Assembly: GCA_947568835.1 (NCBI GenBank)
Contig: OX387603.1
Span: forward strand, 25,196,651 to 25,260,650
DNA: 64,000 nucleotides
Source: Protonemura montana
Taxonomy: Eukaryota; Arthropoda; Insecta; Plecoptera; Nemouridae
Direction: 5' to 3'
Both the position numbers and the translations under genes were made by a program. Under the pieces are notes generated by a model. That model worked only from the letters and a program-made list of their open reading frames with translations, was not told the origin of the DNA and made no database searches. Shown here piece by piece: positions 1-64,000 of this stretch. Each line of letters begins with the position of its first letter. Positions within the stretch are counted from its first letter, which is position 1.

Positions 1-493
1 AAGGGTTAAGGGTGTAGCCCCAAAAAAAGTTGTAAAAGACTAGAATAAATTCAAAACTAACATTTGTGAATGTTAGATGAAAGATGAAAGCGATGAAAAA
101 GATGATGAGATGAAAGATGAAAACGATTCTCTTAATTAGTAATCACCTTTTTCCATTTTATCATCCGTTTTTTTGTGTGTGTTTTGTAACATAAATTACC
201 ATCAAATTGAATAAAAGCTCGTTGCCCACACACAAGTATAACTTATGTGGGATTTTTCACAACTTCTTATTGTTGTTTTCTAATATCATATGATCTTAAC
301 CTGCATGGTGTATTTATTTGTAACAAAATTTAAAGAGTAAATAAATGACAGTGTCGCTCCTTCGCTAGTCCCGAAGGCACCGTGCTTCTTCACAGTTATA
401 GAAACAAAACTTGACGAATACAGGGCCAGGAGGTGGTGATTCGCCATTTGTAATAAAACGACATCAAATGTGGCAGAAATGCACCAGCGAGCT

Positions 494-528
494 GATATCA
501 ATGCCATATCAATGCCATGTCAATGCCA
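494..528. repeat. 11-bp tandem repeat
   Basis: About three units of ATATCAATGCC/ATGTCAATGCC. Confidence 0.8.
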
Positions 529-1635
529 TGTCAATGTTATTCCAATGTCAGTATCAATTTAAATGACACGGAGTTGGTGGAAATAATCGGCATCACTCCG
601 GATGAACATTTTCACTGACAAAAATCCGTAAAGTGGACAATGCGCTGCAATTGCCGCAATCATCAAGTGCATTATTACTGTATCTCTAATCGCTCTCTAC
701 GCTCCTCTGCGCGTCGTCTGCTCGTCGACGCCGTTCACCAGTGACCCGAGTGCGACCAATCCGTGATGGACTGAAGAGAACTCTGTTTTGCATCTCGAAC
801 GAGCTCATCGCCCAAGCCCGGCGGCGACACGTTTGACACACTTGGAACGTAGCTTGCTAATCGCCCCCTCCCTCCTCTGGCAGCTGCCCTCAACCTCCAG
901 GGTGTCCACTAACACCGCTCACAAAAAAAAGGGATATCAATATCGATGTTTCTCTTTAAAATTTAGAACAAAATAGTTTTTTTTTTCTAACAAATATGAA
1001 AATTCAGTGAGCCCCTAGGACACCCATTGTCAAAAGTCTGCAAGTTTTGGTCGGAAGATGCCTGGGTCGTTGCTTTCACTGCCGTGCTCAGCACGGCCGC
1101 CTTGAGCCGACATGTCCCACGCATACCCGGCCGGGCCGATCGCTGCGAGGTCTGACGTCCAGCGCACGCACGGTGCACGGCACCCTGATTCCCGGTACCC
1201 GGCACGGCACCCCGTGCGTGCTTCTTATCGCCGTCGATGCATTCCTCCTCCGGGCCCAGGAGATTGTGGACAGTGCCGACCGCTTCGGCGTCGATGTTCG
1301 GGGTTCCTTTACTCTGAAATGGTGTGCTCTGGATCTTCAGTTTCTGTACCTTTCTGTACAGAATCTCCTGAGGTGCCATGTAGCGTACAATACAATTGCC
1401 ATGGTTGATTGAATACAAGTAGACCACTTCATTCGCAAGGCTAAATTTGAAACAATTAAGAATTTGGACTCTGTTCCAGAATATACCGAAACCCCGATAC
1501 ATAATATCGGAATACCCCAAGGGAATAAGGATGCTTTTTGGTACATACTGATGTCGTTTCTGAGATGAGACTTGTGGTGTTTAGCGACGCACTGTTTTTA
1601 CAACGGGTTCTAGGACATATATGGTGTCGATGATG

Positions 1636-2003
1636 TGTGAGAAGGTTACTTAGCCTAAAAGAGAGGAGGGGAAACTCGATGCCGGCACGCAGCTTCGCCT
1701 GATGAAGAGCACTATAGGGGAACCACCGGCTTGACGTCCCTTCCAAAGGATGGTGCAACTCAAACAACATGATTCCTCCTCTAATCCATGCTGGTTAGAG
1801 GTTGACGAGCAAGGCGAGAGAAGTTTTACATATTGAGAGCTCTCCAGCCTCCCTTACGAACAGAACTGAGCATGTGGTGGTCACCAACCCAATAGCTGAC
1901 CCTGCTCAGTGATCTCACCAAAAACGGTGTATCCAACACTCCAAACCGTTTGGTGGTCACCCATCTAATACCTGACCAAGCGCAATGTTGCTCAACTTTT
2001 ACC
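1636..2003 (-). mobile_element. 5S rRNA-derived SINE-like element with two heads
   Basis: The reverse complement starts with AGTTGAGCAACATTGCGC and TTAGATGGGTGACC, corresponding to the internal promoter of 5S rRNA (A-box side and GGATGGGTGACC C-box). A second diverged head follows (1871-1920 region). The body continues with GAGGAATCATGTTGTTTGAG, TTGCACCATCCTTTGGAAGG and a TTTTAGGCTAAG tail, all shared with other copies in this window. Confidence 0.7.
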
Positions 2004-2550
2004 AGAAGACACAAAACTCGATTGAGTATTGCCAACCTAACCTAGTTCTATGTCGTTTGCAAGCATTTAACGTTTCTGCATTTAACATGCAAGACGCAAG
2101 CGCCAAGGGATCGCCACCCTCCAGGTTCGTCTCCCGACAGCGGCGAAAGTCCGCCCGCCCACACCGACAGCCCGGGCGCACCAAGACGCCCTCGGCATGC
2201 GATTTTCGAGGCCGATTTGCGGAAGACACGCAAACACACAAGCCGACAGGACGACGTCTTCGGGTCGAGCCTCGGCCGCGCTCGGATTCGTTCGGTGCTG
2301 GACAACGGCCGTGCGGCGAGCTCGTTCTGTCGGCAGTCCGTGTCCGCGCTCCGGTCCGACCGCGTCGTGCTTGTCTAACGCCTCCCCTCCCCCCCGTATC
2401 GTGCAGAGTTCATCGAGCGCAGCTTCCTGGTCCAGCGGGCCGTGAGACACAGCTGCTTGGATCCTTTCGGTCTGGGCCTTGCGGATCCTGCACGAATCGA
2501 CGCCGTGCAGTTAAAGTTGTCGGCCGGCACGGCCCCTTGGTTGTCAGGGT

Positions 2551-2652
2551 CTTTGACAGTGCGTTTGATAGTGCGTTTGACTCTGTTTTACTGTGTTGAC
2601 AGTGTGTTGACAGTGTTTTTGACCGCGTGTTGACAGTGTTTTTGACAGTGTA
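2551..2652. repeat. 12-bp minisatellite (TTTGACAGTGTG type)
   Basis: Eight or so imperfect units of TTGACAGTGTGT and TTTGACAGTGCG, about 0.5 kb before the first RasGAP exon. Confidence 0.75.
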
Positions 2653-3176
2653 TGGCAGTTTGTCATTTCGAGACATCTTCCCCCGGGATCTATCACCCCT
2701 GCCCGGAAATGCCGCCTGCCATGTTGGGTTTGAAACACAACATTGGAATTTAGAAAGACTTTTCTCGGTTTTACTGCCATGTGAAGGCGTTGGCGGTTGT
2801 GACTCCAGCCTCCCAGCGCCAGTAACGCGCCATAGCAACGCACCGTGGCAACGTGCACGCAGCGCTCAGCGAGCTAATCAACACAACAATACAACAATCG
2901 AAGTGGCACCGGGCGTTGCTGGGCAACCTCTGACCTCGACACGACCCGCTTTAGACGCGAGATCGCGTGGGTCTCACCTCGGCCGTGTTTTCGAAACGTG
3001 CGACCACGTGGCGGTGACAGTACAGAACTCGCAAGGCGGTGGTTTTAGCAGTGATCTGTCGCTGGTACAGACAGGCATCGGCGAGGGAGTGTATGTGTGT
3101 GGAACCACTGCCCTGTGGGTCTAAATCCGTGAACTAAGAAAATTCCAAGGAGTAGTTCGTCGAACTTTCGCCGAAC

Positions 3177-3489
3177 ATGGCGTGCGTCGCGCGCGTCCCG
3201 GGCGTCTCGCAGCCCTCGGGGTGCCGTGTTCGAGGTTCGTGGCGAGACTATCTGGATCCCGATCTGGAGGACGCCGATCTGGAGGACGCCGCAGACGACG
3301 AGGCGGAGGGCGAGATGGACGAGGACGGCGACTCGTTCGAGGCGTTTAGCGACACATGCGCCGAGCCAGACTCTAGCGACCTGGACCTGGACCTGGATCT
3401 GGAACTGTTCGAGCCGGGCACGTGCGCGTGCCACGGCGAGGGGTCGGCACGTGCGCACGGCGCTAGTCTGATGATGCTCAAAGGACTCG
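3177..3489 (+). CDS. raskol: RasGAP first coding exon, acidic N-terminus
   Basis: The ATG at 3177 opens a frame of 104 codons plus one base, ending in a good donor (G|GTGAGG). The peptide is strongly acidic: a run of Asp/Glu with short ELED-like repeats, then a Leu-Asp alternation near residues 68-76, followed by a Cys-X-Cys and an MMLKGL segment at the exon end. The donor phase (1) matches the acceptor at 7853 exactly and creates a Glu codon at the junction. Acidic N-termini are not a diagnostic part of the family, so the call rests on phase, frame and position. The coding sequence contains small direct DNA repeats (GATCTGGAGGACGCC twice; GACCTG-type repeats). Confidence 0.7.
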
Positions 3490-6400
3490 GTGAGGACAAT
3501 CGCCCCTGACACGAGGAGAGGCGACGTTATAATATCCTAAGATTCCGACTTTTCTGAAACACACGTGATTGAAATCTACAATGACTCTGACCGTGACTCT
3601 GGTCCATTTCACCCCTATATCTCTTTCAACATCCAAATTTAAAACTTTGAACCTTTGAACCTTAAACCAAACCTCAGCTTCAATTCTTTCATCTATCAAA
3701 ACAAATCAAAAGGGCCGCCAAGCAGGATTCAATCATGCCGTGCCAGAATGCACGATTTAAACTAAAAGCAGGCTTTAAAACAAGTGAGTACACATCGTCT
3801 CACTGTTGACTTGAAACAAACGGTCTCTCCACGGAGGTGATCCAGCCGGCCTTGTCCGTGTGAACCGGCCCTCTCGAGTCCGTTTTGCCGTTTCCATGGT
3901 TCCTCTATTGCCGGGCAACGGCGGGTCATCGCCGACTGCGATCTCTCGTCGACAAACGCTCCCACACCCGGGCCGTCGCTAATTGGTTGGAAGTGCTAAC
4001 AGCGCACACCCGTGCGCGGTGCCATAAGGAAGCGAGGCTAGAGGTTTTTCACCTCTTGCTTCGTTGGGGGCCCAATCGTTAGACTCCATCAACGAGCAAC
4101 GTATAGGGACGCCGCGGAGATTTGCTGCTAACTTTTTGATGCGCATTGAAAGGAAAAAATTTGTGACAATTTTCGTAAATTTACATTGGTTAGCAAACGT
4201 TCTGACCAATTTTGCTAAGCAGACGGAAGGCAGTCTAAGCGAAGAACGCAAAAAGTGATTCTAAAAATGTTGTTCAATTCGGAGCAGCCATGTGGCCTGT
4301 AGAGCGCGGGCAAACACAGAATCTGAACAAAATTAAAACACCCACAAATGCCTTTTTTACGTGCACAAACAGGTGCAGCTATAAATGAAGCTACCTCAAT
4401 CGAATTGATCACTTTCGAATTTTCGTAATGTTTCCGAAATCTTCGGATTTCGTGGCCAGACGAACGTCTAGGCACTCGAAAGACCACCGCGGGTCGTTAC
4501 GCATCCAGGACGCCGTGGGCGATGCAGGAAGCAAACGCTTGCTGCATGGAACCTGTTGCACAACCTGTTGCACACGTGGGCGCGTCGTGCACACTTGCTG
4601 CATGCGCCACTTGGCCACGATGCTTCGAGATGGCCGTGTTTGGTGTGGGTCAACACTCGGTCGACGTCGCCTTCCTGTGGAGGCGTTAAGATCGAGTCCG
4701 ACGGGGCTCGAATTCGTAGCATATGCCTAGTTCTGTTCAGGAGAGAGGTGCATAGCTAATGTCGTTTTTGAGATGCGACTCTTGTTGATTGAATCGTGAT
4801 GTTTTGCGGCGCACTGTCTTGACTGTCACTGTACTAACTTTCATCCCTCTAACCTCTCTACCGGAAAAAACTGGTCATGTGTATGATGGTCACCCATCCA
4901 ATACCTGACCCAGCGCAGTGTTGCTTAACTTTGGTGATCTAACGAGGACATGTGTTTCCAGCACGCTAAACCGTTCGGTTGGCAATTTGGTGCCAATTGC
5001 CAAAGCGTGATGCCCAACACCAGGTTTCCTCCATCTTGGGCTAAGTTAGGTTCAACCTCAGCATCATTACTCACTCATTTACCAACGCCATTAGACCACA
5101 TAAGACCGTTGCGACGGCTTGTTGTCTAGGGGTCATTCCATATCAAGTTCTCACACTCAAAACAGTTGTCAAGACAGTTTGTTGCTTAGCCCCATATATT
5201 ACCAATTGTTGATCTTAAAAAAAGAGTGTTTCATTTGATACAATTCTCATCTATTTTGTTTGTGGTAACTACGCGTTGCTATTGACGACATTGAAGAAGT
5301 CATGCCGTAGCGAAGGCGTCTTTATGCTGATTGCCGATTGCCAAGATCGAGGAAGCCTTGGCCGAGACACCAGCCTTCACCTTGCCAACGTTCCCATGGC
5401 GACGATGAAGCCGGCATTGTTGCGAGCACGCCATGCCGTGCGTTGAGATCACCGTTGGCATGGTTACCAGCGATTAGCACACAGGTATCTCAGTGGCCGT
5501 GCGCATACCCGCATGAATACCTTTGTGGTTAGCGTGTGTCAACCGTGAGAACGATCCACCTCGGTCGTGGCGACGCCCACATCGCCCACGCGCGACTGTC
5601 AAATGTCCCGAGATATCGCCGGTCTCCAGTCGGCTTTGTCTTTGGCTTTGCCTTCTCGGATCCCCATTTCAGTCCGCAGCAATCGAGCGGCCGTGCCCCA
5701 GAGAATCACGGCCACCTTTTTTTCTAACGCATTAGTCGCGGCTCGCATCTCATCAGCGCGCATCCCGCAGAGTCGTCTTCTGTTTTTCTGACCACGGCCT
5801 GCCGTTGCCGTGGGTGACACACTGAACAGATCGCCTGGCGATGGTAACCTAGAAACCTTCCGCTGGTCGTTAGCTGCTGGTCGCTAGGCAACGCAGTTAA
5901 CTAGGATCTACGCGGCATCGATCGTTGGCCTTATGTTAGACAAAGACATCACTGCCAGCTTGGTGCTGGTGCACTCCATGTGCAGATGCAAAGCAAGCCG
6001 TTCGGCATCGGCTTGGCCGTGCTGGTGGCGGCAACAGGTTGGAGGCGCGATGCAGCGAAAGTGCAGCTGCACCTGCATCGGATGCACAAATGCATGGCTC
6101 GTCGCTAGGCACCGGAACAATCGACGCTCGCTACACGGACGCGTCGGCATCGGGAGTGCAGCACTCCAACGTGCCGTGGCTGCTCCGACAGTAATGAGTT
6201 TTCCAATTAAATATCGCCACCGCTGAGTTGATTACAGCGTTATTGTTGTTGTTTTTTTTGTAAACAAAACGCGTTGCCACCCATGAATTGTCTTTGTATC
6301 CGCTATTTGTGTCGTCAGTCCGCGTTCTCGTGCCTTCGAGGCGGATTGGCAAGGCGATGGATCCAATCCACGGTTTGGCGATTGCCACCTGTGGCCCCCG

Positions 6401-9400
6401 CGGCGTTCCGCGACGACACCCGCGCAACTCCACCAAAGACACTTGTTGCTCGACGCGACATTTCGTTCGCCCGCGAAACAACGGCACGGCGGACATCTGT
6501 TGCTCGCCTCCTTCCGGCTCGTGGTCGGTCACGGCGCACTCGATACCAATCTGCCTTGGACAGCCCTGCATCGATCAAACAGGCTTATGTAACGCAGATT
6601 CGCCAATAAAAACGATCGTGGCTTTGTGACTGGCCGGTCATGTTTGGCAACCGCGCCGCTTCGAGCCGAAAACACAGGCATGGCCGGCCGATTCCAATCA
6701 ATCACGGTCCGAGCCACGCATTTTCAGAGTCGATCAATTGTCGCGGCGAACCGCGCGTTGTCCCGATTAGGGCACGGCGACATGGTGCACATGCGTGCGT
6801 TTCTGGAGCACTGCGGCGTGGAGCGGGAGAGTAAAGAGAGAGTGCGTTAGACGTGACGGAATGCGACGCAGCTTGGAAAGCATGCGCCTGCGTCTGCGCC
6901 GAAGACATGCCCAAGAACATATTAATATCTCCAAAGACCATAATGGTATTCTAAAAATAGTTAAGAGATCACCGAATTGGCTGGCACTGGATGGGTGACC
7001 ACTAAATGTATGGCTAGTTCTGTTTGGGCGAGAGGTAATACGGATTAAACTTACATTAGCAGCTTTATTTGCGTTGTTGATCATCCTCTCGACAGGAATC
7101 CTGTTGTTCGAGCGTACGATCCTTAGGAAAGGACGTAAATCTGGTGGTGCTTTTCGATAGGAGTCAAGAAAGTGCGGGCGCCGGCTTTCCCATTCTTCCT
7201 TTTTAGGCTAGGTATACCAGCGGTACTAGGCCCGTTGTCCAAATAGTGCTAGCGTCGATAAGGAAATGAAATTGATCGAGAACGGACTGGTTGTGTTGAT
7301 GATCTCGGTAGGAAATGTTTCTATCGAGTCTTGTCAATTTCCTTAAGTGGTAATCGGTAATGGACTCGAACTTTCTAATCATAGAAACCAAACAGAGCTC
7401 GCACTTGCACGGCACGTCGGTAAACACCAATCCGTTCCGTCGAAATGCAATTCGTAAAATACACAGAGTTGTTACACATGGAGTTAACACGCGCAGTCCA
7501 GAGTCGCAGCGCTAATAATAAACGTTTTGCTGAGCAAACGAGGCCGGCAACACTTGGTAATGGTAGCTGTCACCCGATGGCGCTTGCGACCGTCCTTTTT
7601 AACAAACCTCTACAATTAAATGATTACCACTCAGATTATCGATAAATTCGTATAAATCGTTGAGGTTAGCATCAATGAAGAATATTTGAGCGTATTCAAG
7701 CCTCTGAAATGCAAATAGTTTGCTAGGAATAACAAAATTGGTGTTTTTAAATCTCAAAATCACGGCCACTTCGAGAGTGGTTTTATCGTTTTGCGCATGA
7801 CTGCAGCGTTGCATTATTCTCACGCTAACTCGCAATTTTCTTCTCCTTCCAGAGGCGGGCCCCGCGATCGGGCAACGTCGCACGCCGCTGGTCGACTGGG
7901 AGCCGTACTTCTGCGTCCTTCTGCAGGACGAGCAGACGCTAACAGCCTACCGCAGCGAGGAGCTCTCCGTAAGTTGCCGTGGTTACCTATATAGCTGGCT
8001 AACAGGGGCGTTAGGGATTTCGGTGACGCGCACTCTTGTATGCCTCCAGTAGGACGAAGGTCGCAGATATTTACAACTTAACAAATTTACAACCTTACAT
8101 TAGAACATCTTTACTTTTTTACAAACCTCACAACTGTATTTTGCCTGTCATGCCGGATAAGGTTTAGGTTTATATTACTTCTTTCGACCCTTTGCACTCA
8201 CATCACTTTGCCTGGCAATAGCATACTGCTTACTCGCAAATTAACCTAAAAACTTACCCATCATGCTTTTTATAATATCACATAACTTGCTCATCATTTA
8301 AATACCCCAGTCACATTAGTTCCAGCTGCGTACGCAGTGGGTCAACTGCTAGCTACGCATTATATACATTTATTTCTGCTAGTAAAATCAAATATAACGA
8401 CCCTGGACCTGTATTCCGTAACTTTTTGGTAACGCAGTTAGCTAAGTAGCATTCATTTCTTCCCTGGTGAAAGGTTATCCTTATTTCACGACATAAAGGG
8501 TCAACACCCACAAAACGGTGGTTTTCAAATGCCTGGAGTGGCTTTGTTATCACCATGGAAACAGCCGATGGGATTCACTACACCCTGGATGTGGTTTGGA
8601 AGTTGGAAACCTTTCTTTCATTGGTTTGGACCTTGCCATGGCTTAAACCTTCACAACCATTCACCATGGGCTCATACACTGATCAAGTTAAAATCTTCTT
8701 AATAACGACAATTAACAATCAAACATGATCAGTTAATCAGTTGATGGGTTGCCCTGGTGCTTTATTGACTAACACTAACCCATGTCTTCTTGATTTTTCT
8801 TTCACATGCGGCTTTCTAGATTTTCCCGGGGACTCCTTCCCGGCCACGGCTACACTTGAAGAAGGTAGGTCTGAGCCCTCTCAGGGTCTGTGGCCAGCGC
8901 TCTCAGCGGCGGTGCCTGTTTGTACCTCACCAAACATTGATGAAAATTGCACAGAGGATGGCCCCTATATGTGACCGTGGGAAAACAAACTTGATCGGAG
9001 TTCGTCGTGATTACGAAAGGGAGTTTGCAAGCCGGGAGCCCAAGGCGCTTGACGACCTGCGACGCTGCCGTGCGGCCGAGTAATGGTTTGGCGGCTTTGG
9101 GAACGGTTTGCGATTACAAAATCCGTCTCCTTCCGTTCTCAAGACGAATTGGAAAGCATGCTAGTAAAAAAAGTACGAGCTCATTCGGACTTAGCCCATC
9201 ATGATGAAGCAATTCTGCATCTCTGTGTTGCACGGGCGTTGGTAGCACTGCTCTATTGCCATAGCAATTTGTCAGTCCTCTGTCTATCAGTCCCCCCCCC
9301 TCACCCCCCCTCCCACAACACCGACCACAGGTGGCCATGGTCAGTGTATTTAATAAATCGTCCGGTCATCGAGAAGGCGCTGACTCCATGATCGACTCTG

Positions 9401-12400
9401 CATAATCTAGTTCAACGGTCCCTTGGATGTTGCCGCCTCCCCGTGCCTCGAAACACCGGCGATAGAATGCATGTGTGTCAGGTGGTGTGGCGAGCTGGAC
9501 AAGTGCCGGTGCTGCGATCAGCCACGGCCAGGCCGACACCGCGGGTTGCCCCGGTTACCAAGATGCGCTAACAGCTGCATGAGCGGTGACGTCATCTTGG
9601 TGTGACGTCATGAGATCCCTGTGCGACGGGTCAGAGGTCAACTCGACTGGACCGCGCATGTCAATTGGCGAAACGAGCGAAGCACGCAGCGCTCTGAAAT
9701 TATGTTACCATTGAGTTGACAGTTTTTGTCTGGGTCCCAGCGCTAATGTTTAACCTCCTCGCAGAAATACGGACAGATCTAGTTCTGTATCGACGACAGT
9801 GGTAGTTGCTACTAGATGGTGGTTGCTTACATTGGTAGTCTTTTGAGAGTTAAGAAATAGTATTTTATTATTTCTCGCTTCTACTCACATTTTTTACTGG
9901 ATTACACTCAACAAATCTTCATTGCTGCTAACGATTGATTTATTGAGGTATGCTAATCTCAATTATTGATGTATATATTGATCGATATTTTGAATCGTAA
10001 TTATTTAATAACTTAGAGGTTTGCTAAAAAGGACGGTTGCAAACACCATCTGGTGGGACATAACATTACCACTTGTTGCCGGCTCGTTTGCTCAGCAGAA
10101 AGTTAAACACCAGCGCTGTTTCTCTGACAGATTATCAACACAACAATCCCTTGGAAAGCAAAAGCTTCAAGAACGAGCGGTATCCCAGCCATAGAACCAA
10201 GCCTGTAAATCGCCCTCTCTTTTCAGGTCGGCGACGCGCTGTTCGTGGAGCTGCCGCGCGTGCGCCTGGACGGCGGCGCGCGTGCCTTCCGGCGCCACTG
10301 GGCCTACGACGCCGACCAACCGGCGCCACTGCTCGAGCAGGACGAGGACGACGCCGACGCCGACGTCGATGACTCGTCGCTAAGGTGCGACGCCGTCGGG
10401 GTAGAAGCGCCGCGCCATCTATTAGGTAAGTGTCGTAAGCTCGGAGTTCTCAGAGGGATTTTATTTACGTTTTTTTTTAAATATTTCCGACACCATGTTA
10501 TGGCTTAGGAAGATCTTTTCTTTACGGTTGAAGCAGAAAAACTGTATCGGCCAGAAGCCTGGTGCGCTGCGAAAACTAGTTGTTGTTAAGCGTAACTTGG
10601 ACGGTAGCGCCATCTAGTAGCTAGCTCGGAACTAGCTTTAGTATTTGTTCTCCCTAACAGAGTGCGCTGCAATGCAAGTTCAGAAAGACCATTTGCCTGG
10701 GTTTGAGTCCCCGCCCGGGCTCGATCCGAGACCATTGTTACTCCGTTAATAGATGGGTGCGGATTTTTTATTTATTTTTTAATTAAAAATTACAAAGGTT
10801 GATAATTTCACCAACAAACAAACGACTATTCATGGCCGATTCTCGCTTAATTTACTTTCCTGACGACATGTCCACGCCGACCACCAGCATCCGTCACCCA
10901 TTTAACGCTTCGTTAAAGCAATTACGTCGTAATGCGCGCGCTTGTGCAATAAGCCCTTGGCTGTTACCGGTCTTGCGCGACAACTGATGGCGATTGTCTC
11001 GAGTAATCGATGTCAATCGCCCCTTGACAGGCACTGCCTAGTGGAAAACCGCGGACAAGTTGTTTACGCGTAAGAGGTCCCGCGGTATTGCCGCTCAACT
11101 TCGCAAGACTAGCGCAACAATACTGAACCAATATCTACAACTACATCTCAATCGATATCGGCTACTTTTGACAATTTTCGCAATGGAGCGAATGCCGAGC
11201 GAGAACCACGAAGCGAATGTCCCCTGTTATGGAATGTCCAGCACAGAGATGACGCCGAGTGTCCGCTCCTTTGTGGGACAAGCGTCAGTCGAAGCCTCCC
11301 GAGTCCAGACGGATCTCTTCCCGACATCGCGCGATGACGCAAAACCGACGGACGGCGTCGATGATGCAACGACTTCCGGCGACCAACTTAAATGTCACGT
11401 CGATGTAAACATACCGATGCTCTTAACAATGTTGTTATATTTATTATGTTAATAATAGAGTGCGTAATACTTTAATATGGCAGCCATTCAAGAAACTCAA
11501 GAAAGCAAATTTTGAAAGCAAGGACCCAGCGAACAGCCGAGTCCAAATGTATCATCGAGTTTAGAATATTGACTCCAATATTAACTTCTTCTAAATGCCA
11601 AACTCAAAGCTTGTAATCCCTGTAGTCATTAATCAGGCTACGGAGCAAGTCTCAAGCAGTGTCGTCACTCCAGCGCCTTCTCGACATCTCGACATCTCAA
11701 GCAGGAAACAGAGCGGGCCGTGATGGAATAGATCCGGTGGGCGGCGTTCGGCCCAGCGCCCTCTAAACGGCGGAAATATTGCATCAGCGGTTCCCGAGCG
11801 CCGTGCACCATCTAGTATCCCAGAGGCCGTGCCCAGAGCGAACGCGCGGACCCTCGCAGCGGCCTCCTAGATCGTGCTGCCGCTAAGTTATTGCGGGCGA
11901 GTGTCTCGGCGGTCGTGACTGCGATGAGCCCGTTGCCATTGTTCTCTCTAGATGGTCTCCAGGCAGCGCCCGATGACGCGATGCCTCGACGACCACACCG
12001 CCGCGCAGGAAACGGCAGCTTCCTCTTTGCGTCGACGCGGTCGTTCGGCTCAGTGTTGACTTTGCCTCTCGTCGACAAACATCGTCTCTCTGTGTCCTCT
12101 TCTTCGTGTGTTCATCCCTGGACGGCGACCTCCTAGTCTATCGGGACGGCGTCGATGACGTCTCCCGTTGCCAGCAGAGGCGTCGCCGCGTGACGTGCAC
12201 TGTCATGGCGCAGCGTCGCGTCTGGCATTCGCTGTTGAGGCGCGATAAACGAGCGTCGACGTCGCCGACGACGCCGACACCGACGTCGTGTCTGCGCGTC
12301 GCCGGTGGGCATTGTGAGTGTCAACGGCGTCCTCTTTCGGTGAAGCTTCACAGCCGATCTGTTTGTGTGCGCAGAGATCTTGACGTTTTGGTGGTATACG

Positions 12401-15400
12401 TTTGCAATGGGGCCAGAAATGCTCACTAAATAGTCACATTTTGGTCCAAGTGGAAGGTCTCTATAGCAAAAAACGGCATCCGAAGGATGGTTCAACTCTG
12501 TTTTGGCGAATTCCTCCCGCAAACCGCGTTTCTAAAAATTTTTTGAACCAACGTTAACTGGGTAGTTTCCAGAAGACAGTGACGGCTTTAAACCCGGATT
12601 AAATTTTCGATTTTTCCTCGTGCATCGCTTTACGAAGGGGTTTTCCAACGCGCCGTGAGTGTCCCACTATTTCTGACAAACGGCACGCAAGCACGGCACC
12701 CTCTGGTGATAACGGACAGCCGTGACACACTGCGGTTTCCTCGGCGGGCGCCGCAGTAAACAACGCCTTATCGCCGCACGGACAAATAGCTCAGACGTCA
12801 AACCTAGGGCCGGTCCTAGCCTAGCCTAAGAGGGAACCTAGGGTGACCAAAGGCGGCTGCACCCAGCTAGCGATGAGAGCGATATTCTGTGATGTTGGTT
12901 ACCCCGACGGTGGCCGATGTTGTAACTCGTTCGCTCGGCGGAAGTCGGAAACTTGAACGGTTGAGTGTTGACATTGTCGCGAAACAATCGAATTGCCTCA
13001 CGGCAAGCCGCGTTCCGTTGCGCAAGCGTACACACAAAGACACGTCGTTATCATCTCTGTGGCTGTGCTTACCAGAGCCGGATTAATCTGGGTGACGGAT
13101 TCAGCGTTGTTTGCCCTCGCCGTAAATACGACCCGATCATCTGAATGATGATGATGATAGTTGAAAAGTGGAGTTACCATCTTGAAGGGAATTGAAGCTG
13201 TTATCTCTCACAGATTGCTCGCATTTAAGACTGTTTTACGCTCAAATAATCTTCATTGATGTTAACCTCAATTCGACTGATAAACATGTATCGCTCATTC
13301 AATGATTGAATTGTAGAGTTGTTAAAAGGGCGACCGTACGCGCCATCGGTTGGCAGCTGCCATTACCACGTGTAACTTAGAACCTTTACCGCTCAGACTG
13401 TTTGACTAAACCTTGTCTTCGGAAAGAACGTTAAACCAGTAGGCTCAGGGCCAGCTCCGGGTTTCCCCTAGTTCCTTCTAGTCTAGGTTAGTCATCATCC
13501 ATCTGGAGCCACAGGGTCCGTTGTCAAAACAATGCGTCGCTAGAGTTCATCCAAAACTATCAGTCAATGACAATGTCTGAGTCAATGGCATTGCCCTTTT
13601 CGGAGCTGGTCGATCGTCCCTACTGGCAGGCCGTGTTTCGACGACGCACAGCTTTGACTTTGAACGACGCACTCCTCTGGAAATTCGGTCTTCACAAATT
13701 GCCGCTGTCAAGTACGATCAAGGAGTTGGGCACATCCATGATCCACGCTATATGGTGGGACAGTTCGTTATTGCCAAACCATGCGACGAGACAATGCCAA
13801 TCCCACGTAATTTTTGAATATTTTTGGCGATAGCCCTTCTGGAAAGAGAAACTAAACCACGAGACCTCTATGTGACCAATATTGACCACCGTCCCTCACG
13901 TCAAGGTCTCTGCGCCAATTTTTCCCATCCCCCTTTACAAGAGACATTTCTTGAGATCTCCATGGCAACTTGACGTCTTTCCGCACAGCGCCGGCGCGCG
14001 AGGTTAGTTTTCGCCGCACGCTCGAAGCCGATTGGCCGTTGACGCACGACGCCGGCGACGCATACGCGACAAACGACCGCCTCGGCCCACCACCGGGCCC
14101 TGGTAAGCATCGCCACGTGGACAATATCGCTTCCCGCGCTCTCTTTTACTGTCATAGGCTTCTTGAGCCATCCCTGGGCCCCGCTATCGCATAATGTCTT
14201 GCTTTGCCGGGCCCTTATGCTTCATCTGGTTAACCTCCCGTCCACTTCTGCGATTCCGCCTCACCATGCCAAGTCCCCTTCTAGAACCATCAAGTTAACA
14301 TTACCGACCACACAGCTGCTTTGCAACATTAACCCATAAGACCAATAGAGAATTGGCAACTACTAGACCGGAAACGCGTTGATCCAGTCGGCCATTTTAA
14401 ATGCACTGATAGTAAAAATGCTACAACTGTAATAGCTGCCTGAAATAAAACACAGTGACAGTGCAAATAGCCTCCTTCGGCATTTGAGGAAAAAAGACAA
14501 ATATTTTGGTAATGGGGCCCAATGAAATAAGCTGTACATATAAATGGTTTTCCTCTAGATCTAAAGCTAAAAATTCAACGACTCTGCTCTGAAGGTGAAT
14601 CCAGGCAGTTAAGGTTTGTATGTTACGTCGCTCGCCACACACTATCAGGTTGCAGTGGTGTGGACCAAGGAGGCCGCGTGCATGCAGGCAGCTTAGAGTG
14701 GGCCGTGAGAACGGAAGCCAGCTCCCACGGTCCTCGTAAAACAAAGGCCCGGCAATCGCAATCGCTCATCGCGCCTCCTAGATCTCTTACTCCACGTTCC
14801 ACCACAGCCTTCTCGTCGCGCCGTGCGCCATGTTGATCATGTGGAACTCAGACGACTGATTATCAAAGCTCGCCGAACGACGCCCCTTCGAAAGCATCGA
14901 CATCTTTGCGACTTTCATCGGGCCGTGACCACGCCATGAAGATGACATCTCATCAAAATCATCCCACCAGTTGCAATTATGCAGTTTACCGACTAATGGA
15001 TGCAATTTATGTATCCTGCACCTTGCAATGCAATTGCCTACCAGCCGTCTCAACGTTTCCCCTACCGCTTCGCCTGGCCGTGCCTCGCAACGACAAGAAT
15101 GAACCGCTCCCGACGGAGTTGCCCATCCAATCACGGTATCCCGGAATGGAAATGGGCTGCTTAATTTTAATTGCCGCTCAGAAGACAAGGTTATCTCCAT
15201 GGAACGAGACTCACGTAGCCATAGCAACGGCTGCGTAGCAACGTATCGTCGTCGCCACACAAATCCAAGCTGCAAACAGAGACGTGTCTGTCGGAGCCGC
15301 CGCTAAACCCGCCGTTAAACCGGTGTCAATACGCCTTAAAGCGTCGCCATGGAAACAAACAGACACGGCTCGTCGGATGCACTTTCTGGGTGCAGCTGTT

Positions 15401-18400
15401 GTTGACGTTCGAGACACGTGAGCGCGCACCTCCAGGTATCCATGACACCGCCACGGCTTCCTCGAACGTGTGCCGATGTTACCCCTCCGCTCCCCGCGCA
15501 CGGCCCCTTAGATGCGTGGAGACAGCTGATCGCCCGCCGAGCGTCGAGCAGGCCGTGACGCTCCGCGCCGCCCAACTCTGACTCAGTCGGTGTCGAACCT
15601 CGGACCGGGAAACCCACGATTGTGTGTCTGCGTGTGAATCCACCTGACCGTGCGCGTTGACAGCGCGTATCGTGCGTGCAGTGATCGAAAGCAGCAACAA
15701 GTTATCTACACACAGTGCGTCGGGGAAATGAATTGCGAATTGTCGACAGTTCTAAGCCTCCTTGGGACGTGTCACGTTCCCGTCTCAATCTGGCCGTGCT
15801 AGCCGAGCGTGCCGCATACACGGCCAACGAGATGTCAGCCGCTCGCTAACTAGTTGACAGGTGGATTCCGACTTCCGTGTGCAGTGATCGTCGCTCGTTC
15901 GACAGCACTCCAGAGCCCCGTGGATATCCGGGCAGTGACCAGTTACAGTGTAGTGCCCGTCAGTGCCTTGCAAATCGCCGATGGCCGGCCCCATGGACAA
16001 CAGCACAGCGACGCCGACGTCCACGACGAGAAGAACAAGCCGCGGCTTCCACTCGTGTCTCCGGGGCGCCACCAGCCCTGGCGACCTGGACTCCGACGAT
16101 ACCGGTGAGCCGACAGGGCCGTGATAGGTTCCGAGACCGACAGGGTTCGAACTCGGCATGGGGGCGTCAAGGCCAGTAGGATCGCAATGCAATCTGACGG
16201 CGAGTCGCCACTGCGCCGACGCCGTTGTTAATTGGGGCACGCGGCGACCCGTGACGCGCGATAACCCGCTTTTGTCACGCGACAGGCGACACCAAGAGGC
16301 CGTTCCCTTTGTCCACCGCCGAGTGCATGTAACGCGACACTTAGATACACGAGAAGCGACATGCACTTGTTTCATCCAGTGCACTGCACACGTCTGGCTC
16401 ACATTCTTGCTTTCATTCGATTCCAAGCATGCCATGTCTTCATTCAAGCGTGCCGTGTCAATTGAGTCGAGCGGCCGTGGCTTTGGGACAAGTGCCAAGT
16501 GGCCACACGGCTTGTTCGATCGCATTACGAATGTGATGAAGTCTCTGTGCAGGGCCTGCCATGAGTTTGTGCTCTGGCTGGCCGAGTTCGCGAAGGTCGA
16601 ACACGGCCTGGTGGCTGTATAGAGACAATAACAAACAACAGAGCAATTAGCAGCAATCGCCGACTAGTCGATGATCCAGCGCGCCTTGGCCGACCGACTT
16701 GCTAGTTGCCTGTCTCGTTCTCTCGTCGGCACCTTGCCACACATCTCACTGCACACCTCATTATGGCACCGCAAAGATGGCTGGTGACTGGCAGGAAAAC
16801 TGAACTAGGGCGCATTTTGTGCCCCGAAACTGACTTTTAGGATAAAACTGGGGTTGTGGCCAAAAAAAGCAAGGGGTAATGGTCATCAAAACCCCAAAAA
16901 TGAGTAAAAGTCGAAAAATCGACTAAGTGTGCCGTGTTTGTAGTGCACTGCAGCTAGCCGTTGCCATGCAACGGGTGATCGATTGCCGACACGCGACTCG
17001 GCTAGTCGGTGCACGCGTCGAGGGCGCCGTGGACAGTTTCCAGAGGGCCAACGCGCGTTCCCGTCCAGCGCGCAAAGAAAGCCGAAAGCCGAAAGCTGAA
17101 AGCGGCGACGGCAGTCCAGGAGGCCGCTGCGGCGCTAATCGCATGCAATCAAACAGCACACTGGTCACGGCCGGCTGGACAACGCCGTGACAAGTGGCAC
17201 AAAAACACTTGGCTTCTGCCGCGAAGACTCAACCCCGGAGGCAAGATCAGAGACGGTAGCAGGCCAAGCAAAGGTTCCAAGGGTCTTCTGAGTGCCCTGT
17301 AGGAGTACTGAAAAACAGAACCCAATGTTCCTTGCACGGGAGTTTTAACTCACCAACATATGCGTTGTTTTTCAAGCGCACATGCGCATCGCATGAGTCA
17401 TCCATGACATTTCTACGCATCATCCTCGTCTTCCATCCTTGTCCGCCCTCCGTCTGACACGAGCACATTCTCTCCCTGTTTCACTCACTGCCAGGCGGAT
17501 ATCGCTCCAGCCGCGCATCGAGGGTGCAGCGACGTCGTCAGCTGTTCTTGCTGATAAAAATAGATAACGGCTCGAGGAAGCCATTCTGCACACGGCCCCC
17601 TCTGAAGTCGGCTCAAATCACCTCCAGCAGGCGGTGCTTGCCGGCACGGTCTTCGTGGTTACCGGTAGTCACGACACCTTAGAACTCTAACTTATCGGCT
17701 AGCCTACGGCCTTCTTGACTCGCGGCAAACAAAGCGCTGATAATCATTATCGGGGAATGGCCGACTGGCTTGCTTATACCTTATTTTAGTAAAAAAACAA
17801 TCGCCATTTGGCTGCCTGGCAATCGACAGCCGTAAAACAAAACACTGTGGCTACGCTGATAGCCGACTCATAATACACTAACAAATCATCTCCGTTCCTT
17901 GCGTCGCTTGTCTCGGTCAAAAAAACAACACTGTCGACAGTCGGAATAAATCTCCATATTCGCCTCCGGGCACGGTGCGTTGTCATTCGGCCCTCATATC
18001 TTATCTGTCTCTAGGGGGCCGTGGAGACACTCAAGCGGAGACAGTTGAATGCGAGTTAATTTTAACGACCTCAACTCACAATGACACTTACGATTGGTAA
18101 ACAAATGAGTGTGGTCACCGCTGGCTAGCTCGGTGGCCAATATGCCGTGACGCGTCGCCAGTGAAATCTCGCCACGCACTTTGAGTGCCGTGCGTCGCGC
18201 TGTGCGTGGGGCGGCCCTGCGGCGAGCGTTTGGCGGCGAGCCCCGTGGAAACCTCTCGTCCGGCCGCCTTGTTTGGACATCGGCGCCCACGGTCCCATGG
18301 CGATCTCGCCGCGTTCTCACGTCGCGAACAGACCGGTCTTAGCACGCCACCACCGCCGCCTGGACCCAGCGATCCAAGGGGAATTTCCTCTGCACTGGTT

Positions 18401-21400
18401 GGGCACTGGTTGTTTGTAGTGGCTGCTTTCACGGTCCCTTCGGCTACCAACGCAGGTATTCTAGCTGCCAATTGTCCTGCTAAGACGAGGAAGTGCCGAT
18501 CGTTGGCAACCAGCATGCCCCATGAGGCCGTGGGACAAACGAACGGCACCGTCGCTTGTTGCGGACGCGCGCGTCGCGCACTTGTTTTGCTGGTTACGTG
18601 TTGGCTACTCGGTAGTCTATAGTAACCGAGCGTTAATGCCAGCACGTAAACAAGTCGATTATCGCGTAACTTCGGGAGAACAACGCGTATTAACGCGAGC
18701 AGTTAGTTGTTCGTTGTCTTGGTAACCAGCCCGTGCAATGTTGTTGGTGCATACAACGGGACCGGGCCTTGTTGCATGTCAATGTCTGCTTGCGGTTCCC
18801 ATGGAGCCGATTGCGTTGCCCGTAGCAACGCCGTGGTAGCAACCATGCTGGCGGGAAGTGGGTGACTGAAACACGGCCCTCTTGGTGGCCCTGGATTTGG
18901 CCCGAAGAACAATGCAATGCTGTGCGGCAACACTTTGCTGACCTAATCGCCTCGTGCTGTTGTCGTTGGCATGGAAACCGCGGACGCGCGTTGGCATGCA
19001 CTGAGTGCTTGGCTTTTTGGAGCGAAAGGACCCAAGTGACAAAGTTCAAATTCAAATTTGGTCCAAATTTGGGGGAGAAAACCTAATCGTGACCGCATGC
19101 CATATGCCGGTAGCAGCTGCTAGGCGAGAGCTCAAAGAAGCCGGGTACAGGGGAAGGGTTGGCCGCGCCGCAAATAGACGTCGGCGTCGTGGTGCCTGCC
19201 GAGAGGGTCGGGAATAGAGAAACAGGGTGTAAAAACAAGTCCAACAATCTGAGTTGTTTTCATTTTTATAGCCGTTATTGCAAATGCCGTCGGTCAGTGC
19301 ACACGGATTGCGGAACATGCGAAGGCGGAACAAGTGCAACACGGCTACGCGGCAGCCGACGAGTTATGCAGATTACTGTGTATCGAGTGAGCGGTGAAAA
19401 CAACGCGAGAAAGCAAATAATAATCGACAAACGAGGAAACTCGAGCGCTCGGCACGGCAAATTGGAGCATAAAATCGCCGCGTGCAGAGCCCTTATCAAA
19501 TGTTTATCAACACGAGTGAAGCGTTGCTCGGCTGGCAATCGCGGTATCTATCAGGCCGCGTCGCGGTCTGGCTGCGTGCATGAAGAGTGTATGCAGATGG
19601 ACGGCCCTCTGGATGCATGGCCTTCTTCCCTTGGGCCTTGGCCTACGTCTGCTTGAATCTTCACTCAACGGCAGACAAAGAAGCGACGACACGAAGGATC
19701 CAGTCTGCCGTCGACGAAACCGCGATCGCCGTCGTCCGGCTGTCTCAATGCAGGTGCCACACAATGCCGGCGATGCACGCACGCTATGCAAACGCACGCA
19801 GATTTTCTTTGCAGTCGTGCAAAATTCGGCAGCTGCGATCCGCACGTCGATTTTAACCTAAAAGAGCGTGCTATTAGTGCAAATTCTGGAACAAAACGAG
19901 CAGCACTTTTCTTGCAAACGCTGCACTATCGCCATGGCAACAAGCACCTGCTTAAAGTCGACCGAGCCTGCAAGGCACCCTTGAGTCTTCTTTGCGGCAT
20001 CCTTTGTAACACACTGCACTAGGCTCTAGAAGGCGCGCGGTCGCTAATGGCCTGTCACTTGTCTGTCATGTCGATCGGTGATGTCGCGGCGATGTCGCGT
20101 CGACCTCTCGTTGACAGGTTAGTAGTTAGGTGTGGGGGGGGGGGGATCCAGGTGGCCGGTTGTGTGTTGGTCTTGCAATGGGAGAAGACAAGTGAAAACT
20201 GAAAGACGCGTCCGTCTCGCGGGACTCGGTTGTTGTTTCGAATTCTTCTGTTGCGTCATGGCGACATGGTCGTCATCACGGTCCCTTGTCGCATCTGCCG
20301 CGATCTGTCACCTCGCCGCCAAGAAAGTGACAGCTCTGTGTGCGTCCCACTGCCAGCTGGAGTCAGCGAGCAGAGTATAGAGCAAATATCGTACAATTAT
20401 TTAACACATTTTGGAAATTTGATCCTCGTTTGCGATCCTCTGTTTGGCTGGTCACCCACCCAAGTAGCGATGTTGCTTAACCGCTGTGATGTGCTAAGCG
20501 GGCATCAAGGTGGAACATGCGCTGACACGCGTTCTATTCCCAGCGCCGACGGCGTGTGTTTTTTTCGTTTCGTTCTCTTTTTTTACCGCCGATCGCGTAA
20601 CCCACGGGCGTCGCCTAGCACCGAGCGACAGGCGTCGTGCTTATATTTAGCGTCGGGCCGCCCGCCTCTTCTCATTCACGGCTTACTCGACGCACGGCCG
20701 ACAGAGAGGTGCGGTGGCACATGTTTTTACTCCATCCGGATACTGCCAGTCAGCGCCATCGTAGCACACACCGAGATGCACCGGTGTCATATGAGTGCTT
20801 CCCATCGGCATGGCAACGGATCGACAACGAGGCAGCATCGATGAAAAGAATGCCGATTCGGCGTCCAGCTTGCAGTGGGTGACATCGGCGAGGGCGACAT
20901 TCGGCCTTCCTGTTCCGCCGCCTCTTCCTTCCGGCCTTCCGGGCTTTGATCGCCCGAAATCACGGCGACCAAGAGACGGCCTAGAGCTAGTCAGCTGTTT
21001 CCAGCGGACTCCGAGTGACGTCACCACGATCTTCGCGCGATCTACAGATTGGCCAACACACGCTTTGTCTTAGCGCCCGTTGGGTCGCACGGTGTTGCGC
21101 CACTCTTCCTTTGCATGCGTTTCGCGGCGCAAGCGACCGAAAGTGCCGCGACGTCGTCGCTTTCTCGCGCGGGAAATCACTTCCTTTTCGACACTGCCGG
21201 GCAATTAGCACTCATTAGCACACGCCAAGCACGGCCCGTTCGACCCCCGGCCGCATGTGAGCTTCGGTGGTTTCCATAAACAAAACAACCGAAATGCGGG
21301 TACTTTCGCTCGGCCCGTTCGGCGCTCGGTGATTCACGGCGCATGGTACAAACTGCCCCGTGGGTCAGAGGAATTTCGAGGAGCCCCCGCTGACGTCACA

Positions 21401-24400
21401 CTGCCCGATGACGCCACCTGGCTTCGGCGCTAATGAGAATTAATCGCGCTGGCCGTGCTTTGATTCAATCACCTGGGCCGCGTCTCGGTTGTGACGTTTC
21501 GCAACATCGGCTAGATCAATTAGCACCGCCTTCTCTATCCATCACAATTATGCGCGACAAATGTGCAGATTGCAGTCGCTTGGCGGTGCGGCGCGGCGCG
21601 CAAGGAATCACGAAGGCCGTGGTTGAAGTGATTGCCGGACATAGTGCATCAATCTTAACGCGCTGCAGGTCACTCCATAATTTATCGCTTCGCCTCATGG
21701 TGTCGCTGCGTATCGACATATTTTATAGTCACAGTAACGCCCGATCAAGTCCCACTCAAACGCGTCTTCTGAGAACATAACATATCACAGTCCCCTGAAC
21801 CTATTTCCTGATACCAAACTTTGCCTCGATTTTTTTTCAATTCGAAAAGTATGGTTCTTGCTTCAGCCGTGCTAAATCCTGTTGTTTTTCTCTTTGCAGG
21901 TAAGTTGAAGTCAATGTCGTTGCCGAGATCTGCAGAACTGGCGGACATGCGCGAACACGAACACGAAGTCGACGCCGACCCCGACACAGGTAACCCACGC
22001 GGCGTCCCAAGCCAGAGCAACGCCCCTCGTATAGGGAGGCGATTCACTCGCTCTGATCGGCCGAGAAATGAGACGAGTGATAACTAACACCGAAGGGACA
22101 GACGATCAACGGTTCGGCACGGCAGCCTAGATCTCCCGTGGCTTCTTGCGTGCCGTGCGCCTGTTGAATTATGCATCGAATAGGCCGTGCCGTGCCCAGC
22201 CGCAAGTCTCGTTGCCAGGCAATATAACACTGCCACTAGTGTTGTGTTGTTAAAAGTGTAATGCATATGTGCCGTGCCGGATTCGCTCCCGCCGAAGGCT
22301 ACGTCGCTCACTGTTATCTGGTTTCGCCGATCAGCATGAGAGTGATCGTGTAGGCCGGGGTGGTCGCTCGGACACAGGGAGTTTCTTTGTTTTTCGCATG
22401 CCTCGGATATGGGAACGCTGCTTTGGATGGAGAAGTCTGGGTTCGATCGCGGCTGAAGGGGGCGGACCACTTAATAATCCGTCATTCAGCTGGCGAAATT
22501 GGTCTTTTTTGGTCCACATTCTTTAGCAGCCAAAATCATCTTTAATCATTCCCATTCTGCGTAAACTACACGTGATTGTGATTCACATGTACTGCTTCTA
22601 TCTTCTAAGAAAGAAGTCCATTCGCAGGTTTCCAAACTTCAGGTAAAACGCCTCGTTGACCTTCGCTGGCGCCGAAGTCGCTGGCTGTCATGGGGCAAAA
22701 GTGTTGAATGCACGTGTACATGAAACGCTAAGGGTATTGGTAATGTTTACGGACTGCTAGCGCTACCTTGTAGCAGATCTGGCAAGCTTAACTCAGTAGT
22801 TGCCGCATTGGCTGGCAGGTGGCGTTGCTTGTCTAGTCACGGCGCGGTAGATGTTAATGTTGACAGCGTTTGAATCGCACGTTATTCGCGGGTTTTTATT
22901 CGACAGTTCACTATATTTGGAGTACATTTTCTGATGATTCTTACATTTATGAAAAACAGATTCGTATCCTTTTAAAATATGCCTTGTGCAAAAAATTAAA
23001 ACAGATTTGAGCGATTTAACGGGCAACCTATATGTATACCTGAAGTGCAAAGTTACGCGGGTTTCTTTTATCTGAATCAAAGCAAGATCAAGGTTTCCAA
23101 ATTTCGTTTGAAGGCAGTGGATGCTAGAAATTGAACCATACACATAACCCTAACTACGCCCGAACCGGCACGAATCAAGCGGTTACTAAACCTCACCTCG
23201 TCTCGTCAATCGGCTGCTTCTTTGGAGTCGGAACTCCTTCACGGCAGTTCCCACCGAGCTTTGTTTGGAGAACATTGGTCGACCGGAAGTGGGACAGAGG
23301 AGGCCGACGTGCGTCTCGAAGAGCGACGTGTCGTGACAATCGCTTCGAGGCTGTCGCCTGAGCCTGACCCTTCCGGCCTCAACGCCCATCCCCCCCCCCC
23401 CCCCCCCCCACCCCTCCCTTGCCAGCCACGCAAGTCGTCGAATTGGGTGTCAACGCCTCGCGATGTGCGGCAGGTGTTCGAAGACGCCGACATTGCAACG
23501 TGAACATATGCATTTCTTGACTGAAATAATAAAGAAAGAAGTATGTTTTTAAGAGACGTCCTATTCTCTCCCTCTGGTCAGAATAGACGAAAATGTTCAA
23601 TACATTTGTGAGAGAAATACCTCGCCCAGAAGTTCCCGTTGCCAGGTGACGACCACGAAACAAGTGCTATGCGTGGCCGATACACAAAAGGGGCCGCTAT
23701 GGGAAGGTGCAACAGGTGGTGACGAGGCTCCACGAAGACAGCAGACAAAAGCAAGGGCTGCGTTTTCATCACTGCCAGGTTGCGTCGCACGCCAGACAGA
23801 TCCGTAGCAAAGGCAAGCCTATCCGTAGTCATGGTAACGCGATAAGGTGATCTGCGGTTGTCATGGAGACTGGTGCAGGTGGGGACGACCACCAGATCGA
23901 GACACCTCGGTGTCGGCTTACCAATTTAACGTCGCTGGAAAATCACTACAACGCAAGATCAGCGTTTGCACTTATTGTTCGCGAAACGCCTCCCCCCCCA
24001 GTGTTACGCACTCGACGACGCCGACAATGAGGAAAGCTTTAGGTTTACCTGACCTCGGGTCGCGCCCGGCCACACCGACCCCACCCACGCGTGCAACGGC
24101 ACACGGCCACCTCGCAATCGCATGCAAATCTGTTCGCGCGATCTGACGGGCGGTGGCCCAGTTTCGCGCGCCAGATCTCGGCCGATCGAGTATACCTGCG
24201 AGTCACGGCGACTCGTAATTACTAACGGCAATCCATTATCTCCGAGACAACAAATGGGCGAAAGTATCGAGCGGCCCGTGTGCGCGGCATTCGGCAGACA
24301 TTCGTTCCAGCGATCTGTGTGCAGTGTGAGAAAACCCGCTAGTCACCGATGCCAACGCGCACGGCCACTTGGATGATTTGATCTGCATGAATCAATCGGG

Positions 24401-27309
24401 AGCCTTCCAAATTATCTACCTGCGAATTACTGCATCACTGCACACTGAGTGCACTCTTCGAGAAAGAGAAATAGCAAATATTTACCATTCGTTGGATAAA
24501 ACAATTGCTGTCACTCGGATTCCACCCACTCTGTTGGGTCGTGAAGCTGTTATGTAACCATAGCGCTTTTGGCGTAATGGTCGATTGACCAAAGTTAGTC
24601 ATTTCTGTCGATAAATTCCGTTGTGGAGCAAAAAAGTCAATATTTATACAAAATTCTCGCTGAAAGATCTGGGAAATGCTTCAAGCTTCAATCTAACCAC
24701 AACGGTTTAGTGCATTGGTTTTCACGAGAACACCGAAGTTAAGCAACATCGGGCGTAAGTCAGTACTTGGATGGGTGGTCATTCATATGGCCAAGTTGGA
24801 TGGGTTGCACTTGCAGACATTGCTTTTCAACCTCTCGTCGGCATGGATTTGTGAAGGAATCCTGTTATTCGAGTTGTACCATCCTCCGGAAGCGACGTTA
24901 GCCGATGGTCTCCTTTGGTGCTCGTCGACAAGAGTAGGCTACGTGCCGGCACCGGGTCTTCCCTCCAAGGCATGGCATAGAGATGCCTGGGAGTCAACAC
25001 GGACTCCAAATAGTGGTCGCCGTTGACACCGATAGGAGGATGTCCGGGCCAACGGCTCACCGGAATTCACGAGGCCGTGTCCGAGCACCGGCCACTGTCA
25101 ACGACTAGCCTTGCTAACTGACAGGTGACAGCCGATCGGACGAGATAACAGACGGACCTTGATGAGTAGCCGCCGGGTCTCGAACTCAGCACGACGACGC
25201 CTAAGACGCACTAGACGATCGCACGTGACAAAATTCCGTGGCCGGCAACGTGACAGCGTCAGCCCCGTCGATCCGCTTATCGGGCTTCGATTGTCGCTAG
25301 TAGCTTCCGCCGTTCCGCGCGCCGCCTTCCTTCCTGGACGCCGTGGAAGACGGTAGCCATTCTTTGTCCGAATCGCATCGACATCGCCGAGCTCGGCATC
25401 GACTATCGGTGGAATCCACTCGGCCGTGTGGTGCTCGAGGAGGGAGGGTGGCGGGGGTGGGGGGAACCCGTCGAGTCACTCAGCCACGGCTAGTGTGCCG
25501 CGCGCTCTCGCCTAGATCGGTCGCCTGCCCGGTCCCTAGGATTACCATCAAGCTATTGTGTATGTTTTGTTCGTGTCTCGGCCACTTGGATTACCGGCCT
25601 GTGTGTGATAAGCAAGTCGGTGATAAGCCTAATCGGCGGCGACAGTGTGTGTAGTGACGCACCGATGCGCTCAGAGTGACAAACGCCCTCGCCATGCTCG
25701 AGGTGGAAGGCGAGACGCCACCGCGGCGGCGCAGCACGTTCTACGTGCCTCTGGCCTCGGCGCCGAACCCTGCGCAAGCGCCGCCGAGCGTCGTCCGCGC
25801 CACGACACGCGTGTTGCCCGAGGTGCTTCGCACGCCGACGCCGACGCCCGTCGCGGCGTCAACGGCCACCCCTGGGACGGCTTCGCCAGCGACTCGCACG
25901 CTGCAGTTTTCCATCTCGCTCAAGCGTAGTGCGTCGCGACGCCTGCCACTAGACGAGGCCGTCGACGTTGTGACGACGCCCGTAGAACGCGAGTTGCCTC
26001 AAGCCGTGCACGCCGATGTCGACGACGACGCCGCCGTGCACTCTGGTAAACAAACGCCCCCGTCCCTAGCGACGTGCTGCGGAAGTATGCATGGAATCAC
26101 TCTGTACCTAGCCGTCGGACCGAACGCGGCCCAGGCGACGGCAACGTCGAACAAACAAACACGCGGACGTCGTGGGGGCCGTTGCAGCGAAACAGCTGCC
26201 CGGAGGGCCGACGCTTAGCGGCCGTTGCCGAGCAACCGTGGCCGTTGCTATAGCGACGAACCCGCGGCCGCATTCCTTTGCCGCGAATCACGCGGCAATC
26301 GCCGTCGTCATGGCACCAGACTCGCTGGCATAGCATCTTGACTTGGCTAGCTGAATGGTAACCACGGGTACGGCAGAGGCCTCCTAAGCGGCGTTCCCAT
26401 CGGGTTCCCGTTCTCGAGCGTTTCTCTGGGCAAAGACGGCGACGACGACGTTGATGCAGCTCGTCCGTGGCTTGCCTCGAAGGCCTGTCCCTCCGTGCGA
26501 CGTTGCCAACTCGTCGTGTTTACCTGGCGTGCGTGGAGCTTCCACCTGGCCTTTCCTTGCATTGCATTCCCCGGCCCCATGGGTGTACGACCCGACCACA
26601 GCCTGCTGGTGACTGGTGGGGACTTGCCTCTGCGCAGGTGCACCGGTCATCCCACCCCCCATCGTACTAGAGTTTGAATTTTGATTTGATTTTTTAAATC
26701 GGTTAGCGTCTTCTGGGAAGCCCCCGTGGCACCCTTAGCTTCGACGCCTCCTGTTTTTCTCAGGATTGAAGACCAAACCGTTGCCTTCTGGATGTTGCGG
26801 GCGTCCTGTTCGATCCTCGCCGGGGTGACCTAGAGCCTCGGAAGGACAACTTAGGCAAGATAACCTTCGGCCCTTTGGCACGGCACACTCCTGGGCGGGT
26901 CTGACCAAGAGGCGTTTCCACATGTTTGCACTGAATTACGTACTTGAATCAGACACGTCGCAATTTCAAGCATTGACCAATGCTTTGCCTTGCGTCATGG
27001 CGACTCCAACGACGGCGATGTGAGCTTGTTGTGGTGATCAACCATGGGTTCTGCCTGGCGAGGATCCATCGCTGCTATCCGTGTTCGCCGGTTTGTCAAC
27101 CTGGACAATGGCTCCATTGTGGATTGACGTTGTGGGATTGGATTTTGTGAAACAGCCTTGCTTATCAACCTCTCAACATCGTGGATTCGTGGAGGAATCC
27201 TGTTCACGTTGTACCGACTTTCGGAAGGGACGTTAAGCTCCTTTAGTCCTCTTCGTAGGTTACGTTCCGGGATTGGGTTTCTTCTGCCTTCTAGGCTAGG
27301 TTAGGTTCG

Positions 27310-27357
<48 letters not shown>

Positions 27358-30300
27358 ACATCAACATCATCATCATCATCATTCATCGTTATCATAGTCA
27401 TCGTCTTCATCGATCACCTTGGCAACGACGCCATTTTAAACCGATTTTTGAAGTCCTGTTTGCAAAACAGTGCTGTAAAACACCTCAAATCAATTCTATC
27501 CTCCTTTCTTCTGAGATTGCGCGCGTCACCGATGACTAATTCGCAGCGGAGTCATCTCGAGCTCTCTGCAGAAATCTTACTTTCAATTCTCCGCGACTGT
27601 TGGCCCAGTGGCACCTATATGCTAGCAACCAACGCGTACACGGTAACCATAGCAACGGCGACCGATTCGTTCTTTGTGCCTCGTCTCCCGGGGCGACGGC
27701 AGGTGCTGGCGTCACGAGAGATCCAACCCGCCGTGCCGCGCTGGGCCGAGAGCAAATCGCATGTCGGTAATTGCGGGCGCAATTGTCTCTACCACGCGGA
27801 TTGGTCGACGAATCAGCACCGTCCTTCGGAAGGGATCAACCTAGGCGGTGGCCGATCCTTGGTGTTGATGGTGCTGCGTGTCGGTACCGGGTGCACCATC
27901 TAGGCACGGCTAGCTTCAACAGCCTGTCATTCACCAACAGGCAATAAACCAGGGACAAGGCGAACACAGTGTATCAAAGTTTCTATGCCAGGCAATGGCG
28001 GAGTCTCGGCCTCGTGGGAACCTGACAAACCCGACCATTGTCCCACGTCTTCGGACCAAGCCGACCCATGACAGCGGAATTGTTTCCATAGCGACGCACT
28101 GGTCGCCGTTGCCAGGCGCCCAACGGCTGTCGCGTCAGTTTCTCTTGGTGATAATCACTAAATCCCCGATTTAATTAGCAGCTCTAGATTACAGCCGGAA
28201 GCTGTGGTCCAAATATTGCTGCAGTTTTTAGCATAGACTTGGGATTTTTTTGGAGTAAATTATAGTTTAGATTTAAAAATAGCCTGACTCAGCTGCGTTT
28301 GTTTACATTTACATGGGGTTTTGTATAAAACATAAGCACAGTGATAAAATACTGGAATAACATCGAATGAAAGTTCTCAAAGTGACACTATCGCTCAATC
28401 TTACCAACTTTGACAACGCCGGGTCAGTTTGTTTTCAAAGCGGGTGCTGATGGATCCCCGCAAGGCAAATCAGATTCAGGAAGGTGAAGGCATTTGTTAC
28501 CCCAACACCTCCTATCAAGGCTCGGACACAAGATATGGGACATGGAGACTGGGTCCACGTTAGGCGCGATAGAACAGGATTGGTTCTTGATACGCTGCAC
28601 GCACAGCCATGGTGTAGTTCATGGCCCTCGACATGAGGACATGTGGGCAGGGTCCACATGAGACAGGGTGCGATAGATTCTTGACACGCTCTAACCTCCA
28701 GTCAAGGCTGTGACGTCGATGGTGCACCTAGGTTTGATATTCCCCATGCTTGACAATGGCCTCTAATTTCGGGTCTTGGATGTGAACACTGGCCCATCCC
28801 CAACTGGCCGATTATCACCGCTAGTGCATTGTCGCCAGACGTTTGCCGCTCATTGCCGGTAATCTCACACCAACCGCCGTCCCCTTTTGACGCCTAGCTA
28901 ACGATTCGGTAACCCCACCGTAACGCTGGCAACGCGGTCAGCTGTCCACGAGGTGCGCCTGCGTGCGACGAGCAGGACACGAACACCGCGGACAGGATGC
29001 GCCCAATTCCCCGCTGATCCGTGGGGCCGAGATCGGTCAGACCTGGGTTCGAGACCGGGTCCTAGCCACGCACACTACTTGCCACCGTCGATCACGACGA
29101 CGGCGATCACGATGCGGTCATCTTCCTGGGAGACTCTCAGTCAACAAGGCGGTGCTTGACCCTTGCCTTGAGATTCCTGACTTGATTCGAACATTCCCAC
29201 GTGTTTGATGACGTCACCGTCTTGACATCGCGGTTCCCATGGATTCGGGCCACGTGGTCGGCGTCCTCATGGCGACGCGACACATTTAATCACGGCCTCC
29301 CGGAGGGCAGCAAAAACCCGGCATGTGTGGCTCGGCGGGGTCGCTGAACACTGCACACTTCAAGCGGCCGATAGGAACGGCCAAATGTGAAAAAATCATT
29401 TAGTTGATTTTGAACAACTGAATTGCTTTGCTAGATGTGCAAGTAAACAATAGATTGTGCCTCATAGAGCTGACTGCCAATTCCATCGCGGCTTGCTTGA
29501 AACACGAAATCTTGCATCGCTTATACGCTTGGTGGATGCCGTGTGGATGCCGTAGTCGATGATGGTCGATATGCGTGTTCTGGATGCTCGTATCCTCCCC
29601 GCCGTGACCAAGTCGGACGAGCAGGACGCCGCGCATTCAAGCGTACCGTGATTCCCACATATAGCTTGCGTTCCTGTCGCCGGTGAGGCAATGTGGACGT
29701 GCAATTGCTGAATTCGCTGCATTTCACTGCTACTGACGTTGCAGAACAGCCGAATGTGGTGCAACCAGTCGAAGTGCTGACCGTGCCTGTCAAATCAACA
29801 AACACCTGCCGCGGGGCAGAGCGTACTTGATGGTACATGCCACAGAGGCCGTGGAAAGATGGCCCGGGGCGGAGAGTTTTTGATACTTTCGTTGCTAATT
29901 GCCAGGCGGCGCTAACGACGTTATTAACGCTTTGTTAAAGAATACCAAACGTCACATGCTCACGCCAGCTTTGATTTTCTCTCAAGTTTCAAGTAAAAGT
30001 TATTGGTTTCAAACTTTCAGCCCACAGATGAAAGACGCGGGGTTTGCCTGAGAGTTGAGATGGACAGCTTTTGGTCTTGGGTCCAACAAAAGGATTTACG
30101 AACAGTACGTCAGTTTGCAGAACAAGCGTCGATCGCCACTCTCGTTGACCGCACACCGAATCCATGCGTCATGTGTCAAACGTTGGCCAGCGCTCGACAG
30201 CGCCGTGGTCTCAAATCGTGATGTCCTACATAACAACTTCAACGGTCCAGTTCCTTTCTTAGCCGCTGAGCTCTGCAAGGCGCGCACAGCGACAGCTTTT

Positions 30301-33300
30301 GTGACAGAGGTCGCCCTGTCAATGTCACGGCCAGCCAGAGCAGAGAGCCAGAGTCCGCACCAAAACGGCGGTGTTTCGAATACAATTGTCTTGTTGTTTC
30401 ACAATTTGCGTTCAATGTACTTTTTCTAGTGCACTTCAAAATATTCAATGCGGTAATCTAATAACCGTGTGGTGTGATAAGCTTTGTGATGAGTAACCAC
30501 CTTTCCAATTCAGCTGGCTAATCTAATTTAAACAAGCTGGCAAAATATCAATCACGCTGCATTGCAGTTCCAGATCATATCTTTTACTCTTATCTATTTT
30601 TGTTCACTGCCAGTAAGCGTCCAACAAAACACCTGAATCGAATTCGAAGATGGATTCTATGACCAATTTTGTCCATTGCTAGTCCAAGTGGCCGAGATTG
30701 CCTAGGCAGGGTCGATGGACCGCAACGGCCGATTTGTCTCGGTTATTTACATCGAATCTGACACCAAACAGCTGGTGGGTTTTCCGATGGCCGTTGCCGC
30801 CGACTGTCGTGAACAAAGTTACATTGTTGTCACATCATTATCTACGATTGTTGCTCAATATTTGTGCCCTATTTTCTGACATCGGGGGGTCTACGTCGGA
30901 CAAAATCGCCTCAAGGAGGTACTTGGTAGTCGGCCACGGCTTCGTGGAAAGCGCACTGCGCGTCCGGCCGATCAAGTTTCTCAAGAGAGCCGGCTTTCTC
31001 TCACGCTGTCTTCTATCTTCGGGGCAATTGACGCGTTTTCTGCGACGCGCGTTGTCAGTCTCTCGTCTCGGCGACATCGAGTGCGTTGCAGTCCGTAACT
31101 ACTCGTACCCAAGGAGCCGTGCTAGCTGCGTCAGCACGCCAATTGTTCCAAGACGTCAACGTGGGTACGTGTCCTGCCAGGACACGAGATGTCCTGGAGG
31201 CCTCCACTTGACCACCATGACAACGTGACGAGTTGTTTACTTGGTTGCCATGTTACTAACAGCTCCCCTCTTGTTGCTATGTTACAGATACATCGTACGA
31301 GAAGGCGTGTCGAAGGGGCAGCGCCCCCGCGACCCCTGTGCTGGGTGCGCGGGCACTCGAGCTCACGCCCTCGCGGATCGCGGTTAGTACATCTCGCAAA
31401 TCATTGGGTTGTCACAATTCGATCACTTGTTGTGGGCTCTGCATGGGCCGTGGGGTGCAGGTGTTGACTATCTTGGGGACTGAAAACAGCTGCACAGGAA
31501 GTTGTGGGGGGGGGGGGGGCGGGGGTCGCCGACCTCTATACTCCATTTCACCTTGAAAGAAGGCAAGTTTGCAGGCATTGTCAGCCAGGGAGCAGGGGTT
31601 TATTAACTCCCCAAGTGTTTTGAAAATTCTTAGCATATTTCAAGCAAGCTCTTACATGCAAACCCTATTGCTTTCTAAAGCACAGTACTTATTTTTATTG
31701 AAGTGTAGCCAGATGTTGTAGATGCTAAGGGATGCAATAAATAAATTGATAATTGTAAATAATTATTCATTATAAAGACATTCCACTATGCCCCAGCATA
31801 GCCACTTTTGGTTTGGTTTGTCATTGATCAAGGCTAAAAAAATCATAAGTTGCTTACCACATTTTTGAAAAGTTGGAATCCCATCATGCAAACTGTATCT
31901 ACAATTCATGAAACAGATGAAATGAATGTTGGAAATTGCAAGGAGATTGTAAGCAGAGTGTCAACTTGTTGCTGCGATCAAAGCTTTGAAGAAAATCGGC
32001 TGTGTTGTTTTGCCGTGAGGAGTGTTGCAGGGTGGCACCCCTGGCCACTTGGCGGTAGCAATACTGAAAGACTTGTCTGTCGTGTTTCAGAACTTCTTCT
32101 CGAAGCGGTCGTTCCGTTCCAACCCGCTCAAGCGCACCAAGAGCGTCACGAAGCTAGAGCGGAAGCGTGTTGACGGGTGAGTCCATATTATTTAGGAATT
32201 GTTGAACCATCAACTTTCTAAACGGGGAAAGATTGCGAAAGCATTCAAATTGCAACGTAGAAAGAAATATTTGTGCGTTGATCACAGATTAGCTAAACAC
32301 AGACATACCTTTCTTCTGGGGAACAACTACGTAAAAGAAGTTGCTGCTAGTAGTTCCGAATTCTGCCATTGGAGTGTGTTAGCATCGACATTGTAATTGA
32401 GAGAGAAAGGAGGTGAGGGGAACGGAACGCTGTCAAACTTTGCGGAGCGCTGGCAACCCAGAGTGGGATATCTGTGTAAGCTTTTTTATTATGAACACTA
32501 CTACTGTCTCAAAAATTGATGCCCAAACGGGAACTCAAACTCCGATCTCCACCTATCGCTGGTGTTGCTCTAACCTATTGAGCTACTTGGACACATGCTT
32601 TTTGAGACGGTTTTAGTGGTTTTAGTGTATTTTGATGAGAATGACAGATCTCCAAGGAGTAGAACCAAGAGGCTGTGAATACTCACAGTCACTCTGATTC
32701 TAGTGACACTATACCACGTCACAACCATTCAATCTCGAGTAACTCCAGATTGACTTTGGTATCGTTATATTTAAAATCAATTTTTGAGCGTTTGCTATTT
32801 AAATAAGATTTCAAATATCTGTGTAAGCTGTCTACTTGAATGCTAAATATAGGTTGCTTATCTTTAGGTCAACCAATCGTTGTTAACGCTTGCCTTCTTT
32901 TAGCAGTGTTGTGGTTCCCCCTCGGCTGCGTACCTCACGTTCCCACGAATCGCTGCTGGCCGGCCAAGGCCCAGGCGCCATGCAAACTCTAGACCTTGGA
33001 ACGTCGGGCGTTGATATCAAGCCACTGCACCCCTCGGTGCTCGGGCGTGAGCACTGCTTCCAGGTCACCCTCTCCGCCGGCCCACCACGATACTTCTCTT
33101 GCCGCTCTGCCGACGAGCGTGACAAATGGGTGCACAGGTGAGTGAAACATAACCTAACTTTGCCTTGGTAGCTGATTTAGGGGAATCTCCCGGTGCGGAA
33201 CAGATTGGAAGCCAAAATTGCCCTGGTCACATGGTTATATTAAGTAGTCACTCCAAACGGGATGATTATGTCACTTTTACGTGATATGTGGAATGATTTA

Positions 33301-36300
33301 ATCGCTTTTGTTGAAGAAAGAAAGCTTGATAATTGGCCATTTCACTGCCTGTGCCCTTGATTTCCAAATCCCTTGGTGCCCTGGGTGCCCTTGATTAAAA
33401 AAGTCTGGAAAATATTATAGCTGAGAAATGATCCTACAACTTTACTTCTTTAGTTGCTGTAGGGGAGAAACAAAATCGACTATAGAAATGTATAATATTA
33501 ATGGGTTGTACTTTCTACTCTTGTGAATAAACATTTGATTTGAACATTTGAGCCAACCTAACCACATTTTCAGCCTACGAAAGTCGGTGCAGCCCGACCA
33601 AGAGCACGTCCGCCGCGTGGACAACTCGCTGAAGCTGTGGATCCTTGAGGCGAAGGGAGTGGCCAACAAGAAGCGATATTTCTGCGAGCTGTGCCTCGAC
33701 AAGACGCTCTACGCCCGTACATCATCCAAGCAGAAGACAGAGATGTGCTTCTGGGGCGAGCACTTCGACTTTCACAACCTGCCCGCAGTCAACTCCATCA
33801 ACATCAACCTCTACCGCGAGCCAGAGCGCAAGAAGAAGCGGGACAAGAACACACTTATAGGTCAGTTGCTCAGTGATAAACAAATCAGGGCTTTTTAAAG
33901 TTTTCATGAACTGAATGGTAATGTTAAACTTTGGCTTTGATTGTAATCTAGTTAAAATATTCAAGAGATGTGACTCAAAATTATATTTAAGTAAGTTTAA
34001 AATTATATTATGAAGTGCCCTTTACTAATCTACCTTAAACAACTGTAGCTACCTATGCACTAGTCGTGCAGCCTGCTTTTGTTCTAAAGCTATCAAGTTT
34101 TCCCATGCTCATCAAACTAAACGGATTCTTGCTTGCCTGGTCGGCACTTGCAGGCAGCGTCTGCATTCCCGTGCACGACGTGACGTGCCGAAACCTGACC
34201 GAAAAGTGGTACCCGGTGCTCTTGGACAAGGGCGCAGCCAAGGACGGCCCCGCACTCCGCGTAAAGTGCCGCTTCCAGTCCGTCGACATTCTGCCCGTGC
34301 AGGTCTACCATGACTTCCTCACAGTGAGTACCAACTGTAGCAGATTGATAAGTTGCCAAGTCTCGAACTCGGCGTTTCGTTTGGGCTGCTGTCAGCCAAT
34401 AACCATTGAAGGTCTCCATCGATCGGGGTCTAGGATTTGGAATTGTAGTAAGGTTCGAATGTATCATATCTATTCAGCTGTTCGGATAACTCGAGTCCTT
34501 GTGCAGGAACTTCAAAACAAACCCTCCAAGTGCAAATCTGTGGGTTTAGTATCAATCGAGGAAAAACCAGGGCTTCACTAGTTGTCCCTTGCTTGTGTTG
34601 CCATACCATAGACATTTTTGTAACAAAAATAGGTACAATCCATTAGCTGAAACTAGTTATTTATAGTAATAGTATTACTAGTAATAATTTCGTGACTAAT
34701 TCTAGATGAAAGAATAGTTATGCGTATGCTGAGGATCACGCTGACATCACTGTCCTGGTGTTTTTAGTACCTGAAGACTGAGTACCAGCCGCTTTGCGAG
34801 GCTCTAGAGCCGGTGATCGGTGTCAAGGCCAAGGAGGACATCGCCACGTCGTTGGTGCTCGTGATGCAGCGCGAAGGAATGGCCAAGCAATTCCTGGCCG
34901 ACCTCGTCATGATGGACATAGCACGAAACGGTGAGTTAAATGATGTTGGCTGCGTCCCACGATTGAATGCAAGTTGCCGTTTGGCAGGAAGTTGCCGTTC
35001 AAACAAGATGTAGATTTAAAGACGGGCATTTGAATGTGTCCACAGCCGGCTCCATTGCTTGGCTTCGTGAAACCATACGACTGTTGTTGAAACATATAAT
35101 TCTATTATATTATATGCGAGGTCAATGGGATTGAAGTTGTTTACGAAAATAACAGCTGCACTCATTTAACTTGTCAGGTATTGGTTTGACTATATACCAG
35201 CTTGGTTGGAGGAATTCCAGTATACCGGTTCCACCAGTCGTTGAAATTGACATTATGCCGGATGCCTTCTTGATCCTGTTTGCTTTTCCTGGGTGGGTTT
35301 CAAATTCTCATTACTGTCATTCATTGCCATTAATATTCCATTAAGTCATTGGCAGCGCCTAAAGGTTCAACACCACAAATAACCTAACCAATTGTGTTGT
35401 TATCAACTCGAATACCCTCTCAAAAATATGTTTTATTTTGGGGAATAGGGAAATCAAGCTCATGATAATAAAATACTCTGCCCACTGCAAGCATTTGCAA
35501 TCTAACAAGAAGTAAACCTAAACCAACCGATGTTTTTTCGTCTACAGAGGATGGACGACTTGCTTTCCGCGGCAACTCGCTGGCCACAAAGGCGACGGAG
35601 GCGTTCCTCAAGCTGGCCGGGGAACGCTACCTGCACGAGACGTTGTCGGACGCTGTGGCTGCACTGCTAGACCCGGCACTGGACTGCGAGGTCGACCCGC
35701 TGAAGGCGGCCAGCCCCGCCGCTCTCGCCAGGCAACAGCAGAATCTGCGTTCTGCCGTCGAAGCTGTGTGGGCTCGAGTGCTGTCATCGCACACATCTTT
35801 CCCTATGTGAGTTGGAAACTTGAAACCATGGGTATTGGTATCGGTTATTGCTGCAGAACGCACGTGTCAAAGAACTAAGCTAACGATAGGCTACATTATT
35901 ACAGTTATCAGTTGTAGTGGAACCTGATAGCTGTGTTTCGAATTATGGCAAAAATATCGTTGCAATTTAATTGTATATGTGGTATGAATCAACAATTGGG
36001 GCAATCAACCTCATCATTCATCGGAGTTGTGCAGCTGGGAGTTTTTTTTGTACCTCGCTATGTTTTGGCTCCATGAACCACCACCGCGTAAGACCGTCTT
36101 GGAATGTTTGTGGGTTAGCTACAGACCAAAGCGGGAATTTTCCTTTTCTTTTGGTTATTTCAACAACTTGGTAGGCTACTAATGTCATAATGTAAAGTGA
36201 ACCACGACACTTTCAACCCACTTTGTGTATAGAACAGCAGTAATTAAGTGCGGTTATGTGTTTGTTTTCTGACAGTGAGCTGCGCGAGTGCTTTGCACTG

Positions 36301-39300
36301 TTCCGTCAACGGCTGGTAGCGATGGGCCGTGATGACGTCAGCAACAATCTGATCTCGGCGTCCATCTTCTTGCGCTTCCTCTGTCCGGCTATCCTCTCGC
36401 CCAGTCTCTTCAACATAACCCATGGTACGGTAGAAATGTCTCGAACTTTAGTGTGGTTTCCAATGCTGTGCTGTATAACTTGATAGCAAGTTACGGTTGC
36501 AGTGATTATACTTAATGTCGGATTCACCAAATTCTTCGTCTCTTGAGTCGAGTTTCCAGTTAACCAAAAGATCATTATTTCAGTACATGTGGAAGACTCT
36601 AACTAGAGAGATATAGGAAAAATTGGGCTTTGATTTTTAAAATGCCAGTGCACTTAGATTGAATTGCAGAAGAAAGGTGATTATTTGATTGTCTCGTTAG
36701 TAGTTGTAATTGCAAAAGTTGTGAGATTCAATTTATAAAACCATCAATCCATTCAAACTATGTTCTGGGAACATAGTTTAAAAAATATCTTTGGTATTGA
36801 TTTTGAATACTTTGTGGCTCTCTTTTTTTGCCCATTTCTAGAAGATTTATTTCCCTTCCAGCTTTGGCAAAGCATCTGTCAATGTGTCAAACAGTTATTT
36901 GACAATTGCTTAATGGCAATGACTTACTCACCGTACAAAGTATTTATTAAAATCTCATTAATTGACTGCACAGCCCGTCTAGTGCTGTTACAGAATCAAA
37001 CAACAAGTTACAATACCTCTTGGTGCCCTTGATGCTTTCAGAGTACCCGAACGAGCGGGCTGCACGCAACTTGACGCTGGTTGCCAAAACGCTGCAAACG
37101 CTGGCCAACTTTGCACGCTTCCAGGGCAAAGAGAACTTCATGGAGTTCCTCAACGACTTCCTGGAGCGAGAGGCACCTGCCATGGACTCCTTTCTGAGAA
37201 TCATCTCTGTGAGTCACTTGTTCCATCTCTAGTCTTGCCTCCAGGCAAAAGCTGTGTTCATCAGAGAGGTGTCAGACTATCTTGGTGTATTTTGCTATAA
37301 TTTTTTACCATATGCGATTTCACAAATGTACATCTGGCTCCCAGCAAGTCTAATTTTTGGACAAACAGTAATTTACAAAACTTTCTAATCCAAGCCAAGG
37401 ACAGTCGTTATAGGCACTAGCTTCTGGAGAGCTAGCCTAGCAAAATAGTGACTCATGCGTCTCCCCTCGTTATTGCTAATGCTCGATCAGAAATAAGATT
37501 GCTTGCATCCCTACCTTTTTAAAGTACTTTCACCTGACCCCGTTTCACGCTTGCGTTTCCTTCACGAACAGAGCACAGAGCGTTCAGAGGGCCCCGCGGT
37601 GGCCGAATTCGACGGCTACATCGACTCTGGCAAACAGCTGAGCCTGCTTGCCACGCTATTGGCCGAGGCAGCCGGCAAACTGCGACCTGGCGCCGCGCAG
37701 GTCGACCGACTTCACCGAGCGCTGGATCGCGTCCGGCACGCGCAGGCCCAGCCAGCATTGCTGCGGCAACAGAGCAGTCCAGGGCAAGGGCACTCTGCGG
37801 CGATGCAGCACAACGTGTTTCGGTAGGCACAACAAAGTCACTTCCCAACTTCCTGAATTGTGTTTCGCTGCCCCATACATGCTTTTAAGGCCGTTGGTAA
37901 ACGAAACCTTTTTGTGTCTCGAGGCTTGACTGAGATTGATCTTTGTATACTTAACCAACCGTGCTTGGAAGTCATAAGGTTTTATGGATAGTTTTGAAAC
38001 TTATACTATGCCAAACAGCAGAGAATCTATCTAGAGCACTACAATATACTCTAATTCCGTGACTTAAATGAACGCTTTCATCTTTTCTTGATACTAATTC
38101 TTTCTGCTTTATATTGATTGCTTGCAAAGTTGCCTTCAAGTCTATCGGCTATGGGACAGATTCAAAGATCCCAAGTGATAGCAAAAGTCTGCTAAGATCC
38201 CAAACCTGTGCCCAAAATACACGACAAATTTCCAGTCCCATTCCTGACTTCGATCAGCAAGTTCTGATTGGCTTTTCACCATCCACTAATGCTGTGATTG
38301 GTCGGCAGGTACAACGATCCGACCGCTTCGCCGACGACCCGTTCCGCCACGCTGCCGCGGAATGCGTTCCACGTCTCTCCGCCACTCGGCACCGACGAGC
38401 TCGCACGGTTGCTAGGCACCGAGACCGCAGTTTCCGGAGGCAACGGCGTGGGCAACGACAAGGGCAGCCAAGTGTCGATCTCTGCACTCAGCAACGTGGC
38501 CAGCTCAGGCTACCAGAGTCTGACGGCATACTCGCAAAGCTCCAGCCCCGTCGACCTCGCTAACAACAATATGCCAATGCATCAGCCGCAACAGGTGGGC
38601 ACCTTGCTTCTTTGTAGTCTTTGTAAGCTTTCGCGCTGTTCCCTTTGTCTCAATTGTATCCCGTTATAAAGATCGATGCAATTATCATATCCAGGAATAA
38701 ATAGCAGTCATTTTTTTGTCAACTTTTATATTTTTGAGCTACTTTTAGTGCTATTACCTTTTTATGTTACTCTATCCAGACACAAACTATCAAACAAAGA
38801 TAGTATTCTTGTCCACAGCACTATACAAATTTATACAAACCAGCGGAAGAAGTTGAGCATTCTTCAGTTTTGTTCTAATGTAAAGAGAATACAAATTCAA
38901 GCAACCTTTCTTTGAATCGGTTGCATAAACGATACGTGGTTATCTGAACACCTCACTAGACTTGTGCAGGTTATGCAAAACGACCATTAGCACTTAAAGC
39001 AGCATTTATTGTTACTCGGCTAATAGGGAAAACTAGGCATTACCATCGGTGATCAATGCTAACCTACGCTTGTAAACCTCGCCTGTGACAACCTCAACCT
39101 CAACGTGACACTAACCCTTGCTTTCTGTTCAGAGCGGAGGCATATCCGGGGCGCTGGCCTTCTCCAACCCTGTGTACCACATGGACGTGGGCACTGGCTC
39201 GTCGGAGGATGAAGGGGCGTGTCCTTCGGGGGTGGGGCCTGGCTTCCCGCGCACCAATCCTGCGCTGCCGTCGTGGCGGGCCCCTCCACCTCGCGCCAGC

Positions 39301-40991
39301 CAACCAATGACTGGCCGCCGAATCTCGATCGACTCAACTCGTGAAATGTCCGACTCGTCGGAAGACGAGCGGCCGCCGCCATCGCGAGGAAAGCAGCGAC
39401 ACCGCAACGTTGACCAGGTAGGGGACAAGTCTGAGGTTATCTAGATGTGTTCTCTGTTTTGCTGTTTTTGTCAGCGCATAGGGGCACGGGTGCAAATGTA
39501 AAATGTATGAAAAGGGGCAAAAAACAATTCGTCTGCACCCTGGCATCTAGCAGTTATTTATAATCTAAGAGGGTGTGTAAAACAAGGTTCTCATAGCAAT
39601 CCCAAAAATAGGTCGACAAGATATCTGGTCCAGACCAGATCATATTGCAGTAACAAAAGCTCTGGTAGCTACCAGGATAGAAGGATTTAATTTGCAATGT
39701 CTAATCAGGGTAGGGTTTGAGTTTTTGTAGTTTTCACCACTTTCTGAAAAGTGGTTTCCAATGCTGGGAGCATTTTTGAAATCCTCGTGGACTGAGCAGT
39801 TTGTTTTTCGGCAGTACGAGCGCGAGATCGAGCAGCTGCGCTTGAGCGTCAAAGTGCTCAAGGCCAAGCTGGACCAAGCTGAGCGGGCAAACGGAAACCC
39901 ACAGCAATCTGAGTTCGCCCGGCAGCGCCAGGACGGACCCGACTCTGACAGCAAAATGAAAGTCATCATCACGAGGTATGAAGATATGGACGGTGGTGAA
40001 GCATTGCTGTCCATGTGGCTCGGGTCTATTGGTTGTTTAAGTCAGCTTGGTACAGAAGGAACCCAACAAGAATTACTTGGTTGCTTCCTTGGTTGATTCA
40101 TTATAGTTGAAAGGTTTCTTTATATTGTATTGTTTCATTGTACTGCAAACAAGTAAATAATAATAATAATAATAATAATATATTTATTGTCTCGGAGATC
40201 ACAGGATATAAGACAGTCAACAAAATAGGGAAATTATTTTGAATAAAATTCTTGCATCGAATAACAGCATTTTTTTATCAGATAAGTCTTCAGAGATGAT
40301 TAAAAATGATCATATGTTTCAATTAAAAGTAAAGTCCTTGGCAGCGCATTGTGAAGCTTGCGACCATCATGAATAGGTATTTGGTAAATGGTATTGGTAT
40401 GAGCTCAGTTAAGATTAAAGCTAGGAACCGTACATAAGCGGTAGTGTAGGTAACTTAGAATGGTAATATGAGTGATTAACATGTTTGTTAATTACAGTTT
40501 ATAATTAACAAGTTTGAGTAAAAGATAAATGATATCCTTTAAGTACCTGAAAACAATAGAATAAAATAAAATAGTGGACATAGCCTCTGTAACTTCATCT
40601 CTTTAACCTCTTATAAATCACTGCCCATGCCTTAGAAGGCCGCCCATGCAATTCCATCCAGCGCAGTGTTGCTAAACATAGGCCTCTTTAAGCGCTCACG
40701 AACACACAAAGAAGTGCATGCTTCGTCCTCACACCAGCAAGTACTTACGCATCCCCCCATTTCAGACTTATTGCCGTGGAGGAGGAGCTACGTCGCGAGC
40801 AGCGTGCAATGTCCGAGTCTCTCAGCCGCAAGCAGCGCGTCATCTCGGCGCAGGAGCACCAGATCGCGGCGCTAGACGCTGCCAACGCGCGACTCCTTTC
40901 TGCGCTCACGGCACTCAAAGACCGCTACACGGGCAAACGACTTGCGCCGGTCACCCAAGACCTGGCGTCTCTCAAGAGCTCCTCTTGCTAG
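3177..40991 (+). CDS. raskol: RasGAP of the DAB2IP/SYNGAP1/RASAL2 family (raskol-like), whole gene
   Basis: Predicted Ras/Rap GTPase-activating protein, which stimulates GTP hydrolysis on small GTPases at the membrane or cell cortex. The longest model joins 3177-3489, 7853-7968, 10227-10425, 21900-21989, 31288-31382, 32091-32176, 32904-33137, 33574-33860, 34154-34323, 34768-34930, 35548-35806, 36276-36424, 37042-37208, 37572-37822, 38309-38594, 39133-39417, 39815-39975 and 40766-40991. That is 3,537 nt, 1,178 residues. Every junction has GT-AG ends and matching phase. Domain order is acidic N-terminus, split PH (about 105-209 and 300-377), C2 (about 378-530), RasGAP (about 531-780), low-complexity linker and C-terminal coiled coil, as in human DAB2IP and SYNGAP1. 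The family assignment is secure from exon 5 on; the 5' exons are less certain. The symbol is the fly name; vertebrates have several paralogues. Confidence 0.92.
4885..4990 (-). mobile_element. 5S-derived SINE head
   Basis: The reverse complement reads GATCACCAAAGTTAAGCAAC then TATTGGATGGGTGACCATC, very close to the 5S rRNA promoter region; upstream CGGTTTAGCGTGCTGG also matches the copy at 24706. A + strand SINE piece sits just to the left (4718-4745), so more than one insertion happened here. Confidence 0.7.
6980..7215 (+). mobile_element. 5S-derived SINE, head end to tail
   Basis: Starts in the C-box (CTGGATGGGTGACCAC), then GGCTAGTTCTGTTTGGGCGA, a body with GACAGGAATCCTGTTGTTCG and GAAAGGACGTAAA, and the tail CTTTTTAGGCTAGGTATACC. 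Confidence 0.6.
7500..7697 (-). repeat. dispersed repeat R1, copy A
   Basis: The reverse complement has TACGCTCAAATATTCTTCATTG, ATGCTAACCTCAA, TAGAGGTTTGTTAAAAAGGA, CGGTCGCAAGCGCCATCGGG, CCATTACCAAGTGTTGCCGG and CGTTTGCTCAGCAAAACGTT in order. Copies B and C have the same blocks. Confidence 0.75.
7853..10425 (+). CDS. raskol: RasGAP exons 2-3, first half of the PH domain
   Basis: Exon 2 is 7853-7968 (acceptor CTCCTTCCAG, donor GTAAGT) and exon 3 is 10227-10425 (acceptor TCTTTTCAG, donor GTAAGT). Exon 2 encodes [20 protein letters not shown], a typical PH-domain start: an aromatic-rich first strands region followed by a basic/acidic turn. It aligns in position with the RPGWNPRFCIISGNQ part of SYNGAP1. 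Exon 3 continues with [17 protein letters not shown] and then a very acidic loop ([13 protein letters not shown]). Phases are 1 in, 0 between and 1 out. In the family the second half of the PH fold is supplied after a basic insert, which matches exon 7 here. The 2.26-kb intron between them contains one copy of a dispersed repeat (9905-10130) and CTCF-like words. Confidence 0.82.
9905..10130 (+). repeat. dispersed repeat R1, copy B
   Basis: ACACTCAACAAATCTTCATT, TTAGAGGTTTGCTAAAAAGG, ACGGTTGCAAACACCATCTGG, CATTACCACTTGTTGCCGG and CGTTTGCTCAGCAGAAAGTT. It carries a near-perfect CTCF-like word (CACCATCTGGTGGG, 10044-10057). Confidence 0.75.
12470..12530 (-). mobile_element. 5S-SINE body fragment
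   Basis: The reverse complement GGGAGGAATTCGCC and GTTGAACCATCCTTCGGATG matches the GAGGAATCnTGTT and TGNACCATCCTNNGGAAG blocks of the other copies. Confidence 0.45.
13238..13450 (+). repeat. dispersed repeat R1, copy C
   Basis: ACGCTCAAATAATCTTCATT, GATGTTAACCTCAA, TAGAGTTGTTAAAAGGGCGA, GTACGCGCCATCGGTTGGCA, GCCATTACCACGTGTAACTT. More diverged than A and B at its end. Confidence 0.7.
13466..13500 (+). mobile_element. 5S-SINE tail fragment
   Basis: CCTTCTAGTCTAGGTTAGTCATCATCC, the same tail signature as at 27280-27320, directly after a copy of another dispersed repeat. Confidence 0.4.
15981..16104 (+). CDS. candidate alternative first coding exon of the RasGAP gene
   Basis: An ATG at 15981 opens 41 codons plus one base and runs straight into a strong donor (ACCG|GTGAGC). 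An in-frame stop lies 30 bases upstream (15951-15953), as expected for a first coding exon with 5' UTR. The peptide starts [18 protein letters not shown] and ends in an acidic DLDSDDT. The donor is phase 1, so it can join exon 4 (21900) or exon 5 (31288) in frame and would give an isoform lacking exons 1-3, that is, without the first half of the PH domain. I cannot see transcript evidence; a chance donor after a short frame is possible. Confidence 0.45.
20134..20145. repeat. poly-G tract (12 bases)
   Basis: Homopolymer in RasGAP intron 3. Confidence 0.8.
20437..20530 (-). mobile_element. 5S-derived SINE head
   Basis: The reverse complement shows GGTTAAGCAACATCGCTACTTG and GGGTGGGTGACCAGCC, the 5S promoter blocks with a small internal deletion. 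Confidence 0.55.
21880..21905 (+). promoter_or_regulatory. ratchet-point-like recursive splice site
   Basis: A long pyrimidine run followed by TTTGCAG|GTAAGT puts a strong 3' splice site directly against a perfect 5' splice site. This is the juxtaposed arrangement known for recursive splice sites in long fly introns and for RS-exons in vertebrates. It lies 11.5 kb after the exon-3 donor and 9.4 kb before the exon-5 acceptor, near the middle of what would otherwise be a 20.9-kb intron. Confidence 0.6.
21900..21989 (+). CDS. raskol: RasGAP exon 4, 90-nt symmetric (possible RS-exon)
   Basis: This exon follows TTTCTCTTTGCAG and ends at ACAG|GTAACC. It is 90 nt, phase 1 to phase 1, so it can be included or skipped without changing frame. 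Joined to exon 3 it encodes [20 protein letters not shown] and then an acidic [12 protein letters not shown]. The basic/serine part fits the place of the basic serine-rich insert that splits the PH domain in SYNGAP1 and DAB2IP. Its first six bases are GTAAGT, which would recreate a donor on splicing to exon 3, so it may be an RS-exon that is usually removed. Coding status is therefore probable rather than sure. Confidence 0.6.
23390..23409. repeat. poly-C tract (20 bases)
   Basis: Homopolymer in RasGAP intron 4, followed by ACCCCTCCC. Confidence 0.85.
24706..25040 (+). mobile_element. 5S-derived SINE, most complete copy
   Basis: The head has CACCGAAGTTAAGCAACATC and GTACTTGGATGGGTGGTCA, both near-identical to animal 5S rRNA. 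The body has GAAGGAATCCTGTTATTCGA, GTTGTACCATCCTCCGGAAG and CGACGTTAGCC. The unrelated body shared with other copies shows it is a composite element and not a 5S gene. Confidence 0.75.
25694..26045 (+). CDS. candidate alternative first coding exon of the RasGAP gene (117 codons)
   Basis: The ATG at 25694 sits in a good context (GCCATGC) and opens 117 codons plus one base up to a donor (TCTG|GTAAAC). The peptide begins [20 protein letters not shown], has a Pro/Thr/Ala-rich centre, a basic LKRSASRR segment that resembles a basophilic kinase site, and an acidic end ([11 protein letters not shown]). The donor phase (1) matches exon 5 at 31288. The resulting protein would lack the first PH half but keep the second half, C2 and GAP domains, similar to the shorter amino-terminal isoforms known for the vertebrate relatives. 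The length of the open frame and its strong third-position GC bias favour a real exon; the donor is average. Confidence 0.55.
27150..27310 (+). mobile_element. 5S-SINE body and tail
   Basis: GGAGGAATCCTGTTCACGTT, GACTTTCGGAAGGGACGTTA and the tail CTTCTAGGCTAGGTTAGGTT leading directly into an (ATC)n tract. The head is missing or unrecognisable. Confidence 0.65.
27310..27392. repeat. (ATC)n microsatellite
   Basis: About 80 bases of CAT/ATC with two AAC interruptions, starting at the 3' end of a SINE whose other copies end in short CATCATC runs. Confidence 0.9.
27775..27905 (+). mobile_element. 5S-SINE body fragment
   Basis: CACCGTCCTTCGGAAGGGATC and downstream blocks match the body of the other copies; the end carries GCACCATCTAGG, a CTCF-like word. 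Confidence 0.45.
28527..28690. repeat. diverged local duplication
   Basis: Two units about 105 bases apart share GGGTCCACnTnAGnCnnGGTGCGATAG and TTCTTGAYACGCT blocks. Confidence 0.5.
31288..32176 (+). CDS. raskol: RasGAP exons 5-6, basic serine-rich insert of the PH domain
   Basis: Exon 5 (31288-31382, acceptor TATGTTACAG, donor GTTAGT) encodes [19 protein letters not shown] and ends in LTPSRIA. Exon 6 (32091-32176, acceptor GTGTTTCAG, donor GTGAGT) encodes [20 protein letters not shown] and KLERKR. The last part aligns with [20 protein letters not shown] of SYNGAP1 and the equivalent of DAB2IP, a conserved basic phosphorylatable segment. Phase 1 enters exon 5, 0 lies between, and 2 leaves exon 6. 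All candidate 5' exons have phase-1 donors that fit exon 5, which makes it the likely common entry point. Confidence 0.88.
31506..31525. repeat. poly-G tract (14 G, then C, then 5 G)
   Basis: In RasGAP intron 5, 124 bases after exon 5. Confidence 0.85.
32470..32605 (-). mobile_element. tRNA-derived SINE
   Basis: The reverse complement reads CAAGTAGCTCAATAGGTTAG with AGAGCA (box A of a tRNA), a loop, then GGAGTTTGAGTTCC (box B) and GGGCATC. The flanks have a repeated ATATCTGTGTAAGCT (32467 and 32814), although its spacing is too large for a simple target-site duplication. In RasGAP intron 6. Confidence 0.65.
32904..34323 (+). CDS. raskol: RasGAP exons 7-9, end of PH domain and C2 domain
   Basis: Exon 7 (32904-33137) has the family-typical SRSHESLL serine motif, then [19 protein letters not shown] and [16 protein letters not shown], the last strand and helix of the PH fold. 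Exon 8 (33574-33860) has [34 protein letters not shown] and [12 protein letters not shown], the C2 core. Exon 9 (34154-34323) ends the C2 with [13 protein letters not shown] and [13 protein letters not shown]. Each segment aligns almost position for position with DAB2IP. Donors are GTGAGT, GTCAGT and GTGAGT. The C2 domain supports GAP activity towards Rap in SYNGAP1; that this copy does so is inference. Confidence 0.93.
34768..37822 (+). CDS. raskol: RasGAP exons 10-14, catalytic GAP domain
   Basis: Exons 34768-34930, 35548-35806, 36276-36424, 37042-37208 and 37572-37822. The arginine finger is Arg592 in [11 protein letters not shown] (exon 11), matching FRENTLATK of DAB2IP. The structural FLR motif is [18 protein letters not shown] (exon 12), with the invariant FLRFLCPA. 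Exon 13 has [19 protein letters not shown] and exon 14 [14 protein letters not shown], the closing helices. All catalytic landmarks are present, so the enzyme should be active. Exon 11 is less conserved in its second half (an Ala-rich stretch before ECF) than the vertebrate proteins. Introns are 345-617 bases and AT-rich; intron 12 has an 11-bp-arm palindrome. Confidence 0.95.
36755..36779. repeat. perfect 11-bp inverted repeat, 3-bp spacer
   Basis: AAACTATGTTC, spacer TGG, then the exact reverse complement, in RasGAP intron 12. It could form a short hairpin. The half-sites are in the opposite order to a steroid receptor element. No function known to me. Confidence 0.7.
38309..40991 (+). CDS. 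raskol: RasGAP exons 15-18, linker and C-terminal coiled coil
   Basis: Exons 38309-38594, 39133-39417, 39815-39975 and 40766-40991 (stop TAG at 40989-40991). Exon 16 has [11 protein letters not shown], matching SFQNPVYQM of DAB2IP, then acidic serine clusters and an [18 protein letters not shown] block. Exon 17 opens the coiled coil ([19 protein letters not shown]). Exon 18 has [20 protein letters not shown] and [19 protein letters not shown], which aligns closely with the conserved C-terminal coil of DAB2IP. The protein ends [10 protein letters not shown]. It does not show the QITENGEFRN tail of vertebrate relatives. Intron 17 carries a LINE 3'-end fossil (40150-40450). Confidence 0.92.
40150..40450 (-). 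mobile_element. LINE 3' end fossil (CR1/Jockey-like)
   Basis: On the minus strand the translation carries the typical C-terminal end of a non-LTR reverse transcriptase ORF2: [10 protein letters not shown], then [15 protein letters not shown] and MQEFYS, followed by an untranslated tail that ends in an (ATT)n run at 40157-40188. Frames are interrupted, so it is an old 5'-truncated copy inside RasGAP intron 17. The clade is inferred from the tail style only. Confidence 0.6.
40636..40682 (-). mobile_element. 5S-derived SINE head fragment
   Basis: The reverse complement reads TTTAGCAACACTGCGCTGGATGG, a diverged version of the 5S rRNA internal promoter region also seen in the other 5S-like copies of this window. 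Confidence 0.45.
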
Positions 40992-41775
40992 CAACGTCTT
41001 CGCTACCGTTCCGTCGCCTTTCGACAGTGAAGTTCGACGAGAGCAGTTCGTGCCGGTGCTTGGTGGCAGTGCAGTGTCGGAGGTATCTTCACGTCGTGCT
41101 AAAATCTCAAACTGGTCGTCGACTTGCCTGCTCTGAGGTTTCGGAAGCCCATTCACAGTGTTTTGGTTTTTTTTTTTTACTTCAAACGCTTCGTTGAAGC
41201 GGAGTTTTCCCAGTGGTTTTGCGAAGTGTGGCCAAGGCCAAGACGGTTTGTGATGGATTTGATTGGCTGGCCTCGTGACAAAAGACTTGAGGCAGTGCCG
41301 ACGAAGATGTCGGAAAGCGCCACCAAAGAGGCGCCTCGAAAATCGTGTGAACAAGTATTCTTACCGATCGCCAGATATTAGTTGCTAAATTTTAATTTTT
41401 TCTTTTTGTATCTTTATCGAATCGATTCGCGCCGAACAAGTACGCATGCGCTGTTGTCGCCTTCTTTAGTTCCGTGCGATCCACGTGGCAATGATCATAT
41501 CTCATCGACAGGTGCGAGAAAGTTTGGACGGAATATTTTAGTACTTAGGACAGTAGGTGTACATGCAATGTATAAAATCTATATTCTATATATAATGATA
41601 TACATACCTATATTATTATTAATTAGGTCCTACCAAAGATTAGCTACTCTACAGCACCAAGTGAAGTAAATTGACGTGTGGTTTTTTTTGTGGTTTTTCC
41701 CAGCTGCCCTTGCCTTTCAAAGGTCTGGGCGAGGGTCGAGACACGTTTCTGATTAATGATCTGTAGGTGAATAAA
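40992..41775 (+). other. RasGAP 3' UTR with polyadenylation signal
   Basis: Between the stop codon and the first clear AATAAA (41770-41775) there is no other exon. The open frame at 41124-41381 is in the UTR and unsupported. An AT-rich ATATATA stretch lies at about 41575-41630. Confidence 0.6.
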
Positions 41776-43600
41776 GATATAGATCGAGTGTATCACTGCG
41801 TTCTAACTCGGCCATCTTGCCGTCCCTCCTGGCCCAATTTCCAATCGATCCTTGTTGGTGCTCCTCTAGGCAAGATTGTCTGTATATTTGGTCCTTGGGG
41901 ATCCCTTATCCCACCCTGCAAAACTGGGATTTGTGAGCCAAGATACCTCGGTTAGTATAGCACCCGACTGGTTTGGCCGCACATATTTCCTAATTAGCTT
42001 CGTTTTAAAATACGTTAGCCTAATTCTGGATATAGCTAAGTAACATGTTCATGGGTCAGCTCCACGATATGAACAGAATAAATGCTGGCAAGTGCATTAA
42101 AAATAACCAAAACTAAAATCTCAATCCGAACATTTGCGCAAGCTAAATCTTTGCCTAATCTTTGCCTATTAATGCAGGGAGTGCACGTTTGCATTATGAA
42201 AAGCAATGTGGAAGAATAGAAGATATGCCAAAAACATGGTAAGCATTCAATTAAATTAGATGCCATTTTTTGTGTGTGGGAACTCACATATTGGCCCATA
42301 CAAATGTTTTTTTTTTTTTTTGGATTTGACCCTTCACTGTCATTTTCAATGAAACTGAAGCTGCAATTTGCTCTGCGTTGTAGATAAGCTTGTCTTATTT
42401 TGATTTTTATAATTCATTTTTCCTTGGAAAGGTGCACCCTGCATGCTTCTTTCAATATTATCTGTTCATCGAATTTTTGTTTTAATTTGTGAAAACCGTT
42501 GTCATGGAAAATGTCGTTGAACTACGAAAAAGATACATAAAATCTATACATTTTCGTTGTCATGAAAAATATTGCTGGAAATTTCAACAAAAATCTGCCT
42601 GTTCTTTATAAACTCGAAAATTGCATTCACAAAACAGAAAAATTGTCTGCATATTATGAAAAGGTACAAAACTTTTGTCAGATTTTTCTAAAAAACCGCG
42701 TCAGGTCTTAGGTCAGAACAAACAAACTACCTCTGAAAATATGGTTTAAATCCGAGCCAGGGGTTTGGCCGCTAGAGCGCGAACAGACACAAAAACAAAA
42801 CCTCAGAAGTGTTTTATTCTTGGGGTATGTTCAATTGAAAATTTCGCTTCGATCATCAACCATTGATGAAATAATTGTTAAATTATTGGCCAAATTGGCC
42901 AACAGTGTTGCCGCTGCAAAGCCTATCATGAAGGGGCAACGCCAGAAGATATTTCTCATTAAGAGCTCTTTTAAGCTCGTATAAGATGGGTTTGCTGGAT
43001 TTTTCCATCTATGTGCCATTCTCTAAGTCGGCCACTGACCGCAATGAATCTCTATCGGTGGACACCCCTGTCTGCCATCGCCTTACTGAGAAAAGTCGCG
43101 CAGTTTCTCAGAAATCGACACTTTTTGCAGCCTACTGCGAGCCGTGTCATGTGCAGAGTCAGGAGGGGCTTAGAGGCACGGCCACCAGTATCTGCGAAAC
43201 ATCAGACGTACAGTATCAAGTCTCCGTTAATTGGATATCAATTTGTTCAGTTTCAGGGGTAGCAAAACCAGCATGGCCGCCTCAAAACCTCACTGTACAA
43301 AGTGCAATGTTCGCGGTCGCCAGGCGCCCGACGCGCAGCGTGAAACAAACGAGTGACCCGAACGCGATTACATCAAGGCGGGGGTGGTAATGCGAGGGTG
43401 GACGTGACGTCACAGGTGGGTGTCCTATTGATCCGGCCGGCCAGCTGACAGTGGTCACGTGCGCGCGCATCGGGTCGATGATCGACAAGGCAGTGGCAGC
43501 GCGAGTGCACGGCAAGATGGCCGTCGACGACGACGCGACCGACTCGTGCTGCGCCTTCTAGATCGTCGCTGTCACGGCCTGCTGCGCCCTCCGCTGCGCC
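41776..43600. other. intergenic space and SLC7A14 5' flank
   Basis: Mostly AT-rich with no recognisable gene. A tRNA-like fragment (about 42735-42800, GGTTTAAATCC and GGCCGCTAGAGCGCG) resembles one at 4272-4320. From about 43380 the sequence becomes GC- and CpG-rich and carries AAGATGGCCG (43514-43523), a weak YY1-like word, about 90 bases before the SLC7A14 start; this is the probable promoter. Confidence 0.45.
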
Positions 43601-46600
43601 ATGCTGCGCACGCCAGCTGCGCGCGCGCAGCTCATGACGCGGCTGCTGCGCACCAAGCGCGCAGATGCGCTGCCTCCTAGCGGCGGGCCGAGCAAGCTGC
43701 CGGTAACACTCTTGCATGCTGCACGTTTAGTTTGGCTGGTTTCAATAGGCAGGCCTTAGTTTAGGGCCATAGAGGGCCTGGGCCTTCGAGCGCATGAACT
43801 GGCTCGGTCCTGCTTGGCCCAAGCGTTGGGTGATGTTGGACTTGGGGGCCCCATGGCTGGGCCTACGCTGTGGGGGCACCCTGGCCCAATTAGTCATTGC
43901 GGGCCATTGCGGGCTATTACGGGCTGTGCTATGCTTCTGGGGGGCTTCAGGGAGCGGGCTCAACTATAGGCTCCTTTGGGGCAACCTTTTTAAGCCACGA
44001 AAGGCTTTTCATGAGGGCTTTTTCGCAGGCCTATTTAAAGCCACGGGGACTAGGCCCTTTCAGGGGATGCATTTTGTAGCCTTTTGGCTTGAAAAAGATG
44101 GGATCAAATATACTAATAAAAGGCCAGCGTCCGAAGTTTTCTTCCCATATGAAGCGAACGACCTCCCATGGGCTTAGCAGAGGATAATCCGCTGAGACAA
44201 GCTTCTAGTCTAGCATCCACCCACCCAAGAGCTTCCCGGCCCCAGGCTTTGTAGTTTCAGCGGATTCCAGTAAACGACAAGTCCTGTTTTCTAATGGGAA
44301 CTCGAGCAGGCTGAAGAACCCGTTGGTACGAACGGCCCGAGGGAAGTAGATTGACTTCTGAGAGTCTAGCACCCGAGACGAGAGCCACTCCACAATATCT
44401 TTCAACGACGGCGTAGGTACGGGGGAAAGAAAATACGGCCGTTCTCGTCACAGTTCATGCATGCTTGTGTATATAGTGAGAACGTGGTCATGTCTCAATG
44501 GCAGCCATATTCAGAACGTCGAGAACATTTCAGGCAAATTTTGCACGCGACGATCATAAAGCGGTATCTACCCTTCATCGCGCACGCACACGTAAAACTT
44601 TGAAGGCCCTAAGGGAACGTTAGACCCAAGTTTCCGTCTTAAATCTGAACAAACTAATTCGTTTTCTACCAAAAGTCGGGGACAGAAACTCCCTGAGGTC
44701 CAAATTGTGTTTTATCTTTCCCTAGCCAAACTTCCTGGTTCTCCATTGGCTCAGCCATCGGCCATGACGATGACCTTAATTTGTGTTTGTCCTATGACCA
44801 TTGCGTTTACTGGTTTAACAAGAGTACCTGCGGTTGTGACACGTCCTGCCCAGCAAATGAGCCGGCATCACGTAATAATAGTAACTGCCACACAATGGCG
44901 CTACCAGACTCGCATACTCGATTTCTCGCATAGAAATCAAATGAAAAAACTATAGCATACGGTGACTCCACTTGGCAGCAACTACCATTATTGTCTGTAT
45001 TGAAGATCTGGCTGTATTTTTCGCCTTCAGGACATTTATCATTAGCGCTGAAACTCTGAGTAGACATAGATCAACAATGCTATATAAATAACGATACATA
45101 TTACAACAAAGTGTAATGGTTCCCCGTTCAGCGCTGCTTGGACACTCTGGACCTGACCTCCCTCGGCGTCGGCTCGTGCGTCGGTACAGGCATGTACCTA
45201 GTTGCCGGACTAGTGGCTCGCCAAGTGGCCGGTCCCGGCGTGCTGCTCAGCTTCATGGTAGCCGCACTGGCTGCGCTGTTGTCGGGCGCGTGTTATGCAG
45301 AGTTCGGGGCACGCGTGCCACACACCTCGGGTTCGGCGTACGCGTACACGTACGTGGCCGTCGGAGAGTTCACCGCGTTCGTCATCGGATGGACGCTCGT
45401 CCTGGAGTACGTCATCGGTGCGGCGGCCTGCGCGTGCGCCCTGAGTGCTTCTTTGGACGCTCTTTGGGGCGGCGCCGCACGGCGCGCGTCGGGCGCTGTT
45501 TTTGGGAGTTTGGCGGGTGAGTACCAATCGGCTTTGGCTTGCACTTCTATTTGTATTCACCAAATCAGAAAAGTCCAGTCACAATTGATGCTCGCAGATA
45601 TTGTAACAAAAAACAAAAAAACAGTGTCTTTGCAACAGTGACTTCACTCAGCATTTTGATCCAGTCTGTCGTTTTTTTTTTAAGACACTAGCAGATTTCT
45701 CGGGACTTTTGGAAGAACGATAACGGCGCGATGCCTCAAATGGAAGTCGCTTGCCTTTGCATTATGTTGTTCCATTCCAAGAACTCATTGTTACTTCACC
45801 CCAATGGTTACCAGGCCATCGTAGACGACATGTCCTCAACCTCGGCACCTGTTGCAGGCCGACCTCCTGACCTGTTGGCCGCCGGCATCACGCTGGCCGT
45901 GACGGCGCTGCTGGCGGGTGGCGCGCGCAAGTCTCTGCTGTTCAACCACCTGCTGAACGCGCTGCAACTCAGCGTCTGGGCTTTTGTTATGGCGGCCGGC
46001 GCGTTCTACGTTGACACGGCCAACTGGTCGATGCACCACGGCTTCCTGCCGCTCGGCTGGGGGGGTGTGCTCAACGGGGGCGCTACGTGCTTCTACGCGT
46101 TCATTGGATTCGACATCATCGCCACGACGGGAGGGGAGGCGTTGGACCCGCGCCGTTCGATCCCGCGCGCCATCGGGTTCAGTCTTGGCACCATCTTGTT
46201 TGCCTACGTCACTACCTCGCTCATGCTCACGCTCATAGGTGAGCACCTGCGCAGTCCGCCAAAGGACACTCTTCTGATAGCGTTTATAAACTTTGGGTTT
46301 CTCTTAGAAAGATAGTTTCTCAAAGGTCCGAGCGCCGATCTTGACTTGCTAAAATAATACAAGGTAAGTGGTCAAGTATGCTGAAACTGAAGCCAACAGG
46401 AGGTGGCAATCGTGTACAGCGTATCCCACAGAGATGAGCTGGTAATGTCCTGGTAGAATAGACCGTTATATATTAATAGGGTAGATCGAAGGCCTCACTG
46501 GCTGCAGACCGGTCCACTGAATATGCTATCCATGTAAGTGTGTGAAGACAAGTGGGTTACCCAGGTAGAATATGATGGATCGGAGACCTCTCCATTGAAC

Positions 46601-49600
46601 CAGAGCACAGAATGTCGAGGCTAGCTGTCCCAAGCAGCCTTCTTGTCAGAGGTTCGGCGTCTGACCCGAACGCCCTTTCCTGCAGTGCCGTGGGACTCTC
46701 TGGACGCCGACGCCGCGCTGGTCGGCGCGTTCGGCCAGCTCCGCGCGCCGTCGTGCCAGCTCGTGGTGGCGCTGGGCGCATGCGCAGGTCTGGGCGTGTC
46801 GCTGTTCGGCTCACTGTTCCCTGCGCCGCGCGTTCTGCTTGCAATGGCGCAGGACGGCCTGCTACCAGCGCCCCTAGCGGCGCTCGGCCCTGTCACGCGC
46901 GCGCCTCTGCTTGCCACGATGGTGTCGGGTCTCGCCGCCGCCAGCGCTGCCTTGCTGCTGCCCCTCGAACTACTCGTTGAGATGATGTCTATAGGTGGGT
47001 TTCAAAACGGCAACCATTCTGGCCTGTTGCCGTTCTCATTTCCCTACCTTGGCTAGTTGGCAGACTGGGCTACAATTCACAACACTTTTTGAAGGGTCCT
47101 TATCGTCAACCACATTTGTGCCACGGTGCCAAATTTAAGCTGTCACTTGCAAATATTGCGCTATTTACCTATTTATTCAATTATATATAAACGTATTAAT
47201 GAGCTAATTCATATGATCAATCATGCGCTATGCAAGGTAATTCTCTTTAAACTCCTTGTCCTGGTTTTTGCACATGTCCCAATTGGATCCTGAAGCAAAG
47301 CTACCTGCGTTGTTCTCTGTTTTCCGTGAGGGACAGAATGAAAGATTATTTTATAAGTGGGTTTGAGAGATCTAACTGCCACTAAGCTCTGCCATCCCTG
47401 ACTGTTTACAGGTACCTTGCTAGCTTACACGCTCGTGGCGGGATGCGTCCTGTTGCTTCGCTACCAACCTCTTGGCGAGGACCTCACCCAGCTGCTGCCC
47501 GCCTCCCTTCGCACTCCGCTGCCGTCGCCGGGCGTGACCCCCATGCCATCGCCTGTACCCACCACCCTAGGCGTCGGCACGGGAGTCACCGTGCGCCGTG
47601 TCACCAGCCGCGCGTCGCCCGACTCGGACGACTCTTGCGCAGACGGCGCTGACGCCGACGCCGACAGCGCGGGCGCGCGTGACGACCAGTTCCTGGTGTC
47701 GGACGCCGGCGCGCGCACTTTCTACGGCGCTGCGCGCGGCCCGGCGCCGTCTAACGCGAGCGCCGCCACGTGGACGCGACGCCTTGGCTACTTGTGGCCG
47801 GGCCTGTTCCCGTGGCGGTCGCCCGCCGAGGCGACGTCGGCGTCGGGAAAACGAGTCGCGACGCTCGCCGCCGCAACTCTTGGCCTTGTGCTTGTGCTCG
47901 ACCTGTTGCTGGCGGCGACACATGCGTGGAACGCGTGGCGCGCAACCCTCGCGATAGTGTTGGTGGTCGGCGCCGTCGCGCTGTTGATCGTCATCTCGCG
48001 GCAGCCGCAGAATCGGTCAGTTTTCATTGGTTATTGAATCCTGAAGCAGCGAGGTTTCATTGGCTGATTCCTCACCGTAACTTACAGATTCTGAGCCAGA
48101 GTCAGTTTAAGCTAGAAATCAGTTCAGTTTAAGGCCAGCTTAAAGTCAGTGCCTTATTGCCAGATATAGGCTCTCTGAATCACACTAATTTCTGTATTAG
48201 ATTGCTAACAAGACTAATGTTAGGGCAGAAGTAACACTGGCCTTGCCTTTGAAGTTACAAGTACTCTCTCAAAGAAGGTACTCTGCAAAATCTTTGTTGT
48301 ATGAGTCTTGTTTGTATTTTTTAGTAGGGGGAGGGGAAGCCCGAGTAGGTCATGTAATGGTACTAAGATTCTTTCCTTAGGCTGTATCGGGTCAATCACC
48401 ACCCTTTCATTGGGCCATAAGCTTCAGCATAAAGTCTTCTGCAAAATTCTAGTGTAAAGCTTTCTATTCTAGGGGCGCTCTGGCGTGCCTTGCGCCAGGT
48501 CTGCCCTTCCTGCCGGCGGCTGCGGTTACTGTCAACCTCTACCTCATCCTGCACCTGTCGCCGCTCACGCTCGTGCGCTTCTCTGTTTGGATGGCCATTG
48601 GTAAGTTTGCCTACCCCCCCCCCCCCCCCCCTCTCCACCCTATAACCCCTCTCATTTTTTTTAGGGCAAGTGGAACAACGTAAAGCTTGCACCTTCCATG
48701 CATAGTTAGGCCCTCTAATTCTTGCATTTTTGCCCCAAAATTGCAATACAAAACCATGCACAAATAGCCATGTCTAGGTTCCCATGAAACATTTTCCAGG
48801 GCAATCGAAAAAAGGAGATGAATGCAACTCCTACGCACTCTGCCCATCCTAGCTTTAAAGTTCTCTTTACCGTCGCGATGCCCACTTCGACGCCACTTGT
48901 ATTGTATTAGGTCACACATAATTTCAGTGTTACAAATAATTTTATAAGCCAGAGCAGGTAAGCGTTGTAAAGAAGACAAACGTATGATAATTAAACCTCA
49001 TTCTCAAGAAACCAAGATCAAAGCAAGCTCAGTGCATTGACGTTTACAGAGCAATGTTCTTACCGTGTTAATGTAAACGTAAGGCTTGCGTACGTTCTGA
49101 GTCGGCTGTACGAGTGAAGGACTGGTGCAAAATATACGCCTTATTGAAGCCAATGGTGTACAGCCATTACAGTTTTATACTTAAACAAATTTTGCTTGTA
49201 ATTTTTAATCATGCCAAATTTAGGAAACCAATAATGATTTTGCGCTGTAAAGAATTATTGTAAGAAATTTTGAAGGATACTTTTTTTGCTGAATGTCCGA
49301 TGTCCAGGAAGAGCGATTCTGGAAACATTGTCGCGTCATCACTCGTCACTTTCTTTGGTAACTTTAGGTTTCCACTATGTCGTGTCAGAGATAAATAAAT
49401 AGATAGATTCAATATCTTTACATTAACAACCACTTAGTCTTCCATCCAGGCAAATGCTCTAGGAACGATTTCTGATTTTGCATTTGCGTTACATTTCTAC
49501 TAAGTTCTTTGTAACTCTTTTTTTCCAACTTAATAAATTTCAGTTATTACGCCCACTGCTACAATTTTCGTTGCTTTTAAAATTATATTACGGCTCATAC

Positions 49601-50064
49601 AATGACAATTGACATTGTCACTCATCAAAGAAAATACAAATAATCCTGGTGATCTCTAAACATCTACCTCAATCTGTCATCAGGTTGAGCAATAATTTGC
49701 GATTAGTTAACTCAACTCGGTGTCCACAGGCCTGGTGGTGTACTTCCGCTTCGGCATCTCGCACAGCCTTCTGGAGCACTCGGAGGGCGATGTGGAAGGC
49801 ATCGCAGTGACGCTTTCGTCGCCCGAGCATGTCAAGACGCTCGGCCCTGGCGATGGCTTCACGACTCTGGACAAGCTTGGCAATGAAGGCTACGGCGGGA
49901 AGTTAGCTCCCACCAACGATGGCTACGCCGGGAAGCTAGCTCCGGCAAACGACGGCTACGGCGGCACCAATGGCGGCGGCGACGGAGGCGGATTCATGCG
50001 ACTGCCCGACAAAGCTAACCCACTGTTTGTCAGCCAGAGCCGGTTCCCCACATGGGATGACTAG
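43601..50064 (+). CDS. SLC7A14: SLC7A14-type amino acid transporter
   Basis: A multi-pass APC-superfamily transporter of the cationic amino acid transporter group. Exons are 43601-43702, 45132-45516, 45858-46238, 46686-46994, 47412-48015, 48473-48600 and 49730-50064; 2,244 nt, 747 residues (human 771). All phases agree. An in-frame stop at 43559 fixes the ATG at 43601. TRLLRTKRADAL matches SRILRTKPVESM of human SLC7A14. Then come DLTSLGVGSCVGTGMYLVAG and CYAEFGARVP (exon 2), GGATCFYAFIGFDIIATTGG (exon 3), GSLFPAPRVLLAMAQDGLLP (exon 4), LLAYTLVAGCVLLLRYQP (exon 5) and CLAPGLPFLPAAAVTVNLYL (exon 6), all collinear with SLC7A14 rather than CAT1-3. Vertebrate SLC7A14 is lysosomal and linked to retinal disease and GABA import; the same role here is inference. 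The C-terminus carries GYGGKLAP-type repeats. Confidence 0.93.
43703..45131. other. SLC7A14 intron 1 with a GGGCC-rich island
   Basis: Bases about 43735-44200 are unlike the rest of the introns: GC-rich, with repeated GGGCC/GGGCT words and short internal repeats (GCGGGCCATTGCGGGCTATTA type), open on the + strand for 127 codons (43794-44177). A further 44205-44460 is open on the minus strand for 66 codons. I recognise neither peptide. The rest of the intron is AT-rich and empty. Confidence 0.5.
48614..48631. repeat. poly-C tract directly after a donor site
   Basis: Eighteen C in a row, 13 bases into SLC7A14 intron 6. The transcript is C-rich here; the opposite strand could form a G-quadruplex. 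Confidence 0.85.
49895..49965 (+). repeat. in-frame tandem repeat in SLC7A14 C-terminus
   Basis: GGCTACGCCGGGAAGCTAGC-type units repeat about two and a half times and encode GYGGKLAPTND, GYAGKLAPAND and GYGGTNGG. It lies in the hydrophilic tail after the last membrane segment, so it is probably a tolerated recent expansion. Confidence 0.8.
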
Positions 50065-50089
50065 CCAAGTGCAAAAGCAACAACGACGC

Positions 50090-50095
50090 AATAAA
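50090..50095 (+). terminator. SLC7A14 polyadenylation signal
   Basis: AATAAA 26 bases after the stop codon, which would give a very short 3' UTR. A later ATTAAA-like signal (about 50298) is also possible. A (TA)-rich microsatellite follows at 50164-50195. Confidence 0.6.
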
Positions 50096-51123
50096 TAACG
50101 CAATAACTCAGCTGGCTACGATGATATTATATTAATATTACGGTTCACGTTATCTCCCTTACAATATATATATATATAAATATATATACATATATCTCCA
50201 TGTACATATCTCGGTGTCTCTCGGTGGTAGCGGCAGGGCCGATGCAGCCACAGCGACCCTGCCCTAGCAATTGCCTGTTAAATCTGCATTTTATCTGATT
50301 AAAGTGTCTCGCTCTCAACGTTGTCTCATTTTCTTCTTTCCATGGTATTGCATACCAGTCCACACACTAATATTTACAAAAGCTCCTGAATCTGCTACAA
50401 TCAAATCCTAGTATATTTCTAACTTACCTGAATTGTTTTGTAGCCTGGGGGCAGAGCTAGCCATGCCCGAATAGGGGACAGTTTTATGTGTGGCACTTAA
50501 CCTATTGGTATGCTATCTTTTGTAAGCATTTCCAAATTCCTGAATCTTTCAAGTGACTAAATGAATTTAAAGCAGAAACTTGTAATTTCACAGAAATATT
50601 AGGATACTGAACTTCTATCATAATTCATGACAAAGAGAAAACAAATTGTTTGTTGACTATAAATTGACTATTAAATACTTACTGTTAGACTAGTTTAAGA
50701 TTTTCGATGGTTTAAAATCTAACCAGTTTTACTGACTTAGCAATGTGACAACAAAGTAGATAAAAAGCGCGGGCAATGCTGTCTAGCAGGCTGTCAATGC
50801 GCGATGCAACATGGCGGCTATATATCAAACACCTCATTCTAAAACAATCGGCTCTCAAATCCAGAGTAAAAAGATAAGACATTTTATTGTTTTCATGCTC
50901 ATTTATTCAAAAACACATAAACATGAATACTATTGTAAGTTTTTATCACCTTATTTGTAATGCTACAAAATTATTTCACAATCACACACTTAAAAAAAAT
51001 GTATTTGTCACCGGGGTCATTTTATATTTAAAAAGAGTCCAATGAAATAGGTAATGCCAGTGAATTGAAATTGCATGATAAACCTAGAGAACAGGGCCTT
51101 ATTGAGGTGATTGCTTGACCAGG
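50096..51123. other. convergent intergenic space
   Basis: AT-rich with no gene recognised. It contains the minus-strand polyadenylation signals of the AT-hook gene (reverse AATAAA at 50902-50907 and 50883-50888), so the two genes converge with about 0.8 kb between their ends. ATGGCGGC at about 50813 is a lone YY1-like word. Confidence 0.5.
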
Positions 51124-51820
51124 TTATTCTGTCTTCTCCCCATTATTCGACTCTGCCTCTGGTTTACTCTTTGACTCGGAAGCGGGGATCTGAAATCAAA
51201 AAGCAGGTAAATGGGACGTTTCTAAAAAACCATTTAACTTCTGACTGTTGGGTGCCTTATAGTGCTGCAAGAATAAAATCAATCGGCAGACACTCACTTT
51301 GACTACTTCAGGTTTGGCGGTGGGCTCATCAGCAGCCGGCGTTTCCTTGACGTCGTTGGTTTCGGGTTTGTCGTTGGAAGCAGGTTTGTCGTTAGTGACG
51401 GGCTTGTCACTGGCAGCGACCTTATCGTTGGCGGGCTCACCCGCTGCATCAGCATCGACAACAGTGGCTGGAGGTTCAGCCACATCTGGTTCAGTAGCCG
51501 CCTCGATCTGCTTTGGTCGGCCTCGTTTGCCTGGTGTCGACTTTTTCTCCGCTGGCTTTTTCTCAGCGGCTGGCTTCTTTTCTACAGATTTGCGCTCGCG
51601 CTTGGCCGGCGGTGCCGCGACGGGAGTGCCCCCGCTTCGCGTGCTCGACCGCGTGCGGCGTCGACCATCGGACTCCTCAGCCTAACAACCAAACCGCGCA
51701 TTCTTAGACCAAGACCAGGTTAGGCGCGAAGCAAGCTGAGGCTACCGAAAAAAACACAAACACACTTACCGCGTCGGCTACCTTCTCGTCGCGAATGCTT
51801 TCCACCTTCTCACCCGACAT
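51124..51820 (-). CDS. small AT-hook (HMGA-like) nuclear protein
   Basis: Three minus-strand exons: 51820-51770, 51681-51298 and 51189-51124, all phase 0, giving 166 residues. The start MSGEKVESIRDEK is followed by a basic serine/arginine patch (GRRRTRSSTRSG), Lys-Pro-Ala repeats (EKKPAAEKKPAEKK) and one clear AT-hook, TPGKRGRPKQ, with the GRP core that binds the minor groove of AT-rich DNA. The second half is acidic and low-complexity, with four DKPxxN-like repeats and an EKTE end. Size and layout (basic front, AT-hook, acidic tail) resemble HMGA-type chromatin proteins, but a single hook is less than the usual three, and the low-complexity tail prevents a firm orthology call. It shares its upstream region with Rab18. 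Confidence 0.8.
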
Positions 51821-51879
51821 AATTTTCAGGCAGTGGGTTCACTTTGATATTTAGAACGCGGCAAAGTTGAGTCCAAACC

Positions 51880-51960
51880 GCTCGCTCCACTGTTTACACC
51901 TAACTCAAGATGGCGGCTGAGCGTGGTCACGTGACTTGCACGTACATTGGCTCTGTGATT
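51880..51960. promoter_or_regulatory. shared promoter of the AT-hook gene and Rab18
   Basis: The two start codons are 526 bases apart, head-to-head. Within this space lie AAGATGGCGGC (51907-51917), the canonical YY1 word, and the palindrome GTCACGTGAC (51926-51935), an E-box of the USF/MITF type. Both are common in animal housekeeping promoters. No TATA box is apparent. Confidence 0.6.
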
Positions 51961-52345
51961 TTTGCGATTGATCGACTCTGCTGGAATATGGTCGCTGGCA
52001 GCTGTCAGATTCAAATCGCGCGCGAATTTAAATGTTAACAACAATTTAGACCTGCGTTTCAAGAAAATAATATTTAGATACCCAAACCAAAAGGTTCTAA
52101 TACTTATGGACAGGATAAGGCATTTCTAGATTTCTCTCCTCCAGCTCTTTCGCTGTGTACTTTAAAAGTACGGCGAGACTGCTTGTGAGTCATGTTGCGA
52201 ATGCAAATGGCTGTCTGTCTGCTTGTCAATGTCATTGTGATGCAATAAATAAGTTGTATGAGTGTATGAGGTAGTGATTAAAATGCAGAATTGGTTATCA
52301 CAAGCAAACGTCTAGAATCATTTCACAAGCTCTGGGGTGAGCACA

Positions 52346-55300
52346 ATGACCGACTCGGAGGTACTGACTACGCTCAAAATCCTTATCATTGGTGAGAGTG
52401 GAGTGGGCAAATCCAGGTGAGTGCTGTCAAGTTTGATGCAAAAATATTGCAAACATTAGAATTCAGTTATAACCATCTTCTACGCAACAACGAAACGAAG
52501 GCCATATATTTGGTTGCTGTCCTTAGCTTGCTGCTGCGGTTCACTGACGACCAGTTTGACTCGGACCAGGCCCTGACTATTGGTGTCGATTTCAAGACAA
52601 AGCGGCTTAATTCTGACGGTAGCAATGTTAAGCTTGCCATCTGGGTGAGTAGCTGTGCCAGAGAAAAGTGTGACATGCAGGGTTTGAGATCAGTTAGGTA
52701 TTAGTAGAGTGTAAGCGGCCGTGTTTTTGCATGGCATTGGAAGGAGCTTGCAACTGTTAAGCTGTCCTGTGTGACTTGCGTATGCTGCAATAGCTAACCA
52801 TTCAGTCTCATTACTGGCATCTTTACATTGTTCTGGATTGTACTCCAGAACAAATTTTTCTGATTAACAACATTAATGAGAACAATTAGCCCCCTTACGC
52901 ATACACGATGAACCACGGCTAATTTAAACTCGGCACCTGTGCGCAGAGCAATCTACTGCAGCAAATTTACATCGCACAGGACAATTAAACAGTTGCAAGC
53001 TTTACTCTTTCCATGAGCGCTAGATTTCTGAGTAAAATATGCATTCCAATGATTCTACTTGGTGTTTTGTAGGATACCGCAGGGCAGGAGCGTTTCCGAA
53101 CTCTGACCCCCAGCTATTACCGCGATGCCCAAGGGGCGATTCTCGTCTACGACGTCTCCAGTGCGGCCAGCTTCACGAAGCTCGACACCTGGCTCGACGA
53201 ACTCGATACGTACGCCACCAAGAGCCAACTTGTTAAGATGGTTGTTGGCAACAAAATAGATAAGGTTTGTCTAGTGAATCTTGAGGTAATATCTTGCATG
53301 TGCCACCCAACTTAGGGATAGTTTGAGTTGTTATAACGGCAATTTCGTCAACGGATTCAATGCGTCTTATGAGAAGACTCAAAATAGCCAAAATGTAGCC
53401 CAGTAGTGTGTTGTTAGTGAACTTAAATTAGGCTACCAAATTAGGTAACTTAAATTATTACTTCAAATATCCTGTGGCATTGGTTTACTATGTAAACATT
53501 TGTATTTGTATTTATTTGAAGCAGCGGACAAGTAAATAGTATTTGTTTGTGCTTTTTACGATAACTTGTTAACAATAAAGTGACAATAGTAATTAGCAGG
53601 TCATGCAGGTCATGCTGGTCATGATTATGGGGGAAGGTTTGGAGTTTGGAGTCAGAGGAGAGATGGTTGGTGAGATGTTGTGGTGAGGTATTCTTCGAGG
53701 CTGTAGAAAGGGTTTTGGAGAAGGAAGTTTTGAAGGTTTGAATCAAAGGAGCTACGTTTGGAGGATTCTTTGATTTGGGTTGGGAGGTTTTTATAAATTT
53801 TTTCACACATGTGGGGGGGACTATGTGTGAAGAGGTAGGTAAGGTGTGGGATGATGAAAATCATGAAAATGCTGATAAAAATCAATAGCTGGACAGTGAG
53901 CATGATTACACACACCCTCGTGATTGAATCTAACTTCAAGAAAATGCTTTCCTGGTGTTGCAGCCGGGCCGTGAAGTGAGTCGTGACGAGGGAATGCGTT
54001 TTGCTCGTCGACATCAAACGCTGTTCATCGAGTCGAGTGCCAAGACTCGAGACGGTGTCCAGTGCGCCTTCGAGGAGCTCGTGCAGAAGGTAACAAATCT
54101 CTTGGTCCAAACTCTAATGAGGACCAACTTCACTACATCAGGCTAAACTTGGTTTTCTTCACGCTGAAGAGTTGGTATTCTCTCAATCAATCGTTATTTT
54201 GCAAACTCCCTGCTAGAAAAGGTAGAAGACATTTATAAAACAAGAAAAATATATTATTATTATTGGGAGCATTATAACTTATCAACACTAGGTGCCTAAC
54301 TGGGGACTTGAGACCCGATCTCTACCTTTTGTAGGCGTTGCTCTTAGTATTTGAGGTTGTGGGGCATGACCTTTGCAAAGGATTTTAGCGTAGAAGAAGA
54401 ATTCTTATTTTATAATCGTATTCATTTTTTTGAATAAGAATGACTAATGACTCTAAAAAAAACCTAATCTCCAGAGCCAATTTATTATTTTATTATTTAT
54501 TTTTATGTTGGGGACCACTTTTCGAGAACGTAATGTTCCTATTAATAAAATACTCTACCCAGCAAGGGAGGGCTGTAGACCCTCCCAGCATTTTGACATA
54601 CAAATAAAAATTATATGATGAAAATAGCAATCAATTATTTAGTATAAAATTGAGTTTCTAAATTAAATTTAAAACTAAACCTCACACTGTTTGTAAAAGA
54701 CTGTGGTTTTCCGGCGTTTTGACAGACAGCAATAGCTATCAAACACAGCGCAACATGTCAGTGGCGAGATCGGCTGCGTAGCCCCTTAATATCCGGGCGG
54801 CCGCTTCTAGCATTGAGCTGCTGTAAATGTCTTTGAACGCTTGCTTCAGCAATGCCGTGAGCAAGGCAGGGAGGGGTGCAGCCAGTTCCGAAGCACGCTG
54901 GAGCTTGTAAACTTAGCCGACGGTAGATAGCGCTGGGTTCCTTGTGCGTTGGGTTCATGGCAAATGCCTCAACTGTCTGTGTAATTTTTGAAGTAAAGAG
55001 AATACTGAGAATAGAGCAGAATTCAGTGGAGAATAACTGCAAGCGAATTAAAAAAACTGTTTGTTTGCTATTTTAAGTATACGTGCATTTAAGTCACCTC
55101 TCGTCAATATCACTGAAAAGAACATGTGTCGAGTAGTGAGGAATGAGAGAAAAGCCTCCCTTACTAGTTGTATTCAGCTTATGTCTATATTTTCTTTTTA
55201 GAATGGATTTTTCAGACAATTTTCACTAAAAGAGATTTTTTCGTATACCTTTATAAGTATTTTAAAATGTCGTAGAATCAAAAAAATATATATTTGATCT

Positions 55301-55670
55301 TAAACTGAGTTAAAATTAAGTTTAGCTCAATGCTGATGAAATAGGGCATGATCGGGTGATTGATTACCCAAAGTTCTTTTCTTCAATGCAATTCAAACAA
55401 AACAAATTGTATTCCACTATTTTTGAAGTTGGGCCAAATTGTATGTGCTGTTTTAAAATATAGAATATAATTTTAATGAACAAGCAGCTATCATTTTGAG
55501 CAGTTTACTTGCTGCTATATTAGACCGTTTTGTGTGTGTGTTTCCAGATAATGCAGACTCCGGGACTGTGGGAGAGGATGGATCCACTGGGTGGTGGAAT
55601 CCAGGTTTCTGCTGGCGGGGAATCGGCTTCAATCGGCAGCTGCGCGGGCTGGCATTGCTCGCTAGCCTAG
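52346..55670 (+). CDS. Rab18: Rab18 small GTPase
   Basis: Rab-family GTPase of the ER and lipid droplets. Exons 52346-52416, 52527-52644, 53073-53264, 53964-54089 and 55548-55670; 209 residues (human 206). The G-motifs are complete: P-loop GESGVGKSS (split across exons 1-2), the Rab18-typical [11 protein letters not shown] and TIGVDF effector region, [13 protein letters not shown] and [22 protein letters not shown] and QCAFEELV are nearly identical to human Rab18. The C-terminus [10 protein letters not shown] ends in a CaaX box (CSLA) with a second cysteine five residues earlier, like human CGGYCSVL, so it should be prenylated. A polyadenylation signal may be AATAAA at 56172-56177. Intron 3 contains a LINE fossil; intron 4 contains a tRNA-type SINE. 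Confidence 0.96.
52888..52990 (-). repeat. dispersed repeat, tRNA-like, copy 1
   Basis: Related by eye to 61835-61920 (AGCCCCC, GATGAACnAC, GGC, AACTSRGCRCCTG, GCAGAGC in the same order). The minus strand has a box-B-like GAGTTTAAATT, which suggests a tRNA-derived SINE. It sits in Rab18 intron 2. Confidence 0.4.
53470..53850 (-). mobile_element. LINE 3' end fossil (CR1/Jockey-like)
   Basis: On the minus strand the translation reads [14 protein letters not shown], then LQNFLL and [10 protein letters not shown], the usual closing segment of a non-LTR retrotransposon ORF2 polymerase. It is followed by a tail with ATACAAATACAAATG short repeats at the 3' end (about 53490-53520). Old and 5'-truncated, inside Rab18 intron 3. 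Confidence 0.65.
54285..54372 (-). mobile_element. tRNA-derived SINE fragment
   Basis: The reverse complement has AAGAGCAACGCC (anticodon-arm side), GGTAGAGATCGGGTCTCAAGTCC (box-B-like) and GTTAGGCACC. It matches the copy at 32470-32600 over the same order of blocks. Within Rab18 intron 4. Confidence 0.55.
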
Positions 55671-56497
55671 TGATGAAGCAAACTAACAAGGCTTGTGCGA
55701 TCTACTCTAGAATATAATTCCTGTACCAACTGTAATATTATCGAAAACTTTACCTGCCTAAATGCATTTATCTTTTAAACACTAAGGATTTATTTTCTTC
55801 CTCCGCTCCTTGAAGAAGAAAAAGCTGGATGGTGCTTGCTAACATTGCGTTCCGAAACTTACTTCCGGATTTACCAGAATCCCAACTCCAAGTAGTAGTT
55901 ATTAGTTATCTGTGATAGTTGAAGCAATGTGAAGTTGCAAAGTTTGCAATGCAAGGGTATTTTATTATTAGGAACACGACTAACCTCTCAAAAATTGTAA
56001 TGGATTCTGTGTGTGTTGTGAATTCCTATCCCGGCCACGAGTTATAGTCCAGTCTTTTACAATATTTGCAACTCTTCTCACCACAGAAACTTTGAATTTC
56101 ACTGCATGTGATCGGAATTCGCCGTAGTAATTTTTTTAGCCCCCAATTTATCTAAAAGTTTTGTCCTGTAAAATAAAATTTATTTTAAATAAATTTAACA
56201 GTTTTCAGTCTTTTGTTTTATTTTTCAATATTTTTATTTTATTTTTCAATATTTTTTTGCTATTTTTAAAAGCTTTAATTGGTTGCCATGAGTAACGGAT
56301 GAGGGTCGTTCCGTTTGTGACATTTTACACATTCATTGAGTTATGAAATACAGGTGTTTTTGATAAAGCTTTGTCGACAAGCAACAAGTCAGAAAGTGTC
56401 AGGCAAAGTTTTTTTTAGATTCCAAAAAGCAGTGATATTTGTGATCAAACTGCATGTGTTTTGAACCATATGTTAAAGCAACATTCTTCAAATAATC
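55671..56497. other. Rab18 3' region and PSMB1 5' flank
   Basis: AT-rich, with no further gene. It contains AAAATAAAATTTATTTTAAATAAATTT-like sequence at about 56169 with possible Rab18 polyadenylation signals, and a full X-box (56282-56296) about 200 bases before the PSMB1 start. Confidence 0.5.
56282..56296. promoter_or_regulatory. RFX X-box upstream of PSMB1
   Basis: GTTGCC ATG AGTAAC fits the RFX X-box consensus (GTNRCC, 1-3 bases, RGYAAC) in both half-sites, 202 bases before the start codon of the proteasome gene. Confidence 0.55.
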
Positions 56498-58764
56498 ATG
56501 TCTGTTAATTTCGATCCGGACGATTTCAATGGAGAATTGGGGTAAGCTTACGTTTGATTCATTCTTGTGTCCCCCTCAAACATTATTCTTCCTTATTATA
56601 ATCTGATTTTTTTACATTCATTTTTTAATCTTCTCTCTAATATTTGGTACATAAGGCAAAAAATTGCAGTCTTGCCATAGATTTCACCTAAACTGCTTTA
56701 ATGAATTCCCTCCCCTATTATTCCAGTTCTTATTTCTCTATTTTGACTATGTTTTAGCCTGTCAATCTCTGCACATACTCTCCTTATTTCTTTGATATAT
56801 AACCATTTTGTTAAAAAATTATCTCAAGTATTTAATTTCTCCTGCATAGTGTTCCCTTTCCGTTAATCTAGCTGAGCTAGTTGCAAGTGTGTCTGACTAG
56901 AATTGTGACATGAATCTTCATGCAAGGCCCTTTTTGCATCTGTTTTATTTCTATAGTCTGTGCTTCCTAAATGAGCCATCTTTTCTTCTTAATACCAAAA
57001 ATATCAAGAGAGGCTAAGCATCTGTCCTATCATGTTGTCTATTCATGTGTTCTTAACATGTATCTAAATTTTACCTCCCATGTTGCCAAACCAAAAATTT
57101 CTGTCTACATATCTAAAGAAACACTCCTGTTTCAGTTCTGCACTATTCAACGATTTTTCATAAAGATATTTGCTAATGCTGGAGATAAAGAAGACCCCAT
57201 TGTTAATCCTTTTTAAATAATTGCACTTTAAACATTTCTCTATTTAATTTATTTAAGTTATTGGGAACCTGAACTTCCTACTATTTGTCTTAAAATTCCT
57301 ATCGTTTCATTCAACTGAATGTTACTGAAGGGTCCTATGACATCTAAACTATAAATTGACATTTTTTAATTTTGATAAAAAACTTGAAAATTCTTCATAC
57401 CTGATTTAACCTTACATACAACTCTTAAAACCTCCCCTATGGTTCTAGCTACATTATGAGCTGGTTGGTATCACTGCAGTTCCTTCCCCCTCCGGGCTTC
57501 TCTTTTATTCACCTCTAACAGTTTCCACCAAAGATACAATTATAATAACCTTGTAATAACCACTGTGTTATTGCCTGCTAGCCTGAGAGAAATTGACTTT
57601 GGAAAGATTACATCATTTATTGTAAGGAGAGTTTTCCTGTATGGAAGAGTTTTTAAATGATTAACATGTGTTTTCATTATAAACGATGATGTAGGACTAC
57701 ATGTAAATTATGGATGGAAAATAAATAAATAATTACAAAAATAACCCCTTGCCTTCAGGAGTGTGGTTGCGATCGCAGGCGAGGACTACGCCGTTATCGG
57801 TGGCGACACGCGTCACGCCAAGTATTTTACGTTAGTGTCGCGCGACCAAACAAAATTGTTTCCCATGGGGGAACGTGCCGTCCTAGGCGCGGTTGGCGTG
57901 CGCACCGATGTCCTTGGAATTGCCCGCGATGCCAGGGCAGAGATGATCAACTACGAGATCAGCCAGGGGCAACAGCTGAAAATGAGCGCTATGGGGAACA
58001 TGCTCGGCATGATGATAAGCAAGCGCGTGGAAACCCTAAGTTATGCAGCGTTGTCTGTATTGGCCGGCCTTGATGAAGACGAAGGTCGTGTCTTAGTGTA
58101 CGACCCTTTCGGACGCTGCCTGATGTCCTCGTACATCGCTGTCGGATCAGCGGCTCAAGTCATTCAAGTCATCCTCAACAGCCAGGTCAGTCTTAGTGCT
58201 GCTAGCGATATGAGGGTGGAACGGCTTGTTGCAGTTAGTTGCAGTACAGTTCAAAACGTTCACCGTGATTGACACACGATCGAATGTCTACAAGGGTTTG
58301 AATGGACATTTTGAAAACTGTGCATGCGCTAGTTTCTCTCTTGCGCGTTCGCAGGAATGGCCTCGTGAAGCCGACAGGTAAAATTTCCCATGAGCTCATC
58401 TGAAGTCGCTTAGGAAAACAGCCTCGTTAATGCGTTTTTCAACAAATCAATCCTGGTAGGCTGCTCGGCTGCACCAAATTAAACATCAGTCTCTCAACCT
58501 AGCTTTACAAGCTACCTTCTAAGCTACTGTCGGTAACCTAGTTGTAAGCCCTGTGTTGGTGCGACTCTCCAGATCAACGCTGGAGGTGTACTTGGGCTGC
58601 TGAACACCACAACGTCACTGCCGTTGAAGTCGGCAGTGAACCTTATGCGGGATGTGTTTGGCGTGGCAAGCGAACGCGATGTCTATACCGGGGACACTCT
58701 GCAAATCAGCGTCATCACCCAAGGAGGCATTAAGCAGACCAGCTACCCGTTGCGTGCGGACTAA
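56498..58764 (+). CDS. PSMB1: proteasome subunit beta type-1 (beta6)
   Basis: Non-catalytic beta subunit of the 20S core proteasome. Exons 56498-56541, 57759-58185 and 58573-58764; 220 residues (human 245). Exon 1 encodes only MSVNFDPDDFNGELG; the phase-2 junction then gives GSVVAIAGEDYAVIGGDTR, which aligns with [20 protein letters not shown] of human PSMB1. Later landmarks are AGLDEDEGRVLVYDPFG (for GGLDEEGKGAVYSFDPVG) and [20 protein letters not shown] (for [21 protein letters not shown]). There is no catalytic Thr1 as expected. The N-terminal pro-segment is shorter than usual, and the middle (VRTDVLGIARDARAEMIN) is more diverged than in most orthologues. A polyadenylation signal AATAAA is at 58844-58849. 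Intron 1 contains a Penelope-like fossil on the other strand. Confidence 0.93.
56950..57540 (-). mobile_element. Penelope-like or related reverse transcriptase fossil
   Basis: The minus strand shows, in order, the reverse transcriptase blocks SLDVIGPFSNIQLNETI (57300-57360, motif A style), MGSSLSPALANIFM (57158-57204, motif B style) and FFRYVD (57099-57121, motif C). The blocks are typical of Penelope-like elements, although other retroelements share the folds. The copy is clearly broken, with several frame interruptions, and is inside PSMB1 intron 1. No end repeats were identified. Confidence 0.65.
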
Positions 58765-59822
58765 CACCCCCTCCCCTCTCACACCCCACCTTGTTGTTCT
58801 GTAGAGTTAGGTTATCAAAATATAATAGAAATTAAAGATAAGAAATAAAATTAAGGAATAATTACTCAAAAAATGGAACGTGCGTGTACTTTCTTTGGAT
58901 GAAATGTGCTGGTATAAAATGCTTGTGCGCACTTGTGAATGTGATGCTTGACATTCATCAACATACTCTTCTAAGCAACTAATACATGTGTATTTTACGC
59001 AAATCAAATCTATATGGTGTTCCCTGATCACCATGTTTGTACTGTCTTAAGTCAAGAAAAAAAAACAATTAAGCCCTTCAACCAGTTAGGCCATCCACTC
59101 AGAAAACCGCTTGCTTCTTGCTTCCTCGGCCTGGGATGGTATCCAGATTGTCTCCTTTGCCTCGTCAAGTTCTCATTTCCGGCACGGTGAAGGGAAAACT
59201 GATTGCCCCCCACGCTGTGCATCCCTTCAACAGCATTCCCATGCACAGGGGGCATTGAACCTTAACGGAGCTAATCGTCGTTCAAGTAAATGATCCCTAC
59301 CTATTGCTTCTTTGCTGGTGTCGTTAGCCCAGTCTGCGCGAGGCAACCAATGGGAACGTAAGTCGGCATTTTAAAACTAAACAACAAACAACTATTTCGT
59401 CAATCTTACTGGAAGCCAACTTGAGCCAATAAATCCAGTAAGTTTTCCAGTGCGATCATTGTGGTTGTTCGAAATTTTGTAGGTTTCCGGTAGCCAGTTG
59501 TTTGGATCCGCGGTAGGCTGGATCAGCGGTCGTATGCTGTTTTTTAGTATTTTCCCGGTTGCTCTGATTTGTAAGGCGCGGTCTACGATAATTTGAATCA
59601 CATGCACGTCTCCGCTCGAGGGGGCGTGGCGTGCTCATTTGACGTTTCCCCACGTTCGACTCCGACGTCCTTGTTCGACCTCTGCGAGTCAAGTTTGTCA
59701 AAGCTTTTCAGTGTGGTGTTAGTCGTGAGGTCTGGAAGAAGTATAATAAGTGACAGTCAGTAGCCTTTGGCTTGTATTCGTGTGTCGGTTTTCCAGTGTG
59801 TTAGAGCAAACTCGCAGCCGCA
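58765..59822. other. PSMB1 3' flank and TPI 5' flank
   Basis: AT-rich at first, with no gene seen. From about 59590 it becomes GC-richer and has a CpG cluster; TATAATA (59742) and TCAGT (59757) are possible core-promoter words, but their spacing is not canonical. The TPI start is at 59823. Confidence 0.45.
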
Positions 59823-63154
<3,332 letters not shown>

Positions 63155-63347
63155 ACCTGTCATCACTGCGGCCACTAGTTGCCCTGGGCAGCCACGGAGA
63201 GATGGAATAGCTGAAGTCGACGGGATCGACGGTGCATACTTGTTGGATTTATCAATGTTAAAATGTCTATGTTTTGCTGTTTAGATAGTCTGAATGTCTT
63301 TGCTAGACAGAGAGCTGTGCAGGATACGGTTACATGCGTGTGGTGCC

Positions 63348-63353
63348 AATAAA
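63348..63353 (+). terminator. TPI polyadenylation signal
   Basis: AATAAA 194 bases after the TPI stop codon. Confidence 0.7.
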
Positions 63354-63382
63354 ATAATGCAGTGCTGTTAGTTCATTGCCAA

Positions 63383-63388
63383 TTTATT
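63383..63388 (-). terminator. Cdc42 polyadenylation signal
   Basis: Reverse-complement AATAAA (TTTATT on +), about 200 bases past the Cdc42 stop and only 30 bases from the TPI signal on the other strand. Confidence 0.6.
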
Positions 63389-63586
63389 TGTGTGAATATA
63401 ATAATTAGAGTAATTGTAGTACAATATAATAATTAGCGTATAGGTAGTAGAGTAGTCTGAGTAGGTCGGCCATGGCTGCGCATGCGGTTAGTTGGCTGGC
63501 TACTCGACATGCGATGTGACGTATGTACATCCCGTTCCCGGCGAGCGAATCCTGGGCCCTGTTTGGCCGGTCGATTGGCCAGACTC

Positions 63587-64000
<414 letters not shown>

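Follow-up and report, generated by a model that had tools for sequence, protein, structure and literature searches.

The 64,000-nt stretch of Protonemura montana DNA analysed here (hereafter the window) carries a RasGAP gene on its forward strand. A 13-exon model spans positions 3177 to 37822, with introns that are all GT-AG and phases that are all consistent. Its translation is stop-free and comprises 829 residues, or 859 when a 90-nt exon within the longest intron is included. The model ends at 37822; the 3′-most exons lie outside it and outside the acceptor and donor comparisons that draw on it. The first 746 residues (776 with the insert) gave Pfam matches to PH_RASGAP, RasGAP, C2 and PH, and an ORF at 40692-40988 matches the DAB2IP C-terminal domain. 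The PH_RASGAP, C2, RasGAP and DAB2IP C-terminal matches are all above the Pfam cut-off. In addition, the closest solved chain for the product is SynGAP (3bxj, E 5e-41). Given these domains and this chain, the gene is, as judged from its sequence, the raskol/SynGAP orthologue; the name raskol follows an orthology that we assume. PH_RASGAP has a single match genome-wide, the one in this gene, and a paralogue was set aside on that ground. The part of the gene considered below is organised as follows (all on the forward strand; a slash marks a splice position):

10227..10425 (+): exon 3, ending in phase 1 with the donor TTAG/GTAAGT (7.4 bits; gene model, donor scoring)
10426..31287 (+): 20,862-nt intron containing the site under study (gene model)
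31288..31382 (+): next modelled exon, phase-1 start and phase-0 end, preceded by TTACAG
32091..37822 (+): nine further modelled exons with most of the PH_RASGAP, C2 and RasGAP domains (gene model, Pfam)

Exon 3 ends with CTATTAG (10425), followed by GTAAGT. The site under study lies 55% along the intron, between segments of 11.5 and 9.4 kb, which agrees with the near-midpoint position given in an earlier note on this DNA. A nested gene in the intron was considered and rejected: the 10 longest ORFs, out of 52 of at least 100 aa, have no Pfam match at E 0.01. The intron also holds a TCA tandem repeat (27310-27416, ~35 copies, 82% matches). Elsewhere in the window, a 5S rRNA-like sequence (Rfam RF00001, 47.8 bits) lies on the reverse strand within intron 1 of the RasGAP gene (4859-4979). 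Neighbouring coding matches on the forward strand (45117-61386) correspond to an amino acid permease, a Ras-family GTPase, a proteasome subunit and triosephosphate isomerase. The best solved match of this last gene is 2i9e, which we take to come from a beetle. Together with the Hox sequences described below, it points to an arthropod genome, probably that of an insect.

A candidate donor-initial exon in the long intron

Read directly, the forward strand runs GTTGTTTTTCTCTTTGCAG and then GTAAGTTGAAG, with the junction at 21899/21900. As the earlier note had described, a strong acceptor abuts GTAAGT, and the following 90 nt are open and end in a donor. The features are:

21872..21876 (+): CTAAA, branch-point candidate by consensus match; its A (21875) precedes the start of the exon by 25 nt
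21882..21899 (+): pyrimidine tract and acceptor TTGTTTTTCTCTTTGCAG (9.1 bits)
21900..21905 (+): GTAAGT, candidate ratchet-point donor (read directly; scored)
21900..21989 (+): candidate RS-exon, 90 nt, phase 1 to phase 1, 29 whole codons
21990..21995 (+): RS-exon donor CAG/GTAACC (3.2 bits)

Scored with generic metazoan weights, not trained on Protonemura montana, the acceptor at 21900 is the strongest of 13 (the maximum of the 12 other modelled acceptors is 7.7 bits). On the same weights, the joint acceptor-donor score of 14.5 is the highest of the 432 AG/GT sites on both strands of the window. The runners-up reach 4.4 on the forward strand (202 sites including the one at 21900) and 7.4 on the reverse strand (230 sites). 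A score of 14.5 is reached nowhere in 60 sequences of 64 kb generated by a third-order Markov model (one strand scored in each), which argues against a chance juxtaposition with no role in splicing. So does the setting of the site: the intron is long, the site sits close to its midpoint in sense orientation, and an in-phase donor follows at 90 nt. The short pattern YYYYYYNCAGGTRAGT, allowed at most 1 mismatch, has 1 match for 0.30 expected and is matched at least once in 29/100 shuffles; by itself, it is weak evidence.

Splicing of exon 3 to 21900 would regenerate the donor TTAG/GTAAGT, with a score of 7.4 bits. At the other end, the exon reads GACACAG (21989), followed by GTAACC. This second donor lacks the G at +5 and outscores 8 of the gene's 13 modelled donors. 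The nearest other AG before the exon lies 35 nt upstream. In the 13-exon model, the frame is kept whether the 90 nt are included or skipped, with phase 1 at 10425 and phase 1 needed at 31288; here too, the earlier note was right. By the criteria of 30-199 nt, an acceptor of at least 5 bits and a donor of at least 3 bits, this exon is the sole open in-phase cassette on the sense strand of the intron, and the antisense strand has none.

The 181 nt from 21840 to 22020 match the genome at a single place, their own, which speaks against a repeat origin of the site. Locally, direct repeats are absent, and a single short inverted pair lies away from the site. An alternative first exon starting from an upstream in-frame ATG was also put aside, given that the tract makes a strong acceptor.

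Ratchet-like sites across the genome

The genome that served as control, and in which the window lies, is a 258-Mb assembly of 34 contigs. The strict juxtaposed acceptor-donor pattern has 14 matches in it, and 1 when written backwards. With 1 or 3 nt put between the halves, 3 and 3 matches are found, and 2 with a purine tract in place of the pyrimidine tract. The word CAGGTAAGT occurs 2019 times (1393 backwards). If half of the bases before CAGGTAAGT are assumed to be pyrimidines, ~3.9 of these words should be preceded by nine pyrimidines, as compared to the 14 strict matches observed (Poisson P 7e-5). A relaxed pattern gives 44 sites against 14 backwards, and 19 when its halves are spaced by 2 nt. 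The excess of juxtaposed sites is thus clear in direction, and its size is uncertain by a few fold because the spaced and purine patterns occur more often backwards than the strict one does (5 and 5 for the strict spacings, 10 for the purine tract, 24 for the relaxed spacing). By chance alone, some 4 strict sites would be expected among the 14; weighed with the evidence at the site itself, we consider a fortuitous juxtaposition in the RasGAP gene improbable.

The surroundings of the 44 relaxed-pattern sites were compared with 1686 random positions in the same loci and with the 19 spaced controls. The best donor 25-150 nt downstream has a mean score of 2.88 bits at the 44 sites versus −0.47 at the random positions (Mann-Whitney P 5e-11); the mean for the spaced controls is 0.34 bits (P 0.14). 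Downstream donors of at least 5 bits are present at 10/44 sites, 1/19 spaced controls and 48/1686 random positions. Those of at least 2 bits concentrate at 50-74 nt downstream of the 44 sites, where there are 14, as compared to 3 to 5 per neighbouring bin (25 to 149 nt) and 0 to 4 elsewhere within 300 nt. At the level of sequence, this pile-up of donors is what RS-exons would be expected to leave. A small cluster is also present in the spaced controls, which have 4 donors scoring at least 4 bits 25-49 nt downstream.

Two ratchet-like sites lie 15 kb apart on the same strand of contig C1 (C1:12046260 and C1:12061501, both +; loci L002 and L018). They perhaps represent two steps within one intron. 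The first has a CAG/GTAAGT donor 118 nt downstream.

One of the 44 sites falls in the Hox cluster, which was located on contig C16 by its homeodomain exons. From their translations, we take the homeodomains to include Abd-B, abd-A, Ubx and Antp. With a fly Ubx N-terminal piece as the query, Ubx exon 1 was placed at C16:3080812-3081069 (−), E 2.5e-14. The ratchet-like site, TTCTTTCTTACAG/GTGAGT at C16:3036267-3036285 (−) (locus L041), is on the sense strand, 50.5% of the way along the 88 kb that separate Ubx exon 1 from the homeodomain hits, and has its own donor 52 nt downstream. The probability that one of the 44 sites lands within this span in sense orientation is ~0.007, uncorrected for the choice of homeobox genes. 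We regard the site as a likely positive control in Ubx. No same-strand excess of the 44 sites is seen near the 99 homeobox matches as a whole: within 100 kb, there are 3 homeobox exons downstream on the same strand versus 1, 3 and 1 in the other classes, and within 250 kb, 4 versus 4, 4 and 2.

Coding character of the candidate 90-nt exon

The frame of the exon has a codon score of 0.14, which lies between the coding windows (mean 0.40, sd 0.25) and the open intron windows (mean −0.29, sd 0.22). Among 87-nt intron windows, 2.4% of the open ones and 0.9% overall attain this value. The scores were trained on the other modelled exons of this one gene; the resulting support for coding is only moderate, because the test favours GC-rich sequence and draws on a single gene. 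Among the 44 ratchet-like candidates, frame 0 or 2 is open in 29 and both are closed in 15. The 90-nt exon has the highest codon score of the 29 and is the only one above zero, the second reaching −0.03. On the other hand, 28 ratchet-like sites have a donor of at least 2 bits, and 9 of these delimit a length divisible by 3, of which 8 are open in frame 0 or 2. An in-frame RS-exon is therefore not unusual in itself.

These figures bear on two other readings. The exon could be an ordinary cassette that begins with GTAAGT by accident, its first six bases not serving as a donor, and that is handled by standard alternative splicing. An open, in-phase exon with coding-like codon use and a donor not out of line with the others of the gene is what such a cassette would look like. 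However, junctions of this kind are enriched genome-wide together with downstream donors, the exons that they delimit are mostly not coding-like, as the closed and low-scoring candidates above indicate, and the regenerated donor outscores the exon's own. We therefore hold an accidental cassette to be improbable.

The other reading is a sub-case of a working ratchet point: a zero-nucleotide site whose RS-exon is cryptic only, with an accidental coding look and no presence in mature mRNA. As described in PMC8605326, flies have more than 500 intronic ratchet points and fewer than 50 expressed RS-exons, and the donor strengths here (7.4 versus 3.2 bits) favour skipping. A vertebrate counterpart of the insert, moreover, was not found in the human SYNGAP1 stretch compared. 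Against this, a rough likelihood that combines frame, openness and codon score favours coding by ~27 to 1, which raises a prior of 0.09 to ~0.73. A purely cryptic exon thus appears rather unlikely, and some inclusion in addition to a working ratchet point is a tentative proposal, which we place somewhat short of an even chance.

The insert would occupy residues 210-239 of the inclusion product. Between its end and the Pfam PH_RASGAP match (266-383) lie 26 residues, and its inclusion shifts the Pfam bits by at most 0.1. Its placement in the PH domain by the earlier note was therefore overstated. The first PH strands may sit further upstream than the Pfam match, as in SynGAP, so that the insert could still conceivably fall in a loop if the PH domain is split. 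The "basic serine segment" of the same note describes approximately the first ten residues; the remaining ones are acidic and His-rich. By eye, homology of the insert to vertebrate SYNGAP1 had been suggested, and it failed shuffling: with a human SYNGAP1 stretch as the target, no counterpart was found (5000 shuffles; P 0.55 with standard gaps, 0.08 with soft gaps). Aligned to that stretch, the skip product scores 83 and the inclusion product 84. A literature search on the insert peptides found no report.

Comparison with known recursive splicing and proposed pathway

According to PMC8605326, a cryptic exon is necessary at fly ratchet points, and the regenerated donor normally wins, with the exon being skipped. 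A small set of fly RS-exons is nevertheless expressed, although the ratchet-point donor was stronger in 7/7 reporters. The Drosophila ratchet points of kuz, Bx and Ubx-RP share with the present site a strong acceptor abutting GTAAGT, a long intron and a weaker donor shortly downstream (PMC8605326). Expressed Drosophila RS-exons (Ubx m1/m2, 51 nt; sm, heph, msi) are likewise short and donor-initial, with an exon donor weaker than that of the ratchet point (PMC8605326); the same holds here, where inclusion is putative. In contrast, cryptic fly RS-exons are generally out of frame, poorly conserved and ~50 nt long (PMC8605326), whereas the candidate here is in frame, open and 90 nt long. Vertebrate RS-exons resemble it in that exon recognition precedes a competition of the regenerated and exon donors (PMC8605326 citing Sibley 2015). 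The earlier note had regarded the site as a hybrid of fly and vertebrate forms. This view is overstated, as fly ratchet points have already been described in PMC8605326 as requiring RS-exons; the combination is a known fly mechanism and not a new form.

PMC2773006 describes an enrichment of ratchet-point motifs in the large introns of mosquito, bee, beetle and sea urchin, and the presence of such sites outside Drosophila is therefore not new in itself. Vertebrate large introns have no significant accumulation of the motif in that source, whereas it is in excess in the Protonemura genome. Single fly sites tend toward the intron midpoint and have unusually strong acceptors (PMC6110457). Fly recursive segments average 9.1 kb, as compared to 11.5 and 9.4 kb here, and fly sites are prevalent in introns of more than 40 kb (PMC6110457), whereas the present intron is shorter. 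Among titles and abstract openings, with subscription literature thinly covered, no report of an RS-exon architecture outside flies and vertebrates was seen. The literature search also found no report of recursive splicing in connection with raskol, and for SYNGAP1, passages of one paper concern other non-canonical splice sites.

Overall, both the sequence and the genome-wide statistics lend good support to reading the locus as a recursive splice site accompanied by an RS-exon. We propose that a ratchet point of the fly type, coupled to an RS-exon that preserves the frame, works in the 20.9-kb intron of the raskol/SynGAP orthologue, and give this reading a probability of about 0.7. Exon definition would recognise 21900-21989. 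In a first step, exon 3 would be spliced from 10425 to 21900, with release of the first 11.5 kb and regeneration of TTAG/GTAAGT. In the usual second step, this regenerated donor would be spliced to 31288, and the RS-exon would be removed along with the remaining 9.4 kb. On some occasions, the donor at 21990 would probably be used instead, which would add 30 residues to the linker that precedes the Pfam PH match. Since the regenerated donor is stronger than that of the exon, skipping should dominate; the insert should be absent from most mRNA, and its inclusion should be minor or regulated. The coding look of the exon suggests occasional inclusion.

The site is a testable candidate for recursive splicing in a Ras regulator, beyond the classic fly examples, and the genome scan, based on sequence only, finds donors at RS-exon distance downstream of ratchet-like sites. 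The Antp and Ubx homeodomains share one Hox cluster in this genome, which has at least ten contigs of 12.9 Mb or more and does not look drosophilid. A broader proposal, which we rate at close to but under even odds, is that RS-exon-based recursive splicing, including a ratchet point near the middle of the Ubx intron, operates genome-wide here, so that the exon-definition mechanism known from flies predates Drosophila, and that the raskol RS-exon may switch a coding insert of 30 residues. If true, recursive splicing by exon definition would extend to a genome that does not look drosophilid, with one of its transient exons apparently coding.
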